Below the pieces are notes generated by a model. It did no database searches. It was given only the letters and a program-made list of their open reading frames with translations, and had not been told where the DNA came from. A stretch of 64,000 nucleotides of DNA, taken from the NCBI RefSeq assembly GCF_016863315.1, contig NZ_BOOQ01000009.1, forward strand, positions 248,001 to 312,000, in the 5' to 3' direction. The position numbers and the translations under genes were made by a program. Position 1 is the stretch's first letter, and each line of letters begins with the position of its first letter. Positions 1 to 64,000 of the stretch are shown piece by piece. Origin of the DNA: Planotetraspora silvatica. GTDB lineage: Bacteria; Actinomycetota; Actinomycetes; Streptosporangiales; Streptosporangiaceae.

Positions 1-1
1 C

Positions 2-256
2 ACGCTGGAGGAGCTCTTCGAGATCTGGACCTCACGGGTGCTCGGCATCCATGAGAGGCCGCTGGTGGTGCTGGACCCGTGGGGCCTGTACGCGCCGCTG
101 CGCCGACTCGTCGACGGCATGTACGAGCAGGGGTTCACCCGTCCGAACGTCTTCGACGCGATCTCCTGGACGACCACCGTCGAGGAGGCCTTCGACCAGC
201 TGGAACGGACCGTCCCGCACCTCCTGCCGACGGCCGAGGAGATCGGGGAGCCCTAG
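2..256 (+). CDS. LOG family protein (TIGR00730 type), 3' fragment
   Basis: C-terminal 84 residues of a gene entering from the left edge; the frame is open from base 2 to a TAG at 254-256. The first visible residues, TLEELFE, are the end of the PGGxGTxxE signature of the LOG (Lonely Guy/lysine-decarboxylase-like) family. The following VLDPWGLYAPLRRLVDGMYEQGF is the usual tail of these proteins. Plant and bacterial LOG proteins are phosphoribohydrolases that release free cytokinin-type bases from nucleotides; the role in actinomycetes is not settled. Family assignment rests on this tail only, since the nucleotide-binding half is outside the window. Confidence 0.8.
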   Translation, partial: TLEELFEIWTSRVLGIHERPLVVLDPWGLYAPLRRLVDGMYEQGFTRPNVFDAISWTTTVEEAFDQLERTVPHLLPTAEEIGEP

Positions 257-272
257 GGAGACACGACCTGGG

Positions 273-545
273 TCACGCGAGGCCGCGACGGGTGAGCGCG
301 GGGGAGCGCCGGCCCAGCAGGACCTCGGTCATGTCGAGCGCCTGCCGTACCTGGTGGGTGGTGCGGAACACCGTCGCCCCCGCCCACGCGAACGCGGCGG
401 CCGCCGCGACCGCCTCGGTCTCGTCCTCCGGCAACGTCACCATGACCGTACGGCCGGCCTGGGCCAGCGCGGAGACCTCGGACAGCGAGGAGGCCGCCGC
501 CCAGGCCGGATCGATTTCGTCATCCGGGTGGATCACAATGGTCAT
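273..545 (-). CDS. Small protein resembling the C-terminal end of dihydropteroate synthase
   Basis: A 90-residue ORF with an ATG at 545, divergent from the DivIVA-like gene. No signal peptide or membrane segment. Its second half (AWAGATVFRTTHQVRQALDM) resembles the last beta-alpha unit of the dihydropteroate synthase TIM barrel, where an Arg-x-His motif follows a G-A-x-V-x-R strand; here the histidine is preceded by Thr-Thr. In many actinobacteria a folP2-like gene sits near a LOG gene and a glucosyl-phosphoglycerate synthase, so this could be a stand-alone remnant or a separate small protein. Function unknown; the DHPS resemblance is by eye only. Confidence 0.55.
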   Translation of the reverse strand: MTIVIHPDDEIDPAWAAASSLSEVSALAQAGRTVMVTLPEDETEAVAAAAAFAWAGATVFRTTHQVRQALDMTEVLLGRRSPALTRRGLA

Positions 546-571
546 GCCTTCAATGCTCGCACGCGTGCGAC

Positions 572-1090
572 TTGTGGCACGATTCGTATGTGCTGGTCGT
601 CCTCGTCATAGCCGGTCTCGCCGTCCTCGTCTGCGTGTGGATGGTGTCGCTCGGCCGTGGCGGTGAGCTCGCGGTCTTCCCGCCCGACATGCCTCCGACG
701 GAGCTGCCCGACGCCGGTCACCTGACCGCCGCCGACCTCATGGGCCTGCAGCTTCCCCTGAGCCTGGTCGGGTACCACACCCAGGTCGTGGACGAGGCGC
801 TCTATCGGTTGTCGACCGCGCTCGGCGAGCGGGACACGCGGATCGCGGTGCTGGAGCAGCGTGTCGCGGACCTGCTGGCGGGTCGCCTCCATGCGCGGCA
901 GGAGGTCTTCGCGCGACCGGCCGAGCCGGTCCGCACCGAGCACCAGCCCGAGATCATCGCCAGGCCCGAAGTCATCGCCAAGCCCGAGGTCTCCACCAGG
1001 CCCGAGGTCCCCGCCAAGCCCGAGATCCCCTCCAAGACCGCTGCGGGCGGCTGGGAGGACGACCGCTCGGACGCGGAGGAGTCATGGTGA
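572..1090 (+). CDS. DivIVA-domain-containing membrane protein
   Basis: 172 residues. One N-terminal membrane helix (about residues 6-24) is followed by a short DivIVA-like segment (about 45-95) containing the hydrophobic motif around GLQLPLSLVGYHTQVVDEAL and a coiled-coil heptad stretch (RLSTALGERDTRIAVLEQRV). The C-terminal third is an imperfect tandem repeat of RPEVxAKPE units that ends in an acidic tail. DivIVA-type proteins bind curved membrane and organise polar growth and cell wall synthesis. Start is uncertain: TTG 572 or GTG 590, neither with a good ribosome binding site. The stop overlaps the start of tag by 7 bases, so the two are probably co-translated. Confidence 0.75.
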   Translation: MWHDSYVLVVLVIAGLAVLVCVWMVSLGRGGELAVFPPDMPPTELPDAGHLTAADLMGLQLPLSLVGYHTQVVDEALYRLSTALGERDTRIAVLEQRVADLLAGRLHARQEVFARPAEPVRTEHQPEIIARPEVIAKPEVSTRPEVPAKPEIPSKTAAGGWEDDRSDAEESW

Positions 1091-1659
1091 ACCGGTGCGG
1101 GTGGGCCACCTCGGCCCCTGACTACATCGCCTACCACGACGACGAGTGGGGACGTCCCGTCCACGGCGACGACCATGTCTACGAGCGGATCACGCTGGAG
1201 GCGTTCCAGTCCGGCCTGTCGTGGCTGACGATCCTGCGCAAGAGGGAGAACTTCCGGCGGGCCTTCGCCGAGTTCTCCATCCCCAAGGTCGCCGCGTTCG
1301 ACGAGTCCGACGTCGAGCGGCTGATGAACGACACCGGCATCGTCAGGAACCGCGCCAAGGTCGACGCGGCGATCGCCAACGCCAGGGCGGCCGTCGAGCT
1401 GCCGGGCGGGCTCTGCGAGCTGGTCTGGAGGTTCGCCGACTGGTCCGCGCCAGTGCCGGCCGGCCTCGCCGACGTGCCGGCGCAGACCGCGGGTTCGAAG
1501 GCGCTGGCCAAGGAGCTCAAGAAGCACGGATTCCGGTTCGTCGGCCCGACGACGGCCTACGCGCTGATGCAGGCGATCGGCCTGGTCAACGACCACGTGA
1601 TCGACTGCTGGGTGCGCGAGGAGGTCAGCGCCCTTCGAAACGCGGCCGCTCCCTGCTGA
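1084..1659 (+). CDS. tag: DNA-3-methyladenine glycosylase I
   Basis: 191 residues, normal length for Tag. It excises 3-methyladenine from alkylated DNA to start base-excision repair. The N-terminus carries the family signature RCGW with a zinc-ligand Cys5 and His18 in AYHDDEWG. The other two ligands, His171 and Cys175, are in VNDHVIDCW. The catalytic/recognition segment LEAFQSGLSW contains Glu39. The ATG overlaps the stop of the preceding DivIVA-like gene. The 3' end overlaps the convergent enoyl-CoA hydratase gene by 35 bases, so the last dozen residues are specified on both strands. High confidence. Confidence 0.95.
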   Translation: MVNRCGWATSAPDYIAYHDDEWGRPVHGDDHVYERITLEAFQSGLSWLTILRKRENFRRAFAEFSIPKVAAFDESDVERLMNDTGIVRNRAKVDAAIANARAAVELPGGLCELVWRFADWSAPVPAGLADVPAQTAGSKALAKELKKHGFRFVGPTTAYALMQAIGLVNDHVIDCWVREEVSALRNAAAPC

Positions 1660-2404
1660 GGAAGGCCTTGGTCGCCGCCAGGTGATCGACCGTGGCCGCG
1701 CAGTCGTCCTGCAGGTCGGCCTCGAGGTCGAGCGCGTCGGAGAGCGAGTGGGCCGCGGCGAAGTCGAGCGCCCGCCGGGTCGCGGCGTAGGCCAGGGTGG
1801 GGCCCTGGGCCAGCCGCAGCGCCAGATCGCGGGCCGCGGGCACCACGTCGTCGCCCGGCACGACGCTGGTCACCAGGCCCAGCTCCAGCGCGCGCGCCGC
1901 GTCGACGGCGTCGCCGAGGAGCAGCAGTTCCCTGGCCACGGCCGGCCCCACGAGGCGCTGGAGGGTCCACGAGGCGCCGGAGTCGGGCCCGAGGCCGATC
2001 CCGGTGAACGCCATGGCGAACTTGGCCCTCTCGGCGGCGACGCGGAAGTCGCACGCGAAGGCCAGGGACGCCCCCGCTCCCGCGGCCACGCCGTTGACGG
2101 CCGCCACCACCGGCTTGTCCATCGAGGTGATCGTGAGCACGATCGGGTTGTAGTGCTCGCGAACGGTGTTCGCGAGCCCGAGGCCGCTTTCCAGGTTGTC
2201 GGCGTGCTCGCGCAGGTCCTGTCCCGCGCAGAAGGCCCGGCCTGCCCCGGTCAGCAGGACGGCGCGGACGGACCCGTCCGCGGCGGCCCGGCGCAGCGCC
2301 GCGAGCAACTCGACCTTCATGGCCACGGTCAGGGAGTTCATCGCGTCAGGGCGGTCCAGGGTGATCGTCGCGATCGCCTGCTCGACCTCGTAGCCGACAC
2401 TCAT
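1625..2404 (-). CDS. Enoyl-CoA hydratase/isomerase family protein (PaaG-like)
   Basis: 259 residues from ATG 2404. This start begins one base after the TGA of the upstream PaaX-like gene, so the two are translationally linked; a longer in-frame start at 2488 would lie inside that gene and is rejected. Crotonase fold: first oxyanion loop AGRAFCAGQDL (about 55-64) and second AAVNGVAAGAGASLA (about 101-115), followed by GIGLGPDSGASW (about 135-146), typical of PaaG/PaaB-type hydratase-isomerases. Pairing with a PaaX regulator suggests aromatic (phenylacetyl-CoA) or related acyl-CoA catabolism, but no other paa genes are present. The substrate is therefore not assigned. Confidence 0.88.
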   Translation of the reverse strand: MSVGYEVEQAIATITLDRPDAMNSLTVAMKVELLAALRRAAADGSVRAVLLTGAGRAFCAGQDLREHADNLESGLGLANTVREHYNPIVLTITSMDKPVVAAVNGVAAGAGASLAFACDFRVAAERAKFAMAFTGIGLGPDSGASWTLQRLVGPAVARELLLLGDAVDAARALELGLVTSVVPGDDVVPAARDLALRLAQGPTLAYAATRRALDFAAAHSLSDALDLEADLQDDCAATVDHLAATKAFLSRERPRFEGR

Positions 2405-2405
2405 C

Positions 2406-3179
2406 TCACGATCCCCCATCCAGGTTGCGGTCGACGAACGCCGCCGCCGCGGGTAGCAGCCGGGCCGCCTCCTGCTCGAAGTAGGCACGGGCCTTGTCGC
2501 CCGGCCACCCCGGAGGCAGCAGTCGCGCCGGCAGGCCGGGGTCGCGGAACAGGAAGTTGCGCCAACCGTGCACCAGCCTGCTCCGGACCGCGAAGATCTG
2601 GTGGTCGGGGGAATCCCCCCGCAGCGATCCCACGAGATCCACGGCGCCGGCGAGCCAATCCTCGTACGCCCCGGCGATGCCGTCCAGATCCCACGCCTGG
2701 GCGACCAGTTCGCGCGGGTCGCCCTCCAGCGCGGCGTCGAACCGGTGGGCGGACAGCCGCAAGGCGTCCAGCTCCGGTGAGGCCCACGGCCCGATCCAGG
2801 TGGTCTCCGTCAGCGGAGCGTAGCCGAGGAAGGCCAGATCGGCCCGGATCCGCTCCCGCCTCGCCCGGTCCCTGACCGGTTCGAGCACCAGCATGTGCCA
2901 CCGTCCCCGCCAGTCGGCGGCGCCCGCGCGGTAGACCCGCGCGGCGGTCTCGTCGAGACGGCGCTCGCATTTCGGCGTGACCGCATATCCCGGCCCCTGT
3001 GGCAGGCGCACCGGGTCGAGCCACCCCTGACGGACCATGCGGGAGATCGCGGTTCGTACGGCGGGGGCCGCGATGTCGAGGGGCGCGAGCAGCCTGACGA
3101 GCGCGGCCACCGAAGCCCGCCCGTGACGTGTGCGGAGGTGGTCGCCGTAGAGATCGAAAAGTGCGGCTCGGGCGTTCAT
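2406..3179 (-). CDS. PaaX family transcriptional regulator
   Basis: 257 residues. N-terminal winged helix (about 1-65, SVAALVRLLAPLDIAAPAVRTAISRMVRQGW) followed by the PaaX central domain with the characteristic RGRWHMLVLEPV near residue 92, and a C-terminal domain containing WRNFLFRDPGLPARLLPPGWPG, the PaaX_C hallmark. Known PaaX proteins repress phenylacetate genes and are released by phenylacetyl-CoA. The gene is first in a two-gene operon with the crotonase gene (1-base gap). Its 5' end is divergent from the DUF3117 gene, and the 180-base spacer should hold both promoters. Confidence 0.92.
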   Translation of the reverse strand: MNARAALFDLYGDHLRTRHGRASVAALVRLLAPLDIAAPAVRTAISRMVRQGWLDPVRLPQGPGYAVTPKCERRLDETAARVYRAGAADWRGRWHMLVLEPVRDRARRERIRADLAFLGYAPLTETTWIGPWASPELDALRLSAHRFDAALEGDPRELVAQAWDLDGIAGAYEDWLAGAVDLVGSLRGDSPDHQIFAVRSRLVHGWRNFLFRDPGLPARLLPPGWPGDKARAYFEQEAARLLPAAAAFVDRNLDGGS

Positions 3180-3359
3180 CCCTCTCAGTTTGAGGGTCGG
3201 GATCGCTCCTCGACAATGCGCCTGAGCCCTTATTGATCGACTGACCGGAGCCGGGCCGTTACCTTTTTGAGCTCGGAGGCGGGATAATAGAACATCACAG
3301 AAACGTGAATGCGCCGGTCACCCTTCGGGGTGGCCGACTACGCGGGAAGGGATACACGC

Positions 3360-3527
3360 ATGGCGGCGATGAAGCCACGGACTGGCGACGGTCCGCTGGA
3401 GGTCACCAAGGAAGGACGGGGCATCGTCATGCGGGTCCCTCTCGAGGGTGGCGGCCGACTCGTCGTCGAGCTCTCGGCGGATGAGGCCGGCGCTCTCGGA
3501 GACGCGCTGAAGACAGTGGTCGGCTGA
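3360..3527 (+). CDS. DUF3117 domain-containing small protein
   Basis: 55 residues from ATG 3360; an upstream in-frame ATG at 3309 would add a non-conserved extension. The whole protein is the DUF3117 domain, including MAAMKPRTGDGPLEVTKEGR and the C-terminal VELSADEAGALGDALK. Near-identical proteins occur throughout Actinobacteria (Rv1211 in M. tuberculosis, from memory). Function is unknown. It stands alone with its own upstream region, which includes a GATAAT hexamer at about 3283. Confidence 0.92.
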   Translation: MAAMKPRTGDGPLEVTKEGRGIVMRVPLEGGGRLVVELSADEAGALGDALKTVVG

Positions 3528-3611
3528 GGTTTCAGCCGACTTTGTTCGACTTTTCGGCCCTGGTGACGGGATTTCCCCCCCGCGCCGGGGCCGCCCTATT
3601 TGGAGGCGTTC

Positions 3612-5030
3612 GTGCCAATTGAGACCACGTTGACCGTTTCTGACCGGCTCCCCGAGAACGCGGAGCTGACCGCGGTGCCCTTCGGGCCGGACCTCGCCGC
3701 CTCGCCCGTCGAGTTGCCCGTGCCGGTGAGCGCCCTGCTGTCCCACTACGAGGCCAAGGGCGAGCCTGGCGAGGTCTTCGAGGTTCCCGTGGTCAGGGGG
3801 GACGGTGTGGGCCGCGTGCTGCTCTACGGCACGGGCGACTGCTCCGCTCCGGCGCTGCGCAAGGCGGGAGCGGCCATCGCGCGCAAGGCCAAGGGGCGCC
3901 CCTCCCTTTCCGTCGTGGTCCCCGCCCATGGTGACGTGAGCGCTCTCGTCGAAGGGGCGCTCCTCGCCTCCTACACGTTCAGGATCGGCCAGACCCGGAC
4001 GAGCGCGGTGGAGGAGATCGTCTTCTCCGGCGCGGACGAGCCGGCTCTGCGCCGCGGCGAGGTGGCCGCCCGCGCCACCGCCCTCGCCCGCGACCTGGTC
4101 AACACCCCGGCCGACGTGAAGACTCCCGAATGGCTGGCCGAGCAGGCCCGGATCATCGCCGCCGATCACGGCCTGGCCGTACGGGTCTGGGCGGACGGCG
4201 ACCTCGGCGAGTTCGGGGGCATCCGGGCGGTCGGTCAGGGCTCGATCCACCCGCCCAGGTTCGTCCAGCTCCAGTACACGCCGGAGAACGCCGGTGACGG
4301 CACCCCGCACGTGGTCCTGGCGGGCAAGGGCATCACGTTCGACACGGGCGGCCTGTCCCTGAAGCCCAACGAGGGCATGAAGACCATGAAGACCGACATG
4401 GCGGGCGGTGCGGTCGTGATGGCCGTGATGAGCGCGCTGGCCGCCTTCGAGGTGCCGGTCCGCGTGACGGGCCTGATCGCCTGCGCGGAGAACGCCATCT
4501 CGGGCTCGGCCCAGCGGCCGAGCGACGTCATCACGCAGTACGGCGGGCGCACGGTCGAGGTGCTCAACACCGACGCCGAGGGCCGGCTCGTGCTGGCCGA
4601 CGCCCTGGCGTACGCCGACGCCGAACTGGACCCCGACGTGATGATCGACATCGCCACGCTCACCGGTGCGGCGAAGGTGGCGCTGGGGGTCTCCCTGGGC
4701 GCGCTCTACGCCACCGACGAGTCGGTCGCCGACTCCCTGCTCTCCGCCGGTGAGATCAGTGGAGACCGGTTCTGGCGCATGCCCCTGCTCGAGGACTACC
4801 GCGCGGACCTGGACTCCGACGTCGCCGATCTGACCAACGTGGACCGCAAGATGTCCGGCGCCGCGGGGTCGGTCATCGCGGCGCTGTATCTGCGGGAGTT
4901 CGTCGGCGAGCGGCCCTGGGCGCACCTGGACATCGCCGGGCCCGCGCGGTCGGCCGCCGACGACGGCCAGTTCACCAAGGGCGCCACGGGCTTCGGCGTG
5001 AGGATGTTGCTGAGCTACCTGGCCGCTTAG
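3612..5030 (+). CDS. pepA: Leucyl aminopeptidase (peptidase M17, PepA)
   Basis: 472 residues from GTG 3612. This start is chosen because GGAGG at 3602-3606 lies 5 bases upstream; a TTG at 3600 would overlap that ribosome binding site. Cytosolic two-metal aminopeptidase that removes N-terminal residues. The metal-binding block KGITFDTGGLSLKP (about 238-251), TDMAGGAVV and the family signature NTDAEGRL (about 319-326) are intact. The N-terminal macro-like domain is shorter and divergent, as usual. The stop codon overlaps the convergent methyltransferase stop by 4 bases. Confidence 0.95.
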   Translation: MPIETTLTVSDRLPENAELTAVPFGPDLAASPVELPVPVSALLSHYEAKGEPGEVFEVPVVRGDGVGRVLLYGTGDCSAPALRKAGAAIARKAKGRPSLSVVVPAHGDVSALVEGALLASYTFRIGQTRTSAVEEIVFSGADEPALRRGEVAARATALARDLVNTPADVKTPEWLAEQARIIAADHGLAVRVWADGDLGEFGGIRAVGQGSIHPPRFVQLQYTPENAGDGTPHVVLAGKGITFDTGGLSLKPNEGMKTMKTDMAGGAVVMAVMSALAAFEVPVRVTGLIACAENAISGSAQRPSDVITQYGGRTVEVLNTDAEGRLVLADALAYADAELDPDVMIDIATLTGAAKVALGVSLGALYATDESVADSLLSAGEISGDRFWRMPLLEDYRADLDSDVADLTNVDRKMSGAAGSVIAALYLREFVGERPWAHLDIAGPARSAADDGQFTKGATGFGVRMLLSYLAA

Positions 5031-5662
5031 GCGGGCGGCAGCTTGACCGCGACCAGGAGACCGTCGCCCAGGGGGAGCATGAGCGGGCGCAGCCGCTCCT
5101 CCTCCCTGACCATCCGGCCGAGTTCCCGGACGGCGACGGTGTCCGGGTCGCGCCGGGTGGGGTCGGCGACCTGGTCGCGCCAGAGGGCGTTCGCGAAGGC
5201 CACCACGCCGCCGGGGCGCAGCAGCCGGATCGACTCGCCCAGGTAGTCGAGGTACTCCTGCTTCGCCGCGTCGCAGAAGACCAGGTCGTAGCCGCCGTCG
5301 GCCAGGCGCGGCAGCACATCGAGGGCGCGGCCTCCGATGAGGCGGATCCTGCTGCCGGAATAGCCGGCCTCGGCGAACGTCTGCCTGGCCATGCGCTGGT
5401 GCTCCGGTTCGACGTCCACGCTGGTCAGCGTGCCGTCCGGGCGCATTCCGCGCAGGAGCCACAGGCCGGAGACGCCGCATCCGGTGCCGACCTCGACCAC
5501 CGAACGGGCGCCGGCCACTGTCGCGAGGAAGCACAAGGCCGCCCCGCACCCGGGCAGGAGCGGCGTCGCTCCCACCTCGATGCCGCGTCTGCGGGCCTCC
5601 TGGAGGATCTCGTCCTCTGGAACGAAGTCCTCCGCGTACTCCAGGCTGGCCGGAGTCGCCAT
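5027..5662 (-). CDS. SAM-dependent O-methyltransferase (Rv1220c-like)
   Basis: 211 residues from ATG 5662, where AAGGAGAGG sits 6 bases upstream; an earlier ATG at 5686 lacks a site. Class I Rossmann methyltransferase of the COMT/O-methyltransferase_3 type. SAM-binding motif I is VVEVGTGCGVSGLWLL, motif II is LTSVDVEPEHQ, and a metal-site DAAKQEYLDYL follows. Substrate unknown. It lies divergent from sigE, as in M. tuberculosis (Rv1220c-Rv1221), and its 3' end overlaps pepA by 4 bases. Confidence 0.88.
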   Translation of the reverse strand: MATPASLEYAEDFVPEDEILQEARRRGIEVGATPLLPGCGAALCFLATVAGARSVVEVGTGCGVSGLWLLRGMRPDGTLTSVDVEPEHQRMARQTFAEAGYSGSRIRLIGGRALDVLPRLADGGYDLVFCDAAKQEYLDYLGESIRLLRPGGVVAFANALWRDQVADPTRRDPDTVAVRELGRMVREEERLRPLMLPLGDGLLVAVKLPPA

Positions 5663-5720
5663 CGGCCTCTCCTTCCCCTGGTTCATGTTGGTCGCAGCCT
5701 AGGGGAGTCGGACCGGAACG

Positions 5721-5746
5721 GGAACTCACGCCACAACGGTGACGTT
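5721..5746 (+). promoter_or_regulatory. ECF-type promoter upstream of sigE
   Basis: GGAAC at 5721-5725 and CGTT at 5743-5746 are separated by exactly 17 bases. This is the -35/-10 layout used by many ECF sigma factors. It lies about 100 bases upstream of the sigE start, so sigE may transcribe its own gene. Assignment is by motif match only. Confidence 0.55.
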
Positions 5747-5853
5747 GCACGCTTTGGACGGTCTTTGTTCAAGGCCGTTCGACTCGCGGTGCGCGGGAAG
5801 GGGCGAAACCAGGCACTATGGCTGTAGCGACGATCCTGCAGAGAGGAATGCCG

Positions 5854-6456
5854 GTGGACGAGCACGACCACCAGGCGGAGACTTCGGTGTCCGGCTGGAC
5901 GCCTCCCACCTGGGAGGAGGTCGTCCGAACGCATTCCGCGCGGGTGTACCGGCTGGCTTACCGGCTGACGGGCAACGTGCACGACGCGGAAGACCTCACC
6001 CAGGAGGTCTTCGTCCGCGTGTTCCGTTCCCTGTCGAGTTACACGCCGGGGACGTTCGAGGGCTGGTTGCACCGGATCACGACGAACCTCTTCCTCGACA
6101 TGGCGCGGCGCAGGCAGCGCATTCGCTTCGAGGGTCTGGCCGACGACGCCGCCGAGCGGCTGCGCGGCCGGGAGCCCTCGCCCGCGCAGGCCTACGACGA
6201 CGCGCACCTGGAGCCCGACATCCAGGCGGCGCTCGACGCCCTGGCACCCGAGTTCCGGGCCGCGGTCGTGTTGTGCGACATCGAGGGCCTGTCCTACGAA
6301 GAGATCGCCGCGACACTCGGCGTGAAGCTCGGGACCGTGCGCAGCCGCATCCACCGGGCCCGGGCACAACTCCGGGAGGCTCTGGAGCACCGCGCACCTT
6401 CCACAGACAGAAGCGGCGATCAGTTCCCCCCGTCATTCAGCAGGGAGGGACTGTGA
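5854..6456 (+). CDS. sigE: ECF RNA polymerase sigma factor, SigE-like
   Basis: About 200 residues. GTG 5854 is preferred because GAGAGG at 5841-5846 is 7 bases upstream; ATG 5848 sits directly on that site, and ATG 5818 is a third option. Region 2 ([41 protein letters not shown]) recognises the -10 element and core polymerase. Region 4 ([28 protein letters not shown]) is the -35-binding HTH. The stop overlaps the anti-sigma start (GTGA), so the pair is translationally coupled. With rseA, htrA and tatB following, this matches the mycobacterial sigE envelope-stress locus. Confidence 0.92.
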
Positions 6457-7013
6457 ATCACCTTGGCGAGCGCGTGTCCGCGCTCATCGACGGCGAACTC
6501 GGCCACAGCGAGCGTGAACGGGCGCTCGGCCACCTGACGTTCTGTGCGGACTGCCGTGCGGAGGTCGACGCGCTGCGCGCGCTGAAGAGCCGTCTTCGGT
6601 CCATGGAGCCGCCGGCCATGCCGGCCGACCTGACGATGTCCCTGTTGAGGATGTCGGAACCGGGAGGGCCGCTGCCGCCGCGCATGCGTCCCTTTCCCGA
6701 CCATCCGGCGTTCGCGTCCAGTGGCCTGCCGGGGATGCACGGCATCGCCCCGCTCGACAACCGGCCGGGGCGTCCCAGCGGGTTGTCCGGTCCGGGAAGG
6801 CGGCCGGGCAGGGCCAGGCGCGCCGGATACGTCGCCGTCGGCGTCGCCTCCGCGGCGGTGGCACTCGGGACGATCTTCATGGTCGGTGGGGCCGGTGCCC
6901 ACCAGGATCCGGGTCCCGAGGTGTTGTTCGTACATCCGGCGCAGGACCCGGCGCCCTTCGTGAAGGCGTCGCCGACGCCGTCAGGCAGCGCCAGCCCGCG
7001 GTTCTCCCGCTGA
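6453..7013 (+). CDS. rseA: Zinc-finger anti-sigma factor (RseA-like)
   Basis: 186 residues from GTG 6453, with AGGGAGGG a few bases upstream and a 4-base overlap with sigE. The N-terminal ZAS domain has H27-x3-C31-x2-C34 (HLTFCADC), the anti-sigma zinc motif that sequesters the sigma factor. A Pro/Gly-rich linker (about 70-120) leads to one membrane helix (about 124-147) and a short extracytoplasmic tail. In mycobacteria RseA holds SigE and is removed by phosphorylation and proteolysis under envelope stress; the same logic is inferred here. Confidence 0.9.
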
Positions 7014-7072
7014 CCACGGGAAACGGCATAGCATCAGGCGTTGCCGTCGTCGCGTGAGGAGTGGTTGCCCCG

Positions 7073-8392
7073 ATGACCGATCACACGCGTCCCTCCAGCG
7101 CGTCGGACCGGCCCGAGTTCTTCCCTGTGGGTGAGGAGCCCGGTTGGGGCCCTCCCGGCGGGTCACCGCCCTCGCTGGGCGCGCATGGCATCGGTCAGGG
7201 CTGGGCGCCTCCCACGGCGCCTCCCGCCCTCCTGCCGAGCGGTCCGCCGCCGGCCGGCCCGGTCAGGCCGGCTCCGGCGCGGGCCGGGCTGTTCGCGATG
7301 CTGGCCGTGGTCATCGCGCTGGTCTCGGGTGGAGCGGCGAGTGTGGGCACGTGGCTCCTCACCCGGCCGCCCGCGGGCACCGACCCGGGATACTCCCTGG
7401 CCGCCCCCGCGGCCGTTTCGACGGCCCGTCCGCCCGCGTCCGTGGCGGGCGTCGCGGCCAAGGTGCTGCCCAGCGTCGTTTCCTTGGAGGTCAGGGGCAG
7501 CAGCGAGGCGGGCACCGGCTCGGGTTTCGTCATCAAGGGCGGCTACATCGTGACCAACGATCACGTGGCCGCGGTCAGCGGGCAGGGCGGCGAGATCAAG
7601 ATCCGGTTCAACGACGGCACGTCCGCCGGCGCCAAGATCGTCGGCCGTGATCCCAACTCGGACATCGCCGTGGTCAAGCCAGATGCGGCGGTCACGGCCC
7701 CGGAACTGCCTCTCGGCAACTCCGACAGCGTGGTGGTCGGAGACCCCGTCATCGCCATCGGCTCGCCGCTGGGCCTCGCCGGCACCGTCACCACCGGCAT
7801 CGTCAGCTCACTCAACCGGCCGGTCGAGGCGGGCGGGTCGACCGGGTCCGACTACGCGCTCATCAACGCGATCCAGACGGACGCGGCCATCAATCCCGGC
7901 AATTCGGGTGGTCCGCTGGTCAACGCCTCGGGTGAGGTGATCGGCGTGAACTCGGCGATCGCCGCGGTCGGCGGTTCCCCGGCTCTGGGCCAGCAGACGG
8001 GCAGCATCGGCCTCGGCTTCGCGATCCCCGTCAACCATGTGCGCAGGATCGCCCAGGAACTCATCACCACCGGCGTCGCCAGGACCTCACGGATCGGCAT
8101 CACCATCGATCAGGGTTACCAGGGCGAGGGCGTCAGGATCGCGACCAGGACCGAGTCGGGTGAACCCGCTGTGACTCCCGGCGGCCCGGCCGCCGAGGCC
8201 GGTCTGGCGCCGGGAGACGTCATCTTGGAGGTCGACGGCCAGCCGGTCGGGGGCAGCCGCGAACTGGTCGTCACGATCAGGAGCAAGGCACCGGGAGACA
8301 AGGTGACCATCGGGTTCCAGCACGACGGCCAGATGAAGACGGCCACGGTAACGGTGGGCGCTGCGCCCGTTCCGGCGGTGCGGCCGTCCTGA
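7073..8392 (+). CDS. htrA: Trypsin-like serine protease with PDZ domain, HtrA/DegP-like
   Basis: 439 residues from ATG 7073 (GAGGAG about 10 bases upstream; a GTG at 7061 overlaps that site). A cytoplasmic Pro-rich N-terminus (about 1-70) and one membrane helix (about 72-96) precede an extracytoplasmic protease domain. The triad is intact: His in NDHVAAV (about 163), Asp in NSDIAVV (about 197), Ser in GNSGGPLV (about 278). One PDZ domain (about 335-430) follows. HtrA proteins degrade or refold damaged exported proteins. Position directly after sigE-rseA indicates an envelope-stress role. Confidence 0.93.
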   Translation: MTDHTRPSSASDRPEFFPVGEEPGWGPPGGSPPSLGAHGIGQGWAPPTAPPALLPSGPPPAGPVRPAPARAGLFAMLAVVIALVSGGAASVGTWLLTRPPAGTDPGYSLAAPAAVSTARPPASVAGVAAKVLPSVVSLEVRGSSEAGTGSGFVIKGGYIVTNDHVAAVSGQGGEIKIRFNDGTSAGAKIVGRDPNSDIAVVKPDAAVTAPELPLGNSDSVVVGDPVIAIGSPLGLAGTVTTGIVSSLNRPVEAGGSTGSDYALINAIQTDAAINPGNSGGPLVNASGEVIGVNSAIAAVGGSPALGQQTGSIGLGFAIPVNHVRRIAQELITTGVARTSRIGITIDQGYQGEGVRIATRTESGEPAVTPGGPAAEAGLAPGDVILEVDGQPVGGSRELVVTIRSKAPGDKVTIGFQHDGQMKTATVTVGAAPVPAVRPS

Positions 8393-8460
8393 GGCCCGGT
8401 CCCGAGCCGGAATGGGGGGTATTAGGCTGAACCCAGTCGTTGCTTATTGAGGAGATCACC

Positions 8461-8808
8461 GTGTTCGGACTGGGCTGGTGGGAGATCCTGGCGCTAGTGG
8501 TGATCGGTCTGCTCGTGTTCGGTCCCGACAAGCTGCCACAGGCGGCCTCACAGGCCGGCAAGACGTTGCGGCAGCTTCGCCAGATGGCCAACAACGCCAA
8601 GGCGGACCTCCAGGCCAATCTCGGGCCTGAGTTCTCCAATTTCGACCCGGCAGACCTCAATCCGAAGACCTTCGTGCGCAAGCACCTGCTCGACGACATC
8701 GAGAACGACTGGAACGGTACGACTAGCACCGCTTCCGAGCCGATCGAGGCCGCCGAGCCGGAACTCGGCTTCGGGGAGATCCCGCCCTACGACAACGAGG
8801 CCACGTAG
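8461..8808 (+). CDS. tatB: Twin-arginine translocase subunit TatB
   Basis: 115 residues from GTG 8461, with GAGGAG 6 bases upstream; an in-frame TTG at 8440 is less likely. One N-terminal membrane helix (FGLGWWEILALVVIGLLVFG) with the conserved Phe-Gly hinge, then an amphipathic helix (KLPQAASQAGKTLRQLRQMA) and an acidic tail. TatB forms the substrate-receptor complex with TatC. Location after htrA and before mrp repeats the mycobacterial order, which favours TatB over TatA. Confidence 0.88.
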   Translation: MFGLGWWEILALVVIGLLVFGPDKLPQAASQAGKTLRQLRQMANNAKADLQANLGPEFSNFDPADLNPKTFVRKHLLDDIENDWNGTTSTASEPIEAAEPELGFGEIPPYDNEAT

Positions 8809-8819
8809 GCCCCCTCGCG

Positions 8820-9959
8820 TCAGTGCTTGGTGGGCGAGATGTCCAGCTTGAGGCCCTTGAGGCTGGTGGACTTCTTGCTCAGGCCGGCGGCGATCCGGCG
8901 CAGTTCGGCGGAGGCCGGAGCATCCGGATCGGTCAGGACGAGAGGCTTGCCCTCGTCGCCGCCCTCACGCAGCCGCAGGTCGATCGGCACCTGGCCGAGC
9001 AGCGGCACCCGGGAGCCCAGCGTTCGGGTGAGCGCGTCGGCCACCGTCTGACCGCCGCCCTCGCCGAACACCGCGATCCGCTCGTCGCAGTGCGGGCAGG
9101 GCAGCCACGCCATGTTCTCGATGACACCCGCGATCTGCTGGTGGGTCTGCGCCGCGATGGATCCGGCGCGCTCGGCGACCTCGGCGGCCGCCTGCTGCGG
9201 GGTGGTCACGATGAGGAGTTCGGCCGTGGGCATCCGCTGGGCCACGGAGATCGCGATGTCGCCGGTGCCGGGCGGCAGGTCCATCAGCAGCACGTCGAGG
9301 TCGCCCCAGAAGACGTCCGCGAGGAACTGGTGCAGCGCGCGGTCGAGCATGGGGCCGCGCCAGACCACCGGGGTGTTGCCCTCGGGCTTGAACATGCCGA
9401 CCGAGATGACCTTGATGTCATGCGCCACGGGCGGCATGATCATGTCTTCGACCTTGGTGGGCCGGTCACTCACCCCGAGCATGCGGGGCACGGAGTGGCC
9501 GTAGATGTCGGCGTCCACGATGCCGACCTTCAGGCCCGAGGCGGCCATCGAGGCCGCGAGGTTGACGGTGACGGACGACTTGCCCACACCGCCCTTGCCG
9601 CTGGCCACGGCGAACACGCGGGTCAGCGAGCCGGGCCTGGCGAAGGGGATCTCCTTCTCCGGCCCGCGGTCGCCGCGCAGCTTGGTCTGCAGGTTCTTGC
9701 GCTGGTCGCCGCTCATGACGTCCATGTCCACGTGGACACGGGCGACGCCGTCGAGCTTGGAGACCGCGGCGGTGACGTCGCGGGTGATGGTGTCCCTCAT
9801 GGGGCAGCCGGCGACGGTGAGGAAGATGCCGACGCGCACCACCCCGTCCGGGGAGATATCGACGCTCTTGACCATGTCAAGGTCGGTGATCGGCCGGCGG
9901 ATCTCAGGGTCGTTGACCGTAGCCAGCGCGGCCGTTACCAATTCTGGGGATGGTGCCAT
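8820..9959 (-). CDS. mrp: Mrp/NBP35-type iron-sulfur carrier P-loop ATPase
   Basis: 379 residues. An N-terminal MIP18/DUF59 domain (about 5-85, TVAGCPMRDT) precedes the deviant Walker A GKGGVGKSSV (about 121-130), with LLMDLPPGTGD as Walker B. The conserved C-x2-C (WLPCPHCDERI, about 276-279) bridges an Fe-S cluster in the dimer. Mrp/ApbC proteins deliver Fe-S clusters to target apoproteins. Convergent with tatB (11-base gap). Confidence 0.93.
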   Translation of the reverse strand: MAPSPELVTAALATVNDPEIRRPITDLDMVKSVDISPDGVVRVGIFLTVAGCPMRDTITRDVTAAVSKLDGVARVHVDMDVMSGDQRKNLQTKLRGDRGPEKEIPFARPGSLTRVFAVASGKGGVGKSSVTVNLAASMAASGLKVGIVDADIYGHSVPRMLGVSDRPTKVEDMIMPPVAHDIKVISVGMFKPEGNTPVVWRGPMLDRALHQFLADVFWGDLDVLLMDLPPGTGDIAISVAQRMPTAELLIVTTPQQAAAEVAERAGSIAAQTHQQIAGVIENMAWLPCPHCDERIAVFGEGGGQTVADALTRTLGSRVPLLGQVPIDLRLREGGDEGKPLVLTDPDAPASAELRRIAAGLSKKSTSLKGLKLDISPTKH

Positions 9960-10076
9960 GAATCCATGCTATGGACTCTTGTGCGGTCCGACGAACGCGG
10001 GTGTGCCTGCGTCCACGAGGATTTGCGCCAATAGGAGACCAACGGGAAACGGGTTACGGGAAAGGATTGAGCCGCG

Positions 10077-10811
10077 ATGAGGCACCTCGGCATTCTCGCC
10101 CACAGCACCGAGGGGGCCGCGCTGTGCTTCCTCGCCTTCTGCCAAGAAGGGTTCGCCGAGCTCGGCCCGCACGATCATCCGGACGTGACCATGGACTGCG
10201 TCGCCCTCGCGCGCAGCATGCCCGCCTGGGACGCCGGGGACCACGCCTCGATCAGGGACACGCTGTCGGTGAGCGTGGGGAGGCTCGCGAAGGCCGGGGC
10301 GGACTTCTTCGTCTGCCCGGACAACACCGCCCACATGGCGCTGGAACTGCCCGGAGAGGATCTCGCCCTGCCGGGGCTGCACATCGCCGACGTCGTCGCG
10401 GACCGTGCCGCTCGTGACGGCAGGACGCGGGTCGGCGTTCTCGGAACCCGGTACCTGATGGACGGCCCGCTCTATCCCGTGGCGTTCGAGAGGCGCGGGA
10501 TCGCGGCCGAGGTGCCGGAGGCGGGGGACCGGGAGATCGTCAACGAGGTCATCTTCGAGGAACTGCTGGGCGGCGTGGTCTCCGAGCGCGGGCGGCGGGA
10601 GTACGCGCGCGTCATCGGGCGGCTGGCGGATCGGGGATGCGACGCGGTGGCGCTCGTGTGCACGGAGATCCCCCTCCTCGTGACGCCGGGCGTCTCCCCG
10701 CTCCCGACGCTGGACTCGACCCGCCTGCTCGCCCGGGCGGCCTTCGAGGTGGCCACTGGCCGCGCTCCGCTGCCGGACTGGCGCGGCGGGCCGTTCGCGC
10801 CGGCCGGTTAG
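10077..10811 (+). CDS. Aspartate/glutamate racemase superfamily protein
   Basis: 244 residues. Overall pattern of the Asp/Glu/hydantoin racemase superfamily: first catalytic segment FFVCPDNTAH (about 78-86), second segment ALVCTEIPLLV with Cys195. Classical members use two cysteines, the first directly before Asn-Thr. Here that position is Asp82, with a Cys two residues earlier (Cys80-Pro-Asp-Asn-Thr). The chemistry may therefore differ (one-base racemase, isomerase or decarboxylase-like); substrate not assigned. A GGAAAGGA-type site lies upstream, and the stop overlaps the convergent DUF1003 gene by 4 bases. Confidence 0.8.
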   Translation: MRHLGILAHSTEGAALCFLAFCQEGFAELGPHDHPDVTMDCVALARSMPAWDAGDHASIRDTLSVSVGRLAKAGADFFVCPDNTAHMALELPGEDLALPGLHIADVVADRAARDGRTRVGVLGTRYLMDGPLYPVAFERRGIAAEVPEAGDREIVNEVIFEELLGGVVSERGRREYARVIGRLADRGCDAVALVCTEIPLLVTPGVSPLPTLDSTRLLARAAFEVATGRAPLPDWRGGPFAPAG

Positions 10812-11269
10812 GAGGCCTGGCCGGAGAGCTCGTCCTGGAGACGCTGCAGTTCGGCCCTGATGTAGTCCCTGGTGGCCACCTCGCCGACGGCGATGCGCAG
10901 GCCGGCGATCTCCCTGGTGAGATATTCGATCTCCGCCTGGTTGCGCTCGGCCGTGATCCTGTCCTGCTCGTACTGGATCCGGTCCCGGTCGGCCTGCCGG
11001 TTCTGCGCGAGGAGGATCAGCGGGGCGGCGTACGACGCCTGGAGGGAGAGCATGAGCGTCAGGAAGATGAACGGATAGGGGTCGAACGCCCAGGGCGTCA
11101 GGAAGTTCCACAGAAGCCAGGCCCCGACGAACACCGTCATGTAGACGATGAAGCGGGCGGTGCCGAGGAACCGGGCGATCCGCTCGGAGAGCCGCCCGAA
11201 GGCCTCGGGGTCGTAGTAGAGCCGTACCCGGGAGGTCAGCTCACGCGGCTGGTCGAGGCGCTCGGTCAT
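10808..11269 (-). CDS. DUF1003 domain membrane protein
   Basis: 153 residues. Two membrane helices (about 37-57 and 66-88) are joined by WNFLTPWAFDPYPFIFLTLMLS, the DUF1003 hallmark. A charged coiled-coil tail (about 92-150, QADRDRIQYEQDRITAERNQ) follows. Function unknown. It starts 4 bases after the stop of the MgtE-N/CBS gene, so both are one operon, the same order as Rv1231c-Rv1232c of M. tuberculosis (from memory). Confidence 0.9.
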   Translation of the reverse strand: MTERLDQPRELTSRVRLYYDPEAFGRLSERIARFLGTARFIVYMTVFVGAWLLWNFLTPWAFDPYPFIFLTLMLSLQASYAAPLILLAQNRQADRDRIQYEQDRITAERNQAEIEYLTREIAGLRIAVGEVATRDYIRAELQRLQDELSGQAS

Positions 11270-11273
11270 TCGC

Positions 11274-12482
11274 TCAGTCGTGCCTTTCCCGCCAGTCCTC
11301 GGGCAGCATGTGGTCGAGCACGTCGTCCACGGTCACCGCGCCGAGCAGGCGCCCGAGCTCATCGACGACGGGAATCGCGACCAGGTTGTAGGTGGCCATG
11401 TAGGAGGCCACCTCTCGGAGGCTGAACTCCGGCCTGATCGGGTCCAGGGTGATGTCTATCATGGCGCCGAGCAGGGTGGACGGCGGCTCTCTGAGCAGCC
11501 GCTGGAAGTGCGCCACACCGAGGAACCTGCCGGTCGGCGTCTCGGTGGGCGGCCGGGTCACGTACACCTCGGCGGCGACGGCCGGGGTCAGCTCCCGCTG
11601 CCGGATGTGCGCGAGCGCCTCGGCCACGGTGGCGTTCGGGGGGAGCACGACCGGTTCGGACGTCATCATGCCCCCCGCGGTGTCCTCGCGGTAGGTCAGC
11701 AGCCGCCGGACCGGGGCGGCCTCCTCGGGGATCATCAGCCGCAGCAGCGTCTCCGCCTGCTCGGAGGGAAGTTCCTGCAGCAGGTCGGCGGCGTCGTCGG
11801 GGCTCATCTCCTCCAGCACGTCGGCGGCCCGCTCCTTCTGGAGTTGGCTCAGCACGACCACCTGGTCGCGCTCGGGCAGCTCTTCGAGCACATCCGCGAG
11901 CCGGTCGTCGTTGAGCGCGGCCGCCACCTCGGCCATCCGCTTGCCGGGCAGTTCGTGGAGCATGTTGGCCAGGTCGGCCGGGCGCATGGACTCGAAGGCC
12001 GCGAGCAGGTTGGCCGCGCCCTGGTCCTTCTGCGTGATTCCGAAGCCGGTGACCTCGTCCCAGTCGACGACGAGCGTCTCGCCCCGGCGGCGGGTGCCTC
12101 TCCGGACCGCGACCTTGGCGATCTGCCACTCGGACGGCCGCGCCTGTTCCATCGCGAGGTCGAGGACGGTGACCGGTTCGCCTTTGTACTGCACGCCGAG
12201 GTCGAGCATCTCGCCGATGGCCAGCGTCTCGGCGTTCCTCCGCTCGAACCGGCGCACGTTGAGCTTGCCGGTGAAGATGACCGCGCCGACCTCGATGCTG
12301 GTGATGCGGGTGATCGGCAGGAAGACCCGGCGGCGTGGCTGCACCTCGACGACGAAGCCGTGGACACGTGGCGGAAGCGGGCCGCGCAGGGAGACCACGA
12401 CGTCACGGATCCGGCCGATCTGGTCTCCGGCCGGATCGAAGACGGCGAGGCCGGCCAGCCTTGCCACGAAGATCCGATCCAC
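11274..12482 (-). CDS. MgtE N-terminal and CBS domain protein lacking the transport domain
   Basis: 402 residues. PRC-barrel-like N-terminus (about 1-130), then MgtE_N superhelix repeats (about 150-260, including DVLEELPERDQV and SPDDAADLLQELPSEQAE), then a CBS pair (about 270-398; DTAGGMMTSEPVVLPPNATVAEAL is the start of CBS1). In MgtE these parts sense Mg2+ and gate a membrane pore. The pore-forming C-terminal helices are absent, so this is a soluble sensor-like protein. It may act on another transporter or on the DUF1003 protein encoded 4 bases downstream; that is inference. Confidence 0.88.
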   Translation of the reverse strand: MDRIFVARLAGLAVFDPAGDQIGRIRDVVVSLRGPLPPRVHGFVVEVQPRRRVFLPITRITSIEVGAVIFTGKLNVRRFERRNAETLAIGEMLDLGVQYKGEPVTVLDLAMEQARPSEWQIAKVAVRRGTRRRGETLVVDWDEVTGFGITQKDQGAANLLAAFESMRPADLANMLHELPGKRMAEVAAALNDDRLADVLEELPERDQVVVLSQLQKERAADVLEEMSPDDAADLLQELPSEQAETLLRLMIPEEAAPVRRLLTYREDTAGGMMTSEPVVLPPNATVAEALAHIRQRELTPAVAAEVYVTRPPTETPTGRFLGVAHFQRLLREPPSTLLGAMIDITLDPIRPEFSLREVASYMATYNLVAIPVVDELGRLLGAVTVDDVLDHMLPEDWRERHD

Positions 12483-12565
12483 GCAGTCAGGTTACGCGGA
12501 TGCGAGCTAGATGCCGATATGACAGCATCAAGAGCACTTAACAGTAATTACATGGGCAGGTGAGT

Positions 12566-13507
12566 ATGCGGGCTGTGAGCTTGGCGATCGCATTCGTGTC
12601 AGCCGTCTGTTTCGGGTTCTCCGGACCGATGGCGAAATATCTCGGAGCCGCCGGTCTCACGCCGCTGGAAGCCGTCTGGGTCCGCATGGCCGGATCCGGA
12701 GTGCTCCTGATCCTGGCCCTCGCGATCGTCCGGCCGCGGGCGTTGCGCATCCCCCGCGCGCGCCTGCCGTTCTTCGTCGCGTACGCGGTCATCGCGGTCG
12801 CGGCGGTCCAGGCCCTGTTCTTCCTGGCCATCACGCGGCTGCCGGTCGGCGTCGCCCTGCTCATCGAGTACACCTCTCCCGTCATCGTCGTGTTGTGGGT
12901 GCGCTTCGTCCGGCGGGTACGGCTGCCGCGGGCGGCCTACCTCGGCGCGCTGATCGCCGTCGTCGGCCTGGCGATCGTGGTCCAGGTCTGGGAGGGCATG
13001 CGGGTCGATGCGCTGGGGCTCGTGATCGCCCTCGCGGCGGGCGGATGCAGCGCCGGATATTTCCTGATGAGCGATTCATTCTCCGACGACGTGGACACGT
13101 TCGGGCTCATCGGGTGGGGCATGTTGGGCTCGGTGGTCGTTCTTCTGCCGATCTCACAACCGTGGAACATCCACTGGGGGGCGTTCGGCACGACCGCCGC
13201 CCTCGGCGGGCACAGCCTCCCGGTGGCGGGGGCCGCCCTGTGGCTCGTTCTGGTCGCCACGGTGATCGCGTACTTCACCGGGGTGACGGCGGTCCGTCGC
13301 CTTTCGGCCGCCGTGGGGGCCACCGTCGCGTCGCTCGAGGTGATCACCGGCGCGGTCATCGCCTGGGTCCTGCTCGGCGAGCATCTGGGAGCCGCCCAGA
13401 TCGTGGGGGGCCTGATCGTGCTCGTCGGCGCCCTGCTCGCCCAGACGGCGACCGTACGGCTCTCGCCGGAGAAGGCGGCGGAGACCGCCGAGGCCGTCCG
13501 AGTGTGA
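12566..13507 (+). CDS. EamA/DMT family permease
   Basis: 313 residues from ATG 12566 (a GTG at 12560 is also possible). Ten predicted membrane helices in two EamA repeats. The first contains FGFSGPMAKYLGAAGLTPLEAVWVR, the second the SLEVITGAVIAWVLLGEHLG motif that marks the end of each DMT repeat. Such carriers export amino acids or other small metabolites; substrate unknown. Divergent from the MgtE-N gene. Confidence 0.88.
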   Translation: MRAVSLAIAFVSAVCFGFSGPMAKYLGAAGLTPLEAVWVRMAGSGVLLILALAIVRPRALRIPRARLPFFVAYAVIAVAAVQALFFLAITRLPVGVALLIEYTSPVIVVLWVRFVRRVRLPRAAYLGALIAVVGLAIVVQVWEGMRVDALGLVIALAAGGCSAGYFLMSDSFSDDVDTFGLIGWGMLGSVVVLLPISQPWNIHWGAFGTTAALGGHSLPVAGAALWLVLVATVIAYFTGVTAVRRLSAAVGATVASLEVITGAVIAWVLLGEHLGAAQIVGGLIVLVGALLAQTATVRLSPEKAAETAEAVRV

Positions 13508-13534
13508 AGCCGTCCCCCTGCCGCCCGGCGCCGC

Positions 13535-13885
13535 TCAGCGAGGCGTGAGCCGTACGACTGTGGAGTGCGCCGCCCACCGGGCGGCCAGCCCGGCGGCGTC
13601 GGGGGCGTTGAGGCGCTCCTTGGCGAGTGCGGCGACCGCGTCAGGCTCCGCCGCCTGGTCGACGATCTCGACCGAGGCGGCGAAGCGGACCAGTTCCGCC
13701 CCGTTGTCCTTGCTGCGGAGCGTGACGTCGACCTCGCCCGCGTCCGTGAGGCCGGGCAGATCCTGCTCGCCCCCTCCGGTCACGACGTAGATCGCGCCGT
13801 CATGCCAGGCGTGCCAGGCCAGTCGGCGTCCGATCCACAGGACGCCGGACTTCTTGGCGCCTTCCTCGATCACCGGCAGGCTCAT
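13535..13885 (-). CDS. Hypothetical protein, possibly FMN-binding split-barrel-like
   Basis: 116 residues. The N-terminus (KKSGVLWIGRRLAWHAWHDGAIYVVTGG) reads as beta strands, and the pattern recalls short actinobacterial proteins related to the pyridoxamine-5'-phosphate oxidase split barrel. No firm motif is present, so this remains weak. No signal peptide or membrane segment. It lies 9 bases downstream of bioY on the same strand, suggesting co-transcription, although no functional link is evident. Confidence 0.65.
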   Translation of the reverse strand: MSLPVIEEGAKKSGVLWIGRRLAWHAWHDGAIYVVTGGGEQDLPGLTDAGEVDVTLRSKDNGAELVRFAASVEIVDQAAEPDAVAALAKERLNAPDAAGLAARWAAHSTVVRLTPR

Positions 13886-13894
13886 GAGGGCAGC

Positions 13895-14461
13895 CTAGCT
13901 CCGGCCGGTGAGCTTCCACGCGGCCGGAAGGAGACCGGCGGCGATGAGGACCTTCAGGCCGTCGCCGATGAGGAAGGGCACGACACCCTGAGCGAAGGCG
14001 GTCGGCAGGTCCATGCCGGTGGCGACCATGAGCCACGGCATGCCGATCGCGTAGATCAGCACGGTGCCCGCGGCCATGGTGCCGACCGTCCGCCAGACGG
14101 TCCGGTCGCCGCCCCGGCTCGCGAGTGCCCCCACGACGCTCGCGGCGAGGAAGAACCCGACGACGTAACCGAGGGTGGCGTCGCCGGACGCGGCGAACAG
14201 CGGAACTCCGGCGAGGCCGGCCACCAGGTAGAGGGCCATGCTGATCGCGGCACGGTGCAGGCCGAGCGCGGCGCCCGAGAGCAGGACCGCGAAGGTCTGC
14301 AGGGTCACGGGGACCGGCGTGCCCGGCACCGGGAAGCTGACCTTGGCGGACAGGCCCGTGAGCAGGGCCGCGCCGGCGATCAGCGCGATGTCGCGGACGA
14401 GCCTTCCCGGGATGAGGTCGGACAGTACGGCGGGGCGGGTACCGGCGGCGGCGTTGGCCAT
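13895..14461 (-). CDS. bioY: Biotin transporter substrate-binding subunit BioY
   Basis: 188 residues, six membrane helices. BioY hallmarks: SAKVSFPVPGTPVPVTLQTFAVLLSG (about 39-64), the GAALGLHRA turn, YLVAGLAGVPLFA, and the PFLIGDGLKVLIAA end. It is the S-component of an ECF transporter, and can also work alone. No bioM/bioN genes are adjacent, so it probably uses a shared energising module encoded elsewhere or acts solo. Upstream bases 14462-14730 hold no ORF I would call and no recognisable biotin operator. Confidence 0.93.
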   Translation of the reverse strand: MANAAAGTRPAVLSDLIPGRLVRDIALIAGAALLTGLSAKVSFPVPGTPVPVTLQTFAVLLSGAALGLHRAAISMALYLVAGLAGVPLFAASGDATLGYVVGFFLAASVVGALASRGGDRTVWRTVGTMAAGTVLIYAIGMPWLMVATGMDLPTAFAQGVVPFLIGDGLKVLIAAGLLPAAWKLTGRS

Positions 14462-14730
14462 GAATGGCTCCCTCTCGACTTGTCGCCTCCGGCTGAACCG
14501 GCGCGGAGGATCACTTTGCCGAGTCCATTCTTGGGGAGCGGGACGGAAAGCCGTACGGCGGCGGCGCCAAGAACAAGTGGGCCGATTTGTGCGAGATCAA
14601 CAGGTGCCGGGCGGTACAACCCCGGACGAGGCGGTCCCTGACGTGCCGCGGTTGTAGCAGGTCTACGAACGACCGCTGTCGTACCTGCCCCGGCCACCCC
14701 TCCCGGCCGCTTGTCGCTACGGTGTGGACC

Positions 14731-15672
14731 ATGCGTGCTCGACGTTCCTGCCTCGCCGTCCCCGGCAGCAACCCCCGGTTCCTGGAGAAGGCGCAGGGGC
14801 TGGCCGCCGACGAGGTCTTCCTCGATCTGGAGGACTCCGTCGCCCCGGGAGCCAAGAAGGACGCCCGCGCGAACATCGTCGCCGCGCTGCGCGACGGCGA
14901 CTGGGCGGGCAAGACCGTCGTGGTCAGGGTGAACGACCTGACCACCGAGTGGACATATCGCGATGTCATCGAGGTCGTCGAGGGTGCGGGCGACCGGCTC
15001 GACTGCGTGATGCTGCCGAAGGTCGAGGACGCCTCCCACGTCACCTGGCTCGACACCCTGCTCGGCCAGATCGAGCGGGCCACCGGCCTGCCGGATGGCC
15101 GGATCGGGATCGAGGCCCAGATCGAGAGCGCCCGGGGCCTGGTCGCCGTGGACGAGATCGCGGGCGCCTCGCCGCGACTGGAGACCCTGGTGTTCGGGCC
15201 CGCCGACTTCATGGCCTCGATCGGCATGCGGACGCTCGTCGTCGGACAGCAGCCGCCCGGATACGACGAGGGCGACGCCTACCACTACATCCTGATGCGG
15301 ATTCTGATGGCGGCCCGGGCCCACGACCTCCAGGCCATCGACGGGCCCTATCTCCAGATCCGCGACGCGGACGGTTTCCGCCAGGTGGCCCGCCGGGCGG
15401 CGGCCCTGGGGTTCGACGGCAAGTGGGTGCTGCATCCGTCGCAGGTGGAGGCCGCCAACGCGGTGTTCTCGCCCTCCCAGGAGGACTACGACCACGCCGA
15501 GTTGATCCTCGACGCCTACGAGTACTACACGACCGTCGAGAAGCGAGGCGCGGTGATGCTCGGTGACGAGATGATCGACGAGGCCTCGCGGAAGATGGCT
15601 CTCGTGGTCTCCGCCAAGGGCCGCGCGGCGGGTCTTCCCCGCACGACCTCCTTCACCCCTCCGGCCTCGTGA
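14731..15672 (+). CDS. HpcH/HpaI aldolase/citrate lyase family protein (CitE-like CoA-ester lyase)
   Basis: 313 residues from ATG 14731. TIM-barrel family of citrate lyase beta, malyl-CoA lyase and citramalyl-CoA lyase. Visible motifs: SCLAVPGSNPRFLEKA, the metal-binding VFLDLEDSV, IEAQIESARGLVAVDEI and VFGPADFMASIG, then GFDGKWVLHPSQVEAAN. Mg2+-dependent C-C lyase or thioesterase on malyl- or citramalyl-type CoA esters is expected from the family; the exact substrate cannot be read. Single gene between divergent bioY and a convergent DUF6529 gene. Confidence 0.9.
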   Translation: MRARRSCLAVPGSNPRFLEKAQGLAADEVFLDLEDSVAPGAKKDARANIVAALRDGDWAGKTVVVRVNDLTTEWTYRDVIEVVEGAGDRLDCVMLPKVEDASHVTWLDTLLGQIERATGLPDGRIGIEAQIESARGLVAVDEIAGASPRLETLVFGPADFMASIGMRTLVVGQQPPGYDEGDAYHYILMRILMAARAHDLQAIDGPYLQIRDADGFRQVARRAAALGFDGKWVLHPSQVEAANAVFSPSQEDYDHAELILDAYEYYTTVEKRGAVMLGDEMIDEASRKMALVVSAKGRAAGLPRTTSFTPPAS

Positions 15673-15678
15673 CGGGTC

Positions 15679-16230
15679 CTACAGCCGGATGCCGAGTGTG
15701 GTGAAGAACCAGAACGACGAGGTCAGCCAGAGCCCGATCAGCGCGGTGAAGACGAGGCCGCCGAGGACCGGCAGGCTCCAGCCGGGCAGGCCGCGCCGGG
15801 GCAGCGCGAGCATCTTGGCCGTGAAGACGCCGTAGAAGAAGCTTCCGAGCAACGAGTGGATCAGGACGCGGGGGCTGTCGTACTGGGCGCCCAGTGCGTA
15901 GAGGCAGTGGAAGGCCACCGGGATCGTCAGCAGGAAGGCGATCCTGCCCGACCACCGGTGCAGGGGGGCGACCCAGGCGGATCTCGTCCCCGTCCTGCGC
16001 CACATCGCCCTGGCGGACAGGACCTGCACGATCGCGAGCAGGGCCGCGCCGGTGGTCAGCCAGGCCTTCATGGCCAGGGGGCCGGAGAACCCGGCCACGC
16101 CGACGGCGAAGCCGGTCGGGGCGTGGGCCTTGCCGTACACGCCGAGCGCGACGGCGACCAGGGCCCCGGCACCGAGCGGGACGAGAAGCGGGGCGAGGCT
16201 CCGCTTGGTGATGACGGTGGTGTGGGTCAC
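15679..16230 (-). CDS. DUF6529-like polytopic membrane protein, cytochrome b561-like
   Basis: 183 residues from GTG 16230 (GAGGAG upstream). About five membrane helices. Histidines His91 (APLHRWSGRI), His108 (PVAFHCLYAL) and His125 (VLIHSLLGS) are spaced as in b-type haem-binding quartets of ferric-reductase/cytochrome b561 proteins. Haem binding is therefore plausible but not shown. It is 40 bases downstream of the secreted-protein gene and probably in one operon with it. Confidence 0.72.
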   Translation of the reverse strand: MTHTTVITKRSLAPLLVPLGAGALVAVALGVYGKAHAPTGFAVGVAGFSGPLAMKAWLTTGAALLAIVQVLSARAMWRRTGTRSAWVAPLHRWSGRIAFLLTIPVAFHCLYALGAQYDSPRVLIHSLLGSFFYGVFTAKMLALPRRGLPGWSLPVLGGLVFTALIGLWLTSSFWFFTTLGIRL

Positions 16231-16270
16231 GGGGAAGGCTCCTCGATCAACGGCGACGAGTGGGCGGGGC

Positions 16271-16960
16271 TTACCGGGCGAGTTCGTCGATGAAGCCGTC
16301 GGGCTCCTCGGGCCGCAGCGTGATGCCGTAGTAGTCCACGGCCGTGCCCGGCACGAAACGGGGAGCGGGCTCGCCGCTGCCGCCGATCTGCACCCGGCCG
16401 ACCTCCTGTCCGTTCGGCAGGACGATCCAGCCGCCGACGATCTTCGCTCCGCGGACCACGGCGCTGGCCCGGTAGAGACCTGACGGCTTCTTGACCAGGG
16501 GGGCGGTGAAGCGCCACTTGGCCTTGCCGACCTGCAGCCTGCCCTGGGCCTTGCCGCCGCCCAGGGCGGCGGTGATCAGCGAGTCCTTCCCTTCGAGGGT
16601 GACCGTGCCGTTCTCCGCGGTGCCCTTCAGCCAGGCCTCGATGCGGCCGTCGCAGAAGTAGGCGACGGCCTTCCCGTCGCGTACGGCGATCGCCACCAGT
16701 CCGCCGTTGCCCTGCACCACGCCCGCGTAGTCGGCCTTTTCGGGCGTGGCGTCCGGCTTCGCCGCAGGCTCGCCGGACGGCTGATCCGAGGGTTCCTGCG
16801 ACGGCGCGGGGAACGGCTCCGCGGGGGGCGCCGCGGCGGTCGTGTCCTGCCCCGCTCCCACCTGCTGGAAGGAGGGGGCGGCCTTCACGCTGGCCGCGCC
16901 GAGGGCGACGACGATCACCGCGCCCGCGGCCAGCGTGTAGACGGGTCCTAGCCGGCTCAT
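16271..16960 (-). CDS. Exported protein of unknown function
   Basis: 229 residues from ATG 16960 with AGGAG upstream. N-terminal signal or anchor helix (about 4-27, VYTLAAGAVIVVALGAASVKA), no lipobox. A Pro/Glu/Ala-rich spacer (about 38-75) precedes a beta-rich domain (about 76-229). That domain contains YFCDGRIEAWLKGTAENGTVTLEG, a pattern seen in unassigned actinobacterial secreted proteins. Operon with the downstream cytochrome b561-like gene suggests an extracytoplasmic electron-transfer or stress function, which is inference. Confidence 0.75.
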   Translation of the reverse strand: MSRLGPVYTLAAGAVIVVALGAASVKAAPSFQQVGAGQDTTAAAPPAEPFPAPSQEPSDQPSGEPAAKPDATPEKADYAGVVQGNGGLVAIAVRDGKAVAYFCDGRIEAWLKGTAENGTVTLEGKDSLITAALGGGKAQGRLQVGKAKWRFTAPLVKKPSGLYRASAVVRGAKIVGGWIVLPNGQEVGRVQIGGSGEPAPRFVPGTAVDYYGITLRPEEPDGFIDELAR

Positions 16961-17092
16961 TGCGTGCTCCTGGGTTCGCAGTGGCTCTTGGCTTCGAGTG
17001 AACCCTCTTTCGCACCGACTGTCTGTGAACTTCTACGCAAATGGCCAGGGGGCATCGTCGAGTGTTCAGAGGCCGGCACGAACAATGGGGGT

Positions 17093-18073
17093 ATGAGCGA
17101 ACCTCAGCCCTACCAGTGGCCTTACCCGGGCCCCTACCAAGGGGCGCCGTACGCGTGGCAGCCGGTTCGGGCTCCATGGGCCGTACGGCCGCTGCCGGGG
17201 ATTCGCTACGACAGGCTTGCCCGCACGTCGGCCCACCGGTGGTGGCGGCCCATCGCCGGCACGCTGGCGATCGTGGCCGCGTTCCTGGTGGTGTCGATCG
17301 GGCTCGGGCTGGCCGCGGGCCTGCTCTCCATCGTGGCCGGTCTGCCCATGTCGATGGACGGCACGCGCATCTTCATGGATCCGGTGGCCGATCTGGGATT
17401 CCAGCTTGGTGTGATCGCGTTGTCCATCCCGCTCGTCCTCGGGGCCGCCTGGGCGATCCAGCGGAGACCGCCGGGCACGCTCTCGTCCGTGGCCTTCCGC
17501 CTCCGCTGGGCGTGGCTGGGGCAGTGCCTGCTGATCGCGATCGTGGCGGTCGCGCTGGCGCAGTTCGCCGAGGCCGGGACGCTCCTGCTGAGCGGTGTGA
17601 GTCCAGGCTTCGGCTGGGTGGGGTGGGATCGGTTCCTGACGCCCCTCGTCGTGATCCTTCTGCTCGTGCCCTTCCAGGCGGCCGCGGAGGAGTACGCGTT
17701 CAGGGGCTGGATCATCCAGGCGTTCGGCACCTATTTCAAGAACCCGTGGCCGGGCGTCCTGCTGGGCGGCGCCGCCTTCGCCTCGCTGCACGGTTACACC
17801 GACTGGGGCATCGCCTACGTCTTCGGGTTCGGCGTTCTCATGGGATGGCTGGCGATCCTCACGGGAGGGCTCGAGGCCCCCATCGCCCTGCATGTGATGA
17901 ACAACCTCGCGGCCTTCGGCATCACCGCCGCCTCCGGAGACGTCGGGAGCGCGCTGACCCAGGGTGCGCTTCCCTGGCAGTCGATCACCGGAACGATCGT
18001 CCAGTTCGCCGTGTACGGCTTCGCGGTCGTGATAATCGCCCGAAAGAGGGCAATTCAGACGCTCTCGCGATAA
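17093..18073 (+). CDS. CPBP family intramembrane glutamic endopeptidase
   Basis: 326 residues from ATG 17093; longer in-frame starts back to 16964 run into the divergent promoter region. A Tyr/Pro-rich cytoplasmic N-terminus (about 1-45) is followed by about eight membrane helices. The CPBP/CAAX-protease-like motifs are intact: EEYAFRG (about 200-206, the EExxxR box), FASLHGYTDWG and HVMNN. Relatives are Rce1-type proteases or bacteriocin self-immunity proteins. No bacteriocin gene is adjacent. Confidence 0.88.
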   Translation: MSEPQPYQWPYPGPYQGAPYAWQPVRAPWAVRPLPGIRYDRLARTSAHRWWRPIAGTLAIVAAFLVVSIGLGLAAGLLSIVAGLPMSMDGTRIFMDPVADLGFQLGVIALSIPLVLGAAWAIQRRPPGTLSSVAFRLRWAWLGQCLLIAIVAVALAQFAEAGTLLLSGVSPGFGWVGWDRFLTPLVVILLLVPFQAAAEEYAFRGWIIQAFGTYFKNPWPGVLLGGAAFASLHGYTDWGIAYVFGFGVLMGWLAILTGGLEAPIALHVMNNLAAFGITAASGDVGSALTQGALPWQSITGTIVQFAVYGFAVVIIARKRAIQTLSR

Positions 18074-18190
18074 ATCTGACTAGAGAGGTCTGTTCGCGTC
18101 GGCGTTCCCGTGTTGCTGTGGAACGGTGATGGGGTATCAAGGGGATCGCGCCCGCTTCGCCATAGAAGGGGTGGAACGGTCCTTAATATC

Positions 18191-18205
18191 CCTCTGGGCC
18201 AGAGG
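18191..18205. promoter_or_regulatory. Inverted repeat just upstream of the propeller gene
   Basis: CCTCTGG-G-CCAGAGG, a perfect 7-base inverted repeat around a single base. It abuts the ribosome binding site TAGGAGG and lies 15 bases before the GTG. With a 1-base centre it cannot form a good RNA loop, so a protein-binding operator is the more likely reading. Confidence 0.4.
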
Positions 18206-18220
18206 TAGGAGGTACTGAGC

Positions 18221-21200
18221 GTGGCCTCGGGCCCCCACGAGCGCCGGCCTCGGCAGGATGCCGACGACGACGGCAGAGCACACGACGAGGGCCACCCGGA
18301 GCCCCCTCCGGCCCTTCATCACACGCCTCCGATCGTCTCTCCCTGGGCGATGCCTCCGTTCGGCGCTCCCGTGCCCGAGGACGCGGAGGAGCCCGAGGGC
18401 GCGCAGCAGCCGGAGAGCACGCAGAATCTGTGGGCGCCGCAGCCCGAGCCCTCTCCCGGGGACGGCGCGGACGCCCCTGAGAGCAAGCGGGAGCCGCGAA
18501 CCGGGCGCCGCCCCTACTCGACGTCGTCCGGCCAGGCGCAGCCCCGCCACAGCCGTACAGGGGACCGCCGATCCGAGACGCCCCCGCCGCCCGCCTCGCC
18601 GCCTCCCCCCGACTCGCCACCCGGCCAGGCCGGCGGGTCCGATCCGCCGTCCGGGTCGTCTGAGGCGTTCGGCGGGTCCGGGTCCTCTGGGTCTTCTGGG
18701 TCCGCCGGGTCGTTCGGCGGGTCGTCCGGGTCGTCTGCTCCGGTGCCCGGGCCGACCCCGGGCCCGTCCGGCTCGGGTTCGTCCGGCGGGCCGGCCGTTC
18801 CCGACGAGCCGCCCCGGCGGCGGCTGGTGGACGCTCCCGACAAGCTGGTGGCCTCCGGGCCGCCGCGAACGCCGCGGGCGAACATTCCCAAGGAGGACCC
18901 CGACGCCGACGGCGCTCCCCGGCGTGAGCGGCGCCTGCCGTACTCGTCCGGAGACGACCGCACTCTGGCGCACAGGCCGCCGGTCCCGGGAGCCGAAGAC
19001 CCGGCCGCCCCTTCTCCCAGCGGCATCCGGCTGGGTCCGGAGATCCCCGCGGAACCCGAGCCCGTCGCCTCGCCCGGCGACCCTCCCGTTCACCAGTCGG
19101 GTCCCGAGCCCCCGTACCGGCCGGTGCCCGAGGCCACGTATCCGGCGGATCCCGAGCCCCCGCGGGAACCGGTCGAACGGATCGGCCGCCCTCCGGGAGG
19201 GCGGCCCGCCCGGCCCGACGTGCTGGTCGCCATCGGCCCGCCGAGGACGGGAGCGGGCCGGCACCATCGGCGGCTCGCCCCGCCGCGCCGCTTCAGGCCC
19301 GGCAGGCTGGTCCTCCCCGTCCTGGTGACGATCGTGCTGCTGGCGGCGGCGGGACTGGGAGTGCTGGCCGTCAACTGGGCCAGAGCCCCGCAGTCCGCCG
19401 GACTGCGCCTCGCGGCGGGCGACGGCCAGTCGGGGGACGCCGCCTTCGCCGCGCCCGGCCTGCCGGGCAACGGCTCCAGCCAGGTACTCAACGCGATCGC
19501 CGCGGCGGGGTCGACCGTGGTGGCGGTGGGCAGCGACACCACGAGCACACTGCCGAGGCCCCTGTTCCTCGTGTCCACCGACGGCGGCAAGGACTGGGAC
19601 CTGGGACGCGTCGCCGGTCCCGCCGGCTATGAGGCGGGCGCGGGCGCGGTCGGCCGGGTCGTGGGAGGCGGCGGCCGCTGGCTGGCCGTCGGGACCGACG
19701 TCTCGGGCTGGGCGGGCCAGGCGGCACGCGGGATGTGGGTGTCGCCGGACGGCCGGGCGTGGACGGCGGTGGACCCGGCGGGACTCGCCGTCTTCGGCAG
19801 CCAGGACCGGATCACCGACGTGGCCAGGACCACCGCGGGATTCGTCGCCGTGGGCGCGTCCACGCTCAAGAACGGAACGGTCGGTCCCGTGGCCTGGACG
19901 TCGCCCGACGGCAGGACCTGGTCGAGGGCGGGCGACATCGGCACGCCGGACAAGGTCCGGGGGATGCGCGTGGTCGTCGCCCGAGGCGATCAGATCGTGG
20001 CCCTGGCCGATCCCGGTCCCGGCGACTCGGGTTCGGTGATCCTCCGATCGACTGACGGCGGCAGGACGTGGCTGAGGACCGCCGCGACCCTCGCCGGGGT
20101 GCAACCCGAGCCGGGTGCGCTCACGGCGACGGGGAACGGGTTCGTCCTCGTCCCGCCCCGCCAGCGTTCGGCAGCCGGTGAGGTGACCGTGTACTGCTCG
20201 CCCGAGGGCGCCCGGTGGAGCGAATGCGGGAGCATCGGCGGGCTCGGCCCCGAGAGCACGGGAGTCCGCGGGCTGGCGTCCTCGTCGGCGGGCGTCGCGG
20301 CCGTCGTCGAGTCGGCCTGGGAGACGTATGCCGTCTACACCAGCGATGACGGGCGCAAGTGGTCCAAGACGGCGAACCTGGGTGAGATCCCGGGCACCCT
20401 GCGCGGGCTGACGATCACCGACGCGGGCCTGGTCGTCGCGGGTGGGGACAAACGCGGCGCCGGTGACGTGGAGAACCTGCCCGTCCTCATGACGGCGGGA
20501 GACGGCAAGGCGCCCCGGTCGGTGCCGCTGGGGAACGTCGCCGGTCTCAGCCACCTGGCCAGGGACACCGCCGACGTCGCGGTCTTCGCCGGCGCGTTCG
20601 TCGCGGTCGGCTCGGCCAACGGCGACGCCGCCATCTGGACGAGCGGGAACAACGGGGCCAACTGGACCGACGCCGGCCTCTCCGCGCTGCTCGGCGGACC
20701 CGGTCGCCAGGCCCTCAACGGCGTGGCGCACGGCCCGAAGGGCTGGCTGGCGGTCGGCAGCACGATGACCGACCCCGCCGTCACCCGGCCGCTGCTGGTG
20801 ACCTCGTCGGACGGCGGGTCCTGGAAGGCCGGCCCGGCGATGGAGGTCTCCGCCGGTCACTTCCTGGTCGCGCCGCGCCTGGTCGCGGGCGGGCCCAAGG
20901 GTTACGTCCTGGCCGGCGACGATCGCAGCGCCACCGGCGTGCTGCCCGCTCTCTGGTTCAGCCCCGATCTCAAGCGGTTCACCCGTGTTCCGTCGGCCGG
21001 CATGCCGGCCGGGGGAGCGGGTGTGCGCCTCACCTCGGTCACCGCCACGCCGTCCGGATTCATGGCCGTGGGCGGGTCGGGCGCGCCCGACCTCGAGACC
21101 GGCGTCGTCTGGGTCTCGCCCGACGGGCTTCGGTGGACGCAGGCGGGCAGGGTGATCCCCGATGACGCCCGCTCGGCCGGACTGCGGCACGTGGTGGCCA

Positions 21201-21601
21201 CGGGCTCAGGAGTCGTCGCGATCGGCACCGAAGTCACCGAGGAGGGCGTCCGCCCGTTCTCCGCCGTGTCGGCCGACGACGGCGCCCACTGGGAGTACGG
21301 CCGGCTCCCCGCCGAGCAGACGGCCGTGGTGCTCGACCTGGTCGCGGCCAACGGCGGTCTGGTCGCCGTGGGATCGTACGGCCCGGCGGGCGAGGGCGAC
21401 AGCGCCGCGTGGATCTCCGAGGACGGGCTCGCCTGGACCCGCCAGACGCTCACCCAGGACGGCCTCGGCGGTGCCGGCACACAGTGGCTGGGAGCCGTGG
21501 CCGTGTCGGGGACCCGTGTGCTGGCCATCGGCAGGTCCACGGGATACGCCGACGACCACCTCACCATCTGGCGCAGCTCGCTCACGGCGGAGGGCCGATG
21601 A
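18221..21601 (+). CDS. Membrane-anchored Asp-box beta-propeller protein, unknown function
   Basis: 1126 residues from GTG 18221 (GGAGG 9 bases upstream). The first third is cytoplasmic and disordered: Pro/Glu-rich, then a Gly/Ser tract (about 145-190) and more Pro/Arg-rich sequence. One membrane helix (about 362-382) follows. The extracellular remainder (about 395-1126) has at least nine Asp-box/BNR-like repeats ([66 protein letters not shown]). These indicate one or two sialidase-type beta-propellers. No sialidase catalytic Arg triad or FRIP motif was recognised, so a binding or scaffold role is more likely. The 3' end overlaps the convergent Nudix gene by 20 bases. Confidence 0.85.
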
Positions 21602-21986
21602 TCCCCCACTCGGCCAGTGCCGCCGTGAGGCCGTCGGTCAGCGGGAGCCGTACGAGATCGGAGGGGTGGCACCAGCGGGCGTCTGCGGCGTCGTCCCCTG
21701 CGACGGGCCGGGCGTCCGAGGCGTTCGTCGCCAGGTAGTCGTGGATCTCGTAGACGACGCCGTCCGGGCCCGGCCGCTCGACGGTGCCGGCCAGTGGGCC
21801 GGCGATCACATCGAGCCCGGTCTCCTCCAGGAGTTCGCGGCGCAGCGCCTCCGCGTCGGTCTCTCCGGGCTCCACCCGGCCCCCGGGCAGCGACCACAAC
21901 CCCTGCCCCGGAGGGCGGCCTCTGCGCACCAGCAGCAGCCTGCCGTCGTCGACCACGATCGCTCCCACACATCTGACACGCCGCAC
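21582..21986 (-). CDS. Nudix hydrolase (MutT-like)
   Basis: 134 residues from GTG 21986. Complete Nudix box [23 protein letters not shown] (about 36-58), preceded by LWSLPG. Hydrolyses nucleoside diphosphates linked to another group; length and layout are MutT-like, but the substrate is not determined. Convergent with the propeller gene (20-base overlap) and divergent from the DUF6758 gene. Confidence 0.9.
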
Positions 21987-22059
21987 AGAACCAAGATTAC
22001 GACTGGATAACAGGAAGACTCTTGACGCGACCGCTCACTCCGCAGCACCGTGAGTAGTT

Positions 22060-22704
22060 GTGAGAACCGCGCCTACCTGTCCGCGGTGTTTCGGGCCGCT
22101 GCACGAGCCGAACGTCTGGTCGAGCTCCTGGCGTTGCGGTGCGCACGGTGACGTGCTGCCCTTCCCGCCTCCCCGCCGCCCCTCTCAGGCCGCCCTCGAC
22201 GCGCTGCGCGGGGCCGCCAGGGTCCCCGTCTGGCTTCCGTGGCCGCTGCCGCCGAACTGGCTGGTGACCGGATTCGCCGAAGTGGGCGACGAGCGCAGCG
22301 GGGTCAGGGCGAGCGTCGTCGCGATCTCGGGGCCCTCGATCACCTACGGACCCGCCGACATGCTGCTGGTCGCCGAGGAGCCTGGGGTCGGTCTCGGCGC
22401 CGCCTACGCGGGGTTGCCCGGACCGGATCCCGGCGCCGGGTTCGACGCGGGGCCGCCGCACGTGAAGGTCGACGCTCGTGGCCATCCGACCGCACTGTGG
22501 TGCGCGGGAGGGGTGCCGGAGGACCGGGCGGCCTACGTCGGCGAGGCCCTCGGCAACTGGCTGTGGACGATCGCCTGGCCTGCGGAGGTCGGCTGCCTCA
22601 TCGCGCTGGCCGATCTCTCTCTGCGCGACCTGCGCGATCACGACCAGGCACTGGACCTTCCGTTCGGTGCCTTCTCGCCCAGACTGGACGCCGATGTCCA
22701 GTAA
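22060..22704 (+). CDS. DUF6758 family protein
   Basis: 214 residues from GTG 22060. An N-terminal zinc-ribbon-like knuckle (C7-P-R-C10, C26-x2-H29) is followed by VPVWLPWPLPPNWLVTGFAEVGDERSG and LLVAEEPGVGLGAAYAGLPGPDPG. This conserved core is found in many actinobacterial proteins of the same length. Function unknown; no membrane segment. It lies 39 bases before the metallo-beta-lactamase-fold gene on the same strand and may be co-transcribed with it. Confidence 0.8.
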   Translation: MRTAPTCPRCFGPLHEPNVWSSSWRCGAHGDVLPFPPPRRPSQAALDALRGAARVPVWLPWPLPPNWLVTGFAEVGDERSGVRASVVAISGPSITYGPADMLLVAEEPGVGLGAAYAGLPGPDPGAGFDAGPPHVKVDARGHPTALWCAGGVPEDRAAYVGEALGNWLWTIAWPAEVGCLIALADLSLRDLRDHDQALDLPFGAFSPRLDADVQ

Positions 22705-22743
22705 GGCGGGCGCGATCAGCTAGGGATAGTAAGGTTCTGAGCC

Positions 22744-23454
22744 GTGACAGCGCGTATCGAACGAGTGGTGACTTCGGGCGTCGTCGAGATCGAAGACGTC
22801 GAGCACAAGGTCGAGAACAATACCTGGATCGTGGGCGACGACGACGAGGTGATCGTCATCGACGCCGCGCGTGACGCGGAGAAGATCCTGGAGAAGGTGG
22901 GCGACCGCGAGGTCCTCGCCGTCATCTGCACCCACGGCCTGCCCGACCACGTGGGCGCCGCGATCGAGGTGGCCGCCAGGGACGAGGCCGTGATCGCCGT
23001 CCACGTCAAGGACAAGCGCCTGTGGCGGCAGACGTGGGAGGACACCTGGCCCGACATCGAGATGGAGGACGAGGGCCTGTTCGCCGTCGCCGACGTCGAG
23101 CTCGAGGTCCTGGCCACTCCTGGCGTGACGCCCGGCGGCGTGTCCCTCTACTGTGAGGAGCTCGACGCGGTCTTCACCGGCAAGACGCTCCAGCTGGACG
23201 GCCCGGGCAAGCTCGCGGGCGAGTACCCCGCCCTCAGCGACCAGCTCACCTCCATCGGCGAGCGGTTGTTCACGCTCCCGCACGCGACCCGGGTGCTCCC
23301 CACGCACGGCGAGGAGAGCAGCATCGGCGACCTCGAGCCGCAGTTCGACAAGTGGCTGTCCGGCTCGCTGACCTCGGAGGAGAGCATCGCGGAGCCGCCG
23401 CCTCTCGTGGACGGCACCAGGGTCTCCGGTGTCAGGCTGGACCTCGACGAGTAG
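22744..23454 (+). CDS. Metallo-beta-lactamase fold protein with degenerate metal site
   Basis: 236 residues from GTG 22744. The fold is recognisable by strand order and by segments that correspond to the standard motifs, but most metal ligands have changed. The HxHxDH motif reads THGLPDH (second His lost), the PGHT motif reads PGVTPGG (His lost), and the bridging Asp in GD reads FTGKT (Asp to Lys). Only PTHGEE keeps its His. A two-zinc hydrolase is therefore unlikely; a single-metal or non-catalytic function is possible. It ends 6 bases before the RecB-like nuclease gene, so these two are almost certainly one operon. Confidence 0.85.
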   Translation: MTARIERVVTSGVVEIEDVEHKVENNTWIVGDDDEVIVIDAARDAEKILEKVGDREVLAVICTHGLPDHVGAAIEVAARDEAVIAVHVKDKRLWRQTWEDTWPDIEMEDEGLFAVADVELEVLATPGVTPGGVSLYCEELDAVFTGKTLQLDGPGKLAGEYPALSDQLTSIGERLFTLPHATRVLPTHGEESSIGDLEPQFDKWLSGSLTSEESIAEPPPLVDGTRVSGVRLDLDE

Positions 23455-23460
23455 GCGATC

Positions 23461-24468
23461 ATGGAGCAGCTCGGCCTCGACGGCATGCCGAGGCGGCTCT
23501 ACACGTGCACGCCGTCCCGCCTGAACTCGTGGCTCGACTGCGGGCGCCGGTACCGCTTCACGTACCTCGACCGCCCGGCGCCGCAGAAGGGCCCTCCGTG
23601 GGCGCACAACAGCGTCGGGGCGTCGGTTCACAACGCCCTGGCGGCCTGGTGGCGTGAGCCGTACGAGCGCCGGACGCCGATGATGGCGGCCATCCTCGTC
23701 ACGAACGGGTGGATCACCGAGGGCTTCCGCGACGAGGAGCAGTCGGCGTTATGGCGTGATCGGGCACGCGAAATGGTGTCCGGATATGTCAGGACGCTTG
23801 ATCCTTCGGACGACCCGGTCGGCGTCGAGCGCACGGTGGCCACCCGGACGGCTGTGATCGCGGTGTCGGGACGTGTGGACCGGCTCGACCGGCGGGACGA
23901 CGAGCTCGTGGTGGTCGACTACAAGACCGGCCGCCGGCCGCTGGACGCCGACGACGCCAGGTCCTCGATCGCCCTGGCCATCTACGCCATCGCGTCGTCG
24001 CGCATGATGCACCGCACGTGCCGCCGCGTCGAACTCCACCACCTGCCCACGGGCGCCGTCGCCGAGTGGGAGCACACCGACGAGTCGCTCGCCCGCCATC
24101 TCCACAGGGCCGAGGAGATCGCCACGGAGGCCTCCGCGGCCGATGAGGCCTACCGGGCCTGGGCGGGGCGTCGTGGCGGCCGGACGGAACCGAGCCGGAC
24201 GAGGACAGGCCGTACGGACACGGGGCGGACCGACGCGGGGCGGACGGACACGGGCCGGGCGGACGCGAGCCGCACGGGGACCGCGCCCGCGGAGGTGCCG
24301 CCCGAGATCGATGAGCTGTTCCGGCCTAACCCCGGCCCGATCTGCTCGTGGTGCGACTTCCGGCGGCACTGCCCGGAAGGCCGGGCCGCCTCTCCGGACC
24401 GCCTGCCGTGGTCCGCGCTCGCCGTCGACTCGGAGACGGACACTCAGGCCACGACCCCGACGGCCTAG
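23461..24468 (+). CDS. RecB-like PD-(D/E)XK nuclease with predicted Fe-S cluster
   Basis: 335 residues. Nuclease core: motif II-III LVVVDYKTGRRPL (about 150-162, Asp and Lys of the PD-(D/E)XK site). The cysteines expected for the AddB/Cas4-type 4Fe-4S clasp are present: Cys27 near the N-terminus (SWLDCGRRYRFTYLDRP) and CSWCDFRRHC near the C-terminus (about 295-304). A low-complexity linker of RTDTGRTDAGRT-like repeats (about 237-280) separates the core from the C-terminal cluster. Single-strand exonuclease activity is expected from the family. The stop overlaps the convergent MpaB gene by 4 bases. Confidence 0.88.
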   Translation: MEQLGLDGMPRRLYTCTPSRLNSWLDCGRRYRFTYLDRPAPQKGPPWAHNSVGASVHNALAAWWREPYERRTPMMAAILVTNGWITEGFRDEEQSALWRDRAREMVSGYVRTLDPSDDPVGVERTVATRTAVIAVSGRVDRLDRRDDELVVVDYKTGRRPLDADDARSSIALAIYAIASSRMMHRTCRRVELHHLPTGAVAEWEHTDESLARHLHRAEEIATEASAADEAYRAWAGRRGGRTEPSRTRTGRTDTGRTDAGRTDTGRADASRTGTAPAEVPPEIDELFRPNPGPICSWCDFRRHCPEGRAASPDRLPWSALAVDSETDTQATTPTA

Positions 24469-25385
24469 ACGACGATCTTCCCGGGCCTCCTGCGCGGATC
24501 GACCAGCCCGCGCAGACCCTTGCTGACGTCGTATCCGGCCGCGGCCAGTCGTTCCCGCGACGCCTGCAACATCTCCCTCGTCGACGGGGTGAACGCGCGC
24601 TGGTGCACGAACTCCGGCAGTGAGTTCGTCACCGTGCGGAACGCTCTCAACGTGGCCGTCACGGCGCTCTGCGGTACCTCGGGCAGCACGCCGTACATCC
24701 GGCGGGCCCAGTCGGGCAGCGTGTAGTAGCACAGCGCCCCGAACGGGAAGTACATAGGCTTGCCGGGGCTGAGGAAGCGAAGGTCGTGCGGCAGGCGCGG
24801 CCACAGCAGGAACCGCACCGCCGCCACCGCTTCGGGGATGGGCTTCAGATGGGGCCGCATCTCGGTGAAGTAGGCGTCCATCTCGGCGACCGAGCCCGGC
24901 ACGTCCTCCGCGTGGAGGCCCACATAGGCCGCGCTACGTCGCTGCTCGGCCAGGTAGCGGTCGGCCACGCTGTCGGAGATCTTCGCGCCGGCCCGGCGGA
25001 CGATCTCCAGGTAGGACATGACCTCGGCGCAGTGGACCCACAGGAGCAACTCGGGATCGTCGACGCGGTGATGCCGCCCCGTCTCCGGGTCGTGGATGCG
25101 CAGCCCGCGGTGGATGCCCCGCACGCGCCGGCCGATCTCTTCGGCCTCCTCGGGGCTGCCGTAGGTCACCCGGCCGACGAAGTCCGCCGTACGGCGCAGC
25201 CGGCCGAACGGATCCTCCTGGAAGTTGGAGTTCTGCCAGACCCCGCGCATCGCCATCGGGTGGAGCGCCTGCAACATCAGGCCGCGGACGCCGCCCACCC
25301 ACATGGACCTGTCGATGTGCACCAGCCACGTGGCCGATTCCGGTGGCTGCGCCGTGGGCGCGTCGCTCGTCCCCATGCCGGTCAC
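24465..25385 (-). CDS. Oxygenase MpaB family (DUF2236) protein
   Basis: 306 residues from GTG 25385 (ATG 25376 is also possible). DUF2236 signatures: RGLMLQALHPMAMRGVWQNS near residue 35 and LLLWVHCAEVMSYLEIV (about 113-129) with its conserved His. The RFLSPGKPMYFPFGALCYYTLPDWAR block also matches. Latex-clearing protein and MpaB show that this family can be haem-dependent oxygenases; the substrate here is unknown. It starts 4 bases after the stop of the upstream alpha/beta hydrolase gene, forming a two-gene operon. Confidence 0.87.
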   Translation of the reverse strand: MTGMGTSDAPTAQPPESATWLVHIDRSMWVGGVRGLMLQALHPMAMRGVWQNSNFQEDPFGRLRRTADFVGRVTYGSPEEAEEIGRRVRGIHRGLRIHDPETGRHHRVDDPELLLWVHCAEVMSYLEIVRRAGAKISDSVADRYLAEQRRSAAYVGLHAEDVPGSVAEMDAYFTEMRPHLKPIPEAVAAVRFLLWPRLPHDLRFLSPGKPMYFPFGALCYYTLPDWARRMYGVLPEVPQSAVTATLRAFRTVTNSLPEFVHQRAFTPSTREMLQASRERLAAAGYDVSKGLRGLVDPRRRPGKIVV

Positions 25386-25389
25386 GCCT

Positions 25390-26268
25390 TCAGCCGTACT
25401 GGAGCAGCCGGCTCTCCGCGGCGTTCCAGAACCTGGTGAGGGCCGCGGCGGTGGTCTCCGGAGCCTCCACGGCGGGCGAGTGGACGGAGCCGGGGACGAC
25501 CACGCAGTCGGCCTCCAGCCGGTTGGCCATCTCGGCCTGCAGGAGCGGCGGCCACCCGTCGTCGTGCTCGCCGTACAGAACGAGGAGGTCGAGGCCGCTC
25601 TCGGCCAGCTCGGCCACGCGGTCGCGGGCGTTCAGCACCTCGTCCGCCATCGCCAGCAGGCCGGCGGGGGAGTTGGACAGCAGGCGCTTGCGCAGGAAGG
25701 CGACGATGTCGTCCGGCACACCCGCTCTGAGTGCGTCCGGTTCCATCCGGTTGGACCACAGGTAGTCCACGCCGTGCTCGGGCAGCTCCGCCAGCATCAT
25801 CCGGCCCGCCCGTTCCCGCGGGCCGATGATCCCCGCGGGTCCCGAGCTCATCAGTGTGAACGAGGCCAGCTGCGCCGTGCCGTTCAGGACGGTCTCACGG
25901 GCCACTAGGCCGCCGAACGAGTGGCCGAGAAGGTGGACCGGCTCGCCCGCGCCCACGACGCGGGCGATCGATTCGACGTCGGCGCCCAGCGACGCGCAGG
26001 TGTAGGCCTGGGGGTCGTCGGGCCCGGGCGTCTCGTACTGCCCGCGCATGTCGACCGCGATCACTCGCCTGCCGGCCTGGGCCAGCGTCTGGAGGACCGC
26101 GATGAAGTCTTCCTTGCTCCCGGTGTATCCGGGAACCAGGAGCGCCGGCCAGCGCTCCGCGACGCCGCTCACCGGCAGTGCCTCGAGGGCCGTGAACGAG
26201 CCCAGCTCCGTCTCGATCGGGAGGACGGAGACTCCCGGCGGGAGCGTCAGGAACCGCGGCGTGCTCAC
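25390..26268 (-). CDS. Alpha/beta-fold hydrolase
   Basis: 292 residues from GTG 26268, with GGAGGAG 6 bases upstream. Nucleophile elbow GHSFGG (Ser about 112), acid in LVLYGEHDD (Asp about 228), catalytic His in VVPGSVHSP (about 260). Intact triad, no signal peptide. Substrate not readable. Operon with the MpaB-family gene suggests the two act on the same lipophilic substrate. Confidence 0.88.
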   Translation of the reverse strand: MSTPRFLTLPPGVSVLPIETELGSFTALEALPVSGVAERWPALLVPGYTGSKEDFIAVLQTLAQAGRRVIAVDMRGQYETPGPDDPQAYTCASLGADVESIARVVGAGEPVHLLGHSFGGLVARETVLNGTAQLASFTLMSSGPAGIIGPRERAGRMMLAELPEHGVDYLWSNRMEPDALRAGVPDDIVAFLRKRLLSNSPAGLLAMADEVLNARDRVAELAESGLDLLVLYGEHDDGWPPLLQAEMANRLEADCVVVPGSVHSPAVEAPETTAAALTRFWNAAESRLLQYG

Positions 26269-26470
26269 AGTGTCTCCTCCGCCCCACCCGGGAGCCGCGT
26301 TACCGCTGGGCGGGACGGCTTACCCGCGTGGGACCGGCTGCTGTGCCTGTCGGCTGCTTCGCTCACGTGGCATCACGATACCGAGCGAAACCGTTCGCGA
26401 CACTGCCGAAAAACTTATGCAGGTTGCGGCTGGTCATCGCACACGCCTCATGCCAAAGTCCATACCCACT

Positions 26471-26486
26471 GGGAGGATGGCCTCCC
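26471..26486 (-). terminator. Short GC hairpin after the DEAD-box helicase gene
   Basis: GGGAGG-ATGG-CCTCCC, a perfect 6-base stem starting 4 bases beyond the helicase stop on the minus strand. There is no U-tract, so it is a weak terminator or a 3'-end stabiliser. Confidence 0.35.
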
Positions 26487-26489
26487 GGA

Positions 26490-28433
26490 TCAGGTCGTAC
26501 GGCGAGGCCGCGGACGGCTCACCCTGCGCCTGCTCTGGGCACGCTCGGTCGCCGCCGACGGAGCGGGGTCGTCGTCCTCGGTCGCGAGGTCGGGCGACTG
26601 GAAGACCACGACGAAGGGACTCGCCGGGACGATCCGCTCGGCCTGCGGCGCGGAACGCGGTGTGGGGGGCAGCATGGGCGGCGCCTCCTCGAGGATGTCC
26701 CCCGGCAGAATTCTGCTCGCGGGTTCGATGGTGACGGCGGGTTCGGCGGCGGTCACGGGCTCGCTCTCTGTCTCGACCGGGGTGACCGGCTTGACGGAGC
26801 TCGCCCGCTTGGCGGACGCCGCCCGCCTGGTGGACTTCACTGGCTTGACCGGGCTCGCCTGCTCGGCCTCGACCGGGGTGGCGGTTTCGACCGCGGGGAC
26901 CGTCTCGACCGGAGGCGCCGTCTCCGCCCTGGGCGCGGGGGCGCTCACGGGTTCGACGCCGGTCGCGGTCTCGGCGGCGGGTTCGGCGGCGGTCACGCCG
27001 TCGGTCTCCGCCTCCTGGGCGCGGCCACCGCGGGTACGGCGTCGCTCGCGGGTGCGGGCCGGGCGCTTGCGGCGCTCCTCCGCGTCCTCGTCGCGATCAC
27101 GCTCGCCGCGTCCCTGCTTGCGGGTCCGGATGCGCCCGGTCTCGCCCAGGTCCTCGATCTCCTCGGCCGCGAGCCCCGCACGGGAGCGGTTGGCGCGCGG
27201 CAGCACGCCCTTCGTCCCCTCAGGGATGTCGAGGTCGGAGTAGAGGTGCGGTGAGCTGGAGTAGGTCTCGACCGGGTCGGCGAAGTCGAGGTCGAGCGCG
27301 TTGTTGATGACCTTCCAGCGGGTCAGCTCGGTCCACTCGACGAAGGTCACCGCGACACCCGTGCGCCCGGCCCGGCCGGTGCGGCCGATCCGGTGGACGT
27401 AGGCCTTCTCGTCCTGGGGGCAGTCGTAGTTGACCACGTGGGTGACATCGTCGATGTCGATGCCGCGCGCGGCCACGTCGGTGGCCACCAGCACATTGAT
27501 CTTGCCGTTGCGGAAGGCCCGCAGCGCCTGCTCGCGCTGTCCCTGACCGAGGTCGCCGTGGACCGCCGCGGCGGCGAAGCCCTTCTCCTGAAGCTGCTCG
27601 GAGACCATGTCGCAGGCGCGCTTGGTCTCGCAGAAGACCATCGTCAGTCCGCTTCCGTTGCTCTGGAGCAGCCGGGCGACGATCTCGATCTTGTCCATGC
27701 GGTGCGTGCGGTAGACGAACTGGGTCGTCTGGGGGAGCGCCTCGTCCTCGGCGGCGCTGTTCTCCGCGCGGACGTGGGTGGGCCTGGTGAGGTAACGGCG
27801 GGAGAGCGTGACGATCTCACCGGGCATGGTGGCCGAGAACAGCATGGTCTGCCGCTGCTCGGGGACCAGCTTGATGATCCGCTCCATGTCCGGCAGGAAG
27901 CCGAGGTCGAGCATGCGGTCGGCCTCGTCGAGGACGAGCATGGTGACCTGGCCGAGGTCGAGGTGCTTCTGCTTGACCAGGTCGAGGAGGCGCCCCGGCG
28001 TGCCGACGACGACGTCGACGCCGTTCTTGAGCGACTCGATCTGGGGCTCGTACGCCCGGCCGCCGTACACGGTGAGGATCCGCGAGCCGAGCTTGCCGGC
28101 CGCGAGGACCAGGTCCTCGGTCACCTGCAGAGCGAGCTCACGGGTCGGCACGATGACCAGGCCGCGTGGCTTCTTGCGGTTCTTCCTCGGTTTGCCGACG
28201 AGTTGCAACATGGCGACGCCGAAGGCATAGGTCTTGCCCGTGCCGGTGCGCGCCTGGCCGATGACGTCCTGGCCGGCGAGTGCCAGCGGGAGCGCCATCT
28301 CTTGGATCGGGAACGGTGAAGAGATGCCCTCGGTCTCGAGGGCATCGGCGATCTCTGGGATGACTCCCAGGTCTCGGAACGTCGTTGTCAGTGTGGCCTG
28401 CCTAAATCGGTGCGAAGGCGGCCTCCTGGTCAT
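26490..28433 (-). CDS. DEAD-box ATP-dependent RNA helicase, RhlE/CshA-like
   Basis: About 647 residues from ATG 28433. The start is uncertain: homologues usually begin near TTTFRDLG, where a CTG at 28391 has AGGCAGG in front, and an upstream in-frame ATG exists at 28508. The helicase core is complete: Q motif (FPIQEMALPL), Walker A ARTGTGKT, DEAD box VLDEADRM, SAT (FSATMPG) and HRIGRTGRAGR. The C-terminal 230 residues are low complexity, first Arg/Glu-rich, then Val/Glu/Pro/Ala-rich, ending in an Arg-rich tail typical of RNA-binding extensions. Likely role in RNA structure remodelling or cold response. Position next to the ferritin-like gene matches Rv3211-Rv3210c. Confidence 0.92.
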   Translation of the reverse strand: MTRRPPSHRFRQATLTTTFRDLGVIPEIADALETEGISSPFPIQEMALPLALAGQDVIGQARTGTGKTYAFGVAMLQLVGKPRKNRKKPRGLVIVPTRELALQVTEDLVLAAGKLGSRILTVYGGRAYEPQIESLKNGVDVVVGTPGRLLDLVKQKHLDLGQVTMLVLDEADRMLDLGFLPDMERIIKLVPEQRQTMLFSATMPGEIVTLSRRYLTRPTHVRAENSAAEDEALPQTTQFVYRTHRMDKIEIVARLLQSNGSGLTMVFCETKRACDMVSEQLQEKGFAAAAVHGDLGQGQREQALRAFRNGKINVLVATDVAARGIDIDDVTHVVNYDCPQDEKAYVHRIGRTGRAGRTGVAVTFVEWTELTRWKVINNALDLDFADPVETYSSSPHLYSDLDIPEGTKGVLPRANRSRAGLAAEEIEDLGETGRIRTRKQGRGERDRDEDAEERRKRPARTRERRRTRGGRAQEAETDGVTAAEPAAETATGVEPVSAPAPRAETAPPVETVPAVETATPVEAEQASPVKPVKSTRRAASAKRASSVKPVTPVETESEPVTAAEPAVTIEPASRILPGDILEEAPPMLPPTPRSAPQAERIVPASPFVVVFQSPDLATEDDDPAPSAATERAQSRRRVSRPRPRRTT

Positions 28434-28697
28434 CCAGCCGGCAGATCTTTCCCGGTCCGGGTCCTCGTGGATCACGCCTTCGTCGTGATGAGCGACCGCC
28501 ACATCCAATAACTGGGGGCGCCGGGGCCGAACCCCGGATCAACACAGCGCGGTCGCACTTTTCACTGAGCAGTCTACTCGATACCACAACGGGGAACCGA
28601 TTTCTGTTTCTTCCCACCAATAGTCTCCATCGCACCAGTGATGCGGAGGTGGTCGACGGGCTGATGGGAGGTGACCTTGGACACGTACGCTGCACCC

Positions 28698-29369
28698 ATG
28701 ACTGATTCCTCTCCCGGCCTCTCCCCCGGCGTCGTGGACCTGCTGGGCGTGCTCGCGTACGCCGAGCTGACGGCATTCCTCAAATTGGCGGAGGACGCCG
28801 CCCTGCTCGCCCCGACCCTTAACGACAGGGCGGCACTGGGCGACGTCGCGGCGACCGAATACGGCCACTTCCGGGTGTTGCGCGACAAGTTGTCGTCTCT
28901 CGGGGTGGACCCGGAGGAGGCGATGGACCCGTTCGTGGACGCGATCGACGCCTGGCACGCGCAGACCAGGCCCAGGGACTGGCATGAGGCACTCGTGAAG
29001 GCCTATGTCGGCACGGGCATCGCGGGGGACTTCTACCGCGAGGCCGCCCGCCACGCGGAGGAGTCCGTCCGCCGGCTCGTCGACGACGTCCTGACCGACG
29101 AGGGCCGTTCCGAGTTCGCGGTCGAGCGCGTGCGGGCGGCGATCAAGGCCGACCCCCGGCTGAGCGGCCGGCTGGCTCTGTGGGCGCGGCGGATGGTGGG
29201 GGAGGCGCTGAGCCAGGGCCAGCGACTGGCCGCCGCGCGTCCGGAACTGGCCGCGATGCTGGTGGGCGAGGAGGGGGAGGACCTCGCGGAGATCGGCAGG
29301 TTGTTCGCCCGGCTGACCGAGGAGCACGGCAGGCGCATGGCGGCGATCGGTCTCACCACGAGCGGCTAA
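28698..29369 (+). CDS. Ferritin-like fold protein (MiaE-like domain)
   Basis: 223 residues from ATG 28698. All-helical, with carboxylate/His-bearing helices VLAYAELTAFLKLAEDA and VAATEYGHFRVLRDKL, as in the ferritin-like proteins annotated near tRNA 2-methylthio-N6-isopentenyladenosine hydroxylase (MiaE). A di-iron site is plausible, but not all ligands could be placed by eye. Divergent from the helicase, as in other actinobacteria. Confidence 0.8.
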   Translation: MTDSSPGLSPGVVDLLGVLAYAELTAFLKLAEDAALLAPTLNDRAALGDVAATEYGHFRVLRDKLSSLGVDPEEAMDPFVDAIDAWHAQTRPRDWHEALVKAYVGTGIAGDFYREAARHAEESVRRLVDDVLTDEGRSEFAVERVRAAIKADPRLSGRLALWARRMVGEALSQGQRLAAARPELAAMLVGEEGEDLAEIGRLFARLTEEHGRRMAAIGLTTSG

Positions 29370-29376
29370 GCGTTAG

Positions 29377-29405
29377 TTGACACTTACGAAAGCAATGGCT
29401 AACTT
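29377..29405 (+). promoter_or_regulatory. Sigma-70-type promoter for the VOC-arsR cassette
   Basis: TTGACA at 29377-29382 and TAACTT at 29400-29405 with an exact 17-base spacer, just after the stop of the ferritin-like gene. The predicted start of transcription falls inside the inverted repeat at 29404-29427. Confidence 0.7.
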
Positions 29406-29427
29406 TCCTGGAGACAGTTCCAGGAAA
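29404..29427. promoter_or_regulatory. Perfect inverted repeat over the transcription start of the VOC gene
   Basis: TTTCCTGG (29404-29411), 8-base spacer, CCAGGAAA (29420-29427). It overlaps the -10 end and initial transcribed region, and its right arm runs into the AAAGGAG ribosome binding site of the VOC gene. Candidate operator for the ArsR protein encoded 370 bases downstream, or an RNA hairpin that masks translation. Confidence 0.6.
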
Positions 29428-29438
29428 GGAGCACAGCC

Positions 29439-29786
29439 ATGGCTCGGCCTGTGGTTTTCTTCGACATCGCGACCAGTGACGCGCCGTCTCTGTTCGGCTT
29501 CTACGCCGACCTGTTCGACTGGCGAATCGACGCGGACAACCCCATGGGGTACGGCTTGGTCGAGGCCGCCGAGGACGGCGTCCCGGGCGGCATCGGAACC
29601 GCTGCGGAGGGGGCGGCGAAGGGCGTGAGCATCGTGGTCGCCGTCGACGACGTCCAGGGACACCTGGACAGGGCCGAGGCGCTCGGCGGCAAGACCGTCG
29701 TGCCGCCGTACGAGGTCCCGGGGACGGGTACGCTCGCGGAGTTCACCGACCCCCAGGGCAACCGGATCGGGCTCTGGAAGCGCTGA
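29439..29786 (+). CDS. VOC family (glyoxalase/bleomycin resistance-like) protein
   Basis: 115 residues from ATG 29439 with AAAGGAG 7 bases upstream. One vicinal-oxygen-chelate module: ARPVVFFDIATSDAPSLFGFYADLFDW at the N-terminus and GTLAEFTDPQGNRIGLWK at the C-terminus. This is the usual form of the short VOC proteins that pair with ArsR and SRPBCC genes. Substrate unknown. First gene of a VOC-arsR cassette; the arsR start follows 12 bases after its stop. Confidence 0.9.
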   Translation: MARPVVFFDIATSDAPSLFGFYADLFDWRIDADNPMGYGLVEAAEDGVPGGIGTAAEGAAKGVSIVVAVDDVQGHLDRAEALGGKTVVPPYEVPGTGTLAEFTDPQGNRIGLWKR

Positions 29787-29798
29787 CAGGAGCGACGC

Positions 29799-30137
29799 AT
29801 GACCGAGCCGATGGATGAGGCGCTGCGGGCGATAGCGGAGCCGCGCCGCCGTGCCATCCTGCGGCTCGTCGCGAACCAGGAGATGCCCGCGGGCCGGATC
29901 GCCGAGCACTTCGAGGTGACCCGGCCGGCGGTCTCCCAGCACCTTCAGGTGCTGAAGGAGGCCGGCCTGCTGATCGAGCGGCGTGAGGGCACCAAGCGGC
30001 TGTATCGGGCCCGCCGTGAGGGCCTCGCGCCGCTGCGGCAGTTCCTCGACGAGATGTGGGGCGAGTCGCTCGACTTCGCGCGCCGGATCGTGGAGGCCGA
30101 ACGCGGGGTGTCCGATCACCGGTCGCAGGCGGGATGA
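29799..30137 (+). CDS. ArsR family winged-helix regulator
   Basis: 112 residues. Winged helix: ALRAIAEPRRRAILRLVANQEM, recognition helix VTRPAVSQHLQVLKEAGLL, wing ERREGTKRLYRARREG. There is no metal-binding Cys pair, so this is the non-metal subgroup commonly found with VOC/SRPBCC (AHSA1) partners. The C-terminal 40 residues (EGLAPLRQFLDEMWGESLDF) are duplicated in decayed form at 30142-30309. Probably autoregulates the cassette through the inverted repeat at 29404-29427. Confidence 0.93.
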   Translation: MTEPMDEALRAIAEPRRRAILRLVANQEMPAGRIAEHFEVTRPAVSQHLQVLKEAGLLIERREGTKRLYRARREGLAPLRQFLDEMWGESLDFARRIVEAERGVSDHRSQAG

Positions 30138-30141
30138 GATG

Positions 30142-30309
30142 GGCCGGTCTGCTGTTCCGGCGGCCAAATGGTTGTAGCGTGCGTGGCATGAGGGCCTCGC
30201 GCCGCTACGGCAGTTCCTTGACGAGATGTGGGCCGAATCGCTGGACCTCGCGCGCGGTGTTGCGCAGAGGAAGCGAGCATTGCCCGACTGTCGGCCAGCG
30301 GCGGGGTGA
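30142..30309 (+). pseudogene. Decayed 3' fragment of a second arsR copy
   Basis: From base 30190 the frame reads EGLAPLRQFLDEMWAESLDL and continues in the same frame to a TGA at 30307-30309. The live arsR end is EGLAPLRQFLDEMWGESLDF, and the DNA of this stretch differs at only a few positions. Upstream similarity fades (AKWL then a TAG at 30175 where the live gene has KRLY then more coding sequence), and no HTH part remains. The stop overlaps a GTG (30306) in frame with the SRPBCC gene, the typical coupled arrangement of an intact arsR-SRPBCC pair. I read this as the remnant of a former arsR that belonged to the downstream gene. Confidence 0.75.
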
Positions 30310-30869
30310 AACCCACGGCGCCGACCTCACCCGCCGCCCGCGCGGGTGCCGTCATGGCCGGAGCTGAGCAGGGAACCGGGCCCGAGATCGTCCCGCCGAT
30401 TCACAAGTCCGTCATGGTCCGCAGCGATCGCGACCATGTCTTCGACGTCTTCGTCCGTGAGATCGGGCAGTGGTGGCCGACGTCGTCCCACTCGCTGGGG
30501 ACCGCCGAGGTCGTCTCCGTCACCGTCGAGCGGCACGTCGGCGGCCGGGTGTACGAGACGGACGCGGACGGCACGGAGTGCGCCTGGGGGAAGGTCCTGG
30601 CCTGGGAACCGCCGGAACGGTTCGCCATGACCTGGGAGTCCACCCGCTACGAGCACGGCGCGCCGGAGCGCCGGCTGTCGCCCGACGGGGCGGTGACCGA
30701 GGTCGAGCTGCGCTTCCTGGCCCTCGGCCCCGCACTGACCCGTGTGGAGCTGGAGCACCGTGGCTGGGAACGCCTTTCGCCCGACCTCGCCCGCCGCTAT
30801 CCCGGGAGCTACAACGCGGGGTGGAGTCTCATCCTGGACCGCCTGGCGACCCACGCCGAGGGCCGTTAG
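30306..30869 (+). CDS. SRPBCC (AHSA1/START-like) domain protein
   Basis: 187 residues from GTG 30306, or 171 from ATG 30354. The GTG overlaps the stop of the arsR remnant, which argues that it was the original coupled start, but the conserved domain begins after the ATG. Domain features: IHKSVMVRSDRDHVFDVFVREIGQWWPT at the N-terminus, AWEPPERFAMTWE in the middle, TRVELEHRGWERL and a C-terminal helix. Hydrophobic-ligand binding fold; ligand unknown. It completes a VOC-ArsR-SRPBCC cassette. Confidence 0.85.
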   Translation: MKPTAPTSPAARAGAVMAGAEQGTGPEIVPPIHKSVMVRSDRDHVFDVFVREIGQWWPTSSHSLGTAEVVSVTVERHVGGRVYETDADGTECAWGKVLAWEPPERFAMTWESTRYEHGAPERRLSPDGAVTEVELRFLALGPALTRVELEHRGWERLSPDLARRYPGSYNAGWSLILDRLATHAEGR

Positions 30870-30916
30870 TCACACGTCGCGCTGGTCAAATGGAGTCGGT
30901 CACAGGGGCCGAACGG

Positions 30917-31147
30917 TCACAACGTTCCGCCGAAGCCGACGGGCCGCGTCTCGTCTTCGCCGATCTCGACGAATCCGAGCGACTGGACGGGGACGACCAC
31001 GCGGCGGCCCTTGGTGTCGGTCAGTGAGAACACGCCTTTGTCCGCGGCGAGCGCCCTGCGGAGTTCCTCCTCGATCTGGTCGGCCGACAGGTCGGTCTCG
31101 ACAATGATCTCTCGGTGCACCGACTGTACGCCGATCTTGATTTCCAT
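30917..31147 (-). CDS. DUF3107 domain-containing protein
   Basis: 76 residues. The whole protein is DUF3107: MEIKIGVQSVHREIIVETDLSADQIEEELRRAL, then KGRRVVVPVQSLGFVEIG. Ubiquitous in Actinobacteria (TB9.4/Rv3208A in M. tuberculosis, from memory). Function unknown. Encoded downstream of the TetR gene with a 95-base spacer, the conserved order. Confidence 0.93.
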   Translation of the reverse strand: MEIKIGVQSVHREIIVETDLSADQIEEELRRALAADKGVFSLTDTKGRRVVVPVQSLGFVEIGEDETRPVGFGGTL

Positions 31148-31242
31148 CGGGCTCCCCTTTCGAGAGGGCTTGTAGTACCCATCGTCGTCGCCTCGCGGCG
31201 CGCCGAGCCCTTTGATCGCGTCAAGCGAACAGGAATTCGCCG

Positions 31243-31863
31243 TCAGCCGGTGCGGGGGAAGCCGCTGATGCCGCGCCAGGCGAGACGGGCCATCAGCTGG
31301 GTGGCCGCCTCCTTGGGGATCGAGCCCTGGCTCGTGAGCCAGTAGCGGGCGCTGACCTCGGCCATGCCGACCAGGCCGACGCCCAGCAGATGGGCCTCGT
31401 CGCTGGAGCAGCCGGTGTCCTCCTGGATGACCTGGCTGATCGCCTCGGCGCTCTCCCGCAGCGAGCGCTCGATGCGCTGGCGCACCGGGGCGGCGTTGCG
31501 CAGGTCGGACTCGAAGACGAGCCGGAAGGCCTCACCCTGGCTGGAGACGAAGTCGAAGAACGCCCCGATGGCCGCCTGGACCCGCTGCTTGTTGTCGGTG
31601 GTGGAGGCCAGCGCGTCCCGGCAGCGGCTCACCACGTCGTCGACGTGCAGGTCGAGCAGGGCGAGGTAGAGCTCGAGCTTGCCCGGGAAGTGCTGGTACA
31701 GGACCGGCTTGCTGACGCCGGCGCGCTCGGCGATCTCGTCCATCGCGGCCGCGTGGTAGCCGTTCTCCACGAAGACTTCCTGGGCGGCGCTCAACAACTG
31801 GCGGCGGCGGGCCAAGCGGGGCAGCCGGGTGCCCCGGGGTTTGGCGTCCGGGGGTGTGGTCAC
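31243..31863 (-). CDS. TetR family transcriptional regulator (Rv3208-like)
   Basis: 206 residues from GTG 31863. N-terminal TetR HTH: RRQLLSAAQEVFVENGYHAAAMDEIAERAGVSKPVLYQHFPGK (about 20-62). The C-terminal ligand/dimer domain (about 75-200) includes AEVSARYWL. Next to the DUF3107 gene as in M. tuberculosis Rv3208. The position is conserved but the ligand is unknown. Confidence 0.92.
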   Translation of the reverse strand: MTTPPDAKPRGTRLPRLARRRQLLSAAQEVFVENGYHAAAMDEIAERAGVSKPVLYQHFPGKLELYLALLDLHVDDVVSRCRDALASTTDNKQRVQAAIGAFFDFVSSQGEAFRLVFESDLRNAAPVRQRIERSLRESAEAISQVIQEDTGCSSDEAHLLGVGLVGMAEVSARYWLTSQGSIPKEAATQLMARLAWRGISGFPRTG

Positions 31864-31928
31864 GGCAGTCTCCTTGATACGAGGGGCTCGCCGCCCCAGC
31901 GTCCCATCCTACGGGGCGGGTGGCCAGG

Positions 31929-32132
31929 TCAGCGATATTCCTCATCGTCGCCGACGTCCACCGTGCGCTCCTGTTCCGCGACGTCCGCGGGGTCGGCGTC
32001 GAATGGGACGTGCTCGGGCCAGCGGTCGTCCCCGGACGATCGGGCCAGCTGGTGCTGCTCCACGGCGTCCGCTTCCGGAGCCTCGATCGAGAGCTCCTCG
32101 ACGACGTCGTCGAGCGAGTCCATCTCGGACAT
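31929..32132 (-). CDS. Small acidic protein of unknown function
   Basis: 67 residues from ATG 32132 (GAGAGG about 9 bases upstream; a GTG two codons earlier has too short a spacer). Strongly acidic: MSEMDSLDDVVEELSIEAPE at the N-terminus and VAEQERTVDVGDDEEYR at the end. No signal peptide or membrane helix; probably disordered apart from one helix. It starts 45 bases after the stop of the LigD polymerase gene on the same strand, so it may be co-transcribed with the end-joining genes. Confidence 0.55.
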   Translation of the reverse strand: MSEMDSLDDVVEELSIEAPEADAVEQHQLARSSGDDRWPEHVPFDADPADVAEQERTVDVGDDEEYR

Positions 32133-32177
32133 GTGCACGTCCTCTCGTTCGAGGGGCCTGCTGCGACAGCTCCCACA

Positions 32178-33065
32178 CTACGGCGCGGAGCCTGAGGGCC
32201 CGAACAGGTCGCCGTGCTCCTCCACCCGGGCCAGGACCTCCGAGGCCGTGAACACCAGCCGGCCGGGCTCGTCGCACTTTTCGACCTCGTCCCAGAGAAG
32301 CGGCGTCGACACGGTGGGGAGACTGTTCGCGCGCATCGAGTAAGGCGCCACCGTGGTCTTGGCCGGGTTGTTCTGGCTCCAGTCGATGAATACGCGGCCG
32401 GGGCGGACCTTGCGGGCCATCACGCTCGTCACCAGAGGGTGGGCGCCCTCCAGGCGTTGCGCGAGCCCCTTGGCGTAGTCGGCGGTGCCCGGGCCGCGAT
32501 CCCAGCGTGCATAGAGCTGCATGCCCTTGTTCCCACTGGTCTTGGGGTGACATTCAAGGCCGTCCCGCTCGAGTTCGTCGCGGAGCAGGACGGCGACCCG
32601 GCAGCACTCGACGATCGTGGCCGGGGCCCCGGGGTCGAGATCGAACACGAGCGTGTCGGGCGGCAGCGGATCTCCCTCCACGCCCACCCGCCACATCGGG
32701 ACGTGGAACTCGATGGCCGCGAGGTTCGCGTAGTAGACCAGCGTCGGCAGATCGTCGACCACCGCGAAGTCGATCTTCTCGCGGTTCATCGTGCTGCCCG
32801 GCACGGGAAGCGTGACCTTGCGGACCCACTTCGGGGTGTGGGCGGGGGCGTTCTTCTCGAAGAACGACTGGCGCTCGACTCCGTTGGGGAAACGCTTCAC
32901 GGTCAGCGGCCGGCCATGGAGATGGGAGAGCATGACCGGGGCGATCCGGGTGTAGTAGTCGATGACCTCGGCCTTGGTGAAGCCGCCTGCGGGGTAGAGC
33001 ACCTTGGTCAGGTTGCTCAGGGAGAGCTCCCGGCCGTCGACCCGCACCAGCACCTTCTCTGTCAC
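32178..33065 (-). CDS. LigD-type NHEJ DNA polymerase/primase
   Basis: 295 residues from GTG 33065, chosen for the GGAG just upstream and the 4-base GTGA overlap with the ligase stop. Archaeo-eukaryotic primase-type polymerase domain of LigD: LSNLTKVLYPAGGFTKAEVIDYY, the conserved VKRFPNGVERQSFFEKNAP, catalytic DLDPG (TLVFDLDPG), and SGNKGMQLY. No ligase or phosphoesterase domain is present, so LigD is split. It adds nucleotides or gap-fills at broken ends held by Ku. Confidence 0.92.
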   Translation of the reverse strand: MTEKVLVRVDGRELSLSNLTKVLYPAGGFTKAEVIDYYTRIAPVMLSHLHGRPLTVKRFPNGVERQSFFEKNAPAHTPKWVRKVTLPVPGSTMNREKIDFAVVDDLPTLVYYANLAAIEFHVPMWRVGVEGDPLPPDTLVFDLDPGAPATIVECCRVAVLLRDELERDGLECHPKTSGNKGMQLYARWDRGPGTADYAKGLAQRLEGAHPLVTSVMARKVRPGRVFIDWSQNNPAKTTVAPYSMRANSLPTVSTPLLWDEVEKCDEPGRLVFTASEVLARVEEHGDLFGPSGSAP

Positions 33066-34024
33066 CCCTGCTCCTCTCGCCGTACGTCCGCGGGCACCTT
33101 GTCCGCCCTGATGCCGCGCCACACGGGGTGGCGCAGGCGCCCCTCGTGCGTCCACATCGTGAAGGCGACCTCGCCGACGAGCTCGGGCCTGACCCAGCGC
33201 GCGTCCCTGCTGATCTCCCGTGGAAGCAGCGCGGAGAAGGCGCTCTGCCTGATTTCGAGGGGTTCCAGCAGCCGATGCACGTCATCCAGCATCGCATCGC
33301 TGAACCCGGTGCCGACATGGCCGACGAACAGGAATTCCGACGGCCCCGGCGACGGTCGTCCGTACATGCCGAGGAGCAGCGAGCCGACGCCGCCCGCGCG
33401 GCGGCCCTTGCCGGGGCGCCAGCCGCCGATCACGACGTCCGCGGTGTCGAGGTTCTTGACCTTCACCCACCAATCCGTCCGCCGTCCCGGCCGGTACGGC
33501 GAGTCGAGCCGCTTGGCCACGACGCCTTCGAGGCCCTGCAGGCGGGTGGCCTCCAGCACGTCGGGGTCGCAGGGAAGGTACGGCGGGGCCTCCAGCCCGA
33601 GCGAGTCCAGGAGTTCCCTGCGGTCACGGTAGGGCAGGTCGAACAGCGCGTGGCCGTCCAGATAGAGCAGGTCGAAGGGCATGTAGGTGACGGGCACGAG
33701 GGTGAGGAGCCCGGCGGCCGCGGGGTCGGCCACGTGCATGCGCCGCTGGAGCAGCTCGAAGCTGGGCCGTCCGAGGGCGTCGAAGGCGACGACCTCGCCG
33801 TCGAGGACGGCGCTGCGGCCCGCGAGGGGGGCGACGACCCGCGCGATCTCGGGGTAACGGGAGGTGCAGTCGGTGCCCTTGCGGCCGGTGGCGCGGACAC
33901 CGCCGTCGACGTAGACGATCGCCCGGATGCCGTCCCACTTCACCTCCAGGGCGTACGCGGAACGATCGAGGGGGAGGTCGCCGGCGACCGCGAGCATGGG
34001 TTCGACCGGATATGGCATTGCCAT
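33062..34024 (-). CDS. ATP-dependent DNA ligase, LigD ligase-domain type
   Basis: 320 residues; ATG 34024 or 34018. Motif I KWDGIRA (nucleotidylated Lys about 29), motif III LDGEVVAFD, motif IV LEGVVAKRLDSPY, motif V WWVKVKN, followed by the OB domain ending in WRGIRADK. Seals nicks using ATP. It overlaps the polymerase gene by 4 bases and is divergent from Ku with a 77-base shared promoter region. This gives a complete Ku-ligase-polymerase end-joining set apart from the phosphoesterase domain. Confidence 0.93.
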   Translation of the reverse strand: MAMPYPVEPMLAVAGDLPLDRSAYALEVKWDGIRAIVYVDGGVRATGRKGTDCTSRYPEIARVVAPLAGRSAVLDGEVVAFDALGRPSFELLQRRMHVADPAAAGLLTLVPVTYMPFDLLYLDGHALFDLPYRDRRELLDSLGLEAPPYLPCDPDVLEATRLQGLEGVVAKRLDSPYRPGRRTDWWVKVKNLDTADVVIGGWRPGKGRRAGGVGSLLLGMYGRPSPGPSEFLFVGHVGTGFSDAMLDDVHRLLEPLEIRQSAFSALLPREISRDARWVRPELVGEVAFTMWTHEGRLRHPVWRGIRADKVPADVRREEQG

Positions 34025-34101
34025 AGTGGGTACCTGCCCATGAGGTAAGTCCCTTGAATCCCCCCATGGTGGTATTCGAACACAGAGACGAGAATGTGGT
34101 T

Positions 34102-35007
34102 ATGCGCAGCATCTGGAAAGGCGCCATCTCGTTCGGACTGGTCACCATCCCAGTGAAGTTGTACTCGGCGACCGAGCAGAAGGACGTCACCTTCCACCAG
34201 GTGCATCGGACGGACGGCGGGCGCATCAAGTACCGGCGGGTCTGCACCGTGGACGGCGAGGAGGTGCCGTACGCCGACATCGCCAAGGGATACGAGCTGG
34301 CCACGGGCGAGATCGTGGTGCTGACCGACGAGGACTTCGCCGACCTGCCGCTGACCACCTCGCGGCGGATCGACGTGCTGCAGTTCAGCCCCGCCGACCA
34401 GATCGACCCCATTTACTTCGCCAAGTCCTACTACCTCGAGCCCGACGCCCAGGGGGCCAAGCCGTACGTGCTGCTGCGCGACGCCCTGGAGCGGTCCGGC
34501 CAGGTGGCGATCGTGAAGGTGGCGCTGCGTCAGCGGGAGGCGCTCGCGACGCTCCGGGTCCGTGACGGGATCTTCGTGCTGGAGACGATGCTCTGGCCGG
34601 ACGAGGTTCGAGAGGTCGAGTTTCCGTTCCTGGAGGAGGACGTCGACATCCGGCCTCAGGAGCTCAAGATGGCCGAGTCCCTGATCGAGACCATGGTCGC
34701 CGACTTCGACCCGGGTGAGTATCGGGACGCCTATCGCGAGGCGCTCCAGCAGGTCATCGAGGCCAAGATCGAGGGGAAGGAGGTCGTCGCCGCAGAGGTT
34801 CCGTCCGAGACGGGGCCCGCCGTCGACCTGATGGCCGCGCTGCGCGCCAGCGTCGAGGCCGCGAAGAAAGAGCGGGAGGGAGGCCGGGAGGCGCCCGCCG
34901 CCAAGAGGAAGGCTCCCGGGAAGGCGTCTGAGAAGGCCGCGGAGAAGGCTGAGGAGAAATCTGAGGAGAAGGCGCCCGCGAAGCGGAGGACCCGCCGCTC
35001 GGCCTGA
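34102..35007 (+). CDS. ku: Ku protein, bacterial NHEJ end-binding
   Basis: 301 residues from ATG 34102; earlier ATGs in frame add a non-conserved leader. Ku core: MRSIWKGAISFGLVTIPVKLYSA, KYRRVCTVDGEEVPY, FAKSYYLEPD and LKMAESLIETMVADFDP. The last 40 residues are a Lys/Glu/Ala-rich tail (AKRKAPGKASEKAAEKAEEK), as in the long-tailed Ku proteins of actinomycetes where the tail aids DNA threading. It forms the homodimeric ring that recruits LigD to double-strand ends. Confidence 0.95.
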   Translation: MRSIWKGAISFGLVTIPVKLYSATEQKDVTFHQVHRTDGGRIKYRRVCTVDGEEVPYADIAKGYELATGEIVVLTDEDFADLPLTTSRRIDVLQFSPADQIDPIYFAKSYYLEPDAQGAKPYVLLRDALERSGQVAIVKVALRQREALATLRVRDGIFVLETMLWPDEVREVEFPFLEEDVDIRPQELKMAESLIETMVADFDPGEYRDAYREALQQVIEAKIEGKEVVAAEVPSETGPAVDLMAALRASVEAAKKEREGGREAPAAKRKAPGKASEKAAEKAEEKSEEKAPAKRRTRRSA

Positions 35008-35054
35008 GCCGCTCCGATGTCTCGCCGTCGTGTTGTTTTGTGATGTCTCGCTGT

Positions 35055-35089
35055 GAGGGCTCCGGTGGAAGTGATCCACCGGAGCCCTC
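35055..35089. terminator. Strong hairpin between ku and the small-protein cluster (GAGGGCTCC family)
   Basis: GAGGGCTCCGGTGG (35055-35068), 7-base loop, CCACCGGAGCCCTC (35076-35089): 14 perfect pairs. It lies 48 bases after the ku stop and about 157 bases beyond the stop of the convergent small gene, so it can serve either strand. No T-run on either side. Its arms match those at 35988-36028 and share the outer nine bases with 36761-36792. Confidence 0.7.
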
Positions 35090-35245
35090 GCCTCTACGCC
35101 CCTGGAGAACGGGCTCCAGTTTCCGCTGAGGGGCGGCCCATGAAAGGTCGATGCGTCATGAGGCCTGGTGCCCGTGTCATCCGGGCACTACGGTCTCCCC
35201 ACTCCTCAGTTCGGGGCGCGGAGCTCATCGCGACGGGCCGCGTGG

Positions 35246-35557
35246 TCAGCCGACGACGACGTCGGCGTCCGAGTTGCGAACGTTGATGTTGTTCAGCTGG
35301 CGGTGCTCGTTGTTGCGCCAGGTGGAGCGGAACCGGTTGTGGCAGCCACGCGACCAGCCGCGGTGGCAGCCGCCGCCACCGCAGCGGCGGTGGCCGCTGC
35401 GCCAGAAGCCGCCGCCGCCGCAGCCGCCGCCGCCCCAGCTGGAGACAGTGGTCGCGCTCGCGGTCGTGGTGGTGGTGGCAGCGCCGAGCGCGACGGCCCC
35501 ACCGGTCAGCGCCGTGCTGATCGCGAGCCCTGCGATGACGTTCTTGTACTTGGGCAT
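35246..35557 (-). CDS. Small secreted Gly/Cys/His/Arg-rich protein (cluster member A)
   Basis: 103 residues from ATG 35557 with AAGGGGGA 6 bases upstream. Signal peptide MPKYKNVIAGLAISTALTGG continues to a likely cut after TASA (about residue 35). The mature part is rich in Gly with four cysteines (46, 59, 64, 72): WGGGGCGGGGFWRSGHRRCG, CHRGWSRGCHNRFRSTWRNN, then an Asn-rich end. It shares its signal peptide, 5' leader and promoter blocks with the four genes upstream on the same strand but lacks the RDFSLIVTPFQ core of members C-E. No known family recognised; a cell-surface, metal-binding or matrix role is speculation. Confidence 0.72.
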   Translation of the reverse strand: MPKYKNVIAGLAISTALTGGAVALGAATTTTTASATTVSSWGGGGCGGGGFWRSGHRRCGGGGCHRGWSRGCHNRFRSTWRNNEHRQLNNINVRNSDADVVVG

Positions 35558-35778
35558 TGCGTGTCCCCCTTGAAAGGATTCGATTGCCCTTAATCGGCGC
35601 ATTTTCCGTCGAAAGAGAAAATGCCCCTGATAGCCCCTAATGGACTATCTTTCCCGCGCTGAGTTAATTGCCGGAAGAGTCGGATCACAAACGACCGGCG
35701 AGCGCTTTTGATGGCTTATTGTCTCTTTATAACCGAGCATAGACCATTAATGACGTTTTTGTCACGAAATGTCCGATT
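35558..35778 (-). promoter_or_regulatory. Conserved upstream region of small gene A
   Basis: Leader and promoter region, AT-richer than its surroundings, with blocks shared with genes B and E. Moving away from the start codon: CTTTCAAGGGGGA ribosome-site block; hairpin 35629-35649 (8 pairs, one wobble, loop ATTAG on the gene strand); block 1 at 35687-35720 (on + ACAAACGACC, then GCTTTT, then GCTTATT); block 2 at 35760-35778 (on + TGTCA, then ATGTCCGATT). On the gene strand block 1 gives CAATAAGC, a possible -10. The remaining bases to 36219 hold the terminator at 35988-36028 and no ORF I would call. Confidence 0.6.
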
Positions 35779-35987
35779 CAACGAAGCTGATCGAATGTGC
35801 TCCGTCCGTACCGTCCTCTGCGGTGCGTGGAGGCGGGAGGCGGGTGAAACGGCGCGCGGGCCTGAGTGGCCCGCTGGGGCATCGACGCAGCTCCCGCGGT
35901 ATTCCGGGGACCCGAGCGGCTTCGCTGTGCGCCTGGTCCCTCCTGGGCGGCGGGCGGGCTTTCCGAAGGAGCCCGGCGCGCGAAAAA

Positions 35988-36028
35988 GCGAGGGCTCCGG
36001 TGGATTGGTCATCCACCGGAGCCCTCGC
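35988..36028 (-). terminator. Intrinsic terminator downstream of small gene B (GAGGGCTCC family)
   Basis: 18 perfect pairs: GCGAGGGCTCCGGTGGAT (35988-36005), loop TGGTC, ATCCACCGGAGCCCTCGC (36011-36028). The + strand has AAAAA at 35983-35987, so on the minus strand the stem is followed by TTTTT: a classical intrinsic terminator for minus-strand transcripts from gene B, 190 bases beyond its stop. Confidence 0.85.
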
Positions 36029-36219
36029 CTTCGTGCCTGAGCTCGGATATTCGATTGAGAACGTTCTATGAGATAGCGGTCCTTAACGGGACCGCGTCAT
36101 TGAGGCCGACGCTTCACCGCTATGTCGAGAATCGAAATCAGAAGATCCGGGCGAACAGGGCATGCCGCTCGTCGGCTCCCCAACCCTGTCGCCGAAGCTC
36201 ATTCCGGAGCATGTCCGGA

Positions 36220-36447
36220 CTAGCGTCCCCAGTTGAACCGCTTGCAGTCCTTGTCGAACTCCGAGAAGTGGACGAAGGCGTTGTTGGCACCGACGGTGAA
36301 GTTGGTGCAGTCCTCGTCCTGGAAGCGGTTCTCGTGGTCCCAGCCGGTGGTGGCGGCGCTCGCGGAGGTGGCGCCCAGAGCGATGGCACCGCCGGCAAGC
36401 GCCGTGCTGATGGCAAGACCGGCCATGACGTTCTTGAGCTTGGGCAT
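36220..36447 (-). CDS. Small secreted acidic/aromatic protein (cluster member B)
   Basis: 75 residues from ATG 36447, AAGGGGGA site upstream. The signal peptide MPKLKNVMAGLAISTALAGG is almost identical to member A, with a likely cut after SASA (about residue 31). The mature part is only about 44 residues with two cysteines (47, 68) that could form one disulfide: TTGWDHENRFQDEDC, then NNAFVHFSEFDKDCKRFNWGR. It differs from the other mature parts, so only the export signal and control regions are shared. Function unknown. Confidence 0.7.
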   Translation of the reverse strand: MPKLKNVMAGLAISTALAGGAIALGATSASAATTGWDHENRFQDEDCTNFTVGANNAFVHFSEFDKDCKRFNWGR

Positions 36448-36665
36448 TGGGTGTCCCCCTTGAAAGGATCGGTTGCCCTTATTGCGACAATTTCTGAAAC
36501 GAGAAAGAATGTCGCTGACAGCCCCCTAAGAGGCTATCGTCCTGCGCTGTCTAGATTTCCAGCATTCGGGCCATACAAACGACGATCTGGTGCTTTTAGA
36601 TGCTTATTGACAGGCTGTGAACGGCCTTAGACTAATAGCGGTGGATATGTCGCATATGTCCGATT
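36448..36665 (-). promoter_or_regulatory. Conserved upstream region of small gene B
   Basis: Same architecture as gene A: the GATCCTTTCAAGGGGGACAC leader, hairpin 36517-36538 (7 pairs with one wobble, loop TCTTAGGG on the gene strand), block 1 at 36575-36608, block 2 at 36648-36665. The gap between block 1 and block 2 is 39 bases, identical to gene A. The hairpin stem sequence differs from A while pairing is kept. Bases 36666-37028 beyond it hold the hairpin at 36761-36792 and a stretch (36950-36978) similar to 37529-37556; no ORF there looks real. Confidence 0.6.
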
Positions 36666-36760
36666 CGGATCGCGACGACAGGCGGGGGATTGAGGGGCGG
36701 GGGAACGGGCGCGGCGGAGAAGATACGGGCCGAGAGGGCGGGCGCGGTGGAGAAATGGAG

Positions 36761-36792
36761 GAGGGCTCCGCGGACGATGCCGCGGAGCCCTC
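36761..36792. terminator. Hairpin downstream of small gene C (GAGGGCTCC family)
   Basis: GAGGGCTCCGCGG (36761-36773), 6-base loop, CCGCGGAGCCCTC (36780-36792): 13 perfect pairs. Outer arm identical to the hairpins at 35055 and 35988, inner pairs changed on both sides. It lies 237 bases beyond the stop of gene C on the minus strand; no U-run. Confidence 0.6.
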
Positions 36793-37028
36793 GCTCGTTG
36801 TCGTGTACGGAATGCACTCCCTGGGCCGTATGACGCGGCCAGGAAGGCGATGCGGACAGAAGGCACCTGGATTGCGGTTCCAGATCCATTGCGGTCACGG
36901 ACGGCCGTGATGCCCGTCGTGTCCTCTCCTGGTTTTCGTTCTCACCGGCTGACCGAGGTTCATCACAACCGCGATGTCCCCGCCGGTGCGGGACTGACTC
37001 ACTACTGGACGTGCGTCGGACACCCGGG

Positions 37029-37433
37029 TTACGGGACGGCGGTGACCGTCACGGTGACGACCGGAGCGGGCGTTCCGTAGTAGTGGCCCTCGGCCTCCGC
37101 CTTCGACTTGGAGTCGGTGTCCTGCTTCTGCTGCGGGACGGCCTGGTTGTCCGACTTCTGGAAAGGGGTGATGATCAGCGAGAAGTCACGCAGCAGGTGC
37201 TGACGCTGGTGCTGGTGCTCACGCGTGTGCTGGAACTCGTGGTTCCGGTTCCAGTTGCGGTTGTGGTTGCGGTGGCCACGGCCCCAGCCGGAGCCGCCGC
37301 AGCCGCCGCCGCAACCCGTGATGGTGGTGGCGCTCGCGGACGTGCTGGTGACAGCAGTTCCGAGGGCGACGGCCCCACCGGTCAGCGCGGTGCTGACAGC
37401 GAGGATCCCAACGAGGTTGGCGATCTTGGACAT
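37029..37433 (-). CDS. Small secreted His/Asn/Arg/Gln-rich protein (cluster member C)
   Basis: 134 residues from ATG 37433. Signal peptide MSKIANLVGILAVSTALTGG, likely cut after SASA (about 36). The mature part starts with a Gly/Cys knot (TGCGGGCGGSGWGRG), then a His/Asn/Arg/Gln tract (HRNHNRNWNRNHEFQHTREH, QHQRQH). The shared core LLRDFSLIITPFQKSDNQA (about 80-98) follows, then QKQDTDSKSKAEAE and a Val/Thr-rich end. About 60 percent of the mature residues match member E by eye. No known family recognised. Probably transcribed with D and E, since no promoter blocks precede it. Confidence 0.75.
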   Translation of the reverse strand: MSKIANLVGILAVSTALTGGAVALGTAVTSTSASATTITGCGGGCGGSGWGRGHRNHNRNWNRNHEFQHTREHQHQRQHLLRDFSLIITPFQKSDNQAVPQQKQDTDSKSKAEAEGHYYGTPAPVVTVTVTAVP

Positions 37434-37660
37434 ATCTCTTTCCCTTTCATGAGATTGGGCGATCCGTTGCTGCGGCCCGGGCGATGTCAGGGTGCGTGGA
37501 CGTCAGGGAGATGCCTGTGCCCGCTCAGTGACCGTGGTTCCTGGAACCGCGATGTCAGCGAGCACGGCATTCTCCGCTCAGCGACTCCCGCCCCGGATGA
37601 AACCGTGGCGAGCACGCACCCGCACCTCTCAGACCTGGATCAAGACACGACGGGCCTGTA

Positions 37661-38041
37661 TCAGTCCTCGGCTTCAGCCTCGGAGCGCGAGTCGGTGTCC
37701 GACTTCTGCCAGGGCGTGGCCTCGTTCTCGGACGACTGGAACGGCGTCACGATCAGCGAGAAGTCGCGCATGAGGTACTGGCGCTGGAACTCGAACTGGC
37801 GCGCGTGCTGACGCTGACGGCTGTGGTTCCAGTTGTGGTTGCGGTTGTGGTTGCGCCCCTCGCGGACGCACACCGACTTGTGGCAGACGGGCCGCGAGAC
37901 CGAAACCGGAGCCGGGGCCGGAGCGGGAACGCCGCCCATGACGACGGACGCGCTCGCGGAGGTGGCGCCGAGGGCGAGTGCCCCGCCCGACAGCGCGACG
38001 CTGGCGGCGAGAACGCCCATGATGTTGCTGAGCTTGGACAT
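37661..38041 (-). CDS. Small secreted His/Asn/Arg/Gln-rich protein (cluster member D)
   Basis: 126 residues from ATG 38041, AAAGGGAAA site upstream. Signal peptide MSKLSNIMGVLAASVALSGG, likely cut after SASA (about 32). The mature part has a Pro/Ala segment, two cysteines (53, 58: RPVCHKSVCVREG) in place of the Gly/Cys knot, then RNHNRNHNWNHSRQRQHARQ and FEFQRQ. The core YLMRDFSLIVTPFQSSENEA (about 89-108) and WQKSDTDSRSEAEAED follow. It lacks the C-terminal Tyr/Gly extension of C and E. Confidence 0.75.
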   Translation of the reverse strand: MSKLSNIMGVLAASVALSGGALALGATSASASVVMGGVPAPAPAPVSVSRPVCHKSVCVREGRNHNRNHNWNHSRQRQHARQFEFQRQYLMRDFSLIVTPFQSSENEATPWQKSDTDSRSEAEAED

Positions 38042-38293
38042 GTGCTTTTCCCTTTGATGTATGCGTTTCCCCACGCGAAGACGGCTCCACGTCGTTGTGG
38101 AATCGCCGCGGCGAGGGAGAAACAGGAGAGTGGGATGCGGGCGCCGAATTGCGGACGGCCTCCGGTGAATGTGCGCCGTGGAAATCCGCTTGACGATCGC
38201 GAGTTTTCGAAGATGCCCGTGACCGCCAGGTGTGGCGTCCCCCGGACGGGGTGAGCCTTACGGCGTCGGCGGCCACGGGCACTTCATTCGGTG

Positions 38294-38330
38294 CTCACGT
38301 CCCTGACCATCCGGTCAGGACGCCCGTGAG
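38294..38330 (-). terminator. Hairpin after small gene E
   Basis: Inner stem CCTGACC-ATCC-GGTCAGG (38302-38319) and outer stem CTCACG/CGTGAG (38294-38299 with 38325-38330) separated by an internal loop. Starts 12 bases beyond the gene E stop on the minus strand. No U-run, so it may attenuate rather than end transcription into D and C. Confidence 0.5.
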
Positions 38331-38341
38331 TCGGCGGCGTA

Positions 38342-38755
38342 TTAGCCGATGACGGGCGGCGCGACCGGAGCGGTCGTGCTCGTGCCGGCGCCCGGGCCGT
38401 AGTACTTCTCCTCGGCCTCAGCGTTCGACTTGGAGTCGGTGTCCTGCTTCTGCCACGGGGTGGCGTCGTTGTCGCTCTTCTGGAACGGCGTCACGACCAG
38501 GGTGAAGTCGCGCAGCAGGTACTGGCGCTGGTGCTGGTGCTGACGCTCGTGCTGCCACTGGTGGTTCCGGTTCCAGTTGCGGTTGTGGTTCCGGTGGCCA
38601 CGGCCCCAGCCGCCGCCGCCGCAGCCGCCGCCGCAGCCCATGACGGTGGTGGCGTTCGCGGTGCCGGCGGTGACAGCGGTACCGAGGGCGACGGCCCCGC
38701 CGGTCAGCGCGGTGCTGATGGCGAGGACTCCGACGAGGCTCTTGAAGTTGGGCAT
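38342..38755 (-). CDS. Small secreted His/Asn/Arg/Gln-rich protein (cluster member E)
   Basis: 137 residues from ATG 38755, AAGGGGGAA just upstream. Signal peptide MPNFKSLVGVLAISTALTGG, likely cut after ANA (about 35). The mature part has the Gly/Cys knot MGCGGGCGGGGWGRG, the tract HRNHNRNWNRNHQWQHERQH and the core YLLRDFTLVVTPFQKSDNDA (about 79-98). Then come WQKQDTDSKSNAEAEE and a Pro/Gly/Thr-rich end. First gene of the presumed E-D-C transcript; the only one of these three with the conserved promoter blocks. Confidence 0.77.
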   Translation of the reverse strand: MPNFKSLVGVLAISTALTGGAVALGTAVTAGTANATTVMGCGGGCGGGGWGRGHRNHNRNWNRNHQWQHERQHQHQRQYLLRDFTLVVTPFQKSDNDATPWQKQDTDSKSNAEAEEKYYGPGAGTSTTAPVAPPVIG

Positions 38756-38983
38756 TTCATTTCCCCCTTGAAAGGACTTACGTCCTATGCGCTGACATTG
38801 TCCAAATAGCTTGGAAAATGTTCTTCTGGCGACCCTTAGTGGGTCTTCCCTGCATTGTCTTGTTTTCCGCGTCAGCGGAGCGACAAACGGCGATCGGCGG
38901 CTTTTGCCATCTGCTTATCTCTTTATTGACGACGTTGAACCATTTCTGATCATTTTCATCGGAAATGTCATTTATGTCGGATT
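38756..38983 (-). promoter_or_regulatory. Conserved upstream region of small gene E
   Basis: Same order of elements as genes A and B: TCCTTTCAAGGGGGA leader, hairpin 38831-38845 (GACCC-TTAGT-GGGTC, 5 pairs, quite different stem sequence), block 1 at 38883-38919, block 2 at 38966-38983. Spacing start-to-hairpin is about 75 bases and hairpin-to-block 1 is 37 bases, against 71/37 in A and 69/36 in B. Bases 38984-39131 contain no further feature I can name. Confidence 0.6.
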
Positions 38984-39131
38984 TAGAATGTCCTAATATG
39001 AGCGATATTCACGGCTTTGTTCCCGGTTAATGGCGGCATGCCTGCAGGCCGTCCGGGTATGGGTGCGACCCATGGCAGGGCCGCACGGCAGGGGGCTATC
39101 GTCGAAACAGAAGGCGAACAGGGGAGGACGC

Positions 39132-40052
39132 GTGGGTGTCGAGCCGATTCCGTCGTGGCCGGGAGAGCTCATCGAGATGGGCGATACACGGGTCCACGTG
39201 AGATCCACACCCGGGGGCCCCGGAGAGGCCGCGGTGTTCGTCCACGGCCTGGCCGGCTCGGCCACCAACTGGACCGATCTCATGGGCGAACTCGCGGGCG
39301 ACGTCAGGGGATACGCCCTCGATCTGCCGGGAGCCGGCTATTCGCCCGAGCCCCTGGACGGCGACTACTCGGTGGACGGCCACGCGAGCGTGGTGGCGAA
39401 GGTGATCGAGCACGTCGGCAGGCCGGTCCACCTGTTCGGCAACTCCATGGGCGGGGCCGTCTCCGTCCGGGTGGCCGCGACGCGGCCCGACCTCGTCAGG
39501 TCGCTGACGCTGATCTCTCCGGCCCTGCCCGACCTGCTGCCCCGGTTCGGCCCGGCCCGCGTGGCCATGTCGGCCGCACCGCGCCTGGGCGAGATCGCGA
39601 TCAGGAAGCTCAACGGCGTCCCCGTCGATCGGCGCGTCCGGGCGACCCTCAGCTGGTGTTACGCCGACGGGAGCCGGGTCCATCCTCAGCGTCTCCGTGA
39701 GGCGGAGGAGGAGTTGCGGCGCCGTGACGGCCTGCCGTACGCGGCGGCGGCGATGGTCGGGTGCGCCCGGGCGATCGTGAACGAGTACTTCCGCGTCGGG
39801 CCCGGCAACCTGTGGAGGCAGGCCGCCCAGGTCACGGCCCCCACACTCGTCATCTACGGCCGCCGCGACCGGCTCGTCGACGCCAGGATGGCCCTGCGCG
39901 CGGGCCGGGTGTTCCCGGACGTCCGGCTCGTCACGCTCGCGAACGCGGCGCACGTCGCCCAGATGGAGTTCCCCGAGGCCGTCGCCAGGGAGGCGCGCCG
40001 GCTCATCGTCGAGACGGCCGCTCCACGGTTGTCCGCCGCGCGATCAGCCTGA
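39132..40052 (+). CDS. Alpha/beta-fold hydrolase
   Basis: 306 residues from GTG 39132 with GGGGAGG 4 bases upstream; GTG 39138 is an alternative. HG oxyanion turn VFVHGLAGSATNW, nucleophile GNSMGG (Ser about 110), acid in IYGRRDRLVD (about 253), catalytic His in NAAHVAQME (about 279). No signal peptide. Substrate unknown. Located 98 bases upstream of moeZ on the same strand. Confidence 0.88.
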   Translation: MGVEPIPSWPGELIEMGDTRVHVRSTPGGPGEAAVFVHGLAGSATNWTDLMGELAGDVRGYALDLPGAGYSPEPLDGDYSVDGHASVVAKVIEHVGRPVHLFGNSMGGAVSVRVAATRPDLVRSLTLISPALPDLLPRFGPARVAMSAAPRLGEIAIRKLNGVPVDRRVRATLSWCYADGSRVHPQRLREAEEELRRRDGLPYAAAAMVGCARAIVNEYFRVGPGNLWRQAAQVTAPTLVIYGRRDRLVDARMALRAGRVFPDVRLVTLANAAHVAQMEFPEAVAREARRLIVETAAPRLSAARSA

Positions 40053-40150
40053 TTGGGGAATGCGGGATACCCCGGTTAGGTTGTGAGAAGAGCTTGTGAT
40101 GGGCCCATGGAGCCGAGCGCGACCATTGGCGCGAAAACGGGAGTGGAACT

Positions 40151-41329
40151 GTGTCGTTGCCACCGCTGGTAGAGCCGGCAGCTGAGCTGACCGTCGACGA
40201 GGTGCGCCGCTACTCACGCCACCTGATCATCCCTGACGTGGGCATGGCGGGGCAGAAGCGGCTCAAGAACGCCAAGGTCCTGTGTGTGGGCGCGGGCGGT
40301 CTGGGCTCACCCGCCCTGCTGTACCTCGCCGCGGCCGGGGTGGGAACCCTCGGCATCGTCGACTTCGACATCGTGGACGAGTCGAACCTGCAGCGCCAGA
40401 TCATCCACGGCCAGTCCGACGTCGGCCGCCTCAAGGCGGAGTCGGCCGCGGCCAGCGTCCGCGAGGTCAACCCGAACGTCAACGTGGTGATCCACAACGT
40501 CGCCCTCACGACGGACAACGTGATGGACATCTTCTCGGGCTACGACCTGATCGTGGACGGGACGGACAACTTCGCCACCCGCTACATGGTGAACGACGCG
40601 GCCGTCCTCCTCGGCAAGCCGTACGTCTGGGGCTCGATCTACCGCTTCGACGGCCAGGCGAGCGTGTTCTGGTCCGAGCACGGCCCCTGCTACCGCTGCC
40701 TCTACCCGGAGCCCCCGCCTCCCGGCATGGTGCCGAGCTGCGCCGAGGGCGGCGTCCTCGGGGTGCTGTGCGCCTCGATCGGCTCCATCCAGGTCAACGA
40801 GGCCATCAAGATCATCACCGGCATCGGCGACCCTCTCGTCGGCCGCCTGATGATCTATGACGCGCTGGAGATGAAGTACCGCGACGTCAAGGTCCGCAAG
40901 GACCCGGAGTGCCCGCTGTGCGGCAAGAACCCCTCGATCACCGAGCTGATCGACTACGAGGCGTTCTGTGGCACGGTCTCCGACGAGGCGCAGCAGGCCG
41001 CCGCGGGCTCGACCATCACGGCGGCGGAGCTCAAGGACATGCAGGATCGGGGAGACGACATCTACCTGATCGACGTCCGGGAGCAGAACGAGTACGAGAT
41101 CGTCAACATCCCCGGCGCCGTGCTGATCCCCAAGGGCGAGTTCCTGAACGGATCCGCGCTGGAGGGCCTGCCGCAGGACAAGAAGATCGTCGTGCACTGC
41201 AAGTCGGGCGGCCGCTCCGCGGAGGTCCTGGCGGTTCTCAAGAACGCCGGCTTCGCCGACGCCGTCCACGTCGGCGGCGGCGTCCTGAGCTGGATCAAGA
41301 CCATCGACCCCAGCCTGCCGACCTACTGA
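40151..41329 (+). CDS. moeZ: Adenylyltransferase/sulfurtransferase MoeZ
   Basis: 392 residues from GTG 40151. N-terminal ThiF/E1-like domain (about 15-270) with the ATP-binding GAGGLGSPALLYLAAAGVG and zinc ligands CYRC and CPLC. C-terminal rhodanese domain (about 290-392) with active-site loop HCKSGGRS. It adenylates and then sulfurates the C-terminus of small sulfur-carrier proteins (MoaD-, CysO- or ThiS-type) for molybdopterin, cysteine and thiamine or thiolation pathways. Full two-domain length. Ends in a strong terminator. Confidence 0.95.
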   Translation: MSLPPLVEPAAELTVDEVRRYSRHLIIPDVGMAGQKRLKNAKVLCVGAGGLGSPALLYLAAAGVGTLGIVDFDIVDESNLQRQIIHGQSDVGRLKAESAAASVREVNPNVNVVIHNVALTTDNVMDIFSGYDLIVDGTDNFATRYMVNDAAVLLGKPYVWGSIYRFDGQASVFWSEHGPCYRCLYPEPPPPGMVPSCAEGGVLGVLCASIGSIQVNEAIKIITGIGDPLVGRLMIYDALEMKYRDVKVRKDPECPLCGKNPSITELIDYEAFCGTVSDEAQQAAAGSTITAAELKDMQDRGDDIYLIDVREQNEYEIVNIPGAVLIPKGEFLNGSALEGLPQDKKIVVHCKSGGRSAEVLAVLKNAGFADAVHVGGGVLSWIKTIDPSLPTY

Positions 41330-41352
41330 CCGGCATTCGCTGATCGGCTGAC

Positions 41353-41392
41353 GTACGGCCGTCGTCCTCGCTGAGCGAGGCGGCGGCCGTAC
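41353..41392. terminator. Strong terminator hairpin between moeZ and the convergent regulator gene
   Basis: An outer stem of 12 pairs (GTACGGCCGTCG with CGGCGGCCGTAC, one wobble), a single bulge, and an inner stem CCTCGC-TGA-GCGAGG. Followed on the + strand by GGGCGTTT. It can stop transcription from both sides. Confidence 0.8.
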
Positions 41393-41426
41393 GGGCGTTT
41401 CGGGGCGTCGCCGTCACCCTGGGCGG

Positions 41427-41729
41427 TCAGCCGGGCAGGACCGTCAGTCCACTCGGCGAGACGATCTTCTGCAGGTTCCGCACGTAGTCGGCGAACGCCG
41501 AGCGGCCCTGCTCGGTGAGGCTGAACCAGGTCTTGGGCCGCTTGCCGACGTATCCCTTGCGGATGCGCACATATCCGGCGGTCTCCAGGGCGCTCGCGTG
41601 CTTGGAGAGCACCGAGTCGCTGATGCCGAGCGTGTCCCGCACGAAACCGAACTCGGCCTCCTCGGCCGCCGCCAGCACCGACACGATCTGCAGCCGGGTG
41701 GGGGCGTGGATCACGGGATCGAGCTCCAT
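41427..41729 (-). CDS. Winged-helix regulator (HTH_34/MarR-like)
   Basis: 100 residues from ATG 41729, which overlaps the TGA of the membrane-protein gene (TGATG). All winged helix: LDPVIHAPTRLQIVSVLAAAEEAEFGFVRDTLG, recognition helix SDSVLSKHASALETAGYV, wing RKGYVGKRPKTWFSLTEQGR. This is the short regulator type that pairs with a membrane protein gene. It probably binds the inverted repeat at 42227-42243 upstream of the operon. Confidence 0.9.
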   Translation of the reverse strand: MELDPVIHAPTRLQIVSVLAAAEEAEFGFVRDTLGISDSVLSKHASALETAGYVRIRKGYVGKRPKTWFSLTEQGRSAFADYVRNLQKIVSPSGLTVLPG

Positions 41730-42196
41730 CACGCCCCTTTCTCGATCTTGCGAGCGATCATCCGGGAGATCCCCCGAGACACCAGGGGACCGGTCGCCGC
41801 CACATAGCCCGTCATGACGAGAGCGGCGTACGTCCGAGCGTAGGCGATCTCGTCGGCGTGCCAGCGCAGGGCCAGGATGAGGCAGACGACGAAGCAGGTG
41901 GCGAGCCACACCCCGAACACGACGAACCCGCCGCGCGGCAGCAGGCTGCGGTGGGCCGTCATCCGGCGGGTCTTGACGAGCACGGCGACCATGGCGCCGA
42001 GCGCCGCGCAGAGCAGGACGGCCACGCCGCCGCTCAGCGGGCCGGGGACGCCGGGTTCGGTCACGATCTGCATCCCGGTCACGAACAGCGAGACGCCGAT
42101 CACGTACCACGTCGGGAACCAGGGCTGTGATCTCACGGCCCTGGTCTGCGTGTCCCGGATCGTCGCGAGACTCTGTGCGGCTTCGTCGGCGTTCAC
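41729..42196 (-). CDS. Four-helix membrane protein co-transcribed with an HTH regulator
   Basis: 155 residues from GTG 42196, chosen for GAGGAG 6 bases upstream; in-frame ATGs at 42223 and 42268 lack a site, and the latter lies in the promoter. A short cytoplasmic N-terminus (ADEAAQSLATIRDTQTRAVR) precedes four membrane helices (about 29-48, 55-76, 87-108, 121-142). The first block is typical of uncharacterised membrane proteins paired with HTH_34 regulators. Function unknown. Confidence 0.78.
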   Translation of the reverse strand: MNADEAAQSLATIRDTQTRAVRSQPWFPTWYVIGVSLFVTGMQIVTEPGVPGPLSGGVAVLLCAALGAMVAVLVKTRRMTAHRSLLPRGGFVVFGVWLATCFVVCLILALRWHADEIAYARTYAALVMTGYVAATGPLVSRGISRMIARKIEKGA

Positions 42197-42226
42197 GGGG
42201 GGCTCCTCGGGACGTCGCAGCATTAT

Positions 42227-42277
42227 CTTTCCATCATGGAAAGTACTTTCTGCTTTCCATAGCGTCAAGTACTTTCC
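42227..42277 (-). promoter_or_regulatory. Promoter-operator of the membrane protein/HTH operon
   Basis: On the minus strand TTGACG (42268-42263) and TACTTT (42245-42240) are 17 bases apart. A perfect inverted repeat CTTTCCAT-C-ATGGAAAG (42227-42243) overlaps the -10 and start point. A second CTTTCCAT lies at 42253-42260 in the spacer, and AAGTACTTTC occurs at 42241 and again at 42267. This fits autorepression by the HTH protein. Confidence 0.7.
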
Positions 42278-42355
42278 GGGGTATTTGGGGAGATAGCCGC
42301 CCTTGGTGGGGCTAAGGTCGCTTGGTAAACCCGCAGCGAGGGAGCGGAGACCCCG

Positions 42356-43075
42356 GTGAGTGAGTGGCGGACCTGGCCGGCTCTCGTGGTCGCCTCCGTG
42401 CTCACCCTGGTCTGCGCGGTCGTCGCCGGTGTCGCGGCCAGTTCCGCGGCCGCCGAGTTCACCCGGGGTCCCAGTGCGGCCGAGGTGCGGCAGGCCGCGG
42501 CGACCGAGGTCGCGGGCCGCTGGCAGACGTGGCCCGCCGGCCGGATCTTCCCCCCGACCCTCGCGTACACGGGCGAACAGGGCGGCGAGGAGAAGGCCAG
42601 CCGGGTCGGCATCTCGTCGAAGACCGACTGCAAGGGCGCCGTCGACGCCACGCTCCAGGCGGCCGTCCGGACCGCTGGATGCAGGGCGATCCTGCGGGCG
42701 ACGTATCTGGACGCACTCCAGGGCATGGTCGTCACGATCGGTGTCGCGGCCTTTCCCGACGCCCGGTCGGCGGACGCCGCCGAGGCGGCGCTGCCCCAGC
42801 AGGGGAAGCCCTCCCCGGGCCTGCGCGCCCTGGCCTTCGACGGCACCGTGACCGACCGGTTCACCGCGGCCGCCCGCCAGGCGGCCACCCTGCGGCAGGC
42901 CGGGCCGTACATCGTCCTGACCACAGTTGGCCAGGTCGACGGGCGTCCCGCCCGCGCGCTGGGCAAGCAGCGCCCGGCGATGTTCTCGTTCACGGACGAC
43001 CTCTCCGAGCGAGTCGCCGACGCTCTCACCGTCCCGTCACCTCTCGAATGCGGGGGCAAGGAGGCGCCGTGCTGA
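42356..43075 (+). CDS. Membrane-anchored Cys-pair protein, partner of mycosin (copy 1)
   Basis: 239 residues from GTG 42356. One membrane helix (about 8-30) and an extracytoplasmic domain with four cysteines in two pairs (about 93 and 108; last two in LECGGKEAPC at the end). Paralogue of the protein at 44329: shared RWxxWPxGxxFP, ASRVGIS/AHRVGVA, GCRAILRATY/GCRTMLRATY, VTIGVA/ITVGVA, GTVTDRF/GTVTDMF, AGPYIV. Its stop overlaps the start of the adjacent subtilase by 7 bases (GTGCTGA). Unknown function; likely works with that protease. Confidence 0.72.
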   Translation: MSEWRTWPALVVASVLTLVCAVVAGVAASSAAAEFTRGPSAAEVRQAAATEVAGRWQTWPAGRIFPPTLAYTGEQGGEEKASRVGISSKTDCKGAVDATLQAAVRTAGCRAILRATYLDALQGMVVTIGVAAFPDARSADAAEAALPQQGKPSPGLRALAFDGTVTDRFTAAARQAATLRQAGPYIVLTTVGQVDGRPARALGKQRPAMFSFTDDLSERVADALTVPSPLECGGKEAPC

Positions 43076-44319
43076 GACGCCTGGCGCTCGGAGTCGTCAC
43101 GACCCTCACGGCCGCAGCGCTGCTGCTCCCCGGCACGACCGGTACGGCTCTCGCGGACTCGGTCCGTACGAGCCAGCAGTCGGTGTTGCGGACGCTCGAC
43201 GTCGAGCACGCGTGGAAGGTCACCAAGGGGCGAGGGGTGACGGTCGCCGTCCTCGACTCCGGCGTGGACGCCCGGCATCACGACCTGGCCGGATCGGTGA
43301 TCACCGGCAAGGACTTCACGGACGGCGCGACGCCGCGCGGAACCGCTGAGGTGCGCCTGCACGGCACCTACATGGCGTCCCTGATCGCGGGCCACGGGCA
43401 CGGCCCGGGAGCGGCCGACGGAGTCATGGGGGTCGCGCCGCAGGCGAAGATCCTCTCCGTCCGGGTGATCCTCGAGGACGAGGAGGCGGGCTTCCGGAAG
43501 TTCAACTCCGACCCGCGGTACGCGGGAGTGGTCGCCAAGGGGATCCGGTACGCCGTGGACCGCGGGGCGGACGTGATCAACCTGTCGATCTCCAAGGACC
43601 GGCCCACGGAGGCCGAGCGGGAGGCCATCCGCTACGCGATCTCCAAGGGCGTCGTCCTGGTCGCGGCGGCGGGCAACGACGGCACGGGCAAGCGGACCGC
43701 GCCGTACTCCTACCCGGCCGCGATCCCCGGCGTGATCTCAGTGGCCGCCGTGACGCCGGCCCTGATCCGCGCCTCGTTCTCCAACCGGAACTCCTCCGTC
43801 CTCGTGGCGGCGCCGGGCGTCGACGTCCTGGGCGCGGGCCCCGGCGACGAGTACTGGGTGGGCCGGGGCACCTCGCAGGCCACCGCGCTGGTCTCGGGAG
43901 TGGCGGCGCTGATCAAGTCGCGCCACCCGGCGATGTCCCCCGCTCTCGTGGCCCAGGCGCTGAGCTCGTCGCCGGCCAGGAAGGCGGCCTACAACACGGG
44001 AACAGGCTTCGGCGTCGTCGACGCCGCCCGCGCCCTGACCGCCGCGAACACCCTGGCCCGCCACCGGGCCACCGCGTCGGGTCCCGGAGTGCAGGATCCG
44101 GCCCGCGCCGTCGGGAAGGGCGCCCACGACACGCCCGTCGCCGTGAAGGTGCGCCGCGATCAGCGGACGATCGCCATCTCCGGCGGCATCGCCCTCGCGG
44201 GGCTGGTCAGCGCGGCCGCCAGTCTGATCGTGCTGATCCTCCTCCTCCGCCGGGCACGACGGGAGGAACACGACGATCTCGCCATGTCGCCTCCTCAGCC
44301 TCCGGGCCTTCCGACGTAG
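43069..44319 (+). CDS. S8 family serine protease, mycosin (MycP)-like, catalytically intact
   Basis: 416 residues from GTG 43069. Signal peptide (about 1-29), subtilisin domain, and a C-terminal membrane helix (about 370-392) followed by a short basic tail: the mycosin layout. Catalytic residues are all present: Asp in AVLDSGVD, His in RLHGTYMAS, oxyanion Asn in AAAGNDG, Ser in GTSQATALVSG. Mycosins are membrane-anchored proteases of type VII secretion systems, but no ecc/esx genes are in this window, so the substrate is unknown. Confidence 0.9.
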   Translation: MLRRLALGVVTTLTAAALLLPGTTGTALADSVRTSQQSVLRTLDVEHAWKVTKGRGVTVAVLDSGVDARHHDLAGSVITGKDFTDGATPRGTAEVRLHGTYMASLIAGHGHGPGAADGVMGVAPQAKILSVRVILEDEEAGFRKFNSDPRYAGVVAKGIRYAVDRGADVINLSISKDRPTEAEREAIRYAISKGVVLVAAAGNDGTGKRTAPYSYPAAIPGVISVAAVTPALIRASFSNRNSSVLVAAPGVDVLGAGPGDEYWVGRGTSQATALVSGVAALIKSRHPAMSPALVAQALSSSPARKAAYNTGTGFGVVDAARALTAANTLARHRATASGPGVQDPARAVGKGAHDTPVAVKVRRDQRTIAISGGIALAGLVSAAASLIVLILLLRRARREEHDDLAMSPPQPPGLPT

Positions 44320-44328
44320 CATCGAATC

Positions 44329-45204
44329 ATGCCGCCCGAGGAGCCCAGGACACCGCCCGGTGGTCGGCGTGGACTGCCTCTGGGCTCGTCCGCCGGCCGG
44401 GTACGAGCGCGTCGCTGGCCCGCGTCAGGCAGACGGGCGATGGCGGCCCAGGCCGCGAAGGAACAGGCGGAGCTCAGGCGGGGCCTCCGGTTCCGCTCCC
44501 TCTTCCTGACGTTGATGGGCGTGGTGCTCGCCGTCGCGGCCCTCGACATCCTGCTGGGCTCGGTCGGGCTGATCCAGGAGACGCGCTCGCGTCCCCTCAC
44601 CGACGAGGAGCGGGCCCAGTACGCCGCGCAGGACGTGGCCAGGCGGTGGCACGCCTGGCCGGTCGGGATGGTCTTCCCCGAGGAGCTTCCGTACAACGGC
44701 CTCGGCCGGGCCCAGCAGTACGCCCACCGCGTCGGTGTGGCCCCCGAGGAGGTCTGCGCCACGACGGTCGACTCGCCCGTCGCCTCGGTCCTGCGCGAGC
44801 AGGGTTGCCGGACGATGTTGCGGGCCACCTACGTCGACCAGACGTCGACGTTCGCCATCACCGTGGGCGTCGCCGTCCTGAAGGACGAGGACGCCCGGCT
44901 GGACGCGGCCACCAAGCTGCCCGTGGACGACCGGGTGGGCATCCGGCCCGTGGCCTTCCCCGGGACGGTGACCGACATGTTCGGCGCCGCCCAGCGGCAG
45001 CGGACCGGATGGGTGGGAGCGGGGCCGTACATCGTCTTCTCCGCCGTCGGGTACACCGATGGCAGGACCCGCGACTCCGTCCCCATGGAGGAGCAGTTGA
45101 ACAGCGAGATGTGGCCGACGGCCGAGTCGATCGCCGGACGCATCGCGCGGTCCCTGGGCGAACCGCCCGACGTCCCGCGCTGCACCCAGGGGAACGTGTG
45201 CTGA
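44329..45204 (+). CDS. Membrane-anchored Cys-pair protein, partner of pseudo-mycosin (copy 2)
   Basis: 291 residues; the true start may be inside, since the first 37 residues are a Pro/Arg-rich leader before MAAQAAKEQAELRRGLRFRS. One membrane helix (about 58-80), then the same extracytoplasmic domain as the protein at 42356. The Cys pair near the middle (EEVCATT, QGCRTML) and the two at the very end (PRCTQGNVC) are kept. Its stop overlaps the next gene by 7 bases with the same GTGCTGA junction as copy 1, evidence for duplication of a two-gene unit. Confidence 0.72.
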   Translation: MPPEEPRTPPGGRRGLPLGSSAGRVRARRWPASGRRAMAAQAAKEQAELRRGLRFRSLFLTLMGVVLAVAALDILLGSVGLIQETRSRPLTDEERAQYAAQDVARRWHAWPVGMVFPEELPYNGLGRAQQYAHRVGVAPEEVCATTVDSPVASVLREQGCRTMLRATYVDQTSTFAITVGVAVLKDEDARLDAATKLPVDDRVGIRPVAFPGTVTDMFGAAQRQRTGWVGAGPYIVFSAVGYTDGRTRDSVPMEEQLNSEMWPTAESIAGRIARSLGEPPDVPRCTQGNVC

Positions 45205-46382
45205 AGCCGATCGCGCTGTGCGCCGCCGTCGCGAGCGCCCTGCTGGCCGCGGGGCCGACCTACGCGGCGCACGCCGAGTCGAGGCCCGGCGCGGGCGAGG
45301 AGCGCTGGGCGCTGGACGCGATCAACGCCGAGGAGGCGTGGAAGGTCACCAAGGGCGCCGGTGTGACCGTGGCCCTGCTGGGCGCCGAGCAGGTGGACGC
45401 CGAGGTGTCCGAACTCAAGGGAAGGGTCACGCAGGGGCCCGATCTGTCGGGCGCGCTCTTCGACGACTCCCTGGACAACTCGCCGGACAAGTCCACGGGC
45501 GACGTCACCGCCGCGGCGTCGTTGATCGCCGGAAACGGCGGCGGCCCGTCCGGTGTGGCGCCTGAGGCGCGGATCCTGTCCATCAGGGTCGCCACCGGCG
45601 AGCCTGAGCTGATCGCGGCCGATCCCCAGTCCGGACCCACCGGGGCCCAGGACAGTCCCATGGCGCGCGGCATCCGGTACGCCGCCAACCACGGGGCCAC
45701 GGTCATCTGCATCCCGATCGCGGGCTACGGGATCGACCGGGCGGACCGCGAGGCGGTCTCCTACGCGCTGTCGCGCGGGATCGTCCTGGTCGCGGCGGCG
45801 GGGGACGGGGGCCGGTCGGCGTACACCCAGCAGACGGGCACCTCCTACTGGCGCTTCCCCGCGGGCTATCCCGGTGTCATCGGCGTGGCGGGCGTCGACA
45901 GGCAGGGCCGTAAGACCACCTCCAGCAGTGACAACCTGTCGGTCCTCGTCTCCGCTCCGGGGGCCGACGTGCCGGTGGTCCTGCCCGGGGGCAAGCACGG
46001 CACGGTGTCGGGGACCGGCGCGTCGAGCGCGCTCGTGGCGGGGACAGTCGCGCTGATAAAGGCGAAATATCCGAATATGGCGCCCGAACTCGTGTCGCGG
46101 GCGCTCAGCTCGACCTCGCACCCCAGTCCGAACGCCGGCTATGACGACAAAGTGGGATTCGGTGAAGTCGACGCGGGGGCCGCGATTGCCAAGGCGGCCG
46201 AACTGGCGGGATACGCCCAGGCGGCCCCCGTGCGGGACGATCTCCACTTCGGGAAGGGGCCGATGTCCGAAGCGCCCATGCGCCCGGGGCCCGATCCGGT
46301 TAGGCTCTGGATCTACGCAATCGCCGCCCTCGTCGGCCTGGGCGGGTTCTGCGGCGCGATCGTCGTCCTCAGCCGCAGGTGA
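45198..46382 (+). CDS. Mycosin-like subtilase homologue without catalytic residues (pseudoprotease)
   Basis: 394 residues from GTG 45198. Signal peptide (about 1-27), subtilisin-fold domain, C-terminal membrane helix (about 369-391). Aligned with the upstream paralogue, every catalytic residue is replaced: LDSGVD becomes LGAEQVD, the HGT motif becomes GDVTAAASLIAG, GND becomes GDGG, and GTSQAT becomes GTGASS. The scaffold is otherwise well kept (WKVTKGAGVTVALL, GVAPEARILSIRVA, YALSRGIVLVAAAGDGG, LVAGTVALIKAKYP). Selection seems to have preserved the fold but not proteolysis, so a binding or regulatory partner role is inferred. Confidence 0.85.
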   Translation: MLKPIALCAAVASALLAAGPTYAAHAESRPGAGEERWALDAINAEEAWKVTKGAGVTVALLGAEQVDAEVSELKGRVTQGPDLSGALFDDSLDNSPDKSTGDVTAAASLIAGNGGGPSGVAPEARILSIRVATGEPELIAADPQSGPTGAQDSPMARGIRYAANHGATVICIPIAGYGIDRADREAVSYALSRGIVLVAAAGDGGRSAYTQQTGTSYWRFPAGYPGVIGVAGVDRQGRKTTSSSDNLSVLVSAPGADVPVVLPGGKHGTVSGTGASSALVAGTVALIKAKYPNMAPELVSRALSSTSHPSPNAGYDDKVGFGEVDAGAAIAKAAELAGYAQAAPVRDDLHFGKGPMSEAPMRPGPDPVRLWIYAIAALVGLGGFCGAIVVLSRR

Positions 46383-46461
46383 TCACATGTTGGCCGCCAT
46401 TTGGCGGCGTTTCGGATTTCGACGACAGGGCGACATCAAGTTTCGCTAAGGTCCATGCCTC

Positions 46462-46833
46462 ATGGGGTACGAGTTGCGCGTGGAGCGTGCAGCACCGCTC
46501 GCCTACGCCGAACTCGCGAGCGTGATCTCGGCCGGCGCCGGATTCGAGCTGCGCGGGACGCAGGAGGCCGGCGAGCTGGTCGCGTGGCACGGTGACTCCG
46601 CGCATCACATCGCGACCTGGTCGGGACGGCTGGCCGGTCGGCCGGGATCGGACTGGCAGGTGGCCCAGCTGGCCCGCGTCGCCGACATGCTCGGCGGATG
46701 GCTCGTCGGCGAGGACGGCGAGACCTACGGGCTCAGGAACGGCGTCGTCGAGCAGGTCAACGGCTCCGCGACGTACGAGTTCGGGAAGCTCGAGGAGATC
46801 GTCGCCGCCGGGCCCACCGAATGGAGCACCTGA
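46462..46833 (+). CDS. Hypothetical protein
   Basis: 123 residues from ATG 46462. N-terminus GYELRVERAAPLAYAELASV, with a compact alpha/beta pattern, a central VAWHGDSAHHIATWSGRLAGR and a C-terminal ATYEFGKLEEIVA. No signal peptide, membrane segment or motif I recognise. The last 13 bases overlap the start of the alkyltransferase-like gene, so the two are translationally linked. Confidence 0.65.
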   Translation: MGYELRVERAAPLAYAELASVISAGAGFELRGTQEAGELVAWHGDSAHHIATWSGRLAGRPGSDWQVAQLARVADMLGGWLVGEDGETYGLRNGVVEQVNGSATYEFGKLEEIVAAGPTEWST

Positions 46834-47138
46834 GCCGACGGCGCGGTGAGCCCCCGCCGTACGCCGAGAGAGTGCTCGACCTGGTCGAACGCATCCCGAA
46901 AGGTCGGGTCATGTCCTATGGGGACGTGGCGGAATACCTCGGGGAGGGCGGGCCGCGGCAGGTGGGCCGGGTCATGTCGACGTGGGGCGGCGCCGTTCCC
47001 TGGTGGCGTGTGATCAGAGCCGACGGTTCGGCCGCGCCCGGCCTGGAGAGCGAGTGCCTCGCCCGATGGCGCGAGGAGGGCACCCCCCTCAGGGGCACCC
47101 GGGCGGACATGCGCAGAGCCCGCTGGGACGGTGTTTGA
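46821..47138 (+). CDS. Alkyltransferase-like protein (ATL, MGMT family)
   Basis: 105 residues from ATG 46821. Matches the DNA-binding domain of O6-alkylguanine-DNA alkyltransferase: VLDLVERIPKGRVMSYGDVAEYLG with the HTH and Tyr finger, GGPRQVGRVMS with the Arg finger, then PWWRVIRADG where active MGMT has PCHRV. The acceptor Cys is Trp, so it cannot transfer alkyl groups. It should act as a lesion sensor that hands O6-alkylguanine to nucleotide excision repair, as known for ATLs. Placement upstream of adnAB matches Rv3204. Confidence 0.88.
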   Translation: MEHLSRRRGEPPPYAERVLDLVERIPKGRVMSYGDVAEYLGEGGPRQVGRVMSTWGGAVPWWRVIRADGSAAPGLESECLARWREEGTPLRGTRADMRRARWDGV

Positions 47139-47170
47139 TTGCCGCGCCCCTCGGGTGGCGGCTGGGCTTT

Positions 47171-47299
47171 GTGCATGATCACGGGTGGCGTTTCCGCAGG
47201 TCGTGGCGTACGCGTACGAATGTGTGCATGATCACGTGGGAGGTTTGGGCAGGTCACGGGGCATGATCCCGAACCTGTGCATGATCACGCCAAAGGGGG
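47171..47299. repeat. 53-bp tandem repeat array, copy at locus 1
   Basis: Three starts of GTGCATGATCACG at 47171, 47224 and 47277, exactly 53 bases apart: two full units plus a partial one ending GCCAAAGGGGG. Unit 2 carries CGCAGG-like, GGGGCATGATC and CGAA positions also found in the array at 57573-57703; unit 1 is more diverged in its second half. The rest of the 318-base gap (47139-47456) between the ATL gene and adnA holds no other feature I can name. Confidence 0.85.
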
Positions 47300-47456
47300 C
47301 GGCTTGTGTGAGAGTGGTGAGACTCACGCGAGCCGCCTTGGATGTCCCATATCCGCCGGTCATGTCCGGCGTGTCGTGCGGCTGATCGCGACCACGTCGC
47401 GCTGTACTGGTCAAGCGGGCACGATCTATCCCAGTGTTCTGATGGAATTCTGAGCT

Positions 47457-50400
47457 GTGAGTGGTCAGAAATACCGTTTGGTGCGCCGGGGCGGGGTGAG
47501 CCGTTCCGCCCCCGTCCTGGACGAGCATCAGAGGGCCGTCGTCGAGCACGAGAGCGGCCCCCTGCTCGTGCTGGCCGGACCGGGCACCGGCAAGACCACC
47601 ACCATCGTGGAGACCGTCGTCGACCGCATCGAGCGGCGCGGCGTCGATCCGGAACGGGTCCTGGTCCTCACCTTCAGCCGCAAGGCCGCCGGTGAGCTGC
47701 GCGAGCGCATCACAGGGCGGATGCGCAGGACCACGAGGACCCCGCTCGCCCTGACCTTCCACAGCTACGCCTACGCCCTGCTGCGCCGTGAGGCCGTCCT
47801 CGCCGGTGAGCCGCCTCCGCGCCTGCTGACCGGACCGGAACAGCTCCTGGAGATCCGCAGACTCCTCCACGGTGAGCTGGAGGACGGAGCCGAGCGCTGG
47901 CCGGACCGGATGCGCGAGCTCCTCAAGACCCGGGGATTCGCCGAGGAACTGCGTGACTTCCTGTCCCGGGCGGCCGAGCGCGGGCTGGACGGCGACGCGC
48001 TGATCGACCTCGGGCGCACGCACGGCAGGGCCGACTGGGAGGCGGCGGGCCGGTTCTCCTACCGCTATCAGGACCGCTTCGACCTCGATCCCGTGCCGTC
48101 GATGGACTACGCGGAGCTGATCCGCGAGGCCGCCGGGCTGCTGACCGACGGCGAGGTCAGGAGACGTGAGCGGGACGCCTACGACGTCGTGCTCGTGGAC
48201 GAATACCAGGACACCGATCCGGCACAGGAGTTCCTGCTCCAGCAACTCGCCGGGGACGGGCGTGACCTGATCGCGGTGGGGGACCCCGACCAGTCGATCT
48301 ACGGCTTCCGCGGCGCCGACGTGCAGGGGATCCTGCGGTTCCCGGAGAGGTTCCGCACGGCGGGCGGCGGCGAGGCCCCGGTCATCGCGCTCGGCGTCTG
48401 CCGCAGGAGCGGCCCGGAGTTGCTGGAGGCGTCCCGCCGCGTCGCCTCCCGCCTGCCCGCGGGCCGCCACCGTGCGCTCGCGCCGCTCGCCGACGCCGAG
48501 CCGGGCGAGGTCTCGGTGCTGCTCGCCGACAGCGACAGCCAGGAGGCCGCCGTGGTGGCCGACACCCTCCGCCGGGCCCATCTCCTCGACGGCGTGCCCT
48601 GGTCCGGGATGGCCGTCCTCGTCCGCAGCGCCGCCCGGCAGCTTCCCCTGCTGCGGCGGGCGCTCATCACGGCGGGCGTGCCCGTCATCGTGGCAGGTGA
48701 CGAGCTGCCGCTGGTCCAGGAGCCGGGAGTGCGGCCGCTGATCACGTTGCTGAAGGTCGCCGTGCACTCGTCGTCCCTCGACGTCGCGACCGCGGAGGAG
48801 TTGCTGACCGGAGCCCTGGGCGGCACCGACATGATCGGCGTCCGCCGGTTGCGCCGGGCCCTGCGCGTCGCCGAGCACGAGGCCGCGTCCGCGTCGGAGG
48901 CCGCCGCCGAGGAGGGGCAGCCGGCCCTGCCGTTCACGGCCAGGTCGTCCGACGAGATGCTCGTCGCCGCTCTCAGGGACGCCCGCGAGCTCGTCAACGT
49001 CGAGCCGCACGTGGGCGCGTCCGCCGAACGGGTCGCGAAGCTTCTGAAGATCGCCCGCGACGCCGTACGGCGCGGCCACGGCGCGGAGGACGTGCTCTGG
49101 GACGTCTGGCAGGCCAGCGGTCTCGCGGAGCGGTGGACCGAGACCAGCCTGTCCGGAGGGTCGAGGGGAGTCCAGGCGGACCGGGACCTCGACGGCGTCG
49201 TCGCGCTGTTCGACCACGCGGCCCGGTTCACCGACCGGCTGCCCAAGGCCGGCATCGAGGTGTTCCTCGACGACCTGACCTCCCAGGAGATCGCCGGCGA
49301 CTCCCTCGCCGAGCAGGCCCCGGAGGGCGACGCCGTACGGATCCTCACCGCGCACCGGTCCAAGGGCCTGGAGTGGGACGTGGTGGTGATCGCCGGCGTG
49401 CAGGAGGGCGTCTGGCCCGACCTGAGATTGCGGGGGTCGCTCCTCGGAGCCGAGGAGCTCGTCGAGCTGTCCGCCGGGATCGCCCTCGACAGCACTCAGG
49501 CGACGGCGGCCGCCCTGTCCTCCAAGCTGCTGGCCGAGGAGCGGCGGCTGTTCTACGTCGCGACGACCCGGGCGCGGCGCAAGCTGGTGGTCACCGCCGT
49601 GGGCGGCGAGGACACCGACGAGCGCCCGTCGCGGTTCCTCACCGAGCTGCTTCCCGGAGGCGTCGAGGAGGCGACCGTCGACGACCGCGCCCGCTGGCTG
49701 AACATGTCCGCTCTGGTGGCGGACCTGCGGGCGGCCGTGTGCGACTCGACCAAGCCGGAGTCGCTCCGCCGCGACGCGGCCGGGCACCTCGCCCGGCTGG
49801 CGCGTGCGGGGGTGCCCGGCGCGAGCCCGCGGGACTGGTACGCGATGACGCCGCTCTCCGACGACCGGCCTCTGGGCTGGCCCGACGACATCGTGCGCAT
49901 CTCGCCCTCGGCCGTGGAGAACTTCACCAAGTGCGGGCTGCGGTGGGTGCTGGAGACCGCGGTGGGCGCGGGCAACTCCAGCGTGACTCAGAGCCTCGGG
50001 TCGGTCATCCACGCGATAGCCGTACTGGCGGCTGAAGACGGCGTGGACCTGGTCGCGCGGCTCGACGACGTCTGGGAGCAGTTCGACTTCGGCGGCGTCT
50101 GGTTCAACCGCAAGCAGCGCAAGGTCGCCGAGCAGATGGTCGAGCGGTTCGTACGGTGGCACGAGGAGAACCCGCGCGAGCTCGTCGCCCAGGAGGAGGC
50201 GTTCACGGCGGTGGTCGCCGAGGGCGTTCACATCCGGGGCCGCGTCGACCGGGTGGAACGCGACGGCGACGGCCGGGCCGTCATCATCGACATCAAGACC
50301 GGCGCCTCCAAGCCGAAGGACGATGAGCTCGACCGGCATCCGCAGCTCGGGGTGTACCAGCTCGCCACGCTGCTCGGGGCGTTCAAGCGGCACGGCCTCG

Positions 50401-50645
50401 TCGAGCCGGGGGGCGCCTCGCTCGTCCAGGTCGGCAAGGCGGCCGGCGTGACGGGCGCGGCCAAGGAACAGGCGCAGGGCGCGCTGCGGGACGATCCCGA
50501 GCCGAAATGGGCCGAGGAACTGGTCGAGACCGTCGCGGCGGGGATGGCGAGGAACGTGTTCGTGGCGAAGGTCAACGACGGCTGCCGCACGTGCGCCGCC
50601 AGGGTCGCCTGCCCGGTCAACGACAACGGGGGCCAGGTGTGCTGA
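47457..50645 (+). CDS. adnA: AdnA subunit of the AdnAB helicase-nuclease
   Basis: 1062 residues from GTG 47457. UvrD/Rep superfamily 1A helicase: Walker A AGPGTGKTTTIVE (about 39-51), DEYQDTDPAQ, GDPDQSIYGFRG, HRSKGLEWDVVVI, and ATTRARRKLVV. The C-terminal RecB-type nuclease includes DIKTGASKP (about 944-952), framed by cysteines for an Fe-S cluster (KCGLRWVLE about 823, then CRTCAARVAC near the end). AdnAB resects double-strand breaks in mycobacteria in place of RecBCD. adnB follows after 19 bases. Confidence 0.92.
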   Translation: MSGQKYRLVRRGGVSRSAPVLDEHQRAVVEHESGPLLVLAGPGTGKTTTIVETVVDRIERRGVDPERVLVLTFSRKAAGELRERITGRMRRTTRTPLALTFHSYAYALLRREAVLAGEPPPRLLTGPEQLLEIRRLLHGELEDGAERWPDRMRELLKTRGFAEELRDFLSRAAERGLDGDALIDLGRTHGRADWEAAGRFSYRYQDRFDLDPVPSMDYAELIREAAGLLTDGEVRRRERDAYDVVLVDEYQDTDPAQEFLLQQLAGDGRDLIAVGDPDQSIYGFRGADVQGILRFPERFRTAGGGEAPVIALGVCRRSGPELLEASRRVASRLPAGRHRALAPLADAEPGEVSVLLADSDSQEAAVVADTLRRAHLLDGVPWSGMAVLVRSAARQLPLLRRALITAGVPVIVAGDELPLVQEPGVRPLITLLKVAVHSSSLDVATAEELLTGALGGTDMIGVRRLRRALRVAEHEAASASEAAAEEGQPALPFTARSSDEMLVAALRDARELVNVEPHVGASAERVAKLLKIARDAVRRGHGAEDVLWDVWQASGLAERWTETSLSGGSRGVQADRDLDGVVALFDHAARFTDRLPKAGIEVFLDDLTSQEIAGDSLAEQAPEGDAVRILTAHRSKGLEWDVVVIAGVQEGVWPDLRLRGSLLGAEELVELSAGIALDSTQATAAALSSKLLAEERRLFYVATTRARRKLVVTAVGGEDTDERPSRFLTELLPGGVEEATVDDRARWLNMSALVADLRAAVCDSTKPESLRRDAAGHLARLARAGVPGASPRDWYAMTPLSDDRPLGWPDDIVRISPSAVENFTKCGLRWVLETAVGAGNSSVTQSLGSVIHAIAVLAAEDGVDLVARLDDVWEQFDFGGVWFNRKQRKVAEQMVERFVRWHEENPRELVAQEEAFTAVVAEGVHIRGRVDRVERDGDGRAVIIDIKTGASKPKDDELDRHPQLGVYQLATLLGAFKRHGLVEPGGASLVQVGKAAGVTGAAKEQAQGALRDDPEPKWAEELVETVAAGMARNVFVAKVNDGCRTCAARVACPVNDNGGQVC

Positions 50646-50664
50646 GCCTCCGTACGATGGCCTG

Positions 50665-53600
50665 ATGCTGAGCCCCGCGGACCTCGCCGCCAAGCTCGGC
50701 GTCCTTCCCCCCACCCCGGAGCAGGCCGCCGTCATCGACGCGCCCCTGGAGCCGGCGGTGGTCGTGGCGGGTGCGGGCTCGGGCAAGAGCGAGACCATGG
50801 CCGGGCGCGTGGTGTGGCTGGTGGCCAACGGCCTGGCGCGGCCCGAGCAGATTCTGGGGCTCACCTTCACCAGGAAGGCCGCCGCGGAGCTGGCCGAGCG
50901 CGTGCGAAAGCGGCTGAGCGGGCTGGCTGCGGCCGGGCTGGTCGAGCCGGAACTGCTCGACGCGGAGCCGGCCATCTCGACCTACCACGCCTACGCCGCC
51001 CGGCTGGTCACCGATCACGCGCTCCGCGAGGGGCTCGAACCCACCATGCGGCTGGTCACGCCGGCCGTCTCCTGGCAGATGGCCGCGCGGGTCGTCGGGC
51101 AGTACGACGGCCCCATGGACAAGGTGGACCTCGGTCCGCCGAGCGTCACCGCCGCCGTGCTGGAGCTGGCCGGTGAGATGGCCGAGCACCTGCGGACCTC
51201 GGGAGAGGTGCGCGAGGTCGGCGACTGGCTCCGCGACCGCCTCGCCGCCCTTCCGGGCAAGACGATCCTGGCCCAGCAGCGCCCGGTCAGGACCCAGGCC
51301 GTCCGGGAGCAGTTGCTGCCGCTCGTCGAAGCGTACGAACGGTTGAAACGCCGCCGGGAGGTCATCGACTACGGCGACCAGATGGCGCTCGCCGCCCTGA
51401 TCGCGTCGCGGCATCCCGAGGTGGGGGTGTCGGAGCGCTCCCACTTCTCCGTCGTGCTGCTCGACGAGTACCAGGACACGAGCCACGCCCAGCTCGTCCT
51501 GCTCCGGGCGCTGTACAGCGGGGGCCATCCGGTCACGGCCGTGGGCGACCCCTGCCAGTCGATCTACGGGTGGCGCGGGGCGTCGTCGGGCAACCTGTCC
51601 CGCTTCCCGCAGGACTTCCCCACCTCGTCGGGGGATCCGGCACCCGTGCGCCAGTTGTCGGTCAGCTTCCGCAACGGCGAGCGGGTGCTCGGCGTCGCCG
51701 CCGCGCTGCAGGCGCCGCTCCGGCAGGAGGCCGGGCAGGTGCCCGTGCTCGTCCCCGGCGCGAACCGGGCCGGCCGGGGACGGGTGGTGTGCGCGTTCCA
51801 CGACACCGCGGAGGCCGAGGCCGAATGGGTCGCGGAAGGCGTGGCCAGGACACTCGGACTCGAAGGGGCGCCCGACGGGCTGCCCTGGGGGGAGGGAGAG
51901 CGCCCCAGGCGCGGCGCCGCCGTACAGCCGCAGGACGTCGCGATCCTCGCTCGCAAGCGGTCGCAGTTCCCCGCCCTGCGCCGGGCGCTGGAGGCGCGGG
52001 ACATCCCGGTCGAGGTGGTCGGCCTCGGCGGCCTGCTCACGGTGCCGGAGGTGGCCGACATCGTGGCGACTCTCAGGACGCTCTACGACCCGACGGCCGG
52101 AGACGCGCTGGTGCGGCTGCTCGCCGGGCCGCGCTGGCGGATCGGTCCCGCCGACATGAAGGCTCTGGGCGACCTCGCCCGTGAGCTGAACCGCGAGTTC
52201 CACGGCGGGCCACGGCCCGACGACCCGCTCGAACAGGTCGTCACGGACATGGCGGAGGAACGCGGCAGCCTGGTCGACGCTCTCGACGAACTGCCCGACC
52301 GGTCCGAGTGGCTGGAGGTGTTCTCGGCTCCCGCCCGCGTTCGGCTGCCCGCGCTCGCCCTCGAACTGCGCCACCTGAGATCCCACGCGGGGCAGCCGCT
52401 TCCCGACCTCATCAGCGAGGTCGAGCGACGTCTGGGGCTCGACATCGAGGTGGCGGCACGCGGCGGGAGCCCGCTCGCCGCGCGTGCCGACCTGGACGCG
52501 TTCCTCGACGCCGCCTCGCGGTTCGCGGGCGACGCCGAGGACCCCACCCTCGGGGCCTTCCTCGCCTACCTCAAGGCCGCGGAGACCGAGGAGTTCGGCC
52601 TGGAGGCCGGACGCGTCGGCGACACCAACAGCGTCAAACTCATGACCGTCCATGCGTCCAAGGGCCTGGAGTGGCCGGTGGTCGTCGTTCCCGGCCTGTC
52701 GCAGCTCACCACGCAGAAGGGCGGGCTGGCCAGGGGCAGCGTGTTCCCCGCCACGCCGGTGACGAACTCCCGGTGGACGGAGAACCCGCGCAAGCTGCCC
52801 TACCCCCTTCGCGGTGACAAGGAGGATCTGCCGGTTCTCGCCGGCCTGGACAAGGAGGCGCTGGCGGACTTCGACGAGCGGTGCCGCGACCGGGATCTGA
52901 TGGAGGAGCGGCGGCTCGCGTACGTCGCCGTGACCCGGGCGCACCACCTGCTGATCGCCTCCGGGTACCGGTGGGGCGGCTCGACCAAGGCGCTGGAGCC
53001 GTCCGACTTCCTCATGGAGATCCGCGAGGCCGGCGCGCAGGTCATGGGCTGGACCGAGGACACCGGTGGGGAGAACCCCCTGCTCGCCGAGCCCGCCGAG
53101 GCCATCTGGCCGCTCGTGTCCGTGCGCGAGTCGGTGCTGGACGGCGCACGCCTGGTGGAGGAGGCGCTGGCCGGCGAAGTCCGTACGGAGGTCGCCGACG
53201 CGGCCGACATCAGGGATCGTGACCGGGAACGGGCCCGGGCCTGGGCGCGGGACACCGACCTCCTCATCCGGGAACGTGAGGCCAACCGGCGGCGGGGCGG
53301 CGGAGCCGTGGAACTGCCCGCACGGTTGACGGTGTCGTCGCTCGTCACGCTGGCCTCTGATCCCGCGGCGTTCGCACGCCAGGTGCGGCGTCCCGTGCCG
53401 CGCAAACCCGCGCCGCTCGCCCGCCGGGGCACGACCTTCCACCGATGGCTGGAAACGCGCTGGGGACAACAGCGGCTGCTCGACGACTTCGACCTGCCCG
53501 GAGCCTCCGACGAGCCGTCGGAGGCCGAGATCCACCTGGCCGAGTTGCAGGAACGGTTCGAGGACAGCGAGTGGGCCGGACGGGAGCCGCTGGATCTGGA

Positions 53601-53910
53601 GGTGCCGTTCGAGACCGTCATCGCCGATCGCCTGCTGCGCGGCCGCATGGACGCGGTCTTCCGTGAGGGCGACGGCTACGTGGTCGTCGACTGGAAGACC
53701 GGGGAGCGGCTCCACGGCAGGGCGGCGGAGACCGCGTCGGTCCAGCTGGCGGCCTACCGTCTGGCCTGGGCCTCCCTCACGGGCGTGCCGCTGGAGAAGG
53801 TCGGGGCGGCCTTCCACTACGTCCGGTCGAACGAGACGGTGCGCCCGGTCGACCTCCTCGGGCCCGAGGGACTCACCGCTCTGATCCACCGGATCCCGTC
53901 AGCGGAATAG
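50665..53910 (+). CDS. adnB: AdnB subunit of the AdnAB helicase-nuclease
   Basis: 1081 residues from ATG 50665. SF1A helicase with Walker A AGAGSGKSETMAGRV (about 34-48), LTFTRKAAAEL, DEYQDTSHAQ, GDPCQSIYGWRG, VHASKGLEWPVVVV and VTRAHHLLIA. A C-terminal nuclease domain has VVVDWKTGERL (about 1009-1019), without the Fe-S cysteines of AdnA. In the mycobacterial complex AdnB is the lead motor. The stop overlaps the convergent Uma2-like gene by 12 bases. Confidence 0.93.
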   Translation: MLSPADLAAKLGVLPPTPEQAAVIDAPLEPAVVVAGAGSGKSETMAGRVVWLVANGLARPEQILGLTFTRKAAAELAERVRKRLSGLAAAGLVEPELLDAEPAISTYHAYAARLVTDHALREGLEPTMRLVTPAVSWQMAARVVGQYDGPMDKVDLGPPSVTAAVLELAGEMAEHLRTSGEVREVGDWLRDRLAALPGKTILAQQRPVRTQAVREQLLPLVEAYERLKRRREVIDYGDQMALAALIASRHPEVGVSERSHFSVVLLDEYQDTSHAQLVLLRALYSGGHPVTAVGDPCQSIYGWRGASSGNLSRFPQDFPTSSGDPAPVRQLSVSFRNGERVLGVAAALQAPLRQEAGQVPVLVPGANRAGRGRVVCAFHDTAEAEAEWVAEGVARTLGLEGAPDGLPWGEGERPRRGAAVQPQDVAILARKRSQFPALRRALEARDIPVEVVGLGGLLTVPEVADIVATLRTLYDPTAGDALVRLLAGPRWRIGPADMKALGDLARELNREFHGGPRPDDPLEQVVTDMAEERGSLVDALDELPDRSEWLEVFSAPARVRLPALALELRHLRSHAGQPLPDLISEVERRLGLDIEVAARGGSPLAARADLDAFLDAASRFAGDAEDPTLGAFLAYLKAAETEEFGLEAGRVGDTNSVKLMTVHASKGLEWPVVVVPGLSQLTTQKGGLARGSVFPATPVTNSRWTENPRKLPYPLRGDKEDLPVLAGLDKEALADFDERCRDRDLMEERRLAYVAVTRAHHLLIASGYRWGGSTKALEPSDFLMEIREAGAQVMGWTEDTGGENPLLAEPAEAIWPLVSVRESVLDGARLVEEALAGEVRTEVADAADIRDRDRERARAWARDTDLLIREREANRRRGGGAVELPARLTVSSLVTLASDPAAFARQVRRPVPRKPAPLARRGTTFHRWLETRWGQQRLLDDFDLPGASDEPSEAEIHLAELQERFEDSEWAGREPLDLEVPFETVIADRLLRGRMDAVFREGDGYVVVDWKTGERLHGRAAETASVQLAAYRLAWASLTGVPLEKVGAAFHYVRSNETVRPVDLLGPEGLTALIHRIPSAE

Positions 53911-54594
53911 CGCCTCGGTCTCGAGCTTGATCCCGAACGGTTCGGGCAACTCCAGCGCCTCTCCCGCTTCTACCGTGACGACCTGCTTGTACGGCTCTCG
54001 CATGTCGCCTGGGAACACGTCCTTGACCGGCTCGCTCATGAGAGTGACCGTCTTCGGGTCCGCGAGCGGATCGACGACGAGTAGCAGCGGCACTCCGGCA
54101 CGCGCGTAGTCGAACGGCTTCTCGTCCCAGTCGGTTTGGCGTGTTCCCGGAGAGCACACCTCGACGACGAGCAGGGCGCTGTCGCCTTTGATCCGCAGAT
54201 CGCCGACATGTTCGGCGTTCCTCGGCGCGACCATCAGGTCCGGAAGCCGGTGATCGAGGAACGGCGGGATGTGGACGGCGAGGTTGTGGTGGAAACGCCA
54301 GCCGTTCGCGAGCTTGAGCGGGATCAACAGGTCCGCCAGCTCGTCCACGATGTGGGAACTCTGCTTGCTCTGCCAGGGGCTCACGACGACTTGACCCCAG
54401 GAGATCTCCGCGGTGTAGCCCGCGTCGTTGAGCTGCCGGCAGAGCACTTCGATCGCGGCCTCGTCACCGCGATGCCGGGGGTCCGCGCCGCGTGGCCCGG
54501 GTTCGGTGTCGGGTTCCTCGGGCTCGGTGTCGGGCTGTCGCTCAGCGGGAACGTGGTCGTTCCGCCGGTGCCGGGTCGGCTTGGTGAGCGCCAT
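53899..54594 (-). CDS. Uma2 family (DUF820) PD-(D/E)XK nuclease-like protein
   Basis: 231 residues from ATG 54594. An unusually long polar leader (about 1-45, PERQPDTEPEEPDTEPGPRG-like) precedes the Uma2 domain: LPDLMVAPRN, then LLVVEVCSPGTRQTDWDEKP with the Asp/Glu/Lys core residues, FDYARAGVPLLLVVDP. The family is restriction-endonuclease-like and abundant in actinomycetes and cyanobacteria; biological role unknown. Monocistronic, convergent with adnB. Confidence 0.85.
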   Translation of the reverse strand: MALTKPTRHRRNDHVPAERQPDTEPEEPDTEPGPRGADPRHRGDEAAIEVLCRQLNDAGYTAEISWGQVVVSPWQSKQSSHIVDELADLLIPLKLANGWRFHHNLAVHIPPFLDHRLPDLMVAPRNAEHVGDLRIKGDSALLVVEVCSPGTRQTDWDEKPFDYARAGVPLLLVVDPLADPKTVTLMSEPVKDVFPGDMREPYKQVVTVEAGEALELPEPFGIKLETEALFR

Positions 54595-54769
54595 GTCGTC
54601 GCCATCCTCTCGGGCTCCCTACGCGTCTGATGGTACGTGTCGTGGCAGGAGTGTGACGGAACGTAGCCACACCGAAGAGTGGTCGAGAGGCGGGGGTGGA
54701 GGAAATCCCCACGGCGGTGGAGAGTTCTCACTCGTATGAGCAACCCTCGTAGCGATCGGAGGCGTCCAC

Positions 54770-55825
54770 GTGACAGACAGTCGGGAACTGCCCGCCTATG
54801 TGTACGACCTGGCCGGGCTGGACGCCCATGCGGGAGCCGTACGGGCCGCGCTGGAAGGGGTCGAGCTCTACTACGCCGTGAAGGCGAACCCCGATCCCGA
54901 GCTGCTGCGGGTGCTCGCCCCCCACGTCGACGGATTCGAGGTCTCCTCGGGCGGGGAACTCGCGCACGTCCGCGGGCTGTTCCCCGGCGCCCAGGTCGCG
55001 CTGGGCGGCCCCGGCAAGACCGACGCGGAGCTGTCCGCCGAGGTCACCCGGCTGCACGTCGAGAGCCCCGGTGAGTTGCGCCGGCTGCTCGCGTCCGGAC
55101 GGCCGGCCGATGTGCTCCTGCGGGCCAACCTCGATCTCCCGGTCGACGGGGCCTCACTGGTCATGGGGGGAGGGGCGACGCCGTTCGGCATGGATCCGGC
55201 GGGCGTCGCCGAGTGCGTCGACCTGCTGGACAGGCAGGACACCGTTCGTCTCCGCGGGCTCCACGCCCACCTGGCGAGCGGGCTCGACGCCGCAGGGTTG
55301 CTGGAGCTGGCCGCCGGAGTGCTCGACTACGCGCGCGGCCTCGGTCTCACCGAGATCAATCTCGGTGGTGGCATGGCGGTGTCCTACCGTGACCCGGGCG
55401 CGCTGTTCGACTGGCACTCGTACGGCAAGGGCCTCGCGGCGCTGCGCCGTCCGGGAGAGGTGCTGCGGGTCGAGCCGGGCCGCGCCCTGACCGTCTACTG
55501 CGGCCGCTACGTGACCCGGGTGATCGACGTCAAGCGGGTGCACGGCGAACTGTTCGCCGTCGTGGCGGGAGGCACACACCACCTGCGGACCCCGGCCACC
55601 AAGGGCCACGACCAGCCGCTGGCGACGGGGGAGCCCGGCGAGCCCATCACGATCGTCGGGCAGCTCTGCACGCCGAAGGACGTGCTCGCCCGCAGGGTGC
55701 CGGTGCGGCTGCAGGTGGGCGACGTCGTCGAGTTCGCCATGGCCGGGGCCTACGCGTGGAACATCTCCCACCACGACTTCCTGATGCACCCCAAGCCCGC
55801 CTTCCACTACCTCCGGGGCGAGTAG
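54770..55825 (+). CDS. Fold-III PLP-dependent decarboxylase, siderophore-associated
   Basis: 351 residues from GTG 54770 with CGGAGG upstream. Alanine-racemase-type barrel: PLP Lys in YYAVKANPDPEL (about 40), DGFEVSSGGEL, HAHLASGLDAAGLL, NLGGGMAVSY, VEPGRALTVYCG. C-terminal active-site Cys in GQLCTPKDVLA, and GAYAWNISHHDFLMHPKP. Relatives are ornithine/diaminopimelate decarboxylases and SbnH/AcsE-type enzymes that decarboxylate citryl-amino-acid intermediates in NIS siderophore pathways. Adjacency to two IucA/IucC genes favours that role. The 3' end overlaps the convergent synthetase by 19 bases. Confidence 0.87.
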   Translation: MTDSRELPAYVYDLAGLDAHAGAVRAALEGVELYYAVKANPDPELLRVLAPHVDGFEVSSGGELAHVRGLFPGAQVALGGPGKTDAELSAEVTRLHVESPGELRRLLASGRPADVLLRANLDLPVDGASLVMGGGATPFGMDPAGVAECVDLLDRQDTVRLRGLHAHLASGLDAAGLLELAAGVLDYARGLGLTEINLGGGMAVSYRDPGALFDWHSYGKGLAALRRPGEVLRVEPGRALTVYCGRYVTRVIDVKRVHGELFAVVAGGTHHLRTPATKGHDQPLATGEPGEPITIVGQLCTPKDVLARRVPVRLQVGDVVEFAMAGAYAWNISHHDFLMHPKPAFHYLRGE

Positions 55826-57504
55826 GCGACCAGCGGGTTGGCCACGGTGGTGTACCCCGCCGCCCTGTCGGCCGAGCGGGTCCAGCGGATGCCCAGGTTG
55901 GCCTTCGCCGGCAGCGGCGCGCCCCCGAGCAGCTCCGCCAGCGGGGCAGGCCGTCCGCGCCGCCCGGCGTAGTCCTCCAGGACCTCGTGGGCGACGTGCC
56001 ACAAGTCGTCCAGCAGCCGGTCCGTCCCGGCGACCGTGGCCGCCACCTCGGCGAGATGGTTGACCACGAGGCAGTAGACGACCCGGTTCCAGCCTTGGCC
56101 GGCCTCGTAGGTCACCGCCTCGGCCACCCGGTCCGGCAGGCCGGTCAGGTCGTGGCGGCCGGCCACGAGCTTCGTCCCCTCCAGATCGCGGAAGATCGCC
56201 TCCATGGGGAGCCCGTCGGCGCCGACGCCGATGAGGACGTTCTGCACATGAGGTTCGAGGACGACCCCGTGCGTGAAGTACGCGTCGAGCACCGGCGGAG
56301 CCACCCGCTCCACGTAGGCCCTCCACCAGCCGAGCGGGTCCTCCCACCGGCGGGCTCGCACGGCCTCGGGCAGGTCGTCCCCGGCGGTCGCGAACGCCCC
56401 GGCGAGGATCGGGGTCACACCAGGCCCGCACTCCCGCCACGGGCCGGAACGGATGATCACCCCGAGCGCCTCGAACAGCCGGGTCCCGAGCGCCGCCGAA
56501 CGGTAGCCGGGCTCGGGAAGCCAGCGCGTGCCCGGGAAGTCGGCGGCCAGGCTGCCGAAGATCGGGCGGAGCCGCTCGGTGAGCTCGACGGCTCCGATCA
56601 GCTCGTACCAGGCGTTCTTGCGGACGCAGTTGGTGATCCGCACGTCGAGGCTGAACTTCAGGCAGTTCTCCGTGACGGCGTCGTACACCGTGCGCACCGA
56701 CGATGTGGGGGTCACCGGGCGGGAGCCGTACCCGAGGTCGATGAGCCGTCCGTCGGCGAGCGGGTCCCGCAGGTCGTCGGCGACGAGCTCGAGTTGCCAG
56801 GGATGTGCGGGCAGGAGCGTGTACCCGCGGGGGGCGGCGCCGAGCCTGTCGAGCGGCGTGGTGTCCCCCTGCTCCGCCACGAGATCGGCGCGGACGCCGA
56901 GCAGGCGCAACGGGAACTCGGCGCGCGCCTCCGGGGCGTACCGGGTCAGTCCTGGGCCGGTGTGCGCCTTCGGCGAGGGGTGGAAGGGATGGCCGTCGAC
57001 GAGCGACTGCTCGGACGTCAGCCACGGGTCCGACGGCGGGCGGGTCCGCGCACGGGCGGTGAGGAGTTCCGCCATGGCGTCGCGGCTGGCGGCGACCTGC
57101 GCGGCGAACTCGTCGTTACCCCCGTGCCCGCTCCCGCTCCCGTTCCCGCGGCCGTTCCCGTTCCCGTGTGCGGACGTGCGGGCGGGCGCGCGGTCGATCG
57201 CGCGGTCGATTGCGCTGCCGGCCTCCTCCAACTCGCGCTCGGTGAGTTCGACGAGCAGGTCGGAGGTCAGGGGCAGCCACGACCCGTCCGACAGCCACTC
57301 GGCCCGGCCCTCGAAGCGCAGTGCGATGCCGCCGTGCGCGCGCACGCGGATCAGGGTCCCCGCGACCTCCAGCAGCAGGTACGGCTCGGCCGGCCACACC
57401 TGGCCGCGCGGGCCGCTGAGCTCCCGGGCGCAACATCGCAGCAGCGCGCCCAGCGTGACCTCCTCGGCCCTGGAGACGTGCGGGTCGAGCAGGAGGCGGT
57501 CCAT
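55807..57504 (-). CDS. NRPS-independent siderophore synthetase, IucA/IucC family (1)
   Basis: 565 residues from ATG 57504 (AAAGGGG upstream; GTG 57531 possible). NIS synthetase motifs: VDGHPFHPSPKAHTG (about 165-180, ATP phosphate loop), KFSLDVRITNCVRKN (about 286-300), LEPHVQNVLIG (about 421-431), then FRDLEG. They ligate citrate-type carboxylates to amines or alcohols via an adenylate. A Gly/Asn/Ser repeat (HGNGNGRGNGSGSGHG, about 113-128) is an unusual loop encoded by a 6-base tandem repeat. It lies 207 bases downstream of the second synthetase, separated by the 53-bp repeat array. Confidence 0.9.
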   Translation of the reverse strand: MDRLLLDPHVSRAEEVTLGALLRCCARELSGPRGQVWPAEPYLLLEVAGTLIRVRAHGGIALRFEGRAEWLSDGSWLPLTSDLLVELTERELEEAGSAIDRAIDRAPARTSAHGNGNGRGNGSGSGHGGNDEFAAQVAASRDAMAELLTARARTRPPSDPWLTSEQSLVDGHPFHPSPKAHTGPGLTRYAPEARAEFPLRLLGVRADLVAEQGDTTPLDRLGAAPRGYTLLPAHPWQLELVADDLRDPLADGRLIDLGYGSRPVTPTSSVRTVYDAVTENCLKFSLDVRITNCVRKNAWYELIGAVELTERLRPIFGSLAADFPGTRWLPEPGYRSAALGTRLFEALGVIIRSGPWRECGPGVTPILAGAFATAGDDLPEAVRARRWEDPLGWWRAYVERVAPPVLDAYFTHGVVLEPHVQNVLIGVGADGLPMEAIFRDLEGTKLVAGRHDLTGLPDRVAEAVTYEAGQGWNRVVYCLVVNHLAEVAATVAGTDRLLDDLWHVAHEVLEDYAGRRGRPAPLAELLGGAPLPAKANLGIRWTRSADRAAGYTTVANPLVAYSPRR

Positions 57505-57572
57505 GGGTGATGTGCCCCTTTGCATGGTCACGGATCGGGGAAGGCCAGGTCGGGCGGCAAGCCGCCGAATTC

Positions 57573-57703
57573 GTGCATGATCACGACCGGAGTCGCCGCA
57601 GGCCGGCGGGCATGATCGCGAGAGTGTGCATGATCACGCTCGGGGTTGTCGCAGGTCGACGGGCATGATCACGAAGGTGTGCATGATCACGGCCAAGGGG
57701 GTG
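57573..57703. repeat. 53-bp tandem repeat array, copy at locus 2
   Basis: GTGCATGATCACG starts at 57573, 57626 and 57679, again exactly 53 bases apart. Two full units both contain CGCAGG, CGGGCATGATC and CGA near the same offsets, and a partial third ends in GGCCAAGGGGG like locus 1. It occupies most of the gap between the two IucA/IucC genes, so it would be transcribed within that operon. Confidence 0.88.
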
Positions 57704-57711
57704 GTGGGGGG

Positions 57712-59367
57712 TCATGGGCGGAGGTAGTTGGGGCCGGTTATGCCGTAGAACTTGTTGATGTCGGCGGCTCCCGACCTTCGCTTGTCCACGAGGGTTCCGG
57801 CGACGACCATCGACTTGCCGATCAGCCGGGCCGAGTCGAGGGTCCTGGCCCGCAGGAGCCGCGCCATCGGGTCGTCGCCGTAGGGCTCGAGCGCCGCCGA
57901 CAACTCGTCCCTGATCAGCGCGGACGCCGAGGAGTCGGGGCCGGCCGCGCCCAGGGCCGGGAACACGATCGCGGCGGCGGCCAGGTGCAGCGTGATGGTC
58001 ACGAAGACGTCGGCGAGCGCATGCGGGTCGTCGGTGAGCATGCGCCGGTCGGAGAAGGCGGGCGTCTCGATCCCGGCCGCGCCCAGGAGACCGGGGGACA
58101 CGAGCAGGCCGTCGTTGTCCTTCAGCAGCAGCCGCATCGGCCCGCCGCCGAAGACGAGCGCCAGGTTCTGCTGGTGGGCCTCAAGGGCCATGCCGTACCG
58201 GACGAACAGGCAGGTGTTCCAGGACAGGAGCACCGACAGGTAGTCGCGCAGCAGCGCGCGCACGTCCCCGCCGTAGTGGCGGTCGGCGAGGTCGTGGAGC
58301 ACGAGTCGCCTCCCGTCGCCGTCCGGCCAGGGGGCGAGGAGGGACGCCACGGGCACGATCTCGCCCTCGGGGAGGTCCCGGATCAGCCAGCCGAGGTACT
58401 CGTGGCCGGCGTGGCCGTAGGTCTGCTCGCCGGCCGGCGAGACCCGCGCGGCGGGCTCCCGGGCGATCACCTCACGCAGGAGCGACTCGGCGAGCGCCCC
58501 GTCCCCGAGCGTGGCCGGCTTGATCGACCGCCGGTTGAGCAGCCCCAGGGTGCTCGTCGCCAGGGGCAGCTTGAGGTGGGTCCGCTCGTCGACCTCGACC
58601 GTGCGCATGGAGAGGGTCGGGCGGACCGTCAGATGCGGCTTGGTTCCCATGACGACTCCAGGAAGGCCCTCGGTCACCGGCGCGGTCAGCGGATGGACGG
58701 GGAACGGCACATGGGTGGCGGCGAACCGCTCGGGGAGGCCGATGTCGCCCGCCCCCGGCCACCAGTCCGGCAGTCCGATGTCGCCCGCCCCCGGCCACCG
58801 GCCCGGCAGTCCGGCGCCGGACAGTGTGACGCGCTCTCTGGGGACCGCCGCCCAGGCCAGGTCGAAGGAGGGGGCGAACTCGGGCGCGTGGGCGAGAAGG
58901 TCCGCCTCCGAGACGCCGAGACGGCACCGGGCCGTGGGATAGATCGGATGGTCGACGGTCGCGGCCAGCGCCTCGTAGAAGAGGAGTGTGCGCTCCCGGC
59001 CGCGCAGCCGGGCCGCGACCTCCGCGCGGTGGCGGTCATGGAGCACCAGCGCGGCCAGCGCCTCGTGGCACTCCCTGGTGAAGGCCGCGACCCCGGGGGC
59101 GTCGGCGGGGTCGGCGACCACGGCGAGGGTGTGCAGCACCTCCGCGAGGGTCAGTCCGCCGTTCTGGCCCGCCCTCCCCTCGGCGACGGCGAAGTCCTGG
59201 AACGGAGAGCCGACGGCCAGTCGCACCCGCCTGCCGGAGGCGAGGACGACGGCGACGCCGTCCTTGTCGCTCGTCAGGCGGGACGCGATGCTCGCGTAGT
59301 CCTCCCGGAGCAGGGCGTCCAGGACGCGGACCGCAAGGTACGTCTCCCTGCCGCGCACCTCGGTCAC
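57712..59367 (-). CDS. NRPS-independent siderophore synthetase, IucA/IucC family (2)
   Basis: 551 residues from GTG 59367, which overlaps the TGA of the ATP-grasp gene (GTGA). Motifs: VPFPVHPLTAPVTEG, the nucleotide site THLKLPLATSTLGLLNRRSI (about 264-283), and LEAHQQNLALVFGG with LLLKDND (about 388-415). The N-terminal region is more diverged than in copy 1, as expected for a different NIS type. A 36-base in-frame tandem duplication at about 58740-58811 repeats the 12-residue segment GLPxxWPGAGDI. Confidence 0.88.
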   Translation of the reverse strand: MTEVRGRETYLAVRVLDALLREDYASIASRLTSDKDGVAVVLASGRRVRLAVGSPFQDFAVAEGRAGQNGGLTLAEVLHTLAVVADPADAPGVAAFTRECHEALAALVLHDRHRAEVAARLRGRERTLLFYEALAATVDHPIYPTARCRLGVSEADLLAHAPEFAPSFDLAWAAVPRERVTLSGAGLPGRWPGAGDIGLPDWWPGAGDIGLPERFAATHVPFPVHPLTAPVTEGLPGVVMGTKPHLTVRPTLSMRTVEVDERTHLKLPLATSTLGLLNRRSIKPATLGDGALAESLLREVIAREPAARVSPAGEQTYGHAGHEYLGWLIRDLPEGEIVPVASLLAPWPDGDGRRLVLHDLADRHYGGDVRALLRDYLSVLLSWNTCLFVRYGMALEAHQQNLALVFGGGPMRLLLKDNDGLLVSPGLLGAAGIETPAFSDRRMLTDDPHALADVFVTITLHLAAAAIVFPALGAAGPDSSASALIRDELSAALEPYGDDPMARLLRARTLDSARLIGKSMVVAGTLVDKRRSGAADINKFYGITGPNYLRP

Positions 59368-60545
59368 GCGATCGTCCAGGGCCGGAGTTCGCGGAAGGAG
59401 TCGACGGCGGCGTCCACGGTGACCTGGTCGGGGCCGATCGCCCGGACGATGCCGAGGTAGTCCCTGTTCGTGTGGGTCACCTCCACCCGGTCGCCGATCG
59501 CGCGCAGCGGCCGGTGCCAGAGCCGGACCCCGGCCGTGTCGCCGGGTGACTCGTCCGGCGACACGGCCGACGGCGCCGCCGTGATGACGCCCGACCGGTC
59601 GGCGATCAGGCTGACCGCCGTGCCGAACAGGTCGTCCTGCGGGCCTGCCCGGCCGCCGAGCGTGTCCAGGGGTTCGCCCGCGTGGACGCGCAGGACCCAT
59701 TCGTGCAGTGGCACACCGACGAGGTCGCCGAGCAGGAAGTCACAGTTGTCGCCGATCAGCCGGTAGTTGACCTCCACGATGCGCGGCCCGTCCTCCGTGA
59801 CCATGTACTCCGTGTGACACACCCCGAAGCCGGCGCCGATCGCGTCCAGGGCGGCGGCCACGTGCGTCACGTGCTCGCCGCCGGGATCGGGCTGCCAATC
59901 CAGGCGCTCCTCGACGAAGTGCGGCAACGGGCCGAGTGTGGTCCTGAAGCCGCCCAGGACGCGGAGCGTCCGCCCGTCGCCCAGTGTCTCCAGCGTGTGC
60001 AGACGGCCGTCGAGGAACTCCTCCGCGACCAGGACGTCGCCGGGCCGCCGCTTCCTGATCTCGGAGACGGCCGCGGCCAGTTCGTGGACGTCCGCGGCGA
60101 GCATGACGTCCTCGCTGGCCACGCCCATCGCCGGTTTCACGACGACCGGGTACGGCAGGGCCGGCGGCAGGTCGCCCCCCGGCGGGAGCCGTACGGACCG
60201 GACGGTCTCCACCGGCGCGAGACGGCGGCGCGTGAGCGCCTTGTTCTTGGCGGTGACGCAGGCGCGCCAGTCCTTGCCCGGCAGGCCGAAGTAACCGGCG
60301 GCCAGCGCGGTCTCCGCCTGGAGATGGTCGGAGTTGGAGAAGACGACGTCGGGCCGATGGTGACCGGCGATGACGTCGATCACCGCGCGGGGGTCGCGCA
60401 CGTCGGTCTCGATGGCCTCATGGTCCGGATATCCGCCCGGCTGGTCGGTCAGGACGGTGACGTCCCACCCCAGCGCGGCGGCGGCGGGCAGGAAACCGTC
60501 CATCACGGAGTCGGTCGGGTTGAGCGCCGTGAGGTAGAGCCGCAC
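59364..60545 (-). CDS. ATP-grasp enzyme of the siderophore operon
   Basis: 393 residues from ATG 60545 with GGAGGA 5 bases upstream. N-terminal Rossmann-like domain (MRLYLTALNPTDSVMDGFLP), then ATP-grasp: NKALTRRRLAP, PYPVVVKPAMGVASEDVML, VLVAEEFLDG and RIVEVNYRLIGDNCDF with the metal-binding Glu/Asn. A C-terminal domain follows (about 300-393). Carboxylate-amine ligase activity is expected, probably attaching an amino acid to the siderophore backbone. First gene of the iron-box-controlled operon, coupled to the next synthetase. Confidence 0.88.
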   Translation of the reverse strand: MRLYLTALNPTDSVMDGFLPAAAALGWDVTVLTDQPGGYPDHEAIETDVRDPRAVIDVIAGHHRPDVVFSNSDHLQAETALAAGYFGLPGKDWRACVTAKNKALTRRRLAPVETVRSVRLPPGGDLPPALPYPVVVKPAMGVASEDVMLAADVHELAAAVSEIRKRRPGDVLVAEEFLDGRLHTLETLGDGRTLRVLGGFRTTLGPLPHFVEERLDWQPDPGGEHVTHVAAALDAIGAGFGVCHTEYMVTEDGPRIVEVNYRLIGDNCDFLLGDLVGVPLHEWVLRVHAGEPLDTLGGRAGPQDDLFGTAVSLIADRSGVITAAPSAVSPDESPGDTAGVRLWHRPLRAIGDRVEVTHTNRDYLGIVRAIGPDQVTVDAAVDSFRELRPWTIA

Positions 60546-60556
60546 GCAGATCCTCC

Positions 60557-60575
60557 GTAGGTAAGCCTAACCTAA
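60557..60575 (-). promoter_or_regulatory. DtxR/IdeR iron box upstream of the siderophore operon
   Basis: Minus-strand sequence TTAGGTTAGGCTTACCTAC differs only slightly from the DtxR/IdeR consensus TTAGGTTAGGCTAACCTAA. It ends 11 bases before the ATP-grasp start codon, so a bound Fe(II)-repressor would block transcription when iron is plentiful. No similar box was found before the convergent decarboxylase gene. Confidence 0.88.
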
Positions 60576-60668
60576 CTCGTTGCATCCTAGTCACGGTCAG
60601 ATCGGTTCGTGCCGGGAATCGCCACCGGCGGACGCGTGTTGTGGAGGCACCCGTGGAAGGATGACGCC

Positions 60669-61571
60669 GTGGAGATCTCGGAAGGCCTGCTCGGCCCGCT
60701 GCTGCTGGCACGGAACGCGATCGACCGGTCGGCCGCGCTCAGGGGCGACGAGGAGTGGCTGGCCCGGGCGTGGGCCGACGAGAAGACACGGGTCCTGGTC
60801 GTCCGCGACGGCCAGACCGTCATCCGCAGGTTCACCGACGGCGCCGCCGTCGTGTTCCTGTCTCCACTGGACGCGCCGGAGGGTCCCCGCTATCTCCTCG
60901 GCGTCGACCCCGACGGCGTGGCCTACTTCGCGGTCCAGGCTCCACTCCCGCCCGGTGAGGCCGCGGGGCTGAGGCAGACGGGCGCCCTGCTCGACGATCG
61001 CGACGCGGGACTCGTCGTGTACGCCGTCGCCTTGGAGGCGTGGCACACGACTCACGAGTTCTGCCCGCGTTGCGGGAGCCGTACGACGATCACATCCTCC
61101 GGCCACATGCGGGTCTGCCCGAAGGACGGGAGCCAGCACTTCCCCCGGGTCGACCCCGCGGTGATCATGCTGATCCACGACGACGAGGACCGTGTGCTGC
61201 TCGCCCGCGGCCCCGAGTGGCCCGAGGGGCGCATGTCCGTCCTGGCGGGGTTCGTCGAGCCCGGCGAGTCGCTGGAGCACGCCGTGATGCGCGAGGTGCT
61301 GGAGGAGGTCGGCATCACGGTCACCGCTCCTCGTTACATGGGGAGTCAGCCATGGCCGTTCCCGCGGAGCCTGATGCTCGGCTTCGTCGCCCGCGCGACC
61401 ACGACCGAGATCGTCATGGACCCCGTCGAGATCGCCGAGGCCCAGTGGTTGTCGCGGGACGAACTGACCGCCCAGGTCGAGTCCGGCCGGCTTCGCCTGC
61501 CCGGCCAGGTCTCGATCGCCCGCAGGCTCATCGAGACCTGGTACGGCAAGCCGATCCCCGGCGATTGGTGA
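60669..61571 (+). CDS. nudC: NAD(+) diphosphatase NudC
   Basis: 300 residues from GTG 60669 with GAAGGA 6 bases upstream; longer in-frame starts exist (60636, 60609). Zinc ribbon CPRCGSRTTITSSGHMRVCP (about 132-151), Nudix box GFVEPGESLEHAVMREVLEEVGI (about 196-218), and the NudC-specific SQPWPFPRSLM (about 231-241). It cleaves NADH/NAD+ to NMN and AMP and can remove NAD caps from RNA. Conserved position beside the mycoredoxin and uvrD2, as in Rv3199c. Confidence 0.93.
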   Translation: MEISEGLLGPLLLARNAIDRSAALRGDEEWLARAWADEKTRVLVVRDGQTVIRRFTDGAAVVFLSPLDAPEGPRYLLGVDPDGVAYFAVQAPLPPGEAAGLRQTGALLDDRDAGLVVYAVALEAWHTTHEFCPRCGSRTTITSSGHMRVCPKDGSQHFPRVDPAVIMLIHDDEDRVLLARGPEWPEGRMSVLAGFVEPGESLEHAVMREVLEEVGITVTAPRYMGSQPWPFPRSLMLGFVARATTTEIVMDPVEIAEAQWLSRDELTAQVESGRLRLPGQVSIARRLIETWYGKPIPGDW

Positions 61572-61586
61572 CAGGCTGAGCCGCGC

Positions 61587-61826
61587 TCAGCACGCGCCCT
61601 GAAGGTGGCGCTTCACCTCGGCGACCGAGGGGTTGGTCATCGTGTGGCAGTCGGTCACGACCGTGGGGACGACCTGGTTGCCGTTGTTCACGCTCATCAC
61701 GAACTCGGCCGCGTCGGGATGCCGTTCGATGTCGACCTCGCTGTAGGCGATGCCCTCCCGGGTCAGCTGGCTCTTGAGCCGCTTACAGGGGCCGCACCAA
61801 CTGGTTGTGTAGACCGTGAGCGACAT
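61587..61826 (-). CDS. Mycoredoxin-type glutaredoxin
   Basis: 79 residues. Thioredoxin-fold with active site SWCGPCKRLK (Cys11, Cys14), cis-Pro in QVVPTVVT, and short length typical of Mrx1. It reduces mycothiol mixed disulfides on proteins. The CxxC is CGPC, the thioredoxin-like version. Conserved location between nudC and uvrD2 (Rv3198A). Confidence 0.92.
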   Translation of the reverse strand: MSLTVYTTSWCGPCKRLKSQLTREGIAYSEVDIERHPDAAEFVMSVNNGNQVVPTVVTDCHTMTNPSVAEVKRHLQGAC

Positions 61827-61925
61827 GATCGTCCTTCCGTGCGCGGAACCGAGTAATCACCGTCAACACGGCGGATTCGCGCCGTGTTCCCAGTTCCGGC
61901 CCTTTTCCCGAACCATGTTCGGTGA

Positions 61926-62894
61926 TCACCTGTCGGACTCGAGTCGTGCCGCTATCCAGTCCTCGACGGCCTTGGCCACTCCCTTTTCCCGGTAGAGCGG
62001 CGCGCTGTGCTGGGTGCCCGGCATGACCTTGATGGACATCGGCACGCCGTACGTCTTCAGCGCCTGCTGGAGCAGTTCGCTCTGGTACGGCGGGACGAAC
62101 TCGTCCTGCGAGTGCACGTCGAGCATCGGGGCGTCGCCGGCCGAGGCGTGCTCGGAGACCTCCATGCTCGCCCAGACGTCGGGGCACTCGGAGGGCGTGC
62201 AGCCCCCGGCGAGCGCGGTGGCGGTCGTGCGGAGCTTGCGCTGGTCGTGGCTCCCGCCCTCGCCCCCGTCGGCGTAGGACGTCAGCGGGGAGATCACGGG
62301 GGAGACGCCGACGACTCCGCGCAGGCCCGGAAGGCCGTTCTCGTAGGTGCCGACCGCGGCCGCGATGTGACCGCCCGCGGAGAAGCCGACGAGGACGTAG
62401 CGGTCGGGGTCGGTGTTGTAACGGGCGGCGTGAGCGCGCGCGGCGGCGATCGCGGCGATCGTGTCGGTCCGCTGGGCCGGCCAGGGCGCGTCCCCCGAGA
62501 GCCGGTAGTCGAGATTGACCACGGTGTAGCCCAGACGGGCGTAGCTCCTGCTGACGGTGGTCATGGTCTTCTTGTCGCCGCCCGACCACCAGCCGCCGTG
62601 TATGACGAACACCGCCGGGCGGCTCGGCCCCTTCGTGTGCCACCAGACGTCCATCCGCTGCCGGGGGCCACTGCCGTACGCCACCGTGCGGACCTTGATG
62701 TCGGACGCGGACGCGAGCGGCCGGGTGGTGGGCGTCGGCTGGTGGGATGGCGCGGGCGACGTGGTGGAGGTGGTCTTCACCGCCACCGGGGACTTCACCG
62801 CCTCGGGCACCGCTCTTTGTCCGGGGAAGGCGAACAGGATCACGGCGAGGGTGAGCGCTCCGACCCCGATCGCCGCGCCCACGGCTTTCCGCAC
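61926..62894 (-). CDS. Secreted alpha/beta hydrolase (BD-FAE/esterase-like)
   Basis: 322 residues from GTG 62894 with GGGGAGG 9 bases upstream; an ATG at 62990 would add 32 residues before the signal. Signal peptide RKAVGAAIGVGALTLAVILF, then a Ser/Thr/Pro spacer (about 35-62). HGGWWSGG oxyanion motif (about 103-110), nucleophile GFSAGG (about 169), acid in DVHSQDEFVPP (about 255), His in PGTQHSAPLY (about 287). Carboxylesterase or feruloyl-esterase-like; probably acts outside the cell. Divergent from uvrD2. Confidence 0.87.
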   Translation of the reverse strand: MRKAVGAAIGVGALTLAVILFAFPGQRAVPEAVKSPVAVKTTSTTSPAPSHQPTPTTRPLASASDIKVRTVAYGSGPRQRMDVWWHTKGPSRPAVFVIHGGWWSGGDKKTMTTVSRSYARLGYTVVNLDYRLSGDAPWPAQRTDTIAAIAAARAHAARYNTDPDRYVLVGFSAGGHIAAAVGTYENGLPGLRGVVGVSPVISPLTSYADGGEGGSHDQRKLRTTATALAGGCTPSECPDVWASMEVSEHASAGDAPMLDVHSQDEFVPPYQSELLQQALKTYGVPMSIKVMPGTQHSAPLYREKGVAKAVEDWIAARLESDR

Positions 62895-63008
62895 GGGCTG
62901 GTTCCTCCCCGCTGGTACCGTGTGCCGACCCGGTCTCAGGACACGCCAGGGCGGCTGCTGGAAGGATGATGCCAGTACATCCGTCCGCATCGCATATTGG
63001 GAGCCCAT

Positions 63009-64000
63009 TTGGACGTCCTCGAGGGCCTTGATCCCGAACAGCGCGAGGTCGTTGAGGCGGTGCGCGGCCCGGTGTGCGTGCTCGCGGGTGCGGGCACGGG
63101 CAAGACGCGCGCCATCACCCACCGCATCGCCTACGCCGTGCAGAGCGGGATCGTGGATCCGCAGGGCGTTCTCGCGGTCACCTTCACCACCCGGGCGGCC
63201 GCCGAGCTCAAGCAGCGGCTGCGCCAACTCGGCGCCCCCGGCGTCCAGGCACGGACCTTCCATGCCGCGGCGCTGCGCCAGCTGAGCTACTTCTGGCCGC
63301 GGGTCATCGGCGGGGACCCGCCCCAGGTGGTCGAGTCGAAGTTGCCGCTGCTGATCGAGGCCTGCAGGCGCCTGCGGAAGAATCCCGACCGCGGCGAGCT
63401 GAGGGACGTCGCCAGCGAGATCGAGTGGGCGAAGGTCACCCAGGTCGCCCCGGAGGACTACCCGGCCGCGGCGGCGAAGGCCCGGCGCACTCCTCCGGTC
63501 GCGCCCGAGGAGGTCTCCCGGCTCTACGAGGGCTACGAGACCCTGCGCCGGCAGCGCAACCTGATCGACTTCGAGACGATCCTCGAGCTCACCGCGGCCG
63601 TCATGACCGAGCACCGCGAGGTCGCCTCGCAGATCCGCCAGCAGTACCGCTACTTCGTCGTGGACGAGTTCCAGGACGTCAACCCACTCCAGAAGCTCCT
63701 GCTCGACACCTGGCTCGGCGGGCGCGACGACCTGTGCGTCGTGGGCGACCCGAACCAGACGATCTACTCCTTCACCGGGGCGACCCCGCACTACCTCACC
63801 AACTTCGCCGTCGAGCACCCCTCCGCCAGCGTGATCAGGCTGATCCGCGACTACCGGTCGACGCCGCAGGTGGTCACGCTGGCCAACCGGGTGATCGCGC
63901 GGTCGGTGCACCGGATGGAACTGGTCGCGCAGCGGCCGGAGGGGCCGGAGCCCGTCTTCACCGAGTACGACGACGAGCCGGCCGAGGCCCTCGGGGTGGC
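63009..64000 (+). CDS. uvrD2: ATP-dependent DNA helicase UvrD2, 5' part
   Basis: 330 residues visible from TTG 63009 (GGGAG about 6 bases upstream); the gene runs off the right edge. UvrD/Rep SF1A motifs: Walker A LAGAGTGKTRAITHRI (about 25-40), VTFTTRAAAELKQRL (Ia), VVDEFQDVNPLQKLLL (II), VVGDPNQTIYSFTGA (III). Homologue of mycobacterial UvrD2 (Rv3198c) by sequence style and by its position after nudC and mycoredoxin. The C-terminal HRDC domain of that family would lie outside the window. Confidence 0.92.
   Translation, partial: MDVLEGLDPEQREVVEAVRGPVCVLAGAGTGKTRAITHRIAYAVQSGIVDPQGVLAVTFTTRAAAELKQRLRQLGAPGVQARTFHAAALRQLSYFWPRVIGGDPPQVVESKLPLLIEACRRLRKNPDRGELRDVASEIEWAKVTQVAPEDYPAAAAKARRTPPVAPEEVSRLYEGYETLRRQRNLIDFETILELTAAVMTEHREVASQIRQQYRYFVVDEFQDVNPLQKLLLDTWLGGRDDLCVVGDPNQTIYSFTGATPHYLTNFAVEHPSASVIRLIRDYRSTPQVVTLANRVIARSVHRMELVAQRPEGPEPVFTEYDDEPAEALGV

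Follow-up and report, generated by a model that had tools for sequence, protein, structure and literature searches.

Small secreted proteins with a conserved structured leader RNA in Planotetraspora silvatica: a candidate surface-coat regulon of Streptosporangiaceae

Introduction

In a 64,000-nucleotide stretch of the genome of the soil actinomycete Planotetraspora silvatica, referred to here as the window, five small genes on the minus strand (35246..38755) encode proteins that start with a common signal peptide, raising the question of what these proteins are and what unites them. The original prediction, made from the DNA alone, took them for an exported, duplicated and diversified set of no recognised family, possibly surface, matrix or metal-binding peptides. 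A structured leader, likely transcription units, dispersed paralogues and cargo fusions were absent from it.

Aerial hyphae are described as being covered by an amyloid layer made of rodlins and chaplins (PMC5314377, PMC3079736, PMC4255298), and PMC4255298 presents rodlins as not obvious in morphologically complex actinomycetes outside Streptomyces. The five proteins resemble the Streptomyces rodlins RdlA/RdlB and the chaplins in being small secreted paralogues of a sporulating actinomycete.

The E-D-C-B-A gene cluster

All five predicted open reading frames of 75-137 residues are present, but the starts of A and D needed correction, because the conserved signal peptide begins at 35557 in A (103 aa, not 118) and at 38041 in D (126 aa, not 137). 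The genes are:

38342..38755, minus strand, gene E, 137 aa: begins with the signal peptide, then GCGGGCGG, the alternating Asn/Gln tract, the RDF module and an acidic tail
37661..38041, minus strand, gene D, 126 aa from the corrected start: begins with the signal peptide, then a stretch of Pro/Ala/Val, the alternating tract and the RDF module
37029..37433, minus strand, gene C, 134 aa: layout as in E; no leader
36220..36447, minus strand, gene B, 75 aa: mature part short and acidic, holding a single Cys pair; leader present; RDF module absent
35246..35557, minus strand, gene A, 103 aa from the corrected start: mature part rich in Gly, Cys and Arg; leader present; RDF module absent

The common signal peptide is as originally described. 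So are the two blocks found in C, D and E, RDF(S/T)L(I/V)(I/V)TPFQ and DTDS(K/R)S-x-AEAE, and the Gly/Cys knot common to C and E, which corresponds to GCGGGCGG.

Searches of the five proteins against Pfam and NCBIfam returned nothing at the curated cut-off, in line with the absence of a recognised family, and a solved-structure profile search found nothing. Weak matches, among them Syntaxin_2 (E 0.0063), T7SS_EccA (0.018) and MAP_0585_fam (0.0013), fall far below cut-off and look like composition noise. The earlier statement that the proteins are not chaplins holds, as PF03777 (ChpA-C profile) gave no match at E up to 10 in a search whose HMMER filters remove most hits weaker than roughly E 0.1; in this the five proteins differ from chaplins.

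A profile of the mature part matched the RDF module 11 times in this genome, and the order E-D-C-B-A is kept in all four other genomes labelled as the same genus. Together, the 11 places and the conserved order indicate that the five genes are not a chance arrangement. A genome labelled as another genus, taken to be that of Planotetraspora sp. A-T 1434, carries family genes in another arrangement. The cluster belongs to a larger family of secreted proteins that has no fewer than 13 members here, namely A, B and the 11 genes that carry the RDF module.

On purifying selection, named in the original prediction as a check, whole-gene dN/dS for C, D and E is 0.26-0.73. The mature parts of A and B gave 1.1-1.4 in six of eight comparisons; the other two gave 0.21 for B and an undefined value for A, which had no synonymous change. 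The mature parts of A and B are under little constraint. Synonymous divergence is low in A and E relative to two neighbouring genes (for A, dS 0.107-0.144 versus 0.22-0.56 in three more distant genomes), and is not consistently low in C and D. A and B are probably accessory secreted peptides bearing the leader.

The RDF module and its cargo

In C, D and E the module consists of a tract with Asn or Gln at every second residue followed by LLRDFTLVVTPFQK. The residues between the Asn/Gln positions are mostly basic, the tract being about 40% His/Arg/Lys, and the estimated pI of the mature proteins is 8.4-9.2, with cleavage sites guessed from A-x-A. Among 83 distinct but related tracts, Asn/Gln pairs at a spacing of two number 481 versus 256 +/- 11 in shuffled sequences, and adjacent pairs 88 versus 265 +/- 11. 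The RDF block (RDFTLVVTPFQ) is better conserved than the tract that precedes it. In Microbispora, His in the tract is largely replaced by Lys, Arg, Glu or Ser, with the alternation retained.

The module also stands in front of larger proteins. Among 41 module proteins examined, it precedes serine beta-lactamase-fold hydrolases in 15, collagen repeats in four (one of them below the Pfam cut-off) and nucleases (Exo_endo_phos) in two, and no other Pfam family was found on the 41 at E 0.001. A single N-terminal module is therefore carried on bodies of different families. The leader lies upstream of 33 of these 41 proteins, the match ending out of frame with the chosen start in seven of the 33, and no leader match was found for the remaining eight.

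An AlphaFold2 model of E built with 22 relatives has a mean pLDDT of 50.5 and a pTM of 0.16, with no residue reaching 70, and residues 57-80, which form the tract, are drawn as helix and not as strand. This model is too weak to decide, but lends a beta ladder no support. The amide alternation of the tract is suggestive of a functional amyloid.

A conserved leader upstream of family genes

Genes A, B and E are each preceded by a conserved leader of about 178 nt, an upstream element that these members of the set have in common. The element includes the ribosome site and ends at the start codon, and the leader of A, ending on the ATG at 35557, is a second reason for the corrected start. The copies in the window are:

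38753..38930, minus strand, leader of E, 178 model positions, ending on ATG: 201.4 bits (E 2.8e-53) with R1, whose seed contains this very sequence, and 182.2 bits with R2
36445..36622, minus strand, leader of B: 96.4 bits with R2; 41.3 bits with R1 over 36445-36611
35555..35734, minus strand, leader of A: 112.1 bits with R2; 58.8 bits with R1

C and D have no leader, and for D none appeared even with filters off. There are 11 leader copies in this genome, each directly upstream of a family gene, and His/Gly-rich relatives also carry it. The leader was found in 67 of 200 sampled Streptosporangiaceae genomes, representing 17 of the 68 sampled genera, and no match was seen in sampled genomes outside this family. 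Nearly all leader matches (62/64) are followed downstream by a protein with a signal peptide or by the beginning of one. Leaders from 16 sources had no Rfam 15 match at gathering score, and permissive scans gave none or sub-threshold unrelated families lying outside the leaders. The leader is a structured RNA absent from the Rfam 15 catalogue.

Folding and covariation of the leader

The 3′ two thirds of the leader folds into stems P0 to P3 and a ribosome-site hairpin, with compensatory changes. In the leader of E the elements are:

38856..38930, minus strand, 5′ block: conserved in sequence; mean folding z -0.28 over 60 non-redundant leaders; alignments A3 and A5
38787..38855, minus strand, stem P0: arms 38852-38855 and 38787-38790, which enclose P1 and P2; 77.2% of cells paired
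38828..38849, minus strand, stem P1: inner helix 91.6% of cells paired, outer two pairs 70.3%
38795..38821, minus strand, stem P2: 88.7% of cells paired; both-side changes in 10/10 pairs
38774..38785, minus strand, stem P3 (GGAC-GUAA-GUCC): three pairs 87.9% paired, fourth 63.3%
38763..38776, minus strand, alternative hairpin UCCUUU-CAA-GGGGG with the putative ribosome site, from RNAalifold

Both sides have changed in all six pairs of the P1 inner helix. On a 16-row MAFFT alignment the covariation score was 0.309 versus a shuffle mean of 0.213, a value reached by none of 500 shuffles, and slid versions gave at most 0.125. Two of the five measures were weak on this alignment: 20 of 500 shuffles equalled the value for pairs with both-side changes, and 200 equalled that for further pair types. 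With 107 distinct leaders in an alignment fitted to the model, the score was 0.421 against 0.216, and no slid version exceeded 0.110. Of the nine column pairs that covary most strongly, seven fall in P0, P1 or P2, the P0 pair 79-141 ranking third. Seed A5 differs from A4 (20 rows) by the omission of five rows (L096 and four whose P1 loop is shorter) and the addition of one. RNAalifold on 14 Microtetraspora leaders outside the seed predicted P1-type pairs, P2 and the ribosome-site hairpin; on a first MAFFT alignment of 48 leaders it gave only 7 pairs (-1.87 kcal/mol), since the hairpin loops differ in length. Mispairs occur in P3 (the fourth pair in 36/98 sequences, the third in 26/102) and in P0 (8 to 33 sequences per pair).

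The mean folding z of the 3′ 118 nt was -1.77 versus -0.63 for 60 random stretches, the 60 non-redundant leaders being drawn from 89 of 130 pre-selected by their 5′-block sequence pattern. No folding signal was detected in the 5′ 75 nt of these leaders, and this block in the leader of E is likely to be either a promoter or start region or unpaired RNA. A CAAA/UUUG stem there was dropped on reading the alignment by eye, its G-to-A changes being uncompensated, and so was a WhiG-type promoter, whose -10-like letters vary.

The 3′ arm of P3 overlaps a strand able to mask the ribosome site. In 99 of 107 leaders two hairpins, one at the ribosome site and one upstream, can be formed with a single pyrimidine arm in common, compared with 48.9 +/- 5.2 (maximum 66) after shuffling; the upstream hairpin alone occurs in 102 of 107, hardly higher than the control value of 98.9. 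Compensated stems thus stand directly upstream of coding regions, the general mark of cis-regulatory structured RNA, and the leader is predicted to be of that kind.

Transcription units

Inverted repeats lie behind three of the genes:

36761..36792, minus strand, GAGGGCTCCGCGG/CCGCGGAGCCCTC, behind C, where unit E-D-C likely ends
35985..36031, minus strand, 21-nt arms, behind B
35055..35089, minus strand, 15-nt arms, behind A

These hairpins suggest three units, and in the likely unit E-D-C gene E comes first, followed by D and C. The terminator scan listed none of the three repeats, and neither it nor the sigma-70 scan gave anything convincing.

Discussion

The leader, together with a module that recurs on enzymes and collagen-like proteins, suggests a surface coat under RNA control. 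That the locus is part of such a regulon in Streptosporangiaceae, with a module that becomes part of the coat or attaches to it and takes cargo along, appears to us an evenly balanced proposition. A leader-bearing unit would begin with an unstructured, promoter-like 5′ block, followed by the P0 junction closing P1 and P2 and by the short stem P3, whose 3′ strand may pair instead with the ribosome-binding site, and the leader would most likely set the timing or strength of translation. The products would be exported through the conserved Sec-type signal peptide, recognised by its pattern. Short members probably build or adhere to an extracellular coat through the module, and the longer relatives, whose fusions are evident, would bring hydrolases, nucleases and collagen-like rods into it. 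The structure of the leader and the modular build of the proteins are established, and translational switching, coat assembly and a location on spores are what we infer. The fullest form of this proposal, in which a new leader class is the common translational switch of about a dozen coat genes per genome in spore-forming Streptosporangiaceae and a new polar-zipper module of alternating Asn/Gln and RDFTLVVTPFQ assembles into the coat with its cargo, is tentative and on balance rather unlikely.

The leader could instead work without any switch, constantly stabilising the mRNA and enhancing its translation, its stem-loops guarding abundant coat mRNAs against decay. This is a tenable though not favoured reading: the structure is conserved yet the 5′ block, a possible site for a ligand core, has no folding signal, and the low dS of A and E fits strong expression, while C and D do not share that low dS consistently and mutually exclusive hairpins with a common arm at the ribosome site recur far beyond the shuffled level. 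That the upstream region acts wholly as DNA, a promoter with operator palindromes, is improbable; palindromes can serve as operators and the 5′ 75 nt show conservation but no folding signal, but the element runs through the ribosome site to the start codon and its arms vary among copies with pairing kept, which would not be seen in an operator recognised by one fixed sequence.

For the proteins, the module may be a wall or polyanion anchor, its basic tract, perhaps helical, binding wall polymers or extracellular DNA without forming fibres. The His/Arg/Lys content, the basic pI of C, D and E, the helix drawn in the low-confidence model and the enzyme fusions, which suit a simple anchor, all agree with this, but the Asn/Gln alternation far exceeds what composition requires and the RDF block is conserved above the tract, so that we hold it possible but doubtful. 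Metal binding, as raised in the original prediction, is very improbable for the five proteins: it draws on their His and Cys content and on the His/Gly-rich relatives under the same leader, and is opposed by the replacement of tract His in Microbispora and by fusions to hydrolases, nucleases and collagen that do not suggest metal scavenging.

Collagen-like proteins of the Bacillus BclA type are addressed to the exosporium. The proposed coat proteins resemble them in placing a short N-terminal module on differing bodies, including collagen-like rods, with surface addressing proposed, and differ in that a Sec-type signal, by pattern, precedes the module and an RNA leader is held in common. The organisms considered here, unlike Bacillus, are not known to form endospores. 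The leader is like riboswitch-like leader RNAs in its covarying upstream stems and in the alternative pairing that may form at the ribosome site, but unlike known leader RNAs it has no Rfam 15 family and its downstream genes encode secreted proteins. Chaplin matches are present separately in 19 of the 19 genomes asked, with eight in this genome; replacement of chaplins by this set was therefore rejected, and the existence of another coat protein counts against the surface-coat proposal.

The covarying leader common to most members of the set provides a handle on surface building in complex actinomycetes outside Streptomyces, and the signal that it senses, if found, would make its control testable. 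If the module does address proteins to the coat, it would be a display tag already used for hydrolases, nucleases and collagen-like rods.

Gene order and sequence divergence

The five small open reading frames of the original prediction are all present in translations of the window. Three of the proposed starts stand, and those of A and D were corrected to 35557 and 38041, respectively.

35246–38755, minus strand: five small secreted-protein genes, A to E
35246–35557, minus strand: gene A
36220–36447, minus strand: gene B
32178–35007, adjoining the cluster: what we take, from open reading frame translations, to be Ku-like and LigD-like end-joining genes
5818–8392 and 54770–60545: presumably a sigma-E-like/HtrA-like set and an NIS-type siderophore synthetase set, which look ordinary

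C, D and E have in common the predicted RDF block, RDF(S/T)L(I/V)(I/V)TPFQ, and A and B are related only through the signal peptide. Neighbourhood comparison found the order E-D-C-B-A kept in 4 of 4 other genomes carrying the same genus label (P. mira, P. kaengkrachanensis, P. phitsanulokensis and P. thailandica); in a further record, titled Planotetraspora sp. A-T 1434 (L100), genes of the family are present in a different arrangement.

For C, D and E, whole-gene dN/dS was 0.26–0.73 against four relatives, on small counts. The mature parts of A and B gave dN/dS of 1.1–1.4 in 6 of 8 comparisons, also on small counts. Signal-peptide dN was 0 in three comparisons and 0.013 in one for A, and 0, 0, 0.013 and 0.149 for B. 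Together with the nearly constant signal peptide of A, the values for the mature parts suggest rapid turnover of the mature peptide behind a fixed export signal. A and E have a lower dS than two neighbouring genes, and so does B in 3 of 4 comparisons; dS was not below the neighbours for D against L088 and L089 or for C against L081.

A structured leader

The region 5′ of the start codon is conserved among copies that diverge elsewhere. This leader begins with a block of about 75 nt (GUCAAUAAAGAGAUAAGC..CAAAAGCC..CGUUUGUC..GGAAA..AAGACA), followed by stems P0, P1, P2 and P3 and then the ribosome site.

The stems covary. A 16-row MAFFT alignment scored 0.309 for covariation versus 0.213 when shuffled, with 0 of 500 shuffles as high and slid values of at most 0.125. 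Paired cells, and cells with changes on both sides, were likewise more numerous than in any shuffle; the level of pairs changed on both sides was reached by 20 of 500 shuffles, and that of further pair types by 200 of 500. Searched with a covariance model made from these rows, 58 sources yielded 113 matches at E 0.01. For the 107 distinct leader matches, which are related copies aligned by fitting to the model, the score was 0.421 versus 0.216 shuffled (slid, at most 0.110), and all 26 pairs change on both sides, as they likewise do in 8 of 500 shuffles. An independent covariation ranking placed seven of the top nine column pairs in P0, P1 or P2; many pairs of lower rank fall outside the proposed structure and look like the product of relatedness. 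For 14 Microtetraspora leaders outside the seed, RNAalifold predicted P1-type pairs, P2 and the ribosome-site hairpin, with change on both sides in just 1 of 23 pairs among these close relatives.

Among 60 leaders, the 3′ 118 nt fold with a mean z of −1.77 relative to shuffles (47% below −2), compared with −0.63 (15% below −2) for 60 random stretches; the 5′ 75 nt fold no better than shuffles (mean z −0.28). This 5′ block may be a promoter. The ribosome-site hairpin and a hairpin just upstream have one pyrimidine arm in common in 99 of 107 leaders, versus a mean of 48.9 and a maximum of 66 when the upstream 30 nt are shuffled. Taken singly, the ribosome-site hairpin occurs in 100 of 107 (66.8 shuffled) and the upstream hairpin in 102 (98.9 shuffled), hardly over the control. 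The ribosome-site hairpin may switch translation.

Leader-bearing genes

A second covariance model, R2, detects 11 leaders in the P. silvatica genome, each immediately upstream of a family gene; two precede collagen-like genes (contigs C68, E 5.5e-4, and C12, E 9.7e-4). Within the window leaders precede only A, B and E, and none was found before C or D even with search filters off. Inverted repeats of 13–21 nt lie behind C, B and A, none of them listed by the terminator scan. The simplest reading is three transcription units, E-D-C, B and A.

Downstream translation of all 64 leader hits in 41 chosen sources gave a signal-peptide protein, or the start of one, for 62. Two of these are truncated where the locus ends, and two (L008, L009) lack ATG at the model's start; the other two hits are one in L170, not a gene, and one in L175 that extends beyond its locus. 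R2, run with stricter filters that lose weak matches, found leaders in 67 of 200 sampled Streptosporangiaceae genomes (17 of 68 genera), 11 of 61 genomes of the order sample and 6 of 197 of the class sample, with no match outside the Streptosporangiaceae label in the latter two.

The mature-part profile A2 matches 11 places in the P. silvatica genome and 26 of 297 sampled Streptosporangiaceae genomes (6 of 68 genera). In a class-wide sample of 296 genomes, the family's share of which is uncounted, five match, each labelled Streptosporangiaceae. The signal-peptide pattern spreads more widely, in front of other mature parts. Gly/His-rich forms occur in Streptosporangium, and Microtetraspora has up to seven such genes inside 8 kb (L104). 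Leader-bearing secreted genes form tandem arrays in Microtetraspora loci L104, L106, L110 and L112, where the tracts end in VINNIRV or similar and have no RDF block. Leader-bearing proteins with a very high Asn and Trp content adjoin RDF genes in Microbispora (L101, 6290 and 7455; L103, 6535 and 7729).

The RDF module

An alternating Asn/Gln tract precedes the RDF block. In 83 distinct tracts (87 delimited, from 129 of 173 proteins matching the profile; related, so not independent), Asn/Gln residues stand at distance two 481 times versus 256 ± 11 in shuffles, and adjacent 88 times versus 265 ± 11. The intervening residue varies (His, Arg, Lys, Trp) without loss of the alternation, as in NHNRNWNRN of Planotetraspora and NKNKNKNKN of Microbispora.

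The module is also fused to larger proteins. Forty further loci, picked mainly for long open frames among A2 matches, yielded 41 module proteins of 132–622 aa. At E 0.001, Pfam assigned a beta-lactamase fold to 15 (a fold name only, implying no hydrolase activity), collagen to four (L202 being below the curated cut-off) and Exo_endo_phos to two, and matched no other family. Of the 41 proteins, 33 have a leader at their start; it ends in frame with the chosen start in 26, and the other eight proteins have no leader match. In L177, L180, L181, L182 and L186 a C-terminal domain of about 450 residues follows the module; L182 and L177 have no Pfam match, and L182 also none in NCBIfam.

AlphaFold2, given E and 22 relatives, returned a model with mean pLDDT 50.5, pTM 0.16 and no residue at 70 or above, and confidence this weak makes it unfit for a fold search. 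It has helices at 8–14 (signal peptide) and 57–80 (tract) and no strands, so that this weak model would speak against a beta ladder in the E monomer rather than for one.

Relation to known systems

The view that the proteins belong to no recognisable family is borne out, and searches of Pfam, NCBIfam, Rfam and PDB sequences turned up no described family for either leader or module. No paper on either was among the literature matches listed (titles and abstract openings, and PMC4255298; few subscription journals). Chaplin repeats, in this genome and the others examined, are mostly carried by one long open frame, not by several small genes; the P. silvatica frame (contig C47, 49154–50518) encodes 684 aa with eight matches.

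Each part is of a known kind: a leader RNA, a coat protein and an address module. The module would assemble or dock in a coat, which may be that of spores or sporangia.
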